From the NCBI GenBank assembly GCA_001769835.1, contig MEPR01000093.1:1-43653 (forward strand): a DNA stretch of 43,653 bases, given 5' to 3'. The notes under the pieces were generated by a model. It saw nothing but the letters and a program-made list of their open reading frames with translations. It ran no database searches and was not told the DNA's origin. Shown one piece after another: positions 1 to 43,653 of the stretch. Origin of the DNA: Bdellovibrionales bacterium GWB1_55_8 (GTDB taxonomy: Bacteria > Bdellovibrionota > UBA1018). Numbering within the stretch: the stretch's first letter is position 1; every line of letters begins with the position of its first letter. Both the position numbers and the translations under genes were made by a program.

Positions 1-760
1 CGGCCCGCATTTTAGGGAATACGTCTTCGATGGATTGGCTGATGATTTCAGAGCCTTCTTTCGATGAGCCGTCAGCAGGGGCTCCCCAATAACCGTTCGT
101 TTTATGCGTCCAGCGATTCCACATGCGCGTGAAGTAAGAGGCAGGTCTCGCTCGCGCTGGTAACTTCGCATATCCTTCAGCGCTCAGGCTGGCGTTCAGA
201 TGAAGCGCAACCGACGTGTCCCGCCGACCGCCGTGCTCCAGGGGGTCCGGCCAGAAAGGAGCCCTGCGCACCGCTTTGGGCGGCAATAGGGCTGAAGACG
301 CCGAGATGAAGGTGACGGATCCTCGCGTGCGGAGGAATGGAAGCCAGAGCCGAAGGCGCATCAATGCTTTTCCCGCTTCCTCGATAGTGGTGAGCTGCCT
401 CGGGCCGGCGTGTCCGGAAAAGCACACGAAGTGGAGGAACCCGGTGCTTTTCAAGCAACGGCACTGGTCGATCAACCAGTCCCGCAGCACATGAGCACGC
501 ACACGGAGGCCTGTTTCTGTCGTGTTCGTTTCAACGCCCAGAGGAGAATCAGGCATGATCACGCCGATCCAACCGGGCATTTCCCGTTCAAGTCTTTGAG
601 CGGCGGCTTCGCAAAGGGCGCGAGCTTCGATGAGGTCAAGTCCCATCGGGAGGTGAGGGCCATGGTCTTCGAGGGGGCCGACCGGGAAAAAGAAGACAGT
701 TCGCGTGATGGGCAGGGCTGTGAGTTGCTCGGCGGAAATGGCTCTCAGTTCAAGTGGCAT
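1..760 (-). CDS. Creatininase-family amidohydrolase, partial (C-terminus beyond left edge)
   Basis: The frame is open from an ATG at 758-760 to the window edge, giving 253 residues. Near the N-terminus it has PVGPLEDHGPHLPMGLD; E31, H33 and D42 have the spacing of the first three metal ligands of creatininase (E34/H36/D45 in the Pseudomonas enzyme). A later FSGHAGP replaces the usual NGHGGN or NGHYEN, and HGGRRDTS resembles the family's HAGE-ETS segment. Family members are metal-dependent amidohydrolases acting on creatinine, formamide-type substrates or peptides (MftE); the substrate here cannot be told. The start overlaps the end of the upstream amidohydrolase gene by 11 bp, so the two are probably translated together. 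Alterations at the second metal site mean activity is not certain. Family assignment is fairly sure, function is not. Confidence 0.8.
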   Translation of the reverse strand, partial: MPLELRAISAEQLTALPITRTVFFFPVGPLEDHGPHLPMGLDLIEARALCEAAAQRLEREMPGWIGVIMPDSPLGVETNTTETGLRVRAHVLRDWLIDQCRCLKSTGFLHFVCFSGHAGPRQLTTIEEAGKALMRLRLWLPFLRTRGSVTFISASSALLPPKAVRRAPFWPDPLEHGGRRDTSVALHLNASLSAEGYAKLPARARPASYFTRMWNRWTHKTNGYWGAPADGSSKEGSEIISQSIEDVFPKMRA

Positions 761-1709
761 GGGCTTCTACCTTCAATCCGATGAGGCGCGCGGCGTTTTC
801 ACCCAGAACCAGCCGTGATTCCTCAGGCGACAGGGTGCCGGCTGCCACGCACTCGCGGATACGGGACAATCCGATCGAAAGGTTGCTGCCGACCAGAGGC
901 CAATCTGAACCAAAGAGAATCCTTTCCGCGCCGATTCTCCGGACAGCTTCGCCGATCACCTCAGCAGGTTGCCAGGAACTTTCCAGATAAATGTTCGGAT
1001 ATTTTTCCGCGAGGTCAAACGCGGTGTTGGGATCGTGAAAATTCATGTGAGCTAAAATGAAAGTGGTTTCCGGGAACGCCTTCAGCAAAGGCACCAGGCG
1101 CTCGGCCCGGCTCTGTTCCGGATCCTTGAAGAGAAGACGACTGTGGATGCAGCCCGTGTGGATGATGATGGGAACTCCGGCAGCAGTCGCAGTGCGCACG
1201 AGTTTGCGATACCGCGGGGAATCCGGTGCCTCGCCATCCGCAGCAGGATGAAGCTTGAGGGCCTTCGCTCCTCGCTTGAAATGAGCTTTGAGAAGCTGCA
1301 CAGGCTTTGACGCCTTTTGGGGCATGTTCACGACCGGGATCAGCCGTGGATTTCTGCTGCAAAGATCCATCACAAATTCATTGGGCATCAGCGGTGAATG
1401 AGCGATCACCCAGGCGTAATCAATTCTGCTCTCATTCATGGACTGAATCAGATCGGCGGAGGTCGATTCAACGAGGAGTCCCGGCAAAGGCACGATCCCG
1501 CTGACGGCGTCGAGTTTCTTGCGGACTGATTCCGGCACATGCCGGAGGAACCCTTGTGTCCGATGCATGGAAGCGGATACCGGTTTCCACCAGCGCCTTG
1601 CGATCTGGCGGGCTTTCTGAATCGGATCGGAGAGCGGCCCCGTGCTGAGCGCGCCGGACTCAAAGGGATTCGGAAAAACGTGAACGTGAGAATCGATGAT
1701 CAACGGCAT
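750..1709 (-). CDS. Amidohydrolase family protein (amidohydrolase 2 type)
   Basis: The protein has 319 residues and should fold as a metal-dependent TIM-barrel hydrolase of the amidohydrolase superfamily. The N-terminal HxH pair is H8/H10 (DSHVHVF). Later metal or active-site candidates are K152/H154 (ALKLHP), H184 (IIIHTG), H221 (LAHMNF) and D269 (FGSDWPL), in the order expected for the amidohydrolase 2 group (decarboxylases and lactone or amide hydrolases). No signal peptide, so cytoplasmic. It begins on the base next to the rdgB stop codon and its end overlaps the creatininase-like gene, so the three form one unit. Two different metallo-amidohydrolases side by side suggest consecutive steps on one small molecule, but that is inference; the substrate is unknown. 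Confidence 0.85.
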   Translation of the reverse strand: MPLIIDSHVHVFPNPFESGALSTGPLSDPIQKARQIARRWWKPVSASMHRTQGFLRHVPESVRKKLDAVSGIVPLPGLLVESTSADLIQSMNESRIDYAWVIAHSPLMPNEFVMDLCSRNPRLIPVVNMPQKASKPVQLLKAHFKRGAKALKLHPAADGEAPDSPRYRKLVRTATAAGVPIIIHTGCIHSRLLFKDPEQSRAERLVPLLKAFPETTFILAHMNFHDPNTAFDLAEKYPNIYLESSWQPAEVIGEAVRRIGAERILFGSDWPLVGSNLSIGLSRIRECVAAGTLSPEESRLVLGENAARLIGLKVEAHAT

Positions 1710-2345
1710 TTAGGGTTTCGCAAGAACGATCGAATGACGTTTGATCTGTTCCATGAGCTCTTGCACGGCTTTTGCCCGGTGGGAGATCGCGTTTTTCTCG
1801 GAGGGCGCCATTTCAGCCAGCGTCTTCTGTTGGCCCTTGGGCACAAAAATCGGATCATAGCCGAAGCCTGTCGCCCCGCGAGGCGCTCTGATCAGTTCAC
1901 CCTCGAGCGTGCCGGTGGCATGGATCGAGATGCCTTCCACCACGAGTGCGAGCGTGCAGACAAAACGCGCGGTCATGTCCGTCGTTTGTTTCGGGAGCTG
2001 CTCAAGAAGTGCCTCCATGTTCGCCTGGTCCTGGCTTATTCCCGGTCTGGCAGGCGCGAAACGGGCGCTTCGGATTCCCGGTTTTCCGTCGAGCGCAAGA
2101 ACCTCCAGCCCCGAATCATCACCGAGGGACGGATAGTGAGTGGCGACATTCGCGAGTCTTGCTTTCGCGAACGCATTCTGAAGATAGGTGTCATATTCTT
2201 CGGCAAAACTGAGTTTGTTAGGATTGCTCACCAGATCTGAAACCTGAATGAGCTGGATGTTCGGATAAACGGCAAACAACTCCTCGAACTCCTGATATTT
2301 GTGGCGGTTCAACGTGGCGAGCACGATGGATTGAGTGACCCTCAT
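1710..2345 (-). CDS. rdgB: RdgB/HAM1-type XTP/dITP diphosphatase
   Basis: The protein has 211 residues, close to the usual size of about 200. It hydrolyses non-canonical purine nucleoside triphosphates (XTP, ITP, dITP) to the monophosphate and pyrophosphate, keeping them out of DNA and RNA. The N-terminal substrate-binding motif is VLATLNRHK (residues 8-16), the catalytic acidic segment is LGDDSGLEV (around D76/D77), and the C-terminal GFGYDPIF and SHRAKA segments are characteristic. Cytoplasmic. The ATG is preceded by a GAGGGG-like ribosome site about 11 bases away. It is followed directly, with no spacer, by the amidohydrolase gene and preceded by the lipoprotein gene 30 bp away, so it is the middle of a minus-strand operon. 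No functional link to its neighbours is known to me. Confidence 0.95.
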   Translation of the reverse strand: MRVTQSIVLATLNRHKYQEFEELFAVYPNIQLIQVSDLVSNPNKLSFAEEYDTYLQNAFAKARLANVATHYPSLGDDSGLEVLALDGKPGIRSARFAPARPGISQDQANMEALLEQLPKQTTDMTARFVCTLALVVEGISIHATGTLEGELIRAPRGATGFGYDPIFVPKGQQKTLAEMAPSEKNAISHRAKAVQELMEQIKRHSIVLAKP

Positions 2346-2375
2346 GATGCTTTTGCCCCTCTTTGCCTGCTTTTT

Positions 2376-3110
2376 TTATTGATAGCTGACTTCGTAACCG
2401 ATGTCCGTGACGTTCGCGATGTCCTCGGCGGTCATCAGGCCGGCATCAATATACGGCTGGAACGTGGCTTTTACTACCTTGGGATCATAATTCGTGCAGG
2501 AAGCGCTTTCCATATAGCACTCATAAAGTGCATCCATTGTGTCAGCGCATTCGCCCTGAAATGACTCGGTGACCCGAAAGGCGAGACTGACACGGCCCGA
2601 GGCGGAGACGGTCTGAGAACCAACGGTGATTTCGTATTTCTCCACCCGGTTCAGCTTTCCTTGCGCTTCCACATTGAAGCGATCCATGCAGGTGTTCGAA
2701 AGCGGCTCTTCTGTGGGCTGAGCCAAAAGCCTCAGGTCCATGGTGGCAGGATCGAAGCTGATGGGGATGGAGTAGTTTCTGTTAAACGCAGAGACAATCG
2801 CGGCGTCGGCGGGGTTTGCCTCGTCGACTAAGAACATCACCGGGTCCGACATGATCTTCGCGGGAATATCCGGCGTGAGATTGGCCGGCTGCTTGACGCA
2901 TTGGCTCGCGGCATTCGTCGTGACGCAGAGATTTAAATCCTGAGGAAGGGTCTCGTAATAACCCATCGGGGTATCCGGGTTTTGGGGATACTCCACATAA
3001 TTGCCGAAGCGGCAGCCGGAAACCGCCCAGATCAGAATCAGCGTCACCACTCCTGGTCCTGCATAGGAGTGCGCATAATCTCGAAGGGAATGATGAGGGT
3101 ATACGGACAT
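2376..3110 (-). CDS. Predicted lipoprotein, function unknown
   Basis: I do not recognise the family. The start chosen is the ATG at 3108-3110, which has GGGAGG nine bases upstream; a longer reading would need a TTG with no ribosome site. The 244-residue product starts with a hydrophobic segment ending in AVSGC at about residue 33, a lipobox, so it should be exported and lipid-anchored. The mature part has several cysteines in LCVTT-, NTCMD-, GECADT- and YECYMESASC- settings, which could form disulfides in the periplasm or at the surface. The N-terminal region before the hydrophobic core is poor in positive charges, which is weak for a signal peptide. It lies between the EI24-like gene and rdgB on the same strand. 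Confidence 0.7.
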   Translation of the reverse strand: MSVYPHHSLRDYAHSYAGPGVVTLILIWAVSGCRFGNYVEYPQNPDTPMGYYETLPQDLNLCVTTNAASQCVKQPANLTPDIPAKIMSDPVMFLVDEANPADAAIVSAFNRNYSIPISFDPATMDLRLLAQPTEEPLSNTCMDRFNVEAQGKLNRVEKYEITVGSQTVSASGRVSLAFRVTESFQGECADTMDALYECYMESASCTNYDPKVVKATFQPYIDAGLMTAEDIANVTDIGYEVSYQ

Positions 3111-3183
3111 ATCAGAGAGCCTCCCTGCTCCAGCTCTCTGATCGGCAGGAGGGGGCGGGTTCTCGATAGGCAATATTTTCCGT

Positions 3184-3948
3184 CTAACGCAGCAAGGGGT
3201 GCGTGGCGTCAGCTCGCGCGCGACTGACCAGCAATGTCCCGCCTACGACGGCCAATGGAAGCGCCAGGCTGGAAATCAACGGAATCGCAAAAAGAATCGA
3301 AAGGGTCGCGCCAAATCCTGTGCAGGAATAGGAGTGTCGCCAGAGAAACCTCAACCCGTCGCGCACGCCTTCGTTTCGCCTGGTTTGCGGATAGCTGATG
3401 TACTGAAAAGTGAGCAGCAGGAAGGCGAGCAGGAGCGCGAAGAAATTCACGACCGGTACCCAGGATAAAAGGATCGCGGCAAGCGCGGCGACACCGGCAG
3501 CGACTGATTTCAAAACATCGATCGAGATCAGCCGGAGCTGGTTCCTCCATGAGGAAATCGGTGACGGAACCAGCGGAGTGGGCGAACGGCTCTCTGTCTT
3601 CTCCGCAAGAATGTCATTGAAGGGAGATGCGACAATCGCCGCAACAATCGAAAACGTGAGCGCACTGATGATGAACAAAATGATTTTTGTGAGTAGGAGT
3701 GCGATCCACGAAATCCAGCCCTGCGGATCCAAGCCGATGGAAGTGAGATATCCCAGGAGAGCGCCACGCGCCGCCTCCTGCATTCCAGTGATCAGCAGAA
3801 TATAAAGAACAAGGGTGATCAGAATGGGAATGATGCTCAGGAAGATCAAAACAGGATGCTTGAAAATCAGCTTCAGAGCCTCCAGTGGTAGGAGGAGTCC
3901 GTAATAGAAGGAACGTGTTCTTGGGAACAACCAGGTTGGCATGGTCAT
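3184..3948 (-). CDS. EI24/CysZ-like integral membrane protein
   Basis: The protein has 254 residues and is mostly hydrophobic: long apolar stretches lie near residues 35-60, 80-115, 145-190 and 215-245. The conserved EI24 (PF07264) feature is the ASPFNDILAEKTE segment after the second long hydrophobic block. CysZ in enterobacteria is a sulfate channel of this family; many other members have no known substrate. There is no cysteine-biosynthesis gene nearby, so I do not assign sulfate transport. Two ATGs (residues 1 and 3) are possible and neither has a clear ribosome site. It is the first gene of the minus-strand run down to the creatininase-like gene and is divergent from the START-like gene, with about 100 bp between them. 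Confidence 0.75.
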   Translation of the reverse strand: MTMPTWLFPRTRSFYYGLLLPLEALKLIFKHPVLIFLSIIPILITLVLYILLITGMQEAARGALLGYLTSIGLDPQGWISWIALLLTKIILFIISALTFSIVAAIVASPFNDILAEKTESRSPTPLVPSPISSWRNQLRLISIDVLKSVAAGVAALAAILLSWVPVVNFFALLLAFLLLTFQYISYPQTRRNEGVRDGLRFLWRHSYSCTGFGATLSILFAIPLISSLALPLAVVGGTLLVSRARADATHPLLR

Positions 3949-3990
3949 GTCTCATTAGTTTGACGCAGTGAGTTTTGAATTCAACAAAAT

Positions 3991-4019
3991 TTGACCGTTT
4001 AAAAAGAGCAGGTTAGAAC
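3991..4019 (+). promoter_or_regulatory. Candidate sigma-70 promoter for the START-like gene
   Basis: TTGACC at 3991-3996 and TAGAAC at 4014-4019 are separated by 17 bases, which would place transcription start near 4026 and a short leader with GGGGGGAAT before the ATG at 4052. Pattern match only; no conservation data. Confidence 0.35.
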
Positions 4020-4051
4020 TTTTCGGAGCTTTGAATTCCTGGGGGGGAATC

Positions 4052-4801
4052 ATGAAATTTTTCAAATTTTTCAAGACGATAAAGTCAGTCCTGGTCGCGG
4101 GCGTACTGCTGGGTGCAATCTGCGATGCCGGTGCGGCGGGCATCTGGAGCGGGTATGACGAATTGACCCCGGATCAGCAAAAGACCATTCAACGCGGAGC
4201 ACAGGTTGTTCTGACCCAGGATGTTCCTGGAGCCCCCTGGCCGAAAATCACCATTTACCAGAGGATCGATGCCACTTCCGAAGAGGCACTGGCTGTGTTT
4301 GCCGATTACGAACTCCAGAAAACTTATATTCCGGACATGACCGAGTCGAAGATCGCCGGAAAGGTCGACGCAGCCACTACGCGCGTGGACTACGTAATGG
4401 ACCTGGCGGGCGAGGTTGAGTACACGACCGATAGCCGGGTGAGCACTTACGATAACGGGCTCTCCTATCGCATGGACTGGACGATGGTAGAAGGTGATTC
4501 CATGAAAGAGATGTGGGGCTCAGCCCGATTTGAGCAGCTGGGCACCGGAAGTATGATTATCTATCACACCTTCATCCGTCCGACATCGGGGTTTGCCGGG
4601 TGGTTTCGCAAGAAAGCGATTGAGATGGCCAAAACGGGCGCCGGGAAGCTGGTGCAGCAGATTCAGATGGAGCGCAAAGACAAGCCCGACCTGCTTGCCA
4701 GGCAGCTTGAAACCCTCCGGGCTTCATTGGGTCAGGGCAGTCGCTCCAGACAGTGCGATGACTGGCACTGGAATGGTGGGCTGTTCTGTAGCTCGCTTTG
4801 A
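4052..4801 (+). CDS. Secreted START/SRPBCC-like domain protein
   Basis: The start is the ATG at 4052, directly after a G-rich ribosome site (GGGGGGAAT); a TTG further upstream is in frame but has no such site. The 249-residue product begins with MKFFKFFKTIK, then a hydrophobic core and an ADAGAAG-like cleavage region near residue 24, so it is probably exported. The mature part (TIYQRIDATSEEALAVFADY, later YIPDMTESKI) resembles the helix-grip START/SRPBCC fold, which binds lipids or other hydrophobic ligands. The ligand is unknown. The gene ends inside the 3' end of the convergent MBL-fold gene, with a 70 bp tail-to-tail overlap. Fold assignment is by overall pattern, moderately confident. Confidence 0.65.
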   Translation: MKFFKFFKTIKSVLVAGVLLGAICDAGAAGIWSGYDELTPDQQKTIQRGAQVVLTQDVPGAPWPKITIYQRIDATSEEALAVFADYELQKTYIPDMTESKIAGKVDAATTRVDYVMDLAGEVEYTTDSRVSTYDNGLSYRMDWTMVEGDSMKEMWGSARFEQLGTGSMIIYHTFIRPTSGFAGWFRKKAIEMAKTGAGKLVQQIQMERKDKPDLLARQLETLRASLGQGSRSRQCDDWHWNGGLFCSSL

Positions 4802-5430
4802 AGGGTAGAAGCGCAACCCTCCGAATAATGGTGCCCGGGGAGCACGACAGCGTCTTCGATCTCGCCCGCGAGAGATCGAAGTTTCTGGAGTGACTGGAAC
4901 ATCTCGTTCGTATTCCCGGTATCCAGATCCGTACGGCCACAGTCGCCGATGAAGAGCATGTCGCCCGTGAAAAGGTAGTTCGGACGCGCGTGTAGGAGGA
5001 AGCAGCATTCTCCTGCGCTATGCCCGGGAGTGTGGAGTGTTCTGAGTTCCTCTTTCCCGACGGGAATGAGCGTTCCGTCTTCCAGAGCATGGAAAGCGGA
5101 GCGGTTTCGCGTATATTTCTTCAAGCGCTTCTGCTCCGATAAATGCGCGTACACCGGCAGTTCAGGAAAACGTTCCAGAAGATACGGAAGGCCTGCGGTG
5201 TGATCAGAATGGGAGTGAGTCAGCAGAACCGCTGAAAGAATGAATCCATGGTGCTTGAGTGCTTGAAGCGGCGTTTCAATGTCTCTTTGAGGATCGATGA
5301 TCGCTGCTTGCCGTCGGCCAGGAACACCTGACCAGTCGAGCACGAGATAGACGAAGTTGCGCTGTGTGCCGAGTTCAAATTGAGCGACGGGTTGATCGGG
5401 ATAAATTCCAGGGGAATGGATCAGGCTCAT
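4732..5430 (-). CDS. MBL-fold metallohydrolase, ETHE1/glyoxalase II-like
   Basis: The protein has 232 residues and the full metallo-beta-lactamase fold signature: THSHSDHTAG (H72, H74, D76, H77), HTPGHSAG (H137), GDMLF (D157) and LPGHHYS (H200). The segment FIGDCGRTD after the bridging aspartate is typical of the ETHE1 persulfide-dioxygenase and rhodanese-linked branch, and less so of glyoxalase II. So either sulfur oxidation of glutathione persulfide or a thioester hydrolase is possible. There is no signal peptide, so it is cytoplasmic. No ribosome site is visible before the ATG; instead a TACACT hexamer ends 7 bases before it, so the transcript may be leaderless. A strong terminator upstream isolates it from the gene at 5516-5797. 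Confidence 0.85.
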   Translation of the reverse strand: MSLIHSPGIYPDQPVAQFELGTQRNFVYLVLDWSGVPGRRQAAIIDPQRDIETPLQALKHHGFILSAVLLTHSHSDHTAGLPYLLERFPELPVYAHLSEQKRLKKYTRNRSAFHALEDGTLIPVGKEELRTLHTPGHSAGECCFLLHARPNYLFTGDMLFIGDCGRTDLDTGNTNEMFQSLQKLRSLAGEIEDAVVLPGHHYSEGCASTLQSELQNSPPFQCQSSHCLERLP

Positions 5431-5437
5431 GAAGGTG

Positions 5438-5443
5438 AGTGTA
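5438..5443 (-). promoter_or_regulatory. Candidate -10 box for the MBL-fold gene (leaderless start)
   Basis: On the minus strand TACACT is followed by 7 bases and then the ATG. With no Shine-Dalgarno sequence in between, transcription would begin at or one base before the start codon. Inference from spacing only. Confidence 0.3.
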
Positions 5444-5451
5444 GCATCGAA

Positions 5452-5494
5452 AAAAAAAGGCCCGGGAAGAGAGTCCTATCCCGGGCCTTTTTTT
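5452..5494. terminator. Bidirectional Rho-independent terminator
   Basis: A perfect 15 bp inverted repeat, AAAAAAAGGCCCGGG at 5452-5466 against its complement at 5480-5494, encloses a 13-base loop. The GC-rich stem is flanked by a T-run on either strand. It follows the stop codon of the small membrane protein gene (minus strand) and lies just upstream of the MBL-fold gene. Confidence 0.9.
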
Positions 5495-5515
5495 CAGCGT
5501 GCTGACGCAAGCGGT

Positions 5516-5797
5516 TTAGAGATTCAGATCGGTTTTATTGCTATTGCGACCGATGAAATAGCCGAGAATGCCTGCGCCGATGACGACCGCCGCACCACCG
5601 ATCGCTTTTCCGTAATTATCCTGCAGCCACACACTGGAACGATCGTAGAGATCGGTGGCCATGTGCGAAACGTCGTCGAAGTTGCGATTCAGTTTTGACT
5701 TGGCCTCTTCGAAGGTGTCTCGGACGCTTTCATTGGCGTCGCGTAGGGTATCGGGCCTGCTCAGGGTTTCCGGCCTGTTGAAAGATGTATTTGCCAT
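5516..5797 (-). CDS. Small ElaB/YqjD-like membrane-anchored protein
   Basis: The product has 93 residues. The first 55 are polar and helical with many Asp, Glu, Asn and Arg residues (RDANESVRDTFEEAKSK). Residues about 66-84 form one glycine- and alanine-rich transmembrane segment (AAVVIGAGILGYFIG), followed by the short tail RNSNKTDLNL. This layout matches the DUF883/ElaB-YqjD group: a cytoplasmic helical region with a C-terminal membrane anchor with GxxxG-like spacing. The E. coli members bind ribosomes and are stationary-phase proteins; whether this one does is unknown. The ATG has AAGGAGAG nine bases upstream. A strong terminator follows, so the gene is probably transcribed alone or together with the secreted-protein gene upstream. 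Confidence 0.65.
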   Translation of the reverse strand: MANTSFNRPETLSRPDTLRDANESVRDTFEEAKSKLNRNFDDVSHMATDLYDRSSVWLQDNYGKAIGGAAVVIGAGILGYFIGRNSNKTDLNL

Positions 5798-5857
5798 AAC
5801 GGTAACTCTCCTTGTCGGAAGTCCCGATGCAATCGGTGTTCCGGGAGACGTTCATGG

Positions 5858-6610
5858 CTATTTCCGGCGATTCAGTTCACTTATGTACTTGAGAAGCGGA
5901 GCGGCCCGAGGGCCGCCGACCAGGATGAAGGGGGAATTTTGATGGTAATAGCTTTGCGATGCGCCAAGGATCGGAGTCGTCGTGCCCCGTGTTGACGTGA
6001 GCGAGTTGCACCCTGAATAGGTTCCAAACGTGGGCGGGGCATATGCGGCTTTTCCGTAATTGTGGCTGAGAGCCAGAGCGGAAATCGTATCGAACCAGCC
6101 CAGGTAACCGAAAATACCGTCGGCGCAATGCCCGTAAATGACGGACTGATTCAGACTGACGCCTGGAAGTCCGATCGAGACCACCCCGGCTTCCGTGTAG
6201 ACCTGTCCGATCATGAGCGTCTTTTCGTCATATTTCATGATGACCAGTTCGGTACTGACTCCGATCCCGGCAGTCATGGAAATTTCGCTGACGGAACCAA
6301 AAGCAAAACCATGAACGGGTTTTTTACGGTTTTCGGCATTTTTTCGGATTGTTTTCCAGATGCATCCGGGGCTCAAATCCAATTTTTCGGCAACCTTGCG
6401 GATGGTGGAACTTGAATGGAGATGTTCGAAAATTCCAGACGGACAATGAACGTCGCCGTCGTTTTGAAGTTCGACGATAGTGGGGTACATGGCGCGGCTC
6501 TGTAAACTTTCCGGAATACGTGGCTCTGGCGTGCTGGTGAGGGCATAGGCGCTGGTTGCGCCGAGCAGAAGAAAAAATGAAAGGTGGAAAAGCCAACCAA
6601 CATTCCGCAT
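5858..6610 (-). CDS. Secreted protein of unknown function
   Basis: I do not recognise this 250-residue protein. It opens with a clear signal peptide (MRNVGWLFHLSFFLLLGATSAYA, cleavage after ALT or AYA near residue 23-25). The mature part has four cysteines (DVHCPSG, PGCIWK, GHCADG, SGCNSL), which would allow two disulfide bonds. The C-terminal half is rich in glycine, serine, tyrosine and aromatic residues (GYLGWFD, APPTFGTYSG, QSYYHQNSPF), as in beta-structured envelope proteins. The ATG has a GAGG ribosome site 7 bases upstream. It is divergent from metG, with about 205 bp between the two starts, and lies upstream of the small membrane protein on the same strand. Confidence 0.65.
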   Translation of the reverse strand: MRNVGWLFHLSFFLLLGATSAYALTSTPEPRIPESLQSRAMYPTIVELQNDGDVHCPSGIFEHLHSSSTIRKVAEKLDLSPGCIWKTIRKNAENRKKPVHGFAFGSVSEISMTAGIGVSTELVIMKYDEKTLMIGQVYTEAGVVSIGLPGVSLNQSVIYGHCADGIFGYLGWFDTISALALSHNYGKAAYAPPTFGTYSGCNSLTSTRGTTTPILGASQSYYHQNSPFILVGGPRAAPLLKYISELNRRK

Positions 6611-6779
6611 TCATCAGCCTCATATGGCCCCAAGGGGCACCTAAACGCAGTGCAACAGGTATTCCATAGGAATTTTGGGGGATAGTCGTGATTTTGGTGG
6701 ATTTGACCAATTCCTGCTGTCTAAAAAATTGACACCCGAACAATGGGGGTAGCGGAGGGAACTCAACGCCAGGGCCAGC

Positions 6780-6809
6780 TTGTTTCATTCCCTTGCTTGG
6801 GTTTATAGT
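6780..6809 (+). promoter_or_regulatory. Candidate metG promoter
   Basis: TTGTTT at 6780-6785 and TATAGT at 6804-6809 are 18 bases apart. TATAGT ends 7 bases before the ATG at 6817, so transcription would start at or next to that codon. The message would then be leaderless from 6817, or carry a leader of about 55 bases if translation begins at 6871. Confidence 0.4.
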
Positions 6810-6816
6810 CGCTTCC

Positions 6817-8796
6817 ATGAGCGCTGAAAAACCCGATCATCTGAAGACCCCGCAGCATAAAGGCCCGCCGATGCAACCCCAGGATGTCGCTTCCGTCCTG
6901 AAACAGATTCAAAGGCCTGAGCGCGCCGTGATTACCGCCGGAATGCCCTATGCCAATGGTCCGCTCCACATCGGACACCTTGCGGGCGCGCATGTGCCAG
7001 GTGACATCTACACACGCTGGATGTCTCTTTTGATCGGTCGTGAGAACGTGCTTTTCGTCAACGGCACGGACGATCATGGATCCACCAGTGAAGTCGCGGC
7101 TCTTCAAGCCGGAGTTCCAATTCGCGAGTTCATCGATGGAATTCACGCCAAGCAGCGCGTGACCCTGAAGCGCTATGGCATTGATCTGGACGTGTATACC
7201 GGTACGTCACGCCCGGAATGTTTCCCGATCCACAAGGAACTGGCGCAGGACGTCGTTCGTAAACTTTATAAAAACGGGATGCTTGAAAAACGCACTAGTC
7301 AGCAGTGGTTTGACCCCAAGTTGAACCGTTTTTTGCCGGACCGTTATGTCAAGGGCCGCTGCCCGAATCCCAAGTGCGAGAACAAAAACGCGTACAGCGA
7401 CGAGTGTGATCGCTGCGGAATGCAGTATGAGCCCAGCCAGCTGATCGATCCGCGAAGTGCGGTCAGCGACGCCGTCCCGGTCATGAAAGACACCGTGCAT
7501 TGGTGGCTTGACATGTGGAAAGTGTCTGAGGTTTTGCGAGCCTGGATTCAGAGCAAGGAAGGGCAGTGGAGAAAACCCGTCCTTGCGGAAGTGCTCGGTG
7601 CCGTTCTCCCGTCCATTCGTTTCGATGCCACTCTCGAGCCTCAATACAAAGAGATCAAGGCGTCGCTTCCGAAACACAAGCCGCGTTATGCGCCGGGGAA
7701 GAAGGTCGCGCTCCAGTTTGAGTCGAAAGACGACCTGGCAAAGGGCCGGTCAGAGCTTGAGAAGCACGGGATCAAAAGCGAGCTGGTGGATGAGTGGGCG
7801 CATCGTTCGATCACCCGCGACGTTTCCTGGGGGATTCCGCTACCGGTTGAACTGGATCCCGACATGGCAGGAAAGACTCTTTACGTCTGGCCGGATTCGC
7901 TCATCGCGCCGATTTCTTTTTCCAAAGTCGCTTTGGCCGAGAAGGGGCAAGACCCGGCTCGTTATAAGGAATTCTGGTACAATTCGAAGGCGCGTGTTTT
8001 CCAGTTCCTGGGTCAGGACAACGTTTTCTTCTACGTGATCATGCAGGGAGCGATGTGGCTCGGGACCCAGGAAGATCCGATGCGTTTGCCAAAAGAAGGC
8101 GAACTTCAGCTCACTGATATTTTCGGTTGTTTCCATCTTCAGGTGAATGGCGAGAAAATGAGCAAATCGCGCGGCAATTTCTTCAGCGGCGATCAGCTCC
8201 TGGATGAAAAGGGGTATTCCGCTGATCAGATCCGCTATTTCCTGGCCACGCTGAGTCTGCCTGAAAAGGCGTCCAACTTTGATTTCGCGGGCCTGGATGA
8301 GCGCAATCGGTTCCTCGCGGGGCCGTTGAACGCCTCGTTCGAGAAGCCGATCTCAGCCGTGCACTCGAAATTCGGGGGGAAAGTCCCTGAAGGTGAGCTT
8401 CTCGAAAAGGTGCGTACGGAAACACTTCAGATCGTGCGCCGCTATGTGAAGTTCATGGAACGCAGCGAGTACTCGAATCTGATCGGTGCGATCGAGAACT
8501 ACGCGCGTCTCATCAACAGCCTCTTCACTCAGTACAAACCTCATGATGACCGGCATCCGGAGCAGGCCAGACGCGATGCGCTTTATTCCTGCTTCTACGT
8601 CCTCAAGAACATCATGATCATGCTCTATCCGTTTGTGCCGGATACGATGAACAAGATCCGCGAATCGCTCCGGCTCGATCCAAGCGTGTTCCGGATCGAC
8701 GAGCTGGGCACGCCGATTCCAGCCGGCCACGAGATCGGGCCGAAGCAGCAGTTCTTCCCTGCAGTCGCGGGCGTGGAAGCTTCGGCTGAACTCTAG
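6817..8796 (+). CDS. metG: Methionyl-tRNA synthetase
   Basis: The enzyme charges tRNA-Met with methionine using ATP, in the cytoplasm. The class I HIGH motif is PLHIGHLAG (about residues 49-57) and the KMSKS motif lies at about 447-451 (NGEKMSKS). A four-cysteine zinc knuckle (CPNPKC ... CDRCG) is near residue 182-204, as in the one-knuckle bacterial type. The protein stops without the C-terminal EMAPII/Trbp111 tRNA-binding domain. Between the zinc region and the ITRDVSWGIPLP segment there is an insertion of about 55-60 residues rich in lysine, proline and charged residues that E. coli MetRS lacks. The start is uncertain: ATG 6817 has no ribosome site but follows a -10-like box; ATG 6871 has AAAGG upstream and would also keep all motifs. 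Confidence 0.95.
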   Translation: MSAEKPDHLKTPQHKGPPMQPQDVASVLKQIQRPERAVITAGMPYANGPLHIGHLAGAHVPGDIYTRWMSLLIGRENVLFVNGTDDHGSTSEVAALQAGVPIREFIDGIHAKQRVTLKRYGIDLDVYTGTSRPECFPIHKELAQDVVRKLYKNGMLEKRTSQQWFDPKLNRFLPDRYVKGRCPNPKCENKNAYSDECDRCGMQYEPSQLIDPRSAVSDAVPVMKDTVHWWLDMWKVSEVLRAWIQSKEGQWRKPVLAEVLGAVLPSIRFDATLEPQYKEIKASLPKHKPRYAPGKKVALQFESKDDLAKGRSELEKHGIKSELVDEWAHRSITRDVSWGIPLPVELDPDMAGKTLYVWPDSLIAPISFSKVALAEKGQDPARYKEFWYNSKARVFQFLGQDNVFFYVIMQGAMWLGTQEDPMRLPKEGELQLTDIFGCFHLQVNGEKMSKSRGNFFSGDQLLDEKGYSADQIRYFLATLSLPEKASNFDFAGLDERNRFLAGPLNASFEKPISAVHSKFGGKVPEGELLEKVRTETLQIVRRYVKFMERSEYSNLIGAIENYARLINSLFTQYKPHDDRHPEQARRDALYSCFYVLKNIMIMLYPFVPDTMNKIRESLRLDPSVFRIDELGTPIPAGHEIGPKQQFFPAVAGVEASAEL

Positions 8797-9044
8797 TCCT
8801 TGGTTTTCAGCTTGGAATCGTTCGCCTGAATGAAGGCTTTGATATCATCCACGGAATCGAGCAATTTCTTCCATTGCTCCTTGTAAAGGGTGACTGGGAA
8901 ACGTCCAAGGCCGTAAACCGAGACCCCGCCCTTTTCGCTGACTTTGAGCGAGATGCCTTTGGTGGCGGTGGAAGTGCGTTTCAGTGCCTCGTTCTCGGCT
9001 TTCAGTCTTTCCAGTTCCGCTTTGATGTCTTCGTTCTCACTCAT
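8793..9044 (-). CDS. Small conserved protein with N-terminal coiled coil
   Basis: The product has 83 residues. Residues 1-28 are a charged heptad-like helix (AELERLKAENEALKR), likely a coiled coil for dimerisation. Residues 30-83 contain KGGVSVYGLGRFPVTLYKEQW and a helical end (DDIKAFIQAND). I believe proteins with this YGLGRFPVTLY core occur in several bacterial phyla, but I know of no function. No signal peptide. The ATG has GGAGAA eight bases upstream. It lies 21 bp downstream of nadA on the same strand and shares a 4 bp tail-to-tail overlap with metG. It is probably cotranscribed with nadA. Confidence 0.75.
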   Translation of the reverse strand: MSENEDIKAELERLKAENEALKRTSTATKGISLKVSEKGGVSVYGLGRFPVTLYKEQWKKLLDSVDDIKAFIQANDSKLKTKD

Positions 9045-9065
9045 GATGTGGGTTCTCCAATTGGT

Positions 9066-10007
9066 TTACTTTGACCAGTCTAGCATACGCTGCAATGGAA
9101 CAAGGGCCTTTTCCCGGACGTCTTCCGGCACGGTGATTTCGGGCGCCTCGGTTTTCAGGCAGGCGTAAACTTTTTCGAGCGTGTTCAATTTCATGAACGG
9201 ACATTCATTACAGCTGCAGTTCTGATTCGGGGGGGCCGGGATCAGATTCTTTCCAGGTGCTTTTTTTCGCATCTGATGAAGAATTCCCTCTTCGGTCGCC
9301 ACGATGAAGGTCTGCTTCGGGCTTTCGATGACGTGATTCAGGAGTGCCGAGGTGCTACCCACGAAAGCCGCGCGAGAAAGCAGCGTGGGCTCGCATTCCG
9401 GGTGCGCGATCAATTCCGCTTCAGGATTCCTGATCTGCAGATCGATGATCTTCCGTTCAGAAAAGGTCTCGTGAACGATGCAGGCTCCCTGCCAGAGAAG
9501 CATCTCGCGGCCGGTCTGTTTCGCCACATAGGCACCCAGATTCCGGTCGGGCGCGAAAAGGATCGGCCGATCCCGTGGAATCCTGTTCACGATTTTCACG
9601 GCGTTTGAGCTGGTGCAGATCACGTCGCTCTGCGCTTTGATGGCGGCCGAGCAGTTGATGTACGTGACCACGAAATGATCCGGGTGTTTCGCGCGGAATC
9701 TGGCGAACGCATCGGGCGGGCAGCTGTCCGAGAGCGAGCAGCCGGCGCGCAGGTCGGGCATGACCACCTTCCTGCTCGGGTTCAGGATCTTGGCGCCTTC
9801 AGCCATGAAATGGACGCCCGCGAAAACAATCAGAGGCGCTTCGGTACGCTGTGCGGCGCGGGCGAGTTCGAGACTGTCGCCTACATGGTCAGCGATGTCC
9901 TGGATATCCGGCTCCTGGTAATAATGAGCCAGAATCACCGCCTGTTTTTGACGTTTCAGCTGGCTGATTTTCTCGAACAGGTCGTCTGTTCCCGCTAATG
10001 TGCCCAT
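9066..10007 (-). CDS. nadA: Quinolinate synthase A
   Basis: NadA condenses iminoaspartate with dihydroxyacetone phosphate to quinolinate in de novo NAD synthesis, using an oxygen-sensitive [4Fe-4S] cluster. The chosen ATG (10005-10007) has CAGGAA eight bases upstream; a longer frame would start at TTG. The 313-residue product has the conserved AILAHYYQ and VGDSLELAR segments, the first cluster cysteine C90 (RAGCSLSD), the second C205 (HPECEP) and a C-terminal cysteine group ([10 protein letters not shown], residues 263-272) holding the third ligand. Length and motif order are typical. Neither nadB nor nadC is in the window. The small coiled-coil gene follows directly. Confidence 0.95.
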
Positions 10008-10183
10008 GCGTGTTTCCTGCAGTTGTATCCCGCAAATGATTGAGATAGTAGAACTAGCCAAAACGTGAGTATCTGGCAAGTTCGTAAAAGGCTCCTCGTT
10101 TGACGCCTAAGGCGTCTGGCGCGACAGCCGGCTCATGATTTCGCGTGAGATTCCGCTCATGTGTGAGAAAATGGTTGAAGTAG

Positions 10184-10200
10184 CCAATTGGCCCAATTGG
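10184..10200. promoter_or_regulatory. Tandem CCAATTGG palindromes, candidate operator
   Basis: Two copies of the perfect 8 bp palindrome CCAATTGG lie at 10184-10191 and 10193-10200, one base apart. They sit in the 256 bp gap between the divergent nadA and 10264 genes, where a regulator could act on either. No regulator is known to me for this exact sequence. Confidence 0.3.
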
Positions 10201-10263
10201 ACGTTTTGGATTTGAGCGAACGCATCGGGAGTAGTTGCGGTGGATCCGCGGAGAGCAGAAGTT

Positions 10264-10668
10264 ATGGGATTTATCGACAAAATGAAAGTTCTGATCGGAG
10301 CACAGGAGAGTGAAAACGCGGATCACGCGCAGGAAGAGTCAGAGAAGGAAGAAAAGGATAAAGATGTTATGACGAAAGTCCTGAAAAAGGGCCGGGCCAT
10401 GAGGATTATCTTCTTCTATCCCGGCGAAGAAGGCACTTACGTTGAGAACGCCGACGTAACGCTTTACGAGAACGGCATCGTGCATATCCGTTCCAGTCAG
10501 GAAGAGACCACGGCTCATCTGCAGAATTGTGAAATCCTCTGGCGTTTCGAAGTCGATGGCGAAGACCGGGTGAACAAGGTCCGACTCCTGAAGCCGAGAG
10601 GTCCGGGTCAGAGCGAGAGTGTCGAGGTCGAGAGCGGGGGTAAGAACAACCCGGACAAGTCTCGCTAA
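10264..10668 (+). CDS. Hypothetical protein upstream of the thiamine transporter
   Basis: I do not recognise this 134-residue protein. The ATG at 10264 has GGAGAG eight bases upstream; a GTG at 10240 is in frame but lacks such a site. Residues 12-40 are highly charged (many Glu, Asp and Lys), probably disordered. Residues 48-108 look like a compact beta-rich domain (MRIIFFYPGEEGTYVENADV, VTLYENGIVHIRSS, EILWRFEVDG). The tail is again polar and flexible. No signal peptide or membrane segment. It is followed 13 bp later by thiB and would be the first gene of that transcript, but nothing in it points to thiamine. Confidence 0.7.
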   Translation: MGFIDKMKVLIGAQESENADHAQEESEKEEKDKDVMTKVLKKGRAMRIIFFYPGEEGTYVENADVTLYENGIVHIRSSQEETTAHLQNCEILWRFEVDGEDRVNKVRLLKPRGPGQSESVEVESGGKNNPDKSR

Positions 10669-10681
10669 TTCCTGAACGCAT

Positions 10682-11758
10682 GTGCTGCAAAGAAGATTTC
10701 AAACCTTAACCGCCCTCGTCGCGTTTTCTTTCTCTCAGGCTTCTGCTGCTGAAAAGCCCGCGGATCTTCAGATTTATGCCTATGACAGCTTTGTTGCGGC
10801 GGGCGGTCTCGGACCAGAGATTCTGCCCATTTTCGAAGCGCGCTGCGGCTGCCGCGTAAGGGCCCTTTCTTCGGGGGATGCGGGACAACTGCTGACCAGG
10901 CTTCAGCTCGATGCCGAGCGAGGTTCGTCCGGAGCTCAGCTCGTGATCGGGCTCGACCAGCGTACCTGGGAGCAGGCTAAGCCTTTCCTCGAGGAGTGGG
11001 GGAAGTGGTCGCCTGAGGGCTATTCGCAAGTGCTGCCTGAAGTGAAAGTGGGTTCCGGCTTTCTTCCGTTTGATCACGGGTATTTCGCTCTGATCGCGGA
11101 TCAGGAGGCACTTTCGGCGGACAAGCTGAGTGCTCCTTCTTCGCTTCAGGATCTACGCAAGTCAGAATGGAAGAGAAATATATTGCTTCAGGATCCAAGA
11201 ACGTCAACGCCCGGCCTCGCCTTCCTTCTGTATACTAAAGCGGTGCTCGGCGATGGAGTATGGGATTTCTGGCGCGATCTTCGTACACAGTGGCTGACGC
11301 TCACGCCTGGGTGGGATGCAGCCTACTCCATGTTTCTCAGAAAAGAGGCGCCGCTGGTCTGGAGTTATACGACGAGCGAGGCTTATCATGTGGAGCATGG
11401 GGGGAACCGGATGAAGAACGGCCAGAGCCGTTACGAGGCCGTGTTGTTCCGGGAGGGCCAGCCTGTTCAGATTGAAGGCGCGGCGCTTGTGAAGCGCGGT
11501 ATTCAAACCGAGACGCAGCGCAAGCTCGCACGTGAATTCCTCGAATTTCTCCTTTCTTCCGATGTGCAGAGCCGAATTCCGCTCAGAAACTGGATGTTTC
11601 CCGTTCGGCGGAACGTGAAATTGCCGAAGAGTTTTCAAGACCTCCGGAAACCCGCGAAGCTGGTGAAGACCTCCGATTCCGCCTCCGATGCGCGGGTGAC
11701 GTTGGGCGAGTGGGCGCGAATCGTGGCTGGCGGCGCAAAATCCACACGACGGGAATAA
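10682..11758 (+). CDS. thiB: Thiamine ABC transporter substrate-binding protein
   Basis: This is the periplasmic receptor of the thiamine/TPP importer. It starts at GTG with a signal peptide ending near SQASA-AEK (about residue 22). The mature protein has hallmark ThiB segments: IYAYDSFVAAGGLGPEI, RCGCRVRAL, VIGLDQ, PFDHGYFALI, LLQDPRTSTPGLAFLL, LTPGWDAAYSMFL and WSYTTSEAYH. Total length is 358 residues; E. coli ThiB is about 330. There is no visible ribosome site before the GTG, and the gene starts 13 bp after the upstream gene, so translation may depend on it. It is followed 3 bp later by thiP. No TPP riboswitch was found upstream. Confidence 0.88.
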   Translation: MLQRRFQTLTALVAFSFSQASAAEKPADLQIYAYDSFVAAGGLGPEILPIFEARCGCRVRALSSGDAGQLLTRLQLDAERGSSGAQLVIGLDQRTWEQAKPFLEEWGKWSPEGYSQVLPEVKVGSGFLPFDHGYFALIADQEALSADKLSAPSSLQDLRKSEWKRNILLQDPRTSTPGLAFLLYTKAVLGDGVWDFWRDLRTQWLTLTPGWDAAYSMFLRKEAPLVWSYTTSEAYHVEHGGNRMKNGQSRYEAVLFREGQPVQIEGAALVKRGIQTETQRKLAREFLEFLLSSDVQSRIPLRNWMFPVRRNVKLPKSFQDLRKPAKLVKTSDSASDARVTLGEWARIVAGGAKSTRRE

Positions 11759-11761
11759 TGA

Positions 11762-13366
11762 ATGGCCAAAGATGTTTCCAGGGATCGATGGATCAAGGCC
11801 TCATTGTTGACCGGAAGCGGACTGCTATGGCTCGCGCTTGTTGCGATCCCGCTGGGGTCTGTTCTGATCCGCTTGCGGTCAGTCACGGCGCTGCTGGATC
11901 CCGAGATTCTCCAGATCGTGCGATTCACCGCGATTCAGGCCTCCGTAAGCACCGCGATTTCCATTCTGATCGGTTTCCCTTTGGGGCTCGTCCTTGGCAG
12001 GCCCCTTGCGCTCGCGGATCGTTTCTCAGGTTTGCGGCGGATGCTGCTTGCGATGCCGTATGGCGTTCCCACGGTCGTTGCAGGGACCGCCTGGGTGATC
12101 TGGCTCGGACGATCAGGCATTCTTGCGGAGTCGGGGCTAAGGCTCGATTGGGCGTACACGGCGGCCGGTGTAGTGACGGCTCATGTTTTTTTCAATGCAC
12201 CCTGGGTCGCTCTGCTTGTCTCCGAATCGCGGGCCCGGATAGCGAATGACCTGATCGATGCGGCAGGCACTCTCGGAGCCGGAAGTTGGGGGCGTTTCAA
12301 ATGGATCACATGGCCCGCAGTGAAGTGGGTTCTCGCGAGTTCCGCGACGCAGGTTTTCTCTCTTTGCGTGATGAGCTTCGCGCTTGTTCTGATTCTTGGA
12401 GGAGGGCCTCCGGTTCAGACGCTTGAGACCGCACTTTACGCACGAATGCGGTACGGGAGCCTGGATCTCGATGGAGCCGTGGCCTGTGGCATCTGGGAAT
12501 TGACTTTGACGCTTCTTCCCTGGGCTCTTTTGCTTCTCATTCAGCCCTCGTGGTCCGCGGCAGAACGCGAGACTGCTGGCGTTCGGCCGCGGGGTTCCGG
12601 TTCATCGCGCCGTCAGTCGGGCTGGCTCGTTTTCGCGACGACACTGGTTTCCGCACTATTCATGGTCCCATATGTTGCGGTGATATTCTCAAGTGGGATG
12701 AAGCCTTGGCAGGCTCTTCTGGCTCCCGGATCGATCGAGCAGCTCTCAACTCCGCTCAAATGGACTGCGATTCTCGCAATCCTGAGCGGGATCGGTACGC
12801 TCGGCTTGACGCTTTTATCCGTTCTTGCGGCAAGGGCACTGGCCAAAGTCCCGGCCATGCAGCGACTTTTTACGACGCTCTGGGTATTGCCTTCGGGAAT
12901 TTCCGTCCTGGTGCTGGGACTTGGTTTCTGGCTGGCGTACGGGAAATGGCTGGATCCTTTTTCGGGGAGTCTCACTGCGATGGTTGCTCTTCAGGCGATC
13001 CTTTTCACCCCGGTTGCCTTTCGAATGATCTGGCCGGTCGCGCGCTCTTCCCCTGAAATCCTTCTTGAGGCTGCCACCGGCCTGGGCGCCTCGAAGTTAC
13101 AGCGCTTTCTGGCTGTGGAATGGCCTCGTTTGCGATCGCCGATCTTCTCGGCGCTTGCAATCGTCATGGGCGCGTCCGTGGGTGAGGTGGCCGCCGTCAG
13201 TTTATTTTACGGGGAAGGGATTTTCCCGCTTCCGTTGCTGCTGTCCAGGTGGATGGGGCAATATCGTTTCGAAGAGGCTCAGGCCCTTTCGGCCGTATTA
13301 TTGGTGCTGGCAAGTGGAACGATCGCTCTGGTATCCAGATGGGGATTCTATGACAAGCGTTCATGA
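11762..13366 (+). CDS. thiP: Thiamine ABC transporter permease
   Basis: A 534-residue inner-membrane protein with about twelve hydrophobic segments in two similar halves, as in the ThiP/iron(III)-type permeases in which both halves are fused. Each half has a coupling loop for the ATPase: DAAGTLGAGSWGRFKWITWP in the first and EAATGLGASKLQRFLAVEWP in the second. It would form the channel for thiamine delivered by ThiB. It starts 3 bp after thiB, and its last 17 bases overlap thiQ. Length and half-duplication fit ThiP; related permeases take up iron or putrescine, so the substrate call rests mainly on ThiB. Confidence 0.88.
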   Translation: MAKDVSRDRWIKASLLTGSGLLWLALVAIPLGSVLIRLRSVTALLDPEILQIVRFTAIQASVSTAISILIGFPLGLVLGRPLALADRFSGLRRMLLAMPYGVPTVVAGTAWVIWLGRSGILAESGLRLDWAYTAAGVVTAHVFFNAPWVALLVSESRARIANDLIDAAGTLGAGSWGRFKWITWPAVKWVLASSATQVFSLCVMSFALVLILGGGPPVQTLETALYARMRYGSLDLDGAVACGIWELTLTLLPWALLLLIQPSWSAAERETAGVRPRGSGSSRRQSGWLVFATTLVSALFMVPYVAVIFSSGMKPWQALLAPGSIEQLSTPLKWTAILAILSGIGTLGLTLLSVLAARALAKVPAMQRLFTTLWVLPSGISVLVLGLGFWLAYGKWLDPFSGSLTAMVALQAILFTPVAFRMIWPVARSSPEILLEAATGLGASKLQRFLAVEWPRLRSPIFSALAIVMGASVGEVAAVSLFYGEGIFPLPLLLSRWMGQYRFEEAQALSAVLLVLASGTIALVSRWGFYDKRS

Positions 13367-14039
13367 GCCAGAACATCTGCCGCGGCAATTGAAAGTCGAT
13401 GGGCTTTCCAAAAGGATCGGAGACTTCGTCCTTCGTGCAAGTTTTCAGATTCGGGCGAATGAGCGGGCGGCTTTAGTTGGACCGAGTGGGAGCGGTAAGA
13501 CCACCTTGCTGCGGCTCATTGCAGGCCTCGAAAACGAGGATAGCGGTCGGATTCTGCTGGATGGAACTGACGTGACGCAGTTGCCGCCAGGAGCTCGGAG
13601 CATCGGATACGTTTTTCAGGATCAAGCGCTTTTTCCCGCGTTGAGCGTGCTTGAAAATGTCACCTTTGGGCTTCGCGTGCGGCGCGTTCCCCGGCGCAAA
13701 CGGGAATTGGAGGGCATGGTCTGGCTCGAGAGAATGGGAATGGCGTCTCATGCCTCACAGTCCGTCATGCGCTTATCGGGGGGGGAACGACAACGCATCG
13801 CGTTTGCTCGTGCATTGATCTGGAAACCCCGACTGATTCTGCTCGACGAGCCTTTTTCCGCACTGGATCGGGAAATGAGGGGAGTTCTGCATCGGGAACT
13901 CATGGAACTTCATCAGGCCTGGCCAGTTCCGATGCTGCTGGTGAGCCATGACGAATCCGATATCAGCGCTGTTGCCACGGTGCGCCTTGAAATAAAAGAT
14001 GAACAGGAAGGTCCCTTGCACGTGCATCGCGTGACTTAA
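13350..14039 (+). CDS. thiQ: Thiamine ABC transporter ATP-binding protein
   Basis: The start chosen is the ATG at 13350, inside the end of thiP; this 17 bp overlap suggests translational coupling. The 229-residue ATPase has Walker A GPSGSGKT (44-51), Q-loop glutamine Q90 (VFQDQALFP), signature LSGGE (142-146), Walker B LILLDEP (162-168) and the switch histidine H200. It is short, like E. coli ThiQ (about 230), without the C-terminal regulatory domain seen in longer importer ATPases. It would power thiamine uptake with ThiBP. Downstream there is about 175 bp without a gene before icd. Confidence 0.88.
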   Translation: MTSVHEPEHLPRQLKVDGLSKRIGDFVLRASFQIRANERAALVGPSGSGKTTLLRLIAGLENEDSGRILLDGTDVTQLPPGARSIGYVFQDQALFPALSVLENVTFGLRVRRVPRRKRELEGMVWLERMGMASHASQSVMRLSGGERQRIAFARALIWKPRLILLDEPFSALDREMRGVLHRELMELHQAWPVPMLLVSHDESDISAVATVRLEIKDEQEGPLHVHRVT

Positions 14040-14094
14040 TGCGACGCACCAGGCGAAAAGTATTTTCGTCATGCATGAACATGCCGTGAATTTT

Positions 14095-14149
14095 TTGACA
14101 ATTGACCACACACAGGGTCATTGAATAAAGTGTCGATTCACATTACAAA
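14095..14149 (+). promoter_or_regulatory. icd: Candidate promoter region of icd
   Basis: The 176 bp between thiQ and icd is AT-rich. It has TTGACA at 14095-14100, and TTGAAT at 14121-14126 followed after 17 bases by TACAAA at 14144-14149. Neither is a full consensus pair. A promoter for the TCA block is expected here, but the exact position is a guess. Confidence 0.25.
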
Positions 14150-14215
14150 ATCACTGAATCCGAATACGTTTTTTTCATACTTTTTTCATAGATTTTCCTG
14201 GAGGCAGCTCAAGTT

Positions 14216-15541
14216 ATGTCAAATCACCCTAAATTTCAGACCATTGCCGCTCCGACAAGGGGCGAGACAATCACGATCACGAACGGCAAATTGAATGTGC
14301 CGAAAAATCCGATTGTTCCTTTCATCGAAGGCGACGGCACTGGCCGCGACATCTGGCGCTCGTCACAAGCTGTATTGGATGCCGCTGTTGCGAAAGCCTA
14401 TAAAGGCGAACGCAAGATTGAATGGCTTGAAGTTTATGCCGGCGAGAAGGCGTTCAATAAGTTCAATAACTGGTTGCCTGAAGATACGATCACGGCCATG
14501 CGGCACTATCTCGTTTCGATCAAAGGGCCGCTGACCACGCCAATCGGTGGTGGCATTCGGTCTTTGAACGTTGCGCTCCGGCAGATGCTCGATCTCTACG
14601 TCTGTCTCCGCCCCGTTCGTTATTTCAAGGGTGTTCCTTCACCTGTGAAACATCCCGAAAAAGTGGACATGACCATTTTCCGCGAAAACACCGAGGACAT
14701 CTACGCGGGTATCGAGTTTGAAGCCGGTTCGGATGCCGCGAAGAAAATGCTCGCGTTCATCAAGGAGAATTTCCCGAAAGACTACGGCAAGATTCGTTTC
14801 CCGGAAACCACGGGCCTTGGTGTCAAGCCGGTCTCCCAGCAAGGAACGGAACGTCTGGTTCGGTCGGCGATTGAATTCGCCATCAAGAACAAATCGAAGT
14901 CGGTCACCTTGGTTCATAAGGGCAACATCATGAAGTATACGGAAGGCGCCTTCCGGAATTACGGTTACGCCGTTGCGGAAAAAGAGTTCGCGGACCAGAC
15001 CTATACTTGGGATCAATGGGAGCGGACCAAGAAAGAAAAGGGCGAAGAAGCCGCCAATGCCGAGCAGAAAGCGGAACTCGCAAAAGGCAAAGTCCTGATC
15101 AAGGATGCGATTGCTGACATCACCTTGCAACAGGTGCTGACCCGTCCGGAAGAGTTCCAGGTCATCGCGACTTTGAATCTGAATGGGGATTATCTCTCTG
15201 ACGCCCTGGCAGCTCAGGTCGGCGGTATCGGCATCGCTCCGGGCGGAAACGCGAACTACCTGACCGGACACGCGGTATTCGAAGCCACGCATGGAACGGC
15301 TCCGAAATACGCCGACCTCGACAAGGTGAATCCTGGTTCGGTGATTCTCTCGGGTGAGATGATGCTTCGCTATATGGGCTGGACGGAAGCCGCCGATCTC
15401 ATCATCAAGGGCATGGATGGTGCGATCGCTTCGAAGAACGTGACGTACGACTTCGCCCGCCTGATGAAGCAGGAAGGCCAGTCCGGCGTAACGGAAGTGA
15501 AGTGCTCAGAGTTCGGTCAGCAGATTATTAAGCATATGTAA
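14216..15541 (+). CDS. icd: Isocitrate dehydrogenase (NADP-type)
   Basis: Converts isocitrate to 2-oxoglutarate and CO2, reducing NADP. The 441-residue protein is of the E. coli type: [13 protein letters not shown] near residue 35-47, [20 protein letters not shown] at 104-123 with S116 at the position of the E. coli Ser113 that AceK phosphorylates, [29 protein letters not shown] and the C-terminal [10 protein letters not shown]. It is about 25 residues longer than E. coli Icd, through a lysine/glutamate-rich insert around residue 260-285 ([17 protein letters not shown]). The ATG has GGAGG 11 bases upstream. It heads the icd-mdh-sucC-sucD block. No aceK is in the window, so control by phosphorylation cannot be judged. 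Confidence 0.95.
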
Positions 15542-15551
15542 TCAACCATGG

Positions 15552-15608
15552 AAGAGGGGCTGGAGAGTCAAGCGAACACTTTGTGCGAGCGGAGCTTCCA
15601 GCCCTCTT
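15552..15608 (+). ncRNA. Structured RNA element 1, upstream of mdh
   Basis: Stem 15557-15564 (GGGCTGGA) pairs perfectly with 15597-15604, and extends outward by four more pairs after one bulged G (15552-15555 with 15605-15608). It encloses GAGTCAAGCGA (15565-15575), a small CAC-TTT-GTG hairpin and GCGAGCGGAGCT (15585-15596). The same two internal segments occur, base for base, before sucC inside a different but equally complementary stem. It begins 10 bases after the icd stop and ends 19 bases before the mdh start; the mdh ribosome site lies just after it. A cis-acting RNA that controls translation or mRNA processing is the best guess; a REP-like repeat is the alternative. Confidence 0.6.
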
Positions 15609-15627
15609 TCAAAGAAAGGGAATCCAA

Positions 15628-16617
15628 ATGAAAACCCCAGTACGTGTAGCGGTAACCGGCGCTGCCGGTCAGATCGGTTATGCTTTGCTTTTCCGCATCG
15701 CCAGTGGCGAGATGCTCGGAAAAGATCAGCCTGTCATTCTGCAGTGCCTGGAACTTACCGGAGCTCAGAACGCGCTGAAAGGCGTGATGATGGAGCTTCA
15801 GGATTGCGCCTTCCCGCTTCTCGCGGGAATGGTCGGCACCGATGATCCGAACGTCGCGTTCAAAGACGCGGACGTCTGTCTCCTGTTCGGCGCCAAGCCC
15901 CGCACGAAGGGTATGGAACGCAAGGACCTCCTGACCGAGAACGCCAAGATCTTCACGGTCCAGGGCGACGCCATCGGCAAGCACGCCAATCCGAACGTGA
16001 AGGTGCTCGTGGTTGGCAATCCGTGCAACACGAACGCCTACATCGCGATGAAAACCGCGCTGAAACATGGACGCGTGAAGGGCAAAAACTTCACCGGCAT
16101 GCTTCGCCTCGACCAGAACCGCGCGATGGCGCAGCTCGCTGACAAGGCCAAGCGCCCGGTCGGCAGCCTGAAGAAGATCGCTGTCTGGGGCAATCATAGC
16201 CCGACGATGTATCCGGATTATCGCTTTGCGACGACGAATGGTGACAGCCTGAAGAACGTCATCAACGACGAAACCTGGAATCGTGAAACGTTCATGCCGA
16301 TGGTCGGCAAACGTGGCGCCGCGATCATCGAAGCTCGCGGTTCGTCCTCGGCTGCGAGCGCCGCGAACGCCGCGATCGATCACATGCGTGACTGGGTGCT
16401 CGGCACCCGGGGCGAATGGGTGACCATGGGTGTTCCGTCAGACGGCTCGTACGATATCCCGAAGGAAATCGTTTACGGCTATCCGTGTACCTGTGAAAAT
16501 GGCGAATACAAGATCGTGCAAGGTCTTGAGATCGACACGTTCTCGCGCGAGAAGATGAACACCACGCTGAAGGAGCTCGAAGAAGAGCGTACCGGTGTGG
16601 CCGACCTTCTCGGGTAA
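15628..16617 (+). CDS. mdh: Malate dehydrogenase (NAD-dependent)
   Basis: Oxidises malate to oxaloacetate with NAD. The start is the ATG at 15628, preceded by GAAAGGG, not the upstream in-frame GTG. The 329-residue protein is of the longer MDH group (Thermus/cytosolic type): dinucleotide motif [16 protein letters not shown] at residues 8-23, [18 protein letters not shown] with the substrate arginines, [17 protein letters not shown] and the catalytic histidine in [12 protein letters not shown]. It does not resemble the shorter MDH of E. coli or the LDH-like type. It follows icd after 86 bp that contain the first RNA element, and precedes sucC. Confidence 0.95.
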
Positions 16618-16629
16618 TCAGTTGTGAGC

Positions 16630-16658
16630 GGGGTTGTCGGCGCCGAGCCGGCAACCCC
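16630..16658 (+). terminator. Strong hairpin after mdh, terminator-like
   Basis: GGGGTTGTCGGC (16630-16641) pairs with GCCGGCAACCCC (16647-16658) over 12 positions, one of them G-U, with a 5-base loop; TATTTTG follows. The stem is strong but the T-run is interrupted, so it may only partly stop transcription between mdh and sucC, or protect the mRNA end. Confidence 0.55.
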
Positions 16659-16669
16659 TATTTTGAACA

Positions 16670-16685
16670 CGCGAATCGATTCGCG
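16670..16685. repeat. 16 bp perfect palindrome in the mdh-sucC gap
   Basis: CGCGAATCGATTCGCG is self-complementary over all 16 bases. It lies between the hairpin at 16630-16658 and the RNA element at 16695-16735. It could be a protein-binding operator or fold into a hairpin in the RNA. Confidence 0.5.
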
Positions 16686-16694
16686 GATTTACCA

Positions 16695-16735
16695 GGCGGG
16701 GAGTCAAGCGAGCGATAGCGAGCGGAGCTCCCGCC
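16695..16735 (+). ncRNA. Structured RNA element 2, upstream of sucC
   Basis: GGCGGG (16695-16700) pairs with CCCGCC (16730-16735) and encloses GAGTCAAGCGA (16701-16711), the short segment GCGATA and GCGAGCGGAGCT (16718-16729). The 23 conserved internal bases are identical to those before mdh; the outer stem differs in sequence but stays complementary, which is covariation. A short inner GC/GC pairing around GATA matches the position of the CAC/GTG hairpin in element 1. The sucC ribosome site (AAGGA) begins only two bases after the stem and the ATG is at 16751, so the fold could affect ribosome binding. Confidence 0.6.
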
Positions 16736-16750
16736 GTAAGGACCATTGTA

Positions 16751-17944
16751 ATGAACATCCATGAGTACCAGGCAAAACAGCTTTTAAAGAAATTCGGGGT
16801 AAAAGTTCCCGAGGGGCGTCTCATCGAAGAAGGTGCGAACGTTGCTGAGCGCGCTTCAAGTGCCGCGCAGGACCTCGCCAAAGCCCAAGGTAACAGCGTG
16901 TGGGTTGTCAAAGCCCAGATCCATGCCGGTGGTCGCGGTAAGGCCGGTGGCGTGAAAGTTTGCAAGGATGTTCCCTCTGTGAAGGCTGCCGCTCAGGAGA
17001 TCATGGGCAAGACGCTCGTGACACCGCAAACCGGCGCACAGGGTAAGAAAGTTCATAAGGTCTGGATCGAAGAAGGTTCCGATATCGCCCGCGAATTTTA
17101 CCTCGGTGTCGTGATCGATCGCGCCATCTCGCAGATTGTGATGATGGCTTCCACCGAAGGCGGCATGGAGATCGAAGAGGTTGCTGCCAAGCATCCCGAG
17201 AAAATTTTCAAAGTCGCCGTGGATCCGACGCTCGGTTACCAGTCTTTTCATGGCCGGAAGCTTGCCGTCGGTCTGGGGCTCACTCCGGAGCAAACGAAAG
17301 AAGCCGTGAAGTTTTTCGGCAACGTCTACCGGTGCTTCCTTGATTCGGATTGCTCGCTGGTTGAAATCAATCCGATGATTCTGACGAAGCAGGGGAGCCT
17401 TGTTGCGCTGGACGCGAAATTCAATTTCGATGATAACGGCCTTTTCAGGCACCCCGAGATTGTTGAAATGCGCGACCTTCTGGAAGAGAACGCTCAGGAC
17501 GTCGAAGCATCGAAATATGATCTCGCTTACATCGCGCTCGATGGCAATATCGGCTGCCTTGTGAACGGCGCTGGTCTTGCGATGTCCACCATGGACATCA
17601 TTAAGCTTCATGGCGGCGAGCCGGCGAACTTTCTGGATGTAGGCGGAAGCGCTTCAAAAGAGAAGGTCGCACATGCTTTCAAGATCATTCTGAAGGATCC
17701 CGCGGTGAAGGCGATTCTGGTCAATATTTTCGGCGGCATCATGAAGTGCGATGTCATTGCCGAAGGTGTCATTGCCGCCGCACGTGAACTTCAGCTTCAG
17801 GTTCCCCTTGTCGTTCGACTTGAAGGAACCAATGTTGAAAAGGGCAAGGAGATCCTGGCTAGCTCAGGACTCAAGATCATTCCTGCGGATGGTCTGACCG
17901 ATGCCGCTAAAAAAGTTGTCGCCGCCGCAAAAGCCGGCAAATAA
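16751..17944 (+). CDS. sucC: Succinyl-CoA synthetase beta subunit
   Basis: With SucD it converts succinyl-CoA, ADP or GDP and phosphate to succinate, CoA and ATP or GTP. The 397-residue protein opens with the ATP-grasp signature [17 protein letters not shown]. It has [18 protein letters not shown] near residue 50-67, [11 protein letters not shown] around 212-222, the phosphate-binding [13 protein letters not shown] near 273-285, FLDVGGSAS, and [15 protein letters not shown] near 329-343. Length matches E. coli SucC (388). The ATG has AAGGA nine bases upstream, directly after the RNA element. sucD follows after 13 bp. Confidence 0.96.
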
Positions 17945-17957
17945 GGAGCCTAAGACA

Positions 17958-18833
17958 ATGGCCATTTGGGTTGATAAGAATACAAAGTTGCTGGTTCAGG
18001 GTATCACGGGCTCTCAGGGGACATTCCACGCGAAGGCTTGCCGCGATTACGGCACGCAAGTCGTCGGCGGCGTGACGCCGGGACGCGGTGGACAGGTGCA
18101 TGAGGGATTCCCCGTATTTGACACCGTAACTGATGCGGTCAAAAAAACGGGCGCCAATGCGACGATGATTTTTGTTCCGCCTCCGGGCGCTGCGGACGCC
18201 ATTTGCGAGGCGGCCGATGCCGGCATCGCGCTCATTACCTGCATCACTGAAGGAATTCCGGTCCGCGACATGATCGCGGTGAAGAAATACATTCAAGGCA
18301 CGAAATCACGTCTCATTGGTCCGAATTGCCCTGGAATCATCACGCCCGGTCAGTGCAAAATCGGCATTATGCCGGGACACATTCACAAAACCGGCAACAT
18401 CGGTGTTGTCTCGCGCTCCGGTACGCTGACTTACGAAGCGGTTTTCCAGCTCACTCAGCTTGGCATCGGTCAGAGCACGTGTGTTGGTATCGGCGGCGAT
18501 CCGATTAATGGCACGAATTTCATCGATGTGTTGGACGCTTTCAATCGAGACCCGGACACGCATGGCGTGATCATGATTGGCGAGATTGGTGGCACAGCTG
18601 AAGAAGAAGCGGCTGATTTCATCAAGCGCGAAATGCGTAAGCCGGTTGCGGGCTTTATTGGCGGCGCTTCCGCGCCTGCCGGTAAACGCATGGGCCACGC
18701 TGGGGCGATTATTTCCGGCGGCAAAGGCACAGCTGAAGAGAAATTTCAGGCACTGCAGGCAGCAGGCGTTCGTATCGCCCGTAGTCCTGCGGATCTCGGG
18801 ACCACGCTGAAATCAGCGATGTCCGCGAGCTGA
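17958..18833 (+). CDS. sucD: Succinyl-CoA synthetase alpha subunit
   Basis: Binds CoA and carries the phosphohistidine intermediate. The ATG at 17958 has AAGGAG nine bases upstream; a longer frame begins inside sucC and is rejected. The 291-residue product starts [21 protein letters not shown], the CoA-binding Rossmann region, and has [20 protein letters not shown] near residue 120, [11 protein letters not shown] near 150, [25 protein letters not shown] and the active-site histidine in [17 protein letters not shown] near residue 245. Length matches E. coli SucD (289). It is cotranscribed with sucC. Confidence 0.96.
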
Positions 18834-18951
18834 GATTGCCCTCGCAATTCGTTTGCATTTGCGCTACGAACGAAACGCTCTCGTATTTACAATGACTTGA
18901 GTTGTAACTGACACTGTCTTGACCGTGTTTTTTTGAAAGGAATCCATTCAG

Positions 18952-19380
18952 ATGGCTCACGAAAGAACTTTTTCAATCATCAAACCGAACGCCGTCTCCA
19001 AGAACGTGATGGGCGAGATCATCACCCGTTTTGAGAAACGCGGGCTGCGGATCGCGGCGGCCAAGATGACACGTCTTTCCCGCGAAAAGGCGGAAGGGTT
19101 CTATATCGAGCATCAGAACCGGCCTTTTTTCCAGAGCCTTGTTCAGTTCATGACGAGCGGTCCGATCCTCCTGATGGTTTTGGAAGGTGAGAATGCCGTT
19201 GCGATGAATCGCGAAATCATGGGTGCGACCGATCCTGCCAAGGCGGCCGATGGCACTCTTCGCAAGGATTTCGCCGACAGCATGGAAGCGAATGCGGTTC
19301 ATGGGTCTGATAGTCCGAAATCTGCCGAACGCGAAATCGCTTATTTCTTCGACTCTGCTGAGATTCAGAAGCGATTCTGA
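18952..19380 (+). CDS. ndk: Nucleoside diphosphate kinase
   Basis: Transfers the gamma phosphate of ATP or another triphosphate to nucleoside diphosphates, through a phosphohistidine. The 142-residue protein is of standard length and has the kinase signature NAVHGSDS with the catalytic H117, the N-terminal [12 protein letters not shown] and [15 protein letters not shown]. Cytoplasmic. The ATG has AAAGGA about ten bases upstream. It follows sucD after 118 bp, in which I see no clear terminator or consensus promoter. Ndk is known to bind succinyl-CoA synthetase in some bacteria and to use the GTP that enzyme makes, which fits this placement. Confidence 0.96.
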
Positions 19381-19382
19381 GT

Positions 19383-19388
19383 TAGACT
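19383..19388 (+). promoter_or_regulatory. Candidate -10 box for nadE (leaderless start)
   Basis: TAGACT lies three bases after the ndk stop codon and ends 6 bases before the nadE ATG. No Shine-Dalgarno sequence is present between them. Together with similar spacing before metG and the MBL-fold gene, this suggests leaderless transcription, though readthrough from ndk is equally possible. Confidence 0.25.
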
Positions 19389-19394
19389 GACTGC

Positions 19395-21059
19395 ATGCGT
19401 ATTGCCGTCGCTCAACTTGATCCTGTCGTGGGGGCCTTCGAGGCCAACGTCAAGAAGTTGAAAGAGGCCTATCAGCGCGCGTGTACAAAGAAAGCGCGGC
19501 TTCTGATCACTCCGGAGCTGGGTGTTTGCGGCTATCCGCCACACGACCTCGTGGAACGCCCGGAAATTTTCGAGAGAAATGACCGGGCTATCGAAGATCT
19601 TCTCGGGGCTACGAGGGGGCATTCCTGTGCGCTGGCGGTTGGCCATATTGCGCCGAACCCGTCCGGAATAGGACGCGCCGCTCAGAACGTGGTGACCATC
19701 CTTGAGGATGGTAAGCGCGTTTTCCGGCAAGCCAAGACTTTGCTGCCCACTTACGATGTCTTTGACGAGACACGGTACTTCGAGCCGGCATCCGAGATTT
19801 CCACATGGGACTGTGATGGGACTCGGATTGCGATGGCCATCTGTGAGGACCTTTGGGCGGAAGACCCCGCCTTGGGGCGCAGGCTTTATGGCCGAAATCC
19901 GGTTGAGTGTTATCGGGACTCGCTTGCTGATCTGATCATCTCGATTTCGGCAAGTCCCTATGAATGGGCCAAGCGCCCACGTCGCGAAAGAATCCACGCG
20001 GATATCGCGCGCAATCTCAAGGTCCCCCTGGTTTATGTGAATCAGGTCGGCGCGACTGATGAGATTCTTTTTGACGGAGGCTCCTTTGCCATTGATTCCA
20101 AAGGAGTGCTGGCCGGAAGGCTTCCTTTTTTTCGTACCTCGTTTGGTCTTCTTGAGACCACAGAGGCGGGCGGCCTTCATTGGGAAACGCCGTCTTCTGA
20201 AGCCTTGGTGCAAGGTGAACCGGAAGAGATCGGTGTTCTCTGTGCGGGCCTCATAATGGGTATTCGCGATTATTTTCAACGAACGGGATTCAAGTCGGCC
20301 ATTCTCGGACTGAGCGGCGGAATTGATTCGGCGGTAGTCGCCGTGCTTGCGGCACAGGCCCTCGGTCCAAAGAACGTGCTCGGCATTGCGATGCCCAGTC
20401 AGTTCTCGTCCAGTCACAGTATGGAAGACGCCCAGTTGCTCGCTGCGGCTCTTGGGATCCGCTTTGATGTAAAGCCGATCAAATTCCTGTTTTCCGTCTC
20501 GAGCCGTGAACTGGCGGATACCGGTGGTCAGCTCAATCCGTTAGCCCAGGAAAATCTCCAGTCGAGGTTGCGCGGTCTTATGTTGATGACAGTGGCGAAT
20601 AATACCGGAGGCTTGGTATTAACGACCGGCAACAAGTCTGAGCTCGCAACGGGTTATTGTACCATGTATGGCGACATGGTGGGCGCGCTTGCTCCCATTG
20701 GGGATGTGTTGAAGACGCGTGTCTATGAACTCGCCCGGTACCTCAATCTCGCGTTCGGCAAACCTATACCGGAGCGCTCCATCACCAAACCCCCTTCTGC
20801 CGAGTTGAGGCCCAATCAGACGGACCAGGACTCGTTACCGCCTTACGACGACTTAGACGCGCTTCTTCATGAGTACTTGGAGAGGAATGCCCCCCTCGAG
20901 GATCTGATCGGTAAGTACGGTCCCTGGGCCCGGGACGTGCTTCGGAAGGTCGAGATCAATGAATACAAACGCAGGCAGACAGCCCCGGTGCTGAAGGTCA
21001 GCTCAAAGGCATTCGGAATCGGTCGCCGGGTGCCTATTGCGAAACACTGGGACATCTGA
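19395..21059 (+). CDS. nadE: Glutamine-dependent NAD+ synthetase
   Basis: Last step of NAD synthesis: amidates nicotinate adenine dinucleotide, with ammonia drawn from glutamine. The 554-residue protein has two domains. Residues 1-260 are a nitrilase-type glutaminase with the triad E41 (TPELGVCGY), K114 (QAKTLLP) and C150 (AICEDLW). Residues 275-554 are the synthetase, with the ATP-pyrophosphatase loop LSGGIDSAVVAV near residue 300, TTGNKSELATGY and the C-terminal YKRRQTAPVLK. The short NH3-dependent form lacks the first domain, so this one is self-sufficient. Its ATG, 14 bp after ndk, has no ribosome site. Confidence 0.95.
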   Translation: MRIAVAQLDPVVGAFEANVKKLKEAYQRACTKKARLLITPELGVCGYPPHDLVERPEIFERNDRAIEDLLGATRGHSCALAVGHIAPNPSGIGRAAQNVVTILEDGKRVFRQAKTLLPTYDVFDETRYFEPASEISTWDCDGTRIAMAICEDLWAEDPALGRRLYGRNPVECYRDSLADLIISISASPYEWAKRPRRERIHADIARNLKVPLVYVNQVGATDEILFDGGSFAIDSKGVLAGRLPFFRTSFGLLETTEAGGLHWETPSSEALVQGEPEEIGVLCAGLIMGIRDYFQRTGFKSAILGLSGGIDSAVVAVLAAQALGPKNVLGIAMPSQFSSSHSMEDAQLLAAALGIRFDVKPIKFLFSVSSRELADTGGQLNPLAQENLQSRLRGLMLMTVANNTGGLVLTTGNKSELATGYCTMYGDMVGALAPIGDVLKTRVYELARYLNLAFGKPIPERSITKPPSAELRPNQTDQDSLPPYDDLDALLHEYLERNAPLEDLIGKYGPWARDVLRKVEINEYKRRQTAPVLKVSSKAFGIGRRVPIAKHWDI

Positions 21060-21221
21060 GTACTGAGGACTGAATTGGCGCAAGTTTCAGGTCGAAAACG
21101 GCAGCGGCGAGTGGTCAAGTCTGGCCAGGGGCTAGGTGCCAAGAGGCGGTCGTTGTCTTTACGAAGGCGGGCGGCCCGTGGTACATCCTGCATAGGGATT
21201 CGCAAAATGAGGGCAAAAATC

Positions 21222-21620
21222 ATGGATACGGTAAATACGGAACTCAAAAAGATCGTTGATCAGCTGAAGAGCGCGCAGGTTAAATTCCAGACTCTGCTGA
21301 ATAATCAGGATTGGGTGGACGAAGCTCGGAAATATGCTGAGCGTCAGGGGAAAGAAGTGAAAAAGCTCATTTCCGCCGATGTCTCCAGGGTGAAGACGTT
21401 CCTGGAGCGCGAACGCAAAGAACTTGAGAAAATGCAAAAGCAGATTCCGGGCGAGGTTAAAAAGCTCCGCCAGTTCGCCAAAACCCAGAAAAAAGAGTTT
21501 GAGCGCCTGCTCAATCGAATTGGTAAAACAACCCAAGCCAAGGGCTCAAAGAAGAAGTCAGCCCCCCGCAAAAAGACCGCGCGGAAGAAGTCAGCCGCTG
21601 CTGCACAGGCCCACGGCTGA
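21222..21620 (+). CDS. Coiled-coil protein with Lys/Ala-rich tail
   Basis: I do not recognise the family. The start chosen is the ATG at 21222, with GAGGG nine bases upstream; an ATG five codons earlier (21207) is also possible. The 132-residue product is almost entirely helical and charged: residues 1-95 are rich in Lys, Glu and Gln with heptad-like spacing (LKKIVDQLKSAQVKFQTLL, ERERKELEKMQKQI). The last 30 residues (KGSKKKSAPRKKTARKKSAA) are a strongly basic Lys-Ala-Ser-Pro tail of the kind found in bacterial histone H1-like proteins and some phasins. DNA or polyanion binding is plausible but unproven. It stands between nadE and infC, and a hairpin follows. Confidence 0.65.
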   Translation: MDTVNTELKKIVDQLKSAQVKFQTLLNNQDWVDEARKYAERQGKEVKKLISADVSRVKTFLERERKELEKMQKQIPGEVKKLRQFAKTQKKEFERLLNRIGKTTQAKGSKKKSAPRKKTARKKSAAAAQAHG

Positions 21621-21648
21621 CGCTCAGCCTCAGTACTCCTTGAATTAA

Positions 21649-21695
21649 CCGAAGGGCTACTTGTCCTGTAACTTGACAGGAGTGAAACCCTTCGG
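21649..21695 (+). terminator. Two-tier hairpin before infC
   Basis: CCGAAGGG (21649-21656) pairs with CCCTTCGG (21688-21695), and inside it CCTGT (21665-21669) pairs with ACAGG (21676-21680). TATTTCTTTC follows. It may terminate transcription from the coiled-coil gene or form the leader structure of the infC transcript. The T-run is interrupted, so a pure terminator role is not certain. Confidence 0.55.
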
Positions 21696-21742
21696 TATTT
21701 CTTTCAGAAGAAAAGGAGTCTTTTTTCAGAACTAAAATACGA

Positions 21743-22429
21743 ATGGCGATTACACCTTCCAGTCCGTCCGGCCCATCATTCCGCCCGCGCTTCCGCGGCC
21801 AACTTCCTCCCAGCAAAGACGAGCACCGCATTAATGAGAGGATACGTGTCCCTCAGGTGCGCTTGATCGACGAAAACGGGGGTCAAGTGGGAGTTGTTCC
21901 CACTCAACAAGCACTCCAAATGGCTCGCGAGAAAGGCTTGGACCTCATGGAGGTCTCGCCGAACGCTCAGCCGCCCGTTTGCAAGATTTGCGATTACGGT
22001 AAGTTTAAATACGAGAAAAAGAAGAAAGAACATCAAGCTCGTAAAAAGCAGACGGTCATCAAGGTGAAGGAAGTGCAGCTTCGCCCTCAGACCGATGTGC
22101 ATGATCTTGAGTATAAGTTTCGCAATATCCGGCAGTTCCTGGAAGACGGCGATAAAGCCAAGATCACCATCATGTTCCGAGGCCGTGAAATCACTTATGT
22201 GGACCAGGGCTTCAAGATCATGCGCGATCTCGCTGAGCGGGTGAAGGATATCGGTTCCATCGAGGCTCCCCCGAAGCTGGAAGGCAAGAAGCTGATCATG
22301 GTTCTCGCCCCAGGCAAAAAGCCTGTTGGCCCTGCGAAGCATGGCCCGATTATTCGGACTTCTGAGACGGGTTCAAGTGGACCTTCGATCGTGGGGTCCC
22401 AGGGTTCTTCGGGCGAAAACGAAGGCTGA
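21743..22429 (+). CDS. infC: Translation initiation factor IF-3
   Basis: IF-3 binds the 30S subunit, checks the start codon and prevents premature 50S joining. The 228-residue protein has the N-domain (RINERIRVPQVRLIDENG ... EVSPNAQPPVCKICDYGK) and C-domain (KEVQLRPQTDVHDLEYK ... KITIMFRGRE) of the family. It exceeds the usual 180 residues through about 26 extra N-terminal residues (SPSGPSFRPRFRGQLPPSK) and a flexible Gly/Ser C-terminal tail (TGSSGPSIVGSQGSSGENEG). The ATG at 21743 is the only standard codon placed to include the N-domain, but the AGGAG upstream lies 24 bases away, an odd distance. rpmI and rplT follow, as in most bacteria. Confidence 0.93.
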   Translation: MAITPSSPSGPSFRPRFRGQLPPSKDEHRINERIRVPQVRLIDENGGQVGVVPTQQALQMAREKGLDLMEVSPNAQPPVCKICDYGKFKYEKKKKEHQARKKQTVIKVKEVQLRPQTDVHDLEYKFRNIRQFLEDGDKAKITIMFRGREITYVDQGFKIMRDLAERVKDIGSIEAPPKLEGKKLIMVLAPGKKPVGPAKHGPIIRTSETGSSGPSIVGSQGSSGENEG

Positions 22430-22493
22430 ATCCTGTTGGTTTGAGCTGTACCCGGTGAAAAACGGATAAACCCGAGCAAGCCACTCTATCCCC

Positions 22494-22523
22494 TTGACGG
22501 ATTTTGGGGTTTTGGAGTACGGT
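22494..22523 (+). promoter_or_regulatory. Candidate internal promoter before rpmI
   Basis: TTGACG (22494-22499) and TACGGT (22518-22523) are 18 bases apart in the 181 bp infC-rpmI gap. Downstream, GCCGTT (22541-22546) can pair with AACGGC (22571-22576). Ribosomal protein L20 represses its own operon by binding leader RNA in several bacteria, so this pairing could belong to such a site, but I cannot confirm it. Confidence 0.3.
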
Positions 22524-22610
22524 GCACCCTTACGATTAAAGCCGTTATCACCAGGGATTTAACAGAGAAAAACGGCGAACTTTTGGATTGTATTTCGATT
22601 TGAGGACGAG

Positions 22611-22808
22611 ATGAAACTGAAAACAAAGAAGGCAGCTGCAAAACGGTTTAGCTTTACTGCTACCGGCAAAGTTAAATTCAAGCGGGCAGGCAAGCGCCAT
22701 AATCTGGGCCATAAAAATTCCGCAGCTAAACTGAAGCTACGCTCCGCTGGTTACCTTGCCGATGGCGATATCAAGCACATCGAAAAGTGTATGCCTTACG
22801 GTAAGTAA
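22611..22808 (+). CDS. rpmI: 50S ribosomal protein L35
   Basis: The 65-residue, very basic protein has the L35 signature MKLKTKKAAAKRFSFTATGK and the C-terminal HIEKCMPYGK. Length is the standard 64-66 residues. It is part of the large ribosomal subunit. The ATG has GAGG five bases upstream. Its place between infC and rplT is the usual one. Confidence 0.97.
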   Translation: MKLKTKKAAAKRFSFTATGKVKFKRAGKRHNLGHKNSAAKLKLRSAGYLADGDIKHIEKCMPYGK

Positions 22809-22840
22809 ATCTAGTCATCTGAGAAAAAGGGAGCTTTTCA

Positions 22841-23191
22841 ATGCCTCGCGCAAAACGTGGTTTTAAACGTCGTCGTCGTCACAATAAAATTCTGGACAGG
22901 GCCGAAGGCTTTGTACTCGGCAGAAAAAATAAAATCCGCCGTACAGCAGAAGCTGTAGACCGTGCTTATATCTATTCTTATCGCGATCGTCGCGTGAAGA
23001 AGCGCGACTTCCGGCAGCTTTGGATCGCCCGTATCTCTGCGGCCGCGAATAATAATGATTTGAGCTATAACGTCCTGATTTCCGCTTTGAAAAAAGCGCA
23101 GGTCGCGCTCGATCGCAAAATTCTTGCGGACATCGCCATTGAAGATCCGGCCACTTTGACGGCCATCATCAATCAGGTCCGCGCGGCCTGA
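22841..23191 (+). CDS. rplT: 50S ribosomal protein L20
   Basis: The 116-residue protein has the basic N-terminal RNA-binding tail (PRAKRGFKRRRRHNKIL) needed for early assembly of the 50S subunit, and the globular part with YSYRDRRVKKRDFRQLWIARI. In E. coli and Bacillus L20 also represses translation of its own operon by binding a leader structure. The ATG has GGGAG eight bases upstream. Length is standard. It is followed 19 bp later by pheS. Confidence 0.97.
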   Translation: MPRAKRGFKRRRRHNKILDRAEGFVLGRKNKIRRTAEAVDRAYIYSYRDRRVKKRDFRQLWIARISAAANNNDLSYNVLISALKKAQVALDRKILADIAIEDPATLTAIINQVRAA

Positions 23192-23210
23192 TTCGCGTCT
23201 TGCGCGAAAA

Positions 23211-24248
23211 ATGGTCGAGAAACTGAACGCGATCGGGGCAGGGGCCCTGAAGGATGTTAGTGCTGCATCGACGCTTGAAGCGATCGAGCAGATCCGTATC
23301 AGTGTTCTTGGGAAAAAGGGTGCTCTCAGCGAGGTTCTGAAAACCTTAGGGAGCGTATCCGCCCAGGAACGACCGGTCATTGGAGCTGCCGCCAACGAGT
23401 GGAAGCGAAAGATCGAAGCGGCGCTTGATGAGCGTAAATCCGTTCTGGAGAAGGCTCAGTTAGATGAGCAACTCAAGAGCGAGCGGATCGACGTGTCTTT
23501 GCCTTCGCGGTTGCCGCATCGCGGGTCTCTTCACCCTGTCACGCAGACTTTTCGTCGCATCAATCAGATTTTCAGCCGTCTCGGTTTCGATACCGCAACC
23601 GGTCCTGAGGTGGAGACGGAGTTTCTGAATTTCGAAGCAGCTAATATTCCGGCGGATCACCCCGCAAGGGATATGCAGGACACTTTTTTCATGGGTCCTG
23701 GGGTCGTTCTTCGCACGCATACGACAGCGGTTCAGATGCGCGCGATGCGGTCACAAAAGTGGCCTGTTCGTATTCTTTCGCCCGGTGCTGTTTATCGAAG
23801 CGACAGCGATGCGACGCATTCTCCGATGTTCCATCAGGTCGAGGGACTGTGGGTGGATCGGGACGTCAAGATGAGCGATCTGAAAGGCACCTTGCTGTTT
23901 TTCGCTCGTGAGATGTTCGGTCCCGAAGCGCGCATTCGCCTGAGACCAAGCTATTTTCCGTTCGTGGAACCCGGAGCGGAAGTCGACGTAAGTTGTTTTC
24001 TCTGCAGAGCGAAGCCTTCCGACAGCTGTCGTGTGTGCAAAGGTACTGGATGGCTTGAAATTCTGGGTGCCGGTATGGTGCATCCGCGTCTTTTTGAAAC
24101 CGCAGGCTATGGGGATGATTATCGCAAGCTGGGATTGAGCGGTTTCGCATTTGGAATGGGTGTCGAAAGAATCGCGATGCTCCTGCATGGAATTCCGGAT
24201 CTTCGCCTGATGTTCCAGAGCGACGTGCGATTCCTCAAACAATTCTGA
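23211..24248 (+). CDS. pheS: Phenylalanyl-tRNA synthetase alpha subunit
   Basis: Catalytic subunit of the alpha2-beta2 enzyme that charges tRNA-Phe. The 345-residue protein has an N-terminal coiled coil (residues 1-85), then class II motifs: HPVTQTFRRINQIFSRLGF (motif 1 region, near 105), VYRSDSDATHSPMFHQVEG (motif 2, near 195) and GFAFGMGVERIAML (motif 3, near 310). Around residue 262-277 a CxxC-x7-CxxC cluster (SCFLC ... CRVC) precedes GTGWLEILG; E. coli PheS has no such full cluster, so this may bind zinc. No ribosome site is visible before the ATG. pheT follows 21 bp later. Confidence 0.96.
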   Translation: MVEKLNAIGAGALKDVSAASTLEAIEQIRISVLGKKGALSEVLKTLGSVSAQERPVIGAAANEWKRKIEAALDERKSVLEKAQLDEQLKSERIDVSLPSRLPHRGSLHPVTQTFRRINQIFSRLGFDTATGPEVETEFLNFEAANIPADHPARDMQDTFFMGPGVVLRTHTTAVQMRAMRSQKWPVRILSPGAVYRSDSDATHSPMFHQVEGLWVDRDVKMSDLKGTLLFFAREMFGPEARIRLRPSYFPFVEPGAEVDVSCFLCRAKPSDSCRVCKGTGWLEILGAGMVHPRLFETAGYGDDYRKLGLSGFAFGMGVERIAMLLHGIPDLRLMFQSDVRFLKQF

Positions 24249-24269
24249 TTTCTCAGGAGCGGTGCGGCT

Positions 24270-26771
24270 ATGCGGATCTCTTGGAAGTGGCTTTCCGAAA
24301 TGGTGGATCTTGGCAAATTGGCGGGCCCGCAGGCTCTTGCTGATCTTCTGACTTCGCGGGGCCTCGAAGTGGAATCGATCGAGCCGCAGTCGCGCGGCCT
24401 TGAAAAAGTCATTACCGCCCAGATTCTCGAGAAGTCCCAGCATCCGCAGGCCGACAGATTAAGCGTATGTATGGTGACGATTGGTTCCGGAGAGCCTGTT
24501 CAAATAGTCTGCGGCGCTCAAAACATGAAAGCCGGAGATAAGGTGGCGCTTGCTCAGCCAGGGGCGAATCTCCCGAACGGCCTGAAAATCGAGGTAAGCA
24601 AGATTCGTGGCGTGCAGTCCAACGGGATGCTCTGTTCCGAGGAAGAACTGAAATTCGCGGAAATCTCGGACGGTATTTTGATACTCCCCGCTGACGCAGG
24701 TCTTGGGGTGCCGCTGGCGAACACGTTAGGAAAAGACGATGTAATTCTGACCCTGAAACTGACCGCGAATCGCGGTGATTGCCTGAGCCACTGGGGAATT
24801 GCGCGCGAGGTCGCCGCCGCGCTTTCGGTCCAACCGAAACGGCCTGATGTAAAGTTGCTGGATTTTACTAAAACATCGCCCGTGGCGATCGAGTTGAAAG
24901 CCGGCGATGCAGCCCCACAGTTTTTCGGCTGTCTGATTGAAGGCGTTCGCATTGGACCTTCACCTGATTGGCTCGTCAAGCGCCTCGAAGCCTTGGGTAG
25001 CCGGTCCATCAATAACGTCGTGGATGCCAGTAATCTTCTTATGTTGGAACTCGGGCATCCGACACACGCTTATGATGCTGATAAAATTCATGGAAACCTG
25101 ATTGGCGTCAGAGCGGCGCGCGAAGGTGAGGAACTGCCTTTGCTCGATGGGCAAACCGCGACCCTGAATGGGACTGAGCTGGTGATTTATGATGGCGAGC
25201 GCGCGGTCGGTCTTGCGGGGGTCATGGGCGGCGGGAATTCTGAAGTCGCGGCCAGCACGACCAGGGTCTTCCTGGAATGCGCTGAGTTTGATCCCGTCCG
25301 TGTGCGGCGTGCCGCCTTTCGTCACCAGAGAAGAACAGAAGCGGCGATTCGCTTCGAAAAAGGAATCGATCCCGGCGCGCTTCCTTACGTCACTTCGCGT
25401 CTTGCTCAGCTGATCACCAGCCTGGGCGGAGGTAAAGTGGTCGGGGCAGGCGCTGCGATTCAGCCGGTCCGACGAGAACCCGCCGGACGGAAAATAGTCG
25501 TGGAACCCGGTTTTTTCGAGTCTTTCCTTGGGATGAAGGTAAGTTCTGACAAGGCTGAATCAGTTCTGAAAGGCCTGGATTGCTCGATTCAGAAGGGAGC
25601 TCGCGAGTGGACTGTGACTCCGCCTTCCTATCGGTTGGATATTGCGAGCCGCGAAGATCTATCAGAAGAAATCGCACGATCTCTCGGTTACGACCAGATC
25701 GCGGAAACGATTCCTGAGCTCAGCTCCGCGCCTACGTCCGTATCCTCATCACCTTCGTTGTCACGGCAGGTGCTCACGGAGCGCGCCAAGGACATCTTGA
25801 TGCAGTCCGGACTGAATGAGACCTTGAACTTCGCGTTTACCAGCAAGAGCTGGCTCTCGCGGTTTGGAATGAGTTCAAGCGCCACGTTGCTGAATCCCTT
25901 GAGCGAGGAACATGAAGCGCTCGTTCCTTCTCTCATACCAGGCCTCGTGAAAAACACGCTTGAAACCTGGAACAGGCATTTTGGTTCTGAAAGCCCTGCA
26001 ATCCGACTTTTTGAAATTCGTCCGGCATTTCGATTCAATGGTGACGGGGAAGCAAGTATTCGCGCACTTGATGAGCTTCGTACAGGCGTTGACGAGCGCT
26101 GGCGCATCGCGGTCGCGCTATCCGGTGCTCGTTTCGCCGGAGGCCTGAGCAACGAGCAGGGCCAGTGCGATTTCTATGATTTGAAAGCTGTGATGGAGTC
26201 ATTGCTCACCGGACTGGGTGTCCGCGGAGTCCGGATTCAGGGGCTCTCCAGCGGTCGAACTCATCCGGATCCCGACATGCAGGCATTCAGGGAGCTCCTT
26301 CATCCAGGTAAAAGTGCGGAGGTTCTGGTGGGCAAGGATGTCGCCGGGTACTTCGGGTTGCTTCACCCCGGTAAATCACGCGAATTAAAGGCCCAGGCCC
26401 CGCTTTGGCTCGCGGAATTGAGCTGGGACGTGCTTGCACAGCTTGCGCGGCCGGCAACCGAAGCCAGGCCATTCCAGCGCTGGTCGGAGTTTCCGCCAAT
26501 GGAGCGGGATTTTGCTTTGCTCGTGAGCGAAGAGGTCACAGCTGACAAAATTACTCAACTAGCCCTCAAGGCAGGCAAGCCACTGGCAAAGGGTGCAAGG
26601 ATTTTCGATATTTATCGTGGTTCTCAGGTGCCGCAGGGGATGACAAGCGTTGCGGTACGGGTTATCTTTTATGAAGAAAGCCGAAGTCTTCAAGAGTCTG
26701 AAACGGAAGCCGCCTCTGCGCGGATTCTGGAGGCTTGGAAGAAGGAACTCGGCGCAGAGCTGCGCAGCTAG
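24270..26771 (+). CDS. pheT: Phenylalanyl-tRNA synthetase beta subunit
   Basis: The 833-residue beta subunit has the full bacterial domain order: N-terminal segment MRISWKWLSEMVDLG, the EMAPII-like tRNA-binding domain (about 40-150, with HPQADRLSVCMV and GMLCSEEEL), the B3/4 editing domain (about 210-380), the B5 DNA-binding-like domain (about 405-475, with PPSYRLDIASREDLSEEIAR), a class II-like core, and the C-terminal FDX-ACB anticodon-binding domain (about 740-833, with FPPMERDFALLV). Length is normal (E. coli 795). GAGCGG-like bases precede the ATG. Cotranscribed with pheS, and followed 38 bp later by ihfA. Confidence 0.96.
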   Translation: MRISWKWLSEMVDLGKLAGPQALADLLTSRGLEVESIEPQSRGLEKVITAQILEKSQHPQADRLSVCMVTIGSGEPVQIVCGAQNMKAGDKVALAQPGANLPNGLKIEVSKIRGVQSNGMLCSEEELKFAEISDGILILPADAGLGVPLANTLGKDDVILTLKLTANRGDCLSHWGIAREVAAALSVQPKRPDVKLLDFTKTSPVAIELKAGDAAPQFFGCLIEGVRIGPSPDWLVKRLEALGSRSINNVVDASNLLMLELGHPTHAYDADKIHGNLIGVRAAREGEELPLLDGQTATLNGTELVIYDGERAVGLAGVMGGGNSEVAASTTRVFLECAEFDPVRVRRAAFRHQRRTEAAIRFEKGIDPGALPYVTSRLAQLITSLGGGKVVGAGAAIQPVRREPAGRKIVVEPGFFESFLGMKVSSDKAESVLKGLDCSIQKGAREWTVTPPSYRLDIASREDLSEEIARSLGYDQIAETIPELSSAPTSVSSSPSLSRQVLTERAKDILMQSGLNETLNFAFTSKSWLSRFGMSSSATLLNPLSEEHEALVPSLIPGLVKNTLETWNRHFGSESPAIRLFEIRPAFRFNGDGEASIRALDELRTGVDERWRIAVALSGARFAGGLSNEQGQCDFYDLKAVMESLLTGLGVRGVRIQGLSSGRTHPDPDMQAFRELLHPGKSAEVLVGKDVAGYFGLLHPGKSRELKAQAPLWLAELSWDVLAQLARPATEARPFQRWSEFPPMERDFALLVSEEVTADKITQLALKAGKPLAKGARIFDIYRGSQVPQGMTSVAVRVIFYEESRSLQESETEAASARILEAWKKELGAELRS

Positions 26772-26809
26772 GCGGGAAGCCTGCTGCAATACAAGAGGAG
26801 AATGCACCG

Positions 26810-27157
26810 GTGGCGATGACCAAAGCGGATATCGTTGAAGCGCTTTACGAGAAAATCGGATTTTCAAAAAAAGAAGCGGCAGATCTGGTGGAACTCGTGT
26901 TTGACACGATCAAGACGACCTTGTCTCAAGGCCAGAAGATTAAAATTTCAGGATTTGGCAATTTTGTCGTGCGCGAAAAACGTTCGCGCATCGGCCGTAA
27001 TCCTCAGACCGGCGAAAGCATTGAAATCGGTGCTCGTCGAGTGCTGACCTTTCGTCCCTCGCAGGTTCTGCGCGCTGAAGTGAACTCGAGCCTGGAAGGC
27101 GCCGTGGTCACACAGGTAGCTGCAGACGAGGACGAGGATGATGAAGGAACAGCCTGA
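26810..27157 (+). CDS. ihfA: Integration host factor alpha subunit
   Basis: IHF bends DNA sharply at specific sites and acts in recombination, replication and sigma-54 promoter activation. The start chosen is GTG at 26810, with AGGAG nine bases upstream; the ATG two codons later (26816) is the alternative. The 115-residue product begins with MTKADIVEALYEKIGF near residue 3, and has KISGFGNFVVREK and the arm-tip RNPQTGESIEI with the conserved intercalating proline. It ends in an acidic tail (ADEDEDDEGTA) that E. coli IhfA lacks. The pheT-ihfA-merR order is typical of proteobacteria, which supports IhfA rather than HU. The last 20 bases overlap the MerR-type gene. Confidence 0.92.
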   Translation: MAMTKADIVEALYEKIGFSKKEAADLVELVFDTIKTTLSQGQKIKISGFGNFVVREKRSRIGRNPQTGESIEIGARRVLTFRPSQVLRAEVNSSLEGAVVTQVAADEDEDDEGTA

Positions 27158-27548
27158 AGTTCGGATTCCCGACAGGCTGTTTTTTAGAATCGGTGACGTT
27201 GCGGAGCTCGCGGGCGTAAAGCCCTATGTGCTTCGCTTCTGGGAAACGGAATTTCCGTTTATCGCGCCTGAAAAATCGACTACAGGGCAACGTGTTTATC
27301 GCCGCAGCCACGTGGAAACGATTTTGATGATCAAACATCTTCTCTACAGCGAGCGTTACTCGATCGAGGGCGCGAAAAAGCGTCTGCGCGATTTGAGATC
27401 GGAAGGCGAACTTCGCAGTTATAAGGAACAAACGGTCCGCCCTGCGCGCGATACGGAACGGGAAGACCGTTTGAAAGAAATCAGTGCGCTTGCAAAGGAA
27501 TTGAGTTCGCTCGGGCAGACGCGGCTCACGAGTCTTTTCGGTTACTGA
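27138..27548 (+). CDS. MerR-family transcriptional regulator
   Basis: The 136-residue protein has a winged helix-turn-helix of the MerR kind at residues 13-82: FFRIGDVAELAGVKPYVLRF, WETEFPFIAPEKS, GQRVYRRSHVE. A helical dimerisation region follows (residues 85-120). It has no effector-binding domain and no cysteine cluster, so it is not a metal sensor of the classical sort. Small regulators of this type follow ihfA in many proteobacteria, but I know of no regulon. The start overlaps ihfA by 20 bp; two consecutive ATGs at 27138 and 27141 are possible. It converges on the ATP-grasp gene, with 11 bp between. Confidence 0.88.
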   Translation: MMKEQPEVRIPDRLFFRIGDVAELAGVKPYVLRFWETEFPFIAPEKSTTGQRVYRRSHVETILMIKHLLYSERYSIEGAKKRLRDLRSEGELRSYKEQTVRPARDTEREDRLKEISALAKELSSLGQTRLTSLFGY

Positions 27549-27559
27549 TCGGTAGCGGT

Positions 27560-28549
27560 TCAGGTCGCCTTTGACAGCGCTTTCATGATCTTCCGGGCGA
27601 GGTTTTCGCCTGTCAGGTTTTCCATCTGGGGGATCAACCCGGGGCTCGTGAAATTATAGTCGCTCACCTTGGCTTCAATCAAATCGACAGCGGCGAGCCG
27701 GATTTTGCGAGCACGAAGACGACGCGCGATTGCGGGTATCACTCGCTGCTCTTTTTTTGTTAAAGGCGCGAGTTCCATTCGGCTTCCACGATCTGTGTTT
27801 ACACGAAAGTCTCCCTGAACCGGAAACTTCAACATATGGGCGATCGGTTTGCCATCAGCGAACCAGAGGCGACGTTCGCCTTGCTGGATGCCAGGAAGAT
27901 AACGCTGCAGCAGGACCGGACGTTTGAATTGATCGGTGGATTTCTCGAGCAGGGCCTTCGAAGCTGCCTGCATTTCGGCTGTTCGCCAGTCGAGGAGTTC
28001 AATACCCTTGCTCTGGCACCAGTCGAGAGGTTTCAGTACTGTGCGGCCTTCTTTCAATCCGAATTCAGAAAGGGGCTGCCACTGGCTGCTCACCACGCTT
28101 GCTGGCATGAAGTCACCGAGAAGCGCTGGTTCCATTTTTTCATTCGCGAAGCACAGAGCTTCGGGCGGATTCACGATTTCGGGTTTCCTGCGGGAGCCCT
28201 GAATTCCGAGAAGAAGTATCTGAAGAGGATGGTAGTACGTGTGATCGACAGGCGGGTCCATACGCCATTGGATGCAGTCAAATGCGGCTGGCGTAAGGGG
28301 TGTGCTTTTACCGCGCTTCATGGGGCCGCCGCGCGCATCGGGGTCGTCGGGGGCAAGTTCCAGCGGGTGCACATCCGCGAGTATTTTGCCGTTTTCGAGC
28401 CTGAGGGTCTTGACGCTGGCCCAGTAGTTTCCGTGTCCGAGAAGGGATGACTCCTGCGCGAGTCGCATCGTCGTATCCAGAGGATGGTACATCCATTCCC
28501 ACGGATCGGTGAACCAGAGAAAACTTCGGGTTCGCGTTCGCACCTTCAT
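27560..28549 (-). CDS. Divergent glutathione synthetase-like ATP-grasp protein
   Basis: The 329-residue protein follows the order of bacterial glutathione synthetase (GshB): N-terminal FTDPWEWMYHPLDTTMRLAQ, MDPPVDHTYYHPLQIL, VNPPEALCFANEKMEP, VLKPLD (about 169), LLQRYLPGI and a C-terminal DLIEAKVSDYNFTSP. Two key sites differ. The glycine-rich ATP loop (KPLDGMGGAS in E. coli) reads KPLDWCQSKG, and the EIN metal segment near the end reads DYN. So the substrate or even the activity may differ from GshB. No gshA is in the window. The ATG overlaps the ispA stop codon by the ATGA arrangement, and the gene is the last of the gsp-ispA run. Confidence 0.75.
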   Translation of the reverse strand: MKVRTRTRSFLWFTDPWEWMYHPLDTTMRLAQESSLLGHGNYWASVKTLRLENGKILADVHPLELAPDDPDARGGPMKRGKSTPLTPAAFDCIQWRMDPPVDHTYYHPLQILLLGIQGSRRKPEIVNPPEALCFANEKMEPALLGDFMPASVVSSQWQPLSEFGLKEGRTVLKPLDWCQSKGIELLDWRTAEMQAASKALLEKSTDQFKRPVLLQRYLPGIQQGERRLWFADGKPIAHMLKFPVQGDFRVNTDRGSRMELAPLTKKEQRVIPAIARRLRARKIRLAAVDLIEAKVSDYNFTSPGLIPQMENLTGENLARKIMKALSKAT

Positions 28550-29388
28550 GTCCCGAGAGAATTGCGTACTTGGGACGCGATATCCACGAGTGGCCGTGCA
28601 ACGTCTTTGCCCCAGTTGTTTTCGAGCCCGCGACAAACGTGTTCCAGTGCGGAATCAGCCAGCTCGCGCGCTTTTTCCTCCGGGAGATAAGACAGAATGG
28701 TCATGGGCCGCCCTTGGTCCTGCTCGGCATCGGCAAGATCGTCGGCTACCTGGAATGCAAAACCCAGCTCAAAGGCGAAATCGCGGATGGCCCGGCCTTT
28801 TTCAGAGGTCTCGCTGATACCGGCCAGATCCGCGGGAATCAGCAGAGCGGCGGTGAAAAGCGCCCCTGTCTTGCCTTCATGCATCCGTTTCAGATCGTGC
28901 AGTGTCGAGTCCGAATGAAGGAGCATTTCCGCGGCCTGCCCGCCAATCACGCCTCGGGGTCCGATGGCCCAGCAGAAACGCTGCAAGGCCCTGAGAAAGT
29001 TTTCGGGAGGCACTTCAGAGGCTGAGTCGGCCAGCACTTCCGTTGCCAGCGCCACGAGAGCATCGCCTGCCAGCAGGGCGAGTCCTTCGCCATGAACTCG
29101 ATGGTTTGATGGCCTGCCCCGGCGGAAATCGTCGTCATCCATGGAGGGAAGATCATCGTGAATCAAGGTGAAACAGTGAATCATCTCCAGCGCGAGTGCT
29201 GCAGGCATTGCGGCTTTCGAACTCAAGCCGACCATCTCGGCGCAAGCGAGTGTCAGTCTCGGTCTGACTCTTTTTCCGGGAGCGAGCAGAGAATAGCGGA
29301 TGGATTCGGCTAGATTCACTGGTGAGCCGCCATCACGGGCGAGTTTCGCTTCGAGTGCTGCCTGCAATGCTTCTTCTAGGTCGCTCAT
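28546..29388 (-). CDS. ispA: Polyprenyl (farnesyl/geranyl) diphosphate synthase
   Basis: Trans-type prenyl transferase that condenses isopentenyl and allylic diphosphates, likely to C15 for quinone and lipid-carrier synthesis. The 280-residue protein has the first aspartate-rich motif DDLPSMDDDDFRRGRP (D78, D79 onward; the short insertion between the Asp pair and the later Asp is typical of bacterial IspA), GKRVRPRL near residue 38-45, and the second motif DDLAD at 216-220. The product length (C15 or C20) cannot be told from sequence by eye. It overlaps gspN by ATGA and the ATP-grasp gene by ATGA, so it appears to belong to the secretion operon. Confidence 0.92.
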   Translation of the reverse strand: MSDLEEALQAALEAKLARDGGSPVNLAESIRYSLLAPGKRVRPRLTLACAEMVGLSSKAAMPAALALEMIHCFTLIHDDLPSMDDDDFRRGRPSNHRVHGEGLALLAGDALVALATEVLADSASEVPPENFLRALQRFCWAIGPRGVIGGQAAEMLLHSDSTLHDLKRMHEGKTGALFTAALLIPADLAGISETSEKGRAIRDFAFELGFAFQVADDLADAEQDQGRPMTILSYLPEEKARELADSALEHVCRGLENNWGKDVARPLVDIASQVRNSLGT

Positions 29389-30398
29389 GGTGCCACCGGA
29401 GTTGGAGTGGGTGAATACGCGGGACCTTTCAGCAGAAAAGAATAACTTCCGTCCGGCTGTTTCCCTGCCGCCAGCATGGCTTCCACCAGAGCGAATGACC
29501 GCAAGACAGCAGGGGAGAAGCTGAAGCGTGTCTTGAGATCAAGCGTGCTACCCAGCGGATCGGGGGCCAGGGTGATCTGTCCCGTGAATGTCACACGGAT
29601 ATCATCCGGAGGGGAGGCGCCTTCACGGCCAAAACGGAATTCCTGGATACGGAGTTTACCCTTCTCGATGACGACATCAGCGATGGCATCGGAAATGCCG
29701 ATTTTGGGAATGGCAAAACCCATGATGTTTTGCTGGGCGATGACGATTTTTTTGAGAACAATATTCGCTTTTCCGCTGATTGAAGCGGGAGTTCCGAAAT
29801 CGCCGGAGATCTCGCCGGACCCCGACAATATGCCCTCCGCCGCGACAGGAGTGAATGCACCCGGGATGCCGAGCTGTTTCAGGTCCATGTCTTTCGAGTC
29901 AAATGACGCGCTGACTTGTGAGCCGCGCATGGAGATGGAACCCGTGATTTTTCCCGAGCCTGCTTCCATCCAGAAGCGGCCACCACGCCGGCCAAAAAGC
30001 ATTGGGAGCAGAGAGGGCGAAACGCCGAGTCTCTCCAGCCGGATCGGGGTTGCAGGCGCCGGGGGCCTGAGGGTCACCTTTTCAAGCTCATATGAAACGC
30101 CAAGTCCAATCGAAAGGCGGCTTTTTTCGGCCGTGAATGAGAATCCCTGATCCGCGAGCATCGATGTAAGGTAACCCTGGATCGTATTCTTCAGCCGGTC
30201 CTCCGGCAGTTTGAGGAGTGTGAAAAAGATGAGAAAGAAGAAAGCGAGCGAAATCCAGCCGACTCTCTTCAGGACGCGTTCGAAGCGAGTTGGGGGACGG
30301 CGTGTTTCGAGAGTCTGGGTTGAAGAGTCGGGATAGTCCTCGATCGGCTGGATCTCATCGTCAGGGCTCATGGGGCCTGTATTCACGTTCACTGGCAT
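29385..30398 (-). CDS. gspN: Type II secretion system protein GspN
   Basis: The 337-residue protein has a cytoplasmic N-terminal region of about 45 residues, one transmembrane segment (near 50-68, LAFFFLIFFTLLKLP), and a large periplasmic beta-rich part with repeated AsmA/GspN-like strands (FSFTAEKSRLSIGLGVSYELEKV, SASFDSKDMDLKQL, GSGEISGDFG). GspN is not needed in every type II system; its role is not settled. The start is either the ATG at 30398, where AAAGGA directly touches the codon, or the GTG two codons later, which has better spacing. It follows gspM after 11 bp and overlaps ispA by ATGA. The C-terminal end is proline/threonine-rich. Confidence 0.85.
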   Translation of the reverse strand: MPVNVNTGPMSPDDEIQPIEDYPDSSTQTLETRRPPTRFERVLKRVGWISLAFFFLIFFTLLKLPEDRLKNTIQGYLTSMLADQGFSFTAEKSRLSIGLGVSYELEKVTLRPPAPATPIRLERLGVSPSLLPMLFGRRGGRFWMEAGSGKITGSISMRGSQVSASFDSKDMDLKQLGIPGAFTPVAAEGILSGSGEISGDFGTPASISGKANIVLKKIVIAQQNIMGFAIPKIGISDAIADVVIEKGKLRIQEFRFGREGASPPDDIRVTFTGQITLAPDPLGSTLDLKTRFSFSPAVLRSFALVEAMLAAGKQPDGSYSFLLKGPAYSPTPTPVAP

Positions 30399-30409
30399 TC
30401 CTTTCGTAA

Positions 30410-31042
30410 CTATTTCGAAGCGACTGAGAAAGCGGATACCGCGACCTTGGCGTCCAGGTATCCGGAAAGGTTCTTCTCGGCCTCGATTCCCATGTGTCGT
30501 ATTTTGACGGGTCTGGTCCCGTTCTCAAGTTGATACGCGTAGCGGACGAGCTGCCGCACGTTCAGGCGCTTGATGGAGACCTCGAAGAGGGCTTCTTTGA
30601 CAGCCACGTCTTCCTTATCACGTCCTGCGGCCGGCGGTTTTCCCGGTTTTTCCGCAGAGACAGTCACCTTGGCTGGATCAATTCCCGCGCTGGTCGCGGC
30701 GCTTTGGAGATATTCCGGCCACGGGCCGGCCGCGGATGGCGCACTGATGCCGCGGTTCGCGTCCCTCAGAAGTCGAAGTTCGTCATTGGCCGAGGAGATC
30801 AAGGTCAGAAGGTCTGACTTCGTCGTATACTCTTTCTTGATGCGATATACATGCACAACGGATCCGAGCACGAGCCCGATGACGAGTAGCAGGGAAGCGG
30901 CAAGGCTGCCAAGCTTCAGGTAAAGTCGGCTTTGCGTGTCGAGTTCATCCCATTTGCCTCGGAGTTCCTGAAACCATTGCTGTTCGGCGAGTGATTCGCC
31001 GATGCTGTCCATCCATTGTCTGAAACGCGATTTATTTTCCAC
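30410..31042 (-). CDS. gspM: Type II secretion system protein GspM-like
   Basis: GspM is an inner-membrane assembly-platform protein that pairs with GspL. The start chosen is GTG at 31040-31042, which has GGAGG six bases upstream and overlaps the gspL stop by 11 bp. The 210-residue product has a cytoplasmic N-terminal part, one transmembrane segment (around residue 45-68, LAASLLLVIGLVLGSVVHVY), then a periplasmic coiled coil and a compact domain (LFEVSIKRLNVRQLVRYAYQL). GspM/PilO sequences are poorly conserved, so the call rests on topology and position between gspL and gspN. It has a charged cytoplasmic segment with several tryptophans before the membrane span. Confidence 0.8.
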   Translation of the reverse strand: MENKSRFRQWMDSIGESLAEQQWFQELRGKWDELDTQSRLYLKLGSLAASLLLVIGLVLGSVVHVYRIKKEYTTKSDLLTLISSANDELRLLRDANRGISAPSAAGPWPEYLQSAATSAGIDPAKVTVSAEKPGKPPAAGRDKEDVAVKEALFEVSIKRLNVRQLVRYAYQLENGTRPVKIRHMGIEAEKNLSGYLDAKVAVSAFSVASK

Positions 31043-32729
31043 CTTTGGCCTCCGCATTCGCACTCGAGCGTGCGTCGGTTTCCCCGTCCGGCAGTTTTCC
31101 CGAGAAGCTGATCTGCCATTTCTTCAAGCCGTCTTGGCCCGGGACTTCTTCCACTTTTCCCTTTTCCAGGCCCGATATTCGTCCGCTCAGCAGGGAGGTG
31201 ATTTTTTCCGCCATCTGAGGATTGGAGACTAGTAATGTCAGTCGAACGGTCCGCTCGCTGGAAGGCGAGTAGGGTTCACTGGGGGACGCACCAACCTGGA
31301 CTTCAGTAACATCCACCACCACGTCCTTGGGAATGGCGCTCGAGAAATCCTTCAGGATTTCAAGAGGAGAGCCAGGATCCCGTGATACCAGCGAATTGAG
31401 CTGTCGCTGCTGCTCAAGTTCCGTGCTTACGGCTGATCGAAGGGTGCTGGTGCTGGCGATGTAAGTGCGCACGGCGCTGTCGGAAATCTGGCCGAAGAAC
31501 GACTGGATGTTTCGTTTGAGTTGCCGATCGGCGTCCGCCAGTTTTGATTTGTAGACCTGGCTTTGTATGGCCAAACTGAGGAACAAGCTCGCCAGAACGG
31601 CACCTGCCGATGTCAGGACCCAGCGGAAGTTCTGCAGCCTGAAACCCTGAGCGCGCGCCTCTTTTGAAAATTCGCCTTTTCGAAAATTGATCGCTGATGT
31701 TCTTTCCTGCCCGACCATGCAAAGCGCAAGTCCCATCGGCAGCGCGAAACTTGCTTCGGTGGCTTCGGAATAGGTGACCCCGGAAACGGAAGTTGCGCTC
31801 ATCCCATGAAGCGGTCTGACTGCGATGCCGAGGCTTTCCTGGATGTGAGCGGATAGACCCGGAAGCAACGAGGTTCCTCCCGCAAGAAAAATGGTCTCAG
31901 GCGGATCTTTTGTGACGTTTTTACATGTCAGCACCGCTTGATGAAGGTCGCGTATCAGAATTCGAAGAGGCTCGATCAGAGTGTCCGAGAATTCAGTCTG
32001 CTCAGGCGTGACGTTCTGCTTCTGGGCTGTAGGAAGAACGAATCCATCGATTTTCGCCTTTTCCGCTTCGTCGTAGGGAATGCCATATTTTTTCGCGATC
32101 GCGAGCGTTAAGTCGCGTCCGCCCCAGTCCATTTCACGGGCCAGCGCCGGTGCGCCTTGCCAGTGTATGTATGCAGTGGTTCGGCTCTGACCGATCTGGG
32201 CAAGCAGGACGGGCGAGACGCCAGCCTCCTGCTGCGGAACGACTTTGTTCAGCAGCGTCCGGTACGCCCAGGCTTCGGTCGTGAGCAGATCCGGGTCAAT
32301 CCCGCAGCGGTTCCAGAACGCGATCCAGGAAGCCACGGCGGACTTCAACGAGACAGCTACGTGTACGACGCTTCCCTGCTTGCTCTGACCAAGCATGCTA
32401 TAATCGTGGAACGAGCGCTCCATCGGGAACGGAAGTTCATCCTCCAGTTCGAAGCCGACAGCGGCCTGTATCGCTTTTTTCCCTCGGGTGGGTATGCGGA
32501 GATTGCGGAACGTGACGGTTCCCGGTTTTGCCGCGACGGCTATCTTGTCAGGTTTTCGTGGAAGCGACTCTATGAGTCGCCTCACGGCGGACTCCGGATC
32601 GGGCTGGCCGTCAGAACCTATCCCGATCGGCTGCTCATAGTAATCGTGGATCTCGAATCTTCCGAAGGAGCTTTCCAGCTCCACGGCCTTCACGCTTTTT
32701 GCTCCGAGATCGATGCCCAGGATTCGCAT
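31032..32729 (-). CDS. gspL: Type II secretion system protein GspL (PilM-PilN-like fusion)
   Basis: GspL links the GspE ATPase to the membrane platform. The 565-residue protein starts with an actin-like PilM fold: MRILGIDLGAKSVKAVELE at residues 1-19, and IFLAGGTSLLPGLSAHI around 280-296. One transmembrane segment lies near 370-395, followed by a PilN-like periplasmic region with a coiled coil and a compact ferredoxin-like fold. Classical GspL of gammaproteobacteria is about 400 residues with a reduced cytoplasmic domain; this form keeps the full actin-like fold. The ATG has GAGAGG eight bases upstream. It begins 12 bp after gspK ends and overlaps gspM by 11 bp. Confidence 0.88.
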   Translation of the reverse strand: MRILGIDLGAKSVKAVELESSFGRFEIHDYYEQPIGIGSDGQPDPESAVRRLIESLPRKPDKIAVAAKPGTVTFRNLRIPTRGKKAIQAAVGFELEDELPFPMERSFHDYSMLGQSKQGSVVHVAVSLKSAVASWIAFWNRCGIDPDLLTTEAWAYRTLLNKVVPQQEAGVSPVLLAQIGQSRTTAYIHWQGAPALAREMDWGGRDLTLAIAKKYGIPYDEAEKAKIDGFVLPTAQKQNVTPEQTEFSDTLIEPLRILIRDLHQAVLTCKNVTKDPPETIFLAGGTSLLPGLSAHIQESLGIAVRPLHGMSATSVSGVTYSEATEASFALPMGLALCMVGQERTSAINFRKGEFSKEARAQGFRLQNFRWVLTSAGAVLASLFLSLAIQSQVYKSKLADADRQLKRNIQSFFGQISDSAVRTYIASTSTLRSAVSTELEQQRQLNSLVSRDPGSPLEILKDFSSAIPKDVVVDVTEVQVGASPSEPYSPSSERTVRLTLLVSNPQMAEKITSLLSGRISGLEKGKVEEVPGQDGLKKWQISFSGKLPDGETDARSSANAEAKGGK

Positions 32730-32741
32730 GTATTCGCCTCT

Positions 32742-34064
32742 CTATAAAATTCTCATGAAAGTGACGTTCAAGCCAGCATCAGCTTTCTTTTTTGGTGTTC
32801 CTGCCGCAGGAATTCCGAGTTCGGGTTCAGGCAATCCGACCTCACGGGCGGGGTCTTTTTTCGCCGAGGTCCCGAGCGTGATCCACGCCTCAATGAGGCG
32901 CGTGGACTGGTTCACCTTCGCCTGCACCGTGATCTTGAAGTTGCTTTCGTCGACGACTATGCGGATGTTCCTGCGAGCTAGCTGCTCTTTGACCTGTGTG
33001 ATCGAATCGGCGCCAGCAAGGCGGGAAACGCTCTGGCTGATGTATTTGAAGAATTCATCCTCAGACTTGAAGAGGTGGTCTTCCTCCTCGGAATCGCGGT
33101 ATTTGAAGAACTCATCGACCTCTTCCTGGGTCATTTCCGGGAAGAGCGCCTGTAACACAAAGGGATTCATCGTGTTCACGTTGACTCCAGGCGTCGGACT
33201 GACGGTGAGAGTGGGAGCCAGCACGTCGTAGAGCGCGTCATCCAGTGGCTGAATCATCCGGAGTTCCGAAACGCTGTAGAAGGGAGCCCGCTTGTCGGCA
33301 ATTGCTTCGTTTTCCTGTCCCGTCCTCTGATAAGTGCGATCCACCCAAGCCAGCAGGTTGTCCATGAAGTCGTCCATCCGAAAGTCCCGATATTCGCTTG
33401 CAAAGTCCGGATCAGCCTCAAACTTCTGCTGGAGCACTTGTTTGAGGTAATCTTCCAGGCTTTGCCGAGCCTCTTCCGGATTGAAGGTCGGAGCAGGGCT
33501 CGGGCTCGCACCAGGGGAGGGCGGGGGCGGTGGTTCTCCCTTTCCTGCTCCGGTTTTCGCTGTTTTCCCCTGCGGAACGTAAGGAGCAAGCACCAGATTC
33601 AGATTGAATTTGCCGGACTCAGATGTGATGGCCGAGGTGAAGGTTCCTTCCAGCCCCGAGGCTTTCTGGAACGCGGTGATTTGGTCTTTTTCAATCATGG
33701 ACAGACCGGGAATGTCGGCCGGGATCGGAAAGATGACGGGAAAACTCCAGAGTTTGTCGAGAAGCGCCTTGGGAACCATGGGCGCTCCGCCGCCCGATTT
33801 TCCGCCACCTGAGAGGTCTTTCAAAGTCTGGTAAACCTTCAATCGGAGCAGCGATAGCTTGAACCCGCTCTTGGCGAGGTAATGAGCTTTCACCTGATCC
33901 ATGGAATCAAATGCGATTTTCTGGTTCACCTGAGCGACATACGTGAACTCGGTGACCAGAATTGATAGCACGCTCATGGCCGCTATCACCAGCATGAGTG
34001 CGATTCCGGCCTCTTTTTTCGGCTGCGGCTGCGGTTTGGTCTCAGGTGCTGGGGTCGATTCCAT
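32742..34064 (-). CDS. gspK: Type II secretion minor pseudopilin GspK
   Basis: GspK caps the pseudopilus tip with GspI and GspJ. The 440-residue product has a 20-residue leader ending KKEAG, then IALMLVIAAMSVLSILVTEF; position +5 is leucine rather than glutamate, as is usual for GspK. The large globular part carries a proline-rich linker (GEPPPPPSPGASPSPAPTF, around residue 182-200) and the conserved ADPD-, NLLAWVD and PLDDALYDVLAPTLTVSP segments, with GVNVNTMNPFVLQALFP after it. It is longer than E. coli GspK (about 330) through that linker and a C-terminal extension rich in Pro, Ala and Lys. The ATG overlaps gspJ by 23 bp. Confidence 0.9.
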   Translation of the reverse strand: MESTPAPETKPQPQPKKEAGIALMLVIAAMSVLSILVTEFTYVAQVNQKIAFDSMDQVKAHYLAKSGFKLSLLRLKVYQTLKDLSGGGKSGGGAPMVPKALLDKLWSFPVIFPIPADIPGLSMIEKDQITAFQKASGLEGTFTSAITSESGKFNLNLVLAPYVPQGKTAKTGAGKGEPPPPPSPGASPSPAPTFNPEEARQSLEDYLKQVLQQKFEADPDFASEYRDFRMDDFMDNLLAWVDRTYQRTGQENEAIADKRAPFYSVSELRMIQPLDDALYDVLAPTLTVSPTPGVNVNTMNPFVLQALFPEMTQEEVDEFFKYRDSEEEDHLFKSEDEFFKYISQSVSRLAGADSITQVKEQLARRNIRIVVDESNFKITVQAKVNQSTRLIEAWITLGTSAKKDPAREVGLPEPELGIPAAGTPKKKADAGLNVTFMRIL

Positions 34065-34854
34065 TCAGCGGGATCTCCGGTCTAAACTCAAAATTGCCAT
34101 TAAAAGAAAGGTTGGACGGTCCAAATGCCTCGAATTGCACCCGAATGATATCGGGGTAGAGACCCTTGAATTCATCTTTTTCCGTATCCCAGGATTTTTC
34201 CCAGCGTTCTTTGTCCTTTCTGTAATAAGCGAACTGCAGCGATTTCAGTCCATAGAGTAGCGGATAGGACTGCTGCATCTTGTCCCTGTCATCTTCCGTG
34301 TACACATTCGGGCTTTCGGTTTTGACGAGTACATAGGAATCACCGTCCTCCTCACGCTCGCTTTTCTGAAGTTCGTAATTGATTTTGGCGAGCTCGGACT
34401 CAGGCGCATCCTGGTAGACCCGAAGGTGCGAAGAGGAGATGAAACTCATTTTGCCTTCAGCGCCCACGAATCGCGAGGGACGAAGTCCTGTTGAATCAGT
34501 CGCCGCGCCCCAATAACGCGTGGCTTCTCCCAGGCCCGGATCCTGCGCCACGACTTGCTGGAACTCCGCCTCCGAGTTGCCGGAACCCTTCGTTGCTTTC
34601 GGGGCCGCCATCAGAAGCGGGGAGTAAATCATGGAGATGTCCCGTTGGACGATGTTCATGGAGAGTCGGATCGCATTATTGAAATCGCCTTCATCCCCGA
34701 GGACCACGCGAAGCTTATAGCTTTCAACGACCGCCTGGTAGATAGCGAAGCTGATGAAAACCAGGATCGCCATGGCAATGAGGACCTCGAGAAGGGTAAA
34801 TCCCGCTCGATCGCATGCGGAAGGTGAGTGCTTAGAGCGATAGTTGAAAATCAC
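34042..34854 (-). CDS. gspJ: Type II secretion minor pseudopilin GspJ
   Basis: A tip pseudopilin. The 270-residue product starts at GTG (34854) within the end of gspI. It has an 18-residue leader ending in glycine (ACDRAG), then FTLLEVLIAMAILVFISFAIY with glutamate at +5, the substrate of the prepilin peptidase, which cleaves and methylates. The soluble part is beta-rich with YWGAATDSTGLRPSRFVG and LPILYGL-like segments. GGTGG lies nine bases upstream of the GTG. Overlap with gspI and gspK, both 23 bp, implies coupled translation. Confidence 0.88.
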   Translation of the reverse strand: MIFNYRSKHSPSACDRAGFTLLEVLIAMAILVFISFAIYQAVVESYKLRVVLGDEGDFNNAIRLSMNIVQRDISMIYSPLLMAAPKATKGSGNSEAEFQQVVAQDPGLGEATRYWGAATDSTGLRPSRFVGAEGKMSFISSSHLRVYQDAPESELAKINYELQKSEREEDGDSYVLVKTESPNVYTEDDRDKMQQSYPLLYGLKSLQFAYYRKDKERWEKSWDTEKDEFKGLYPDIIRVQFEAFGPSNLSFNGNFEFRPEIPLNGIDPST

Positions 34855-35347
34855 GATTCAGGTCCACCCAATATGTCGATACCGAGAAGTGCTGCTCGCC
34901 CGTCCCCTTTTTCCAGAAAACCGTGACTGTGGCTTCTCGAACCGCCTTGGAAAGATGGTTTGTCACGAGTTTGGTCATTTGCGAGGCGGTGTCGGATGAA
35001 GCGGAGTCATCTCCACCTCCGCTTTCCTCTTTGTTTCCTCCGGAGCTCAGATTGAGGTTCGGGAATTCTATTTCCTTGATTTCGGTTTCCCAGCGGTAAT
35101 CCTCGTAGGGGCTCTTGAACTGCCCGGCATCCTTCTTCTTGAATTCGTCAAATGTTTTACCTTCAAACTCATGTTCGTATTCGATCATCCGGTTTTTCGC
35201 GAGCATCGCGACTACGTTCATCTGGCGTGCGCGGTCCGAAGCGTTGATGCTTGCCGACTGGACAGAGAGTATCGCGGTAAAAGCGACCAGCATGATGGCC
35301 ATCGCTATGAGAGTCTCGAGCAGCGTGAAGCCGGATTCATTTTTCAT
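34832..35347 (-). CDS. gspI: Type II secretion minor pseudopilin GspI
   Basis: The start chosen is the ATG at 35345-35347, with GGAGG six bases upstream and an 11 bp overlap with gspH; an earlier in-frame start is less likely. The 171-residue product has the short leader MKNESG, then FTLLETLIAMAIMLVAFTAIL with glutamate at +5. GspI begins assembly of the pseudopilus tip. The soluble part has RARQMNVVAMLAKNRMIEYE, the conserved helix, and a flexible Gly/Ser/Asp linker (GGNKEESGGGDDSASSD) that is unusual in GspI, which is typically about 125 residues. Confidence 0.88.
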   Translation of the reverse strand: MKNESGFTLLETLIAMAIMLVAFTAILSVQSASINASDRARQMNVVAMLAKNRMIEYEHEFEGKTFDEFKKKDAGQFKSPYEDYRWETEIKEIEFPNLNLSSGGNKEESGGGDDSASSDTASQMTKLVTNHLSKAVREATVTVFWKKGTGEQHFSVSTYWVDLNRDFQLSL

Positions 35348-35936
35348 TGAACGCCTCCTCACGCGGGATCTGTCGTTCATAAACGTCGGTGCGGCCCAGA
35401 ACCGGCGAGATTACGAGTGAAAGGTGGTGCTCGGAGTCATCCTTCAGATGAACGAGCGTGCGTTCGGAAATTCCATGAGGAAAAAAATGAGAGTAAGCGA
35501 GACCTTCGGAGATCGGTTCCTTGAACCTTTGCGTGACGATGTCCTCGAACTCAACGCCGCGAGGGAGGTTCTGTTTTTTTCGTGTGACGGATTTCTGCAT
35601 TTTGAAGGGAGAAGGCGGCGGACCTTCCTCTTTTGAGGTTTTGGTCCGCCGCGAATCACGTTCTCTGGACTCCTGGGTCTCAAGTACGGCCGTAGGGGGT
35701 CCTGCTTCGACCCAGTACTGATGCTCTTTCAGGTCGTAGACCACCCGGTGAACGTTCCCGGTGATCACGGCTGAGTTATAGGCTTCCTTGATCGTTTCAG
35801 CCATTTCCCTCGCGGTCGAGTTCAGGGAAAGCTTGAAATAGCTCGTGATCGTGGGCATTGCCGTGGCCGTGATCAGACCGATTATGGCGACAACCACCAG
35901 GAGCTCGATCAGAGTGAAGCCGCGGGTTCCCTTCAT
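35337..35936 (-). CDS. gspH: Type II secretion minor pseudopilin GspH
   Basis: Minor pseudopilin joining the tip complex to the GspG shaft. The 199-residue product has the short leader MKGTRG, then FTLIELLVVVAIIGLITATA with glutamate at +5. The soluble part has RVVYDLKEHQYWVE, and near residue 80-120 a basic insert (RERDSRRTKTSKEEG, MQKSVTRKKQ) that common GspH proteins lack. It overlaps gspG by ATGA and gspI by 11 bp. Confidence 0.87.
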   Translation of the reverse strand: MKGTRGFTLIELLVVVAIIGLITATAMPTITSYFKLSLNSTAREMAETIKEAYNSAVITGNVHRVVYDLKEHQYWVEAGPPTAVLETQESRERDSRRTKTSKEEGPPPSPFKMQKSVTRKKQNLPRGVEFEDIVTQRFKEPISEGLAYSHFFPHGISERTLVHLKDDSEHHLSLVISPVLGRTDVYERQIPREEAFNEK

Positions 35937-36409
35937 TGGTCGTCAGAGGAGATATCCGAAGCACTTCCGGTGCCGCCTTCGGCTGCGTCCTGGCCGAGAG
36001 ACTTGATCGTGTATTTCGCTCCATCCGAGACATAAAGAAATTCGTTACCCCAGGCATCGACCGGCACTTTCTTGCTGCTCAGGAAACCTTCCGGGTCATA
36101 ATTCTTGCATTCGCGGCCAGAAGGAGCTCTGACGAGAGCGTCGAGCCCCTGGTCTGTGGTGGGATAGAAACCGCAGACGCGACGGAAGTCCTGCAGGGTC
36201 ACACCGAGTTGCTTGATCTGGATCTTGGTCGAATCCACTCGGGATTCCTCGAATTTGCCCATGATGTTTGATCCCACGATGCCCATGATAAGACCGATGA
36301 TCGCAACCACAATCATCATTTCAATGAGGGTGAAACCGGAATCATTTGAGCTTACCGGGCTCAGTGCCCTGGGATATTTCGCATAGATACGGTTCAGGAT
36401 GTTTTTCAT
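35933..36409 (-). CDS. gspG: Type II secretion major pseudopilin GspG
   Basis: The main subunit of the pseudopilus that acts as a piston for secretion. The 158-residue precursor has an unusually long 25-residue leader ending SNDSG, then FTLIEMMIVVAIIGLIMGIV with glutamate at +5. The soluble part has the family's YPTTDQGLDALV, LSSKKVPVDAWGNEFLYVS, and the C-terminal EGGTGSASDISSDDQ, which corresponds to the calcium-binding loop of GspG. AAGGAG lies just upstream of the ATG. It follows gspF after 24 bp and overlaps gspH by ATGA. Confidence 0.95.
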   Translation of the reverse strand: MKNILNRIYAKYPRALSPVSSNDSGFTLIEMMIVVAIIGLIMGIVGSNIMGKFEESRVDSTKIQIKQLGVTLQDFRRVCGFYPTTDQGLDALVRAPSGRECKNYDPEGFLSSKKVPVDAWGNEFLYVSDGAKYTIKSLGQDAAEGGTGSASDISSDDQ

Positions 36410-36433
36410 TTAATTTTCTCCTTTCGAGAATGT

Positions 36434-37657
36434 TTAACGTTGGGCGACGTTGTTGATTTGTAACAAAGGCATGAATACCGAGAACACGATGAAACCAACG
36501 ACACCCCCCATGCCGACGATCATCAGGGGCTCGAGCAGCGCGGTCATTGATTCGACTTTCGAGCTGACCTGTTCCTCGTAGGTCGTGGCGATGTTCTTTA
36601 ACATGTCCGGCAGTTCACCGGTTTTCTCTCCGATCGCGATCATGTGGATCACCAGGGGAGGGAACTCCCCGCAACGACGGAGGGGATCCGCAATCGATTG
36701 GCCTTCCGTGATGTTTTCCCTCGCTGTGGCAATGGCATTGGCGATTGGAACACTGTCGACGAGGTTCCGGGCGATGTTCATGCTGGTGAGGATAGGAACG
36801 CCGCTGCTCAGCAGAGTAGCCATCGTGCTGGCGAAACGGGTCACAGCGATCATGCGTATCAATGGGCCGAAGATCGGGGCGCGCAGTTTGAATCCGTCCC
36901 AGCGTGCCCTGCCTTTCGTGGTCGCGATATAGCGCCGGAACATCCAGAATCCGAGGACAGCGGAACCAAGAATCGCAGGCCACCAGGTGACTGTAAAATC
37001 GCTGATATCCGCCAGTACGCGCGTCGTGAACGGCATGGGCTTGTTCATGGATTCGAAAATTCCGATGAGTTTCGGAATGACGAAAGTGAAAATCGCCATC
37101 AACAGCCCGATCGCGACAACCATCATGAGCATCGGGTATGTCATGCCGCTGATGATTTTGCCGCGAAGCCGCATTTGGGCTTCTTTCAGGTCAGCAAGTT
37201 TCAGCAGGACAAGACCCAGGGTGCCGGAACTTTCACCCGCTTCGATCATGTTCACGAAAATCGAATCGAAGATACGCGGATGGGCGCTGCAGGCTTTCGC
37301 CAACGATGACCCTTCGTTCACGTCCTGGCGTACCTGTGAAAGAACGACCTTGAGGCGTTCGTTTTCAGTCTGCTCGACCAGTGCGTTGAGTGCCTCGACG
37401 AGGGGGATGTTCGCCTTCACGAGACTTGCGAGCTGCCGGGTCATGAGCGAGAGCTCGCGTACGCTGACTCGTCCTCCGAAAAACGGCACGGACGCCGAGC
37501 TGTGGGGGCGAGCAGCGGTTTTTTCCACGATCTCGGTGACGACGAGACCGCGCTTCTTCAACTTCAGTCTGGCCGCCTTCTGAGTTTCGGCTTCAATGAT
37601 CCCTTTTTGCTGCTTTCCGTCAGGCGCAAAAGCCTTGAAGTCATAAATCGGAGGCAT
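36434..37657 (-). CDS. gspF: Type II secretion inner-membrane platform protein GspF
   Basis: Polytopic core of the inner-membrane platform. The 407-residue protein has the usual N-terminal YDFKAFAPDGKQQKGIIEAE segment, two homologous cytoplasmic helical domains of about 120 residues, and transmembrane segments near residues 175-200, 225-245 and 375-398. The conserved MIEAGESSGTLGLVLLKLAD and MIAIGEKTGELPDMLKNIA signatures end the two helical domains. Length matches E. coli GspF (about 400). GGAGG lies 11 bases upstream of the ATG. It follows gspE after 6 bp. Confidence 0.95.
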   Translation of the reverse strand: MPPIYDFKAFAPDGKQQKGIIEAETQKAARLKLKKRGLVVTEIVEKTAARPHSSASVPFFGGRVSVRELSLMTRQLASLVKANIPLVEALNALVEQTENERLKVVLSQVRQDVNEGSSLAKACSAHPRIFDSIFVNMIEAGESSGTLGLVLLKLADLKEAQMRLRGKIISGMTYPMLMMVVAIGLLMAIFTFVIPKLIGIFESMNKPMPFTTRVLADISDFTVTWWPAILGSAVLGFWMFRRYIATTKGRARWDGFKLRAPIFGPLIRMIAVTRFASTMATLLSSGVPILTSMNIARNLVDSVPIANAIATARENITEGQSIADPLRRCGEFPPLVIHMIAIGEKTGELPDMLKNIATTYEEQVSSKVESMTALLEPLMIVGMGGVVGFIVFSVFMPLLQINNVAQR

Positions 37658-37663
37658 ATTACT

Positions 37664-39409
37664 TTATACCTCCGCGTGGGTGGCTCGCATCAGCTCATCC
37701 ACGGTAGTCGCGCCCGACAGCACTTTCGCAACGCCGTCCTCGCGCAGGGTGATCATTCCGCGTTCCACGGCCGCCCTCTTGATCGTTCCGGAATCCGCGT
37801 TTTTCACGATCAGGCTGCGGATGTCGTCGTCGACGACCATGAGTTCGTGAATCACGGTACGACCGGAGTAGCCGGTCTGGGAGCAGGCTGGGCAGCCCAC
37901 TGCGCGATAAAGCGTCACTCCGGCTGGCAGACGCGATAACCCGAGTTCTTGAAGCTCAAAGGCGCTTGGATCATGAGGTTCCCGACATTTCGAACAGACT
38001 TTCCGGATCAGGCGCTGAGCGACGATTCCGAGCAGGGAGCTTGCCACGAGGAACGGTTCAACCCCCATGTCGATCAGTCGGGTTGCCGCACCCGAGGAGT
38101 CATTCGTATGCAACGTCGAGAGCACAAGGTGGCCGGTGAGGGAGGCGTTGATAGCGATTTCGGCCGTTTCCTTGTCTCGGATTTCGCCGACCATGATGAT
38201 GTCGGGGTTCTGACGAAGGAAGGCGCGGAGAGCGCGCGCGAAGGTGAGTTCAATTTTGGCGTTCACCTGAACCTGGTTGATCCCGGGAATCTGGTACTCG
38301 ATCGGATCCTCTACCGTAAGGATGTTTCTTTCCGGGCTGTTCAGCTTCACCAGGCAGGCGGAAAGCGTCGTCGATTTACCGCTGCCGGTGGGACCGGTGA
38401 CGAGAATGATTCCGTATTTGCGGAAGATGAGTTTCTCGATCAGACGTGCGCTTTTCTCCGAGAACCCGAGCTGCTCGAGTTCGAGCACCGTTCCGGTCTG
38501 TTCAAGAATACGCATAACCAGACGTTCACCGAAAATGGTGGGAACAGTGGAAAGACGAATGTCGATGTCCTTGCCGGCGATCTTGATTTTGATGCGGCCG
38601 TCCTGAGGAAGGCGCTTCTCGGCGATATCGAGGGTACCCATGACCTTGATGCGGGACGAGATGGCGGCGTGGGCGCGTTTCGGCTGCCGGATGATATCGT
38701 AAAGAACGCCATCAACGCGGAAGCGGACAACGAATTCCTTTTCGAAAGGTTCGATATGAATGTCGGAGGCCTTTTCCTTCACTGCGCGGAAGATGAGCGA
38801 GTTGACGAACTTGATAACGGGGGCGTCATCTTCGGTCGCCTCGAGAATGTCGATCGGTCCTTCAAGTTCGAGGTCATAATTGTCGTTGAATTCACCTTCG
38901 ATCTTCTCGACCAGATTCGTGGTGCTGCGCTCGTAGACACGGTTGATCGCTTCCTGAATCCGCAGGCTGGTGCTCGCCACCAGACGGATCGGCAAGCCTG
39001 TGAGTGCACGTAAATCGTCAGCAACCGAATCGTTGAAGGGATCGGCCACAGCCACTACGAGGGTCTCGCCCCTTTCGGTCATTTCACGTTGAAGCGGTAT
39101 AGCTTCCTTCATTTTCGCATAGTTGATCGGAATGTCAGAGACGAGCTTGGGATCGATCTCATGTGACTTGATGTCATCGAGATAGGTGATCCCGATCTGA
39201 ATGCAGAGCGCACGAAGGATCTCGTGGGAAGGGATCATGTTCTTCCGAACAAGGATATCACCCAGCAGACCCCCGTCGGATTTCTGCAGCTTGAGCGCTT
39301 CCTCGAGTTGCGCGGGTGAAAGCGAGGTATGCCGCAGCAGAATCTCGCCGATCTTAGGCAGATGTTCAGCAGTGCTGAGGTGTTCGATTTTGTCTGTACG
39401 GTCGTTCAT
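37664..39409 (-). CDS. gspE: Type II secretion ATPase GspE
   Basis: The hexameric ATPase that drives pseudopilus assembly. The 581-residue protein has an N1E/PilB-type N-terminal domain (KIGEILLRHTSLSPAQLEEA), the N2E domain, and the ATPase core with Walker A GPTGSGKST at about residue 335, the Asp box, DPIEYQ, Walker B IIMVGEIRD, and the histidine-box TGHLVLSTLHTNDS. Near residue 475-520 a CSKC ... CPAC pair forms the zinc-binding module typical of GspE. It overlaps gspD by ATGA. Length is slightly above the usual 500. Confidence 0.96.
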   Translation of the reverse strand: MNDRTDKIEHLSTAEHLPKIGEILLRHTSLSPAQLEEALKLQKSDGGLLGDILVRKNMIPSHEILRALCIQIGITYLDDIKSHEIDPKLVSDIPINYAKMKEAIPLQREMTERGETLVVAVADPFNDSVADDLRALTGLPIRLVASTSLRIQEAINRVYERSTTNLVEKIEGEFNDNYDLELEGPIDILEATEDDAPVIKFVNSLIFRAVKEKASDIHIEPFEKEFVVRFRVDGVLYDIIRQPKRAHAAISSRIKVMGTLDIAEKRLPQDGRIKIKIAGKDIDIRLSTVPTIFGERLVMRILEQTGTVLELEQLGFSEKSARLIEKLIFRKYGIILVTGPTGSGKSTTLSACLVKLNSPERNILTVEDPIEYQIPGINQVQVNAKIELTFARALRAFLRQNPDIIMVGEIRDKETAEIAINASLTGHLVLSTLHTNDSSGAATRLIDMGVEPFLVASSLLGIVAQRLIRKVCSKCREPHDPSAFELQELGLSRLPAGVTLYRAVGCPACSQTGYSGRTVIHELMVVDDDIRSLIVKNADSGTIKRAAVERGMITLREDGVAKVLSGATTVDELMRATHAEV

Positions 39410-42039
39410 TCGTTAACTGGGCCTCCGCCCGCTTCGAAGTCGGGGATGGGCGGCGGCGGCACGTCCTCCATTATAGGCGGTGGCGCCGAATCCTCCGGGC
39501 TCGCTGGAACCGGCTCTCCCGGCTGTGAAGCCGGTGGTTTCGTATCCTCGGATTCCGACGGTCCCGATCCAACGCTTACGGCCGCCGGTTCGTCCTCGTT
39601 CAAAGTCACGGAGCGTTCTGTCTTCCAGGCCTTGAACTGGGTAACGTCCGGTAGCGCGCGAATGATCTCGTCGCGTTGCTTGCGCTGGGGGTCTCTGCCG
39701 CCCGCATTCTGTTCGAGGAAGTCGTCGCGTTCCTGCAGTTTCTTGTCGAGAATCGCGCGAACTTTTTCGTACTGGCGCACAATATGGGGCGTCAAAAATA
39801 TTAGCAAGTTGGTTTTTTCGGTACTCTGGTTCTTGGCTCTGAATAACCAGCCGAGCAGGGGAATATCTCCGAGAATCGGTATTTTCGATACTGTATCGCT
39901 CTGCTTGTCGCGGATCAGGCCGCCGATGACCACCGTGTCAGAGTCTCCGACAACGACCGTGGTTTGCGCGCTGCGCTCGATCGTGGCGAGCGCGAGGCCG
40001 GCCACTTGTGCCGGTAGTTCCCGGTTGCTGAAGTCCGCGAGCTTCGCCTGCACGTCGAGTTTCACGAAGTTTGAAATCTTGTTGATCTGCGGCTTGATCT
40101 TGATGGATAGCGAGACGGATTCGCGGTCGATGCCCGTTGCAATGCCGGCCCCTTGAACCGCGGTGACCTTCGGTACCGGAATTTTTTCGGACGACTCGAA
40201 CGTCGCTTCGGTGTTGTCGAGCGCTATGATTTGCGGAGTAGCAATGACGTTTGCATTCGTGTTGGTCTGCAGCGTCTTGATCAATGACTGGACGTTCGGC
40301 ACATTGAATTTGGTCGTTCCGATCAGCACCTCTGTTGTGGCTTTCGTTCCGAATCCCAGGATTGCGCCCTTCTGTGACAGCGGGCTCTGGATGAAATCCA
40401 GAAGATCCGTGTTCGGGGAGAAGGCGATGCCGTTTTTAGGGTTCACGACGTTCGTCGAGAACTGGAACGTGCGTCCAAGGGATACTTCCATGATGACCAC
40501 TTCGACGTATACCTCATCGCGCGGGATATCCAGGCGGTTCACCACGCGTTGCACCGTCACGAAGTCAGCGGGAGATGCCGTCACGACCAGTGAGTTGGTG
40601 GCTTTGTCCGCGGAGATCTTGATCGAACCCTCGAAAAGCGAAGCGGAAACCGGGTTCACGCCCGTGCCGCCCGTTCCGGCGGGAGTGAGCGGGCGAAACC
40701 CGCCGCTGGTCTGCTGTGAAAGATTATTCAATGTAGTGGCAATCTGCTCGGAGTCGGCGAACTGAAGATAAATGACGTGAACTTTTCCGCCACCTTGTAC
40801 AGCGGGGACTTTCTGATCGAGCTTCGCCACAAGTTCGCGGACCTGGTCGGCGCCTCTGGTATTGGCATGCACGATAAGGGTATTCGTTCGGTCATCAGCG
40901 ATGATGGTGTTGATGATTCCGCCTTCTTTCGTGCGCCTTGCGCTGAACCGCGAGGCCGCTCCGAAGCGTGGAACCCCCCCGGCAGTCGGACCTTTGGCTC
41001 CCGTTCCGGGAATGAGGGTATCAATGAGCTTGGAAAGCTCCGCAGCTGAGGCGAACTTCACGGGGATGACCTCGATGCCGGCTTCGAATCCTTCCACATC
41101 CAGGATGTCGAGCATCCGCTGAAGCTTATTGATGTTGGAGCCGGTGTCGGTAACGATGACTGTATTGGTTTGTTCGTAGGGGATGATGCGGGAATTGGCC
41201 GGCATGAAGCTCCGGAATGTACGCGCGACTTCCTGGGAGTCGATGTACTTCAGCTGGAAAACACGCGTGATCAGCGTATCCGTATCGGGTGCTGAGTCGC
41301 CGGTGAACGTCTTGAGCTGCTTGTCACGAGCATCGCGCTGGCGCGCGATCCGGATGTATTTCCCGGAAGGGATGAGCGCGAACCCGTTGATGTCCAGTGC
41401 TGTAAGGAAGGCTCTCCATGCGTCACCCACGGTGATCGCGGAATTCGAAATGATCGTGATTCGGCCTTTGACATCCTTGTCCAGGATGAAGTTCTTGCCC
41501 GTGAGTTTTCCCAGTGTCTTCGCGATGTCCATGATATCGGCATCCGGGAAGTTGAAATCGGTGACCACTTCCTTGCTGCCCGAACCGGTTTCCGTGTTGA
41601 TGTCGATCGAGGGACTCTCGTTGCCGCTGATCACGTTTCCAGGCGTGCCACCGCCCATGGAAATTCCCTTGTTGGTACGCTGTGGTTCGGGAGCATTTCC
41701 TGTGTTTCCGCCGGGGCGGGGAGAAGTATTTGAACCGCGCTGAACCGGAGCCGATCTCGGCGCTGCCGCATCCGGATATTCAAACTCTTCCTCTTCGTCC
41801 TCGTCAAAGAAGTCGTCCTCGTTTGCTCCGGCGCCGCTATCAGAATCAGCGAAGGGATTGGTGAACGTTCTCGGGCCCGGCTTGAAGCCATCGCGCGCAG
41901 CTGGGGGCTGCGCCCAGACGCTCTGGGTCATCAGAGCGATCAGTACCACGATACCGATCAGGCCTGTAAGGGTTGCTGTGATTTCCAGCCACTCCAGCCA
42001 GGACGTTTCTTTTTCGGTGTCGATTCCTAATTTGTTCAT
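39406..42039 (-). CDS. gspD: Type II secretion outer-membrane secretin GspD
   Basis: Forms the outer-membrane channel. The start chosen is the ATG at 42037-42039 with GGAGA upstream; a GTG further upstream is less likely. The 877-residue product has a long n-region and hydrophobic signal segment (residues 20-42). A strongly acidic low-complexity stretch (NEDDFFDEDEEEEFEY) follows near residue 70-88, then the N0 domain (TDFNFPDADIMDIAKTLGKL), repeated N1-N3 domains (VFQLKYIDSQEVARTF, VIPVKFASAAELSKLID, VIYLQFADSEQIATTL), and the secretin core with VPILGDIPLLGWLF. The C-terminal tail is proline-rich (PPPIPDFEAGG). Common GspD is about 650-750 residues; the extra is the acidic linker, tail and loops. 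Confidence 0.95.
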   Translation of the reverse strand: MNKLGIDTEKETSWLEWLEITATLTGLIGIVVLIALMTQSVWAQPPAARDGFKPGPRTFTNPFADSDSGAGANEDDFFDEDEEEEFEYPDAAAPRSAPVQRGSNTSPRPGGNTGNAPEPQRTNKGISMGGGTPGNVISGNESPSIDINTETGSGSKEVVTDFNFPDADIMDIAKTLGKLTGKNFILDKDVKGRITIISNSAITVGDAWRAFLTALDINGFALIPSGKYIRIARQRDARDKQLKTFTGDSAPDTDTLITRVFQLKYIDSQEVARTFRSFMPANSRIIPYEQTNTVIVTDTGSNINKLQRMLDILDVEGFEAGIEVIPVKFASAAELSKLIDTLIPGTGAKGPTAGGVPRFGAASRFSARRTKEGGIINTIIADDRTNTLIVHANTRGADQVRELVAKLDQKVPAVQGGGKVHVIYLQFADSEQIATTLNNLSQQTSGGFRPLTPAGTGGTGVNPVSASLFEGSIKISADKATNSLVVTASPADFVTVQRVVNRLDIPRDEVYVEVVIMEVSLGRTFQFSTNVVNPKNGIAFSPNTDLLDFIQSPLSQKGAILGFGTKATTEVLIGTTKFNVPNVQSLIKTLQTNTNANVIATPQIIALDNTEATFESSEKIPVPKVTAVQGAGIATGIDRESVSLSIKIKPQINKISNFVKLDVQAKLADFSNRELPAQVAGLALATIERSAQTTVVVGDSDTVVIGGLIRDKQSDTVSKIPILGDIPLLGWLFRAKNQSTEKTNLLIFLTPHIVRQYEKVRAILDKKLQERDDFLEQNAGGRDPQRKQRDEIIRALPDVTQFKAWKTERSVTLNEDEPAAVSVGSGPSESEDTKPPASQPGEPVPASPEDSAPPPIMEDVPPPPIPDFEAGGGPVNE

Positions 42040-42062
42040 CTCTGTCTCCACATCTCTCTGAA

Positions 42063-43139
42063 TCACCGTGTCACGTCAAAATTCATGTTTACGGGGCGCC
42101 CATCTCTTTTGATCTGCAATTCAATATGGCTTGCTCCGCCTTTCAGATCGTTCAAGGCCGAAAACGCTTTTCCTGGATCGTTCACAGGTTCGCCATTCAA
42201 TCCGACAATGATGTCGTTGTTCTGAAGTCCGAGCTTCGAGTAGATGCTCCCTGGGACGATTTGAAACAGTTTGTAACCGGCAGGCAGGCCGTTTTCGAAA
42301 TGGGGTACAGCGCGCGCCTGTGTCAGGATGCTGTTCAGGTCCGAAAGAGCGGTATCCACTTCCTGGCGTGAAATGTTGAATTGGGTCGGTGATACCTTTT
42401 CGATACCTGGTCCCCCGGCTGAGGGTTTCCCGAGGGTGATTCGCGGAGCGTTTCCCTTGAGCTCGGGCAGTTCAATGTATTCGCGTCGACCCGAGGAGAT
42501 GTTCAGGAACGTGACTCGTTCCGGCTCGATTTGAAGAATTTTTGCTTTCGAAGGGATTTCATCCTGCACCTGGACCGGGTAGACGATGGATGCTGATTTG
42601 TCTTCGATGGTGGCGATGGAGCGCAATTCATTCTTCAGGATCAGGGTTCCCACCAGATTGAAGGGCAGAGTGCTCTTCGTCGCGGGTCCACCAAAATCCT
42701 GAGCCACTGTCGTGGCGTCTTCTTCGCCGGGGATCAATCCTTGGCTGTTGAAAAGGTTTCTTGAGATAATCGCCTGGTATTCCTCGAGCGGCGGTTTTTT
42801 GGCGGTCGGTCCCGAGCGGCGCGCGATTCGCGGAGCTGGCGGCTCCGGAATATACCCTCCTGCGACAAGCGCAATCACGTCCGCTAGGAAGTAGGTGCAA
42901 AGAATGATCGTAACGAGCTTTCCATAGAAACTCGCGCCTTGTTTCTGGAAATTCCGGTTCAACCAGTCAGCGGTCCTGGAGGGGTCGAACTGAGCCAGGC
43001 GCTCTCTCAGATTTCGCCATTGTGCGCCGGCATCCAGCCTCGGTTCGCGTGGAGCCCGGCGAAAGCGATCGCGAAGAATCGACAGGGGCGCCCATTTTTT
43101 TTTGGGTTCTGCAGGTGGTGTTGGTTCTTCTTCGGACAT
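42063..43139 (-). CDS. gspC: Type II secretion system protein GspC
   Basis: Connects the inner-membrane platform to the secretin. The start chosen is the ATG at 43137-43139 (AGGA about ten bases upstream); a TTG seven codons earlier is less likely. The 358-residue product has a long basic cytoplasmic N-terminal region, one transmembrane segment near residue 80-100 (LVTIILCTYFLADVIALVAG), a periplasmic HR domain (YQAIISRNLFNSQG ... LPFNLVGTLI) and a C-terminal PDZ domain (FQIVPGSIYSKLGLQNNDII, LNGEPVNDPGKAFSAL) that may contact secreted proteins. It is the first gene of the operon; gspD follows after 23 bp. Confidence 0.93.
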   Translation of the reverse strand: MSEEEPTPPAEPKKKWAPLSILRDRFRRAPREPRLDAGAQWRNLRERLAQFDPSRTADWLNRNFQKQGASFYGKLVTIILCTYFLADVIALVAGGYIPEPPAPRIARRSGPTAKKPPLEEYQAIISRNLFNSQGLIPGEEDATTVAQDFGGPATKSTLPFNLVGTLILKNELRSIATIEDKSASIVYPVQVQDEIPSKAKILQIEPERVTFLNISSGRREYIELPELKGNAPRITLGKPSAGGPGIEKVSPTQFNISRQEVDTALSDLNSILTQARAVPHFENGLPAGYKLFQIVPGSIYSKLGLQNNDIIVGLNGEPVNDPGKAFSALNDLKGGASHIELQIKRDGRPVNMNFDVTR

Positions 43140-43156
43140 ATCCAGCGTCCTATGAC

Positions 43157-43171
43157 GCAAGAGCGGTGCCA
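43157..43171 (-). promoter_or_regulatory. Sigma-54-like promoter sequence before gspC
   Basis: On the minus strand TGGCAC-N5-TTGC has the GG and GC pairs exactly 10 bases apart, as in -24/-12 promoters. Predicted transcription start is near 43145, only about 6 bases before the gspC ATG at 43139, which is too close for the AGGA ribosome site to be on the message. So it may be chance, or the message is almost leaderless. Confidence 0.4.
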
Positions 43172-43300
43172 GGGTGCGATAGAAAAATTTCCCGACCAGT
43201 GAGTACGGGTGTTTTCAATAAAACTGAATCATGTTCGCTTTGCGTTCGTTTGGGGAAAGCGTACACTGAGCTAGTATTCACGCCGATGCCGCATTGCGTT

Positions 43301-43313
43301 TGACAAATTGTCC
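43301..43313. promoter_or_regulatory. Palindromic operator copy 1
   Basis: TGACAAATTGTCC contains the perfect palindrome GACAA-A-TTGTC. It also overlaps TTGACA (43300-43305), a good -35 box. It lies exactly 40 bp before the second copy in the gap between gspC and the acyl-CoA dehydrogenase gene. Confidence 0.55.
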
Positions 43314-43340
43314 GAAACTATTTTTTTCAGTGGTTTTGGC

Positions 43341-43353
43341 TGACAAATTGTCA
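43341..43353. promoter_or_regulatory. Palindromic operator copy 2
   Basis: TGACAAATTGTCA is palindromic over 6+1+6 bases and shares 12 of 13 bases with the copy at 43301-43313. Size and symmetry suit a dimeric repressor such as a TetR-family regulator. It lies 57 bases before the acyl-CoA dehydrogenase start. Confidence 0.6.
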
Positions 43354-43409
43354 GTCGAATCGGGTTTTGCTCGGCGGAGTTGCGACCTCAACACCTCAGG
43401 AGAATGACA

Positions 43410-43653
43410 ATGCCCGCAGGCACTCAAAACAGTTTCATGAAATCGCTGTTTTTCGGTCAGATTCGCGAAGATCTGATTTTCCCTTATCCTCGTCTGTCCA
43501 GCGAGGTTTCCGAGTCCGTTCGCATGGTGCTCGATTCGCTCGACAAATTCGCGAAGGAGCACGTCAAGCAAGCGGAATGGGATCAGAAGGGCGAGATGCC
43601 TCGTGAGATCGTGAGCCAGTTTGCCGAAATGGGCATGCTAGGGATCGCGGTGC
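43410..43653 (+). CDS. Acyl-CoA dehydrogenase, N-terminal part (runs off right edge)
   Basis: The ATG at 43410 has AGGAG seven bases upstream; an ATG two codons earlier is too close to that site. The 81 visible codons read MPAGTQNSFMKSLFFGQI, then DLIFPYPRLSSEVSESVRMV and FAEMGMLGIAV. This is the N-terminal helical domain of acyl-CoA dehydrogenases, closest in feel to very-long-chain or FadE-like types, which begin with a SF-KSLF-G-I segment and IFPYP. The enzyme would oxidise fatty acyl-CoA in beta-oxidation with FAD. The catalytic region is outside the window. Twin palindromes upstream suggest control by a dedicated repressor. Confidence 0.8.
   Translation, partial: MPAGTQNSFMKSLFFGQIREDLIFPYPRLSSEVSESVRMVLDSLDKFAKEHVKQAEWDQKGEMPREIVSQFAEMGMLGIAV

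Follow-up and report, generated by a model that had tools for sequence, protein, structure and literature searches.

The two near-identical palindromes between gspC and acd very probably form an upstream activating sequence (UAS), that is, an enhancer, from which an NtrC-family response regulator, most likely the one encoded at locus L343, would drive the gsp operon for type II secretion via sigma-54. The sites, the match to a sigma-54 promoter, their conservation, the co-occurrence with a regulator and the domains of this regulator were all obtained by computation.

The palindrome pair and a predicted gsp promoter

The window, that is the whole stretch of 43,653 nucleotides analysed here, is contig C93 of its assembly (G000, in the following the source genome). 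The 12-mer TGACAAATTGTC occurs at positions 43301 and 43341 of the window, 40 bp apart from start to start, and these are the only two exact copies in the whole 3.78-Mb assembly (96 contigs, 96% complete). The pair is located between gspC (minus strand, ATG at 43139) and acd (plus strand, ATG at 43410). Defined by sequence and conservation, site 1 is the gspC-proximal palindrome TGACAAATTGTCC (43301..43313) and site 2 the acd-proximal palindrome TGACAAATTGTCA (43341..43353). Site 2 is a perfect 13-bp palindrome, TGACAA-A-TTGTCA, which extends to 15 bp when the flanking C/G is counted, and the palindrome of site 1 is perfect across GACAAATTGTC. The first-pass annotation had described two near-identical palindromes with 40 bp between them. 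The pair is confirmed, but 40 bp is the start-to-start or centre-to-centre distance and the 13-mers themselves are separated by 27 bp. The same annotation noted a TTGACA box. It does overlap site 1 (43300-43305), but no -10 box is seen 16-18 bp downstream, and a consensus scan found no sigma-70 promoter on this strand.

Overlooked in the first pass was a sigma-54 promoter on the strand opposite to the TTGACA, at 43156..43171 (minus strand). This predicted promoter of gspC, TGGCACCGCTCTTGCG (GG-N10-GC), is a near-consensus -24/-12 element (consensus TGGCAC/TTGC) at a distance of 129 bp from site 1; it is assigned by consensus match and conservation. The genes behind it are all encoded on the minus strand. 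The type II secretion operon starts with gspC (42063..43139), whose Pfam T2SSC score of 25.2 bits is slightly below the cut-off of 27, so that the assignment also uses the gene order; gspC matches were found in 89 of 97 genomes. Then come the secretin gene gspD (39406..42066; Pfam Secretin and GspD N0), gspE for an ATPase with an MshEN domain (37664..39409; T2SSE and MshEN), gspF (36434..37657; T2SSF), gspG for the major pseudopilin (35933..36409; T2SSG) and gspH/I/J/K/L-like genes (31032..35936), identified by N_methyl in three proteins, T2SSJ and PilM_2 as well as by sub-cut-off matches to T2SSK and T2SSL. Two more genes (29385..31063) are gspM/N-like by position in the gene order only, and the 337-aa protein of these two has no Pfam hit. 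The MshEN domain carried by GspE belongs to a family known to bind cyclic di-GMP, according to an excerpt of PMC5013675.

In the window the leader predicted for gspC has about 6 nt only, which speaks against the enhancer reading; the gsp mRNA would be nearly leaderless. By eye, the ATG of gspC is found 17-18 nt past the -12 TTGC in the window and in two other genomes (L005 in G006, L148 in G031), which gives leaders of 6-7 nt.

We compared the gspC upstream regions of 52 genomes from families f1-f8, the source genome included. A sigma-54 promoter was accepted at a score of at least 9 of 11 and a palindrome when at least 7/8 of the core GACA-N3-TGTC matched. With these thresholds 51 of the 52 genomes have the promoter on the gspC strand, compared with 4 that show one on the other strand and 5.1 on average in shuffles; raising the score to 9.5 gives 50, 2 and 1.2. 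Palindromes are found upstream of gspC in 50 genomes (shuffle mean 11.8), and the perfect 8/8 core in 49 (shuffle mean 0.6). G013 has neither the promoter nor a palindrome before gspC. G048 has no palindrome, but its contig begins 117 bp before the gspC match. As the first-pass annotation had supposed, the sites are probably bound by a protein, judging from their conservation upstream of gspC in 50 of 52 genomes. All 50 palindrome-bearing genomes have at least one palindrome upstream of the promoter, the nearer site being 40-187 bp away, and in a few genomes further palindromes are found downstream of the promoter, for example an 8/8 one in G020. As far as can be judged from sequence, the arrangement is the one expected of an NtrC-type enhancer with its promoter.

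In the 400 bp preceding the promoter, palindrome pairs are present in 46 of the 52 genomes, 7 of these pairs including a 7/8 site; four genomes have a single site only, and G048 is cut by the contig edge. The spacing within the pairs is 40 bp in 14 genomes, 41 bp in 6, 42 bp in 6, 43 bp in 2, 51 bp in 3 and 52 bp in 2; spacings of 61, 30, 33 and 21 bp occur in one genome each and 13 bp in nine genomes, all of family f5. Leaving aside the 13-bp pairs, the spacings follow a period of about 10.3 bp (R=0.83, n=37). Because related genomes are not independent, we also applied the phasing test to the distinct spacing values alone (R=0.80, n=10, p ~0.002). Out of helical phase are the abutting 13-bp pairs (9 of the 46, family f5) and the one 33-bp pair. 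The proposal that bound dimers would sit on the same face of the DNA is therefore narrowed: same-face binding is likely in most lineages, where the spacings are phased, but not in all, as the 13-bp and 33-bp pairs show.

We infer that activation proceeds as follows. In response to a phosphorylation signal, dimers of the phosphorylated regulator would bind to the two TGACA-N3-TGTCA sites, which are about four helical turns apart, and would oligomerise on one face of the DNA. DNA looping could then bring the bound dimers to the RNA polymerase-sigma-54 at the -24/-12 promoter (43156-43171, minus strand). This would finally switch on the whole type II secretion operon, from gspC-D-E-F-G onwards.

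The same arrangement was sought in 33 further, more distant genomes of the phylum, Bdellovibrionota, for which up to 1.5 kb upstream of the gspC match was read. Seven of them have a sigma-54 promoter at threshold near gspC (G059, G061, G063, G067, G074, G081 and G087), and a palindrome lies upstream of all seven promoters, at 8/8 in G061 and G063 and at 7/8 in five f10 genomes, a level which shuffles reach in about one fifth of the regions. The five f10 palindromes all have a TGCCA half-site, and the distance from palindrome to promoter in f10 is 104-105 bp in 6 of 6 genomes, including G093 with its sub-threshold promoter (8.5). Among the 26 sub-threshold genomes a perfect core within 700 bp occurs in G075 alone; 7/8 matches, to which the same shuffle rate applies, are found in G093, G066, G068, G070 and G079.

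A candidate regulator

The source genome encodes about 20 sigma-54 activators, and sigma-54 itself (PF04552) is present in all 8 genomes tested, the source genome included. From the sequence comparisons, the best candidate for the regulator of the sites is the kinase/response-regulator pair at locus L343 on contig C92, which belongs to the group termed L190. The candidate histidine kinase (1550-3577) was recognised by Pfam and the adjacent response regulator (3570-4961) by Pfam and its GAFTGA motif; the latter combines a receiver domain, an AAA+ sigma-54 interaction domain with GAFTGA and a Fis-type HTH. The group was selected from 20 activators of the source genome (L185 was left out) using G013 as the one negative genome, and was then checked on others. 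By reciprocal best hits against six site-bearing genomes and G013, L190 is the only group present in 6 of 6 and absent from G013. Searched over 97 genomes, a profile of the HTH tail of L190 scores 55-109 bits for orthologues and no more than 47 bits for all other sequences.

We then tabulated the 85 genomes whose gspC upstream region was read, a few of these regions being short and kinship being ignored. Regulator and promoter are both present in 57, the regulator only in 3, the promoter only in 1 and neither in 24; L190 orthologues are found in 57 of 58 promoter-bearing genomes versus 3 of 27 without the promoter. The regulator without promoter is seen in G069, G075 and G093, and the promoter without L190 orthologue in G063. 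Two of these genomes count against the model: G063 combines promoter and palindrome, and G069 keeps the orthologue while neither a promoter nor a palindrome is near gspC. Counted by family the four classes comprise 10, 2, 1 and 7 (p=0.005). For the control group L184 the numbers in the same order are 56, 13, 2 and 14, and by family 11, 4, 0 and 5 (p=0.008), and the family-level phi is 0.70 for L190 versus 0.64 for L184. Co-occurrence alone favours L190 over L184 only modestly.

It might then be that the UAS and the sigma-54 promoter are correctly recognised and that another NtrC-family activator, for example from the L184 or the L199/L200 groups, binds to the sites. The near equality of the family-level co-occurrence is in line with this, as are the absence of L184 from G013, the presence of sites without an L190 candidate in G063 and the sheer number of activators in the source genome, about 20, with L185 outside the comparison. 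We nevertheless regard another activator as unlikely, since L184 is present in f13, f15, f18 and f20, whose gspC regions read lack UAS and promoter, the L199/L200 group was not found in G057, and L190 is the group that is found near gspC (G061 and G075).

We prefer L190 because, beyond the co-occurrence, its orthologues form a single clade and are linked to gspC in two distant families. The clade has 16 members among 104 activator sequences, a support of 0.993, and takes in the sequences of G061, G067, G069 and G075. The kinase-regulator pair is situated 1.4 kb upstream of gspC in G061 and 4.4 kb upstream, with other genes between, in G075. Against the pairing, the candidate is not near gspC in most genomes: in the source genome it is on another contig, and the distance is about 31 kb in G015 and 148 kb in G067.

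Two further NtrC-like loci were seen. L202 (contig C85 of the source genome, 1069-1941) encodes a degenerate NtrC-like protein of 290 aa without GAFTGA, with relatives in G009, G017, G031 and G038; in G031 the sequence TGACAAGTTGTCA occurs 43 bp upstream of the relative. The L202 protein is possibly a sigma-54-independent relative or an antagonist. In G017 (L119, contig C59) a site at 9137-9149, TGACACATTGTCA, lies 146 bp upstream of another kinase/NtrC-like pair. We rejected this site as a link to the regulator; the pair is without a clear orthologue in the source genome (best 42%) and the site is probably there by chance.

The neighbouring acd gene

The window ends within acd (43410..43653, plus strand; Pfam Acyl-CoA_dh_N), the 5' part of an acyl-CoA dehydrogenase gene cut by the contig end; its start codon ATG at 43410 is preceded by AGGAG at 43398-43402. 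The conservation upstream of acd orthologues that the first-pass annotation had called for does exist. A TGACA-N3-TGTCA-like palindrome is found upstream of acd in 30 of 30 loci (the best 30 matches, the source genome included), with 35-152 bp between the start of the nearest site and the acd match. Of the 52 genomes, 35 carry acd no more than 2.5 kb from gspC; in the other 17 it was not found at that range, with a contig edge preventing a verdict in G030 and G048. All 35 genomes of the first class keep the sites, and so do 15 of the 17 of the second (missing in G013, unreadable in G048); in G005, G010, G017 and G023 they precede gspC although acd is not beside it. Five f15 genomes (G064, G071, G078, G091 and G096) have acd beside gspC and, within 1.5 kb upstream of the gspC match, neither a sigma-54 promoter nor a palindrome of at least 7/8. 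From these comparisons the sites go with the sigma-54 promoter of gspC, not with acd. The acd gene shows no sigma-54 promoter of its own and is probably a bystander; a bound regulator could affect it, although the model does not need this.

By eye, a CarD-like gene and cysS follow acd in most of the gspC/acd neighbourhoods viewed (L122-L140), and where acd is missing the CarD-like gene and cysS are divergent from gspC.

One UAS could also serve both genes, activating gspC via sigma-54 and repressing or tuning acd when occupied. The frequent proximity of the two genes (35 of 52 genomes within 2.5 kb) would suit such a double function, and several of the near sites are just 35-60 bp from the acd match and could overlap its core promoter. 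However, sigma-54 promoters on the acd strand are not beyond chance (4 of 52 versus a shuffle mean of 5.1) and the distance from site to acd varies widely, which makes the double function improbable in our judgement.

The first-pass annotation had suggested acd as the target and the palindromes as operators, perhaps of a TetR-type, acyl-CoA-responsive repressor, the dimers of which would bind cooperatively at the acd promoter and repress fatty-acid oxidation. The closeness of the sites to acd, with the nearest one starting 35-152 bp before the match in 30 of 30 loci, would suit such operators. We consider this reading very improbable, however, as the sites are kept in 15 of 17 relatives without acd beside gspC but are absent over 1.5 kb from all five f15 genomes that do have it there, and as the source genome has no other exact copy. 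It would also leave the sigma-54 promoter on the gspC side unexplained; only the enhancer model explains this promoter. The candidate regulator is an NtrC-family activator and not a TetR repressor. No further exact copy, as expected before fad or acd genes, exists in the source genome either, and weaker matches are about as frequent as in the control. With up to 2 mismatches the 13-mer matches 17 times forward and 15 times in reverse (control: 16 and 11), and GACA-N3-TGTC occurs at 34 places (control 34), so that only the pair stands out. We viewed the genes at two of the weaker matches and neither is a lipid gene; C73:1089 is inside a long open frame, taken by eye as trehalose-phosphate synthase, and C30:47363 is ahead of a signal-peptide protein. 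A TetR-like ORF was not seen by eye in the frames of the window, and among 10 acd neighbourhoods viewed one was noticed (L131), about 7 kb off and not beside acd.

The match at C30:47363 (L010, 1501-1589) consists of a 7/8 site, TGACGATTTGTCA, with a sigma-54-like box, CGGCACGCGCCTTGCT, 60 bp further on. The box precedes a signal-peptide, proline-rich protein. This is a possible second target, which is not conserved: among 58 genomes only G003 has a clear relative of the protein, and the 3.4 kb around this relative contain no 7/8 site. A sigma-54 promoter that fits the consensus fully (11/11) is found at L011 (contig C73, minus strand, about 364-379); it precedes by 52 bp a signal-peptide protein consisting of Lys/Gln/Ala repeats.

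In the window, five twelve-mers are repeated at 12-100 bp, two of them overlapping, and by eye this one alone has a palindromic core; the 6 window matches at 2 mismatches are not above shuffles (13 of 100 reach 6). A chance pair, or a selfish repeat which happens to carry a palindrome, like the dispersed and mostly paired repeat of G025 that includes TGACAAAATGTCA, can nonetheless be dismissed, since the source genome has just two exact copies, the site position is kept across families although flanks and spacing differ, and chance is ruled out by the conservation upstream of gspC, with the GACA-N3-TGTC core at 8/8 in 49 of 52 regions versus a shuffle mean of 0.6. The G025 repeat (L102-L107, L110) occurs mostly as pairs of about 52-bp period, CGACTCAG..CCTGACAAAATGTCAGG..CTGAGTCG, and holds 14 of the 17 TGACA-N3-TGTCA copies of that genome; it looks mobile or structural.

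Divergence in G075 and known systems

In G075 gspC is without a sigma-54 promoter, yet TGACAAAATGTCA is retained. The L190-group regulator of this genome is missing the stretch with GAFTGA. GAFTGA or GAFSGA is found in 15 of the 17 distinct L190-group frames kept by the filter (from 35 loci), and the second frame without it, L304, is a 149-aa fragment. The gene rpoN is present in G075 and in G013. These sequences, from one draft genome, would fit a co-evolution of regulator and promoter.

The LuxO motif is TTGCA-N3-TGCAA. According to an excerpt of PMC11407668, LuxO-type activators usually bind with their HTH to a pair of cooperative sites some 100 bp ahead of the sigma-54 site; this is alike, whereas their function is quorum sensing. 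For Desulfovibrio, the main text of PMC4641369 describes a catalogue of NtrC-class enhancer/sigma-54 units, in which the UAS is usually near the -24/-12 promoter and most activators have one to four target operons; one such unit of D. vulgaris serves a type III secretion system. The UAS near the -24/-12 promoter is common to both cases, while here type II secretion is targeted, in a different phylum. The strings TGACA, TGTCA and GACA are absent from that main text (text only, without motif logos or supplements). LipQ/LipR of Pseudomonas alcaligenes is, as described in PMC12134079, likewise a two-component system of the NtrC family with sigma-54 and a UAS and controls a secreted enzyme; it governs a lipase gene and not the operon of a secretion apparatus. 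The NtrC of Caulobacter lacks GAFTGA like the G075 orthologue and is described in an extract of PMC12421884 as acting at sigma-70 promoters; it is best known for nitrogen control, whereas the target in G075 would be the gsp operon. Finally, the main text of PMC12316311 reports that type II secretion gene families are enriched behind sigma-54 promoters, predicted predominantly in Myxococcia; the word 'bdellovibrio' is absent from it. Within open-licence PMC we found no paper with the motif strings and none on sigma-54 control of gsp in Bdellovibrio and relatives. Thus enhancer-sigma-54 units as such are already well known (main text of PMC4641369), and it is their description for gsp in this group that was not found in open-licence PMC.

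Our results correct a plausible first reading, in which a site between divergent genes was credited to the wrong gene. The site, the promoter and the candidate regulator are defined and can be tested in E. coli, and about 50 gspC regions with sites allow the study of the evolution of enhancer spacing and recognition. More tentatively, and as a possibility that we hold to be less probable than not being so, the type II secretion operon might in a wide part of the phylum be switched on and off by a single kinase-activator pair dedicated to it, acting via a sigma-54 enhancer. In the G075 lineage the regulator may then have lost the sigma-54 contact loop and the only conserved target found may have lost its -24/-12 promoter, which would turn the enhancer switch into an ordinary operator-based one with the DNA site unchanged. 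If true, G075 would be a natural sigma-factor exchange inside a regulator-target pair. The group is known for predatory bacteria, and the palindromes point to a control switch of protein secretion in this group.
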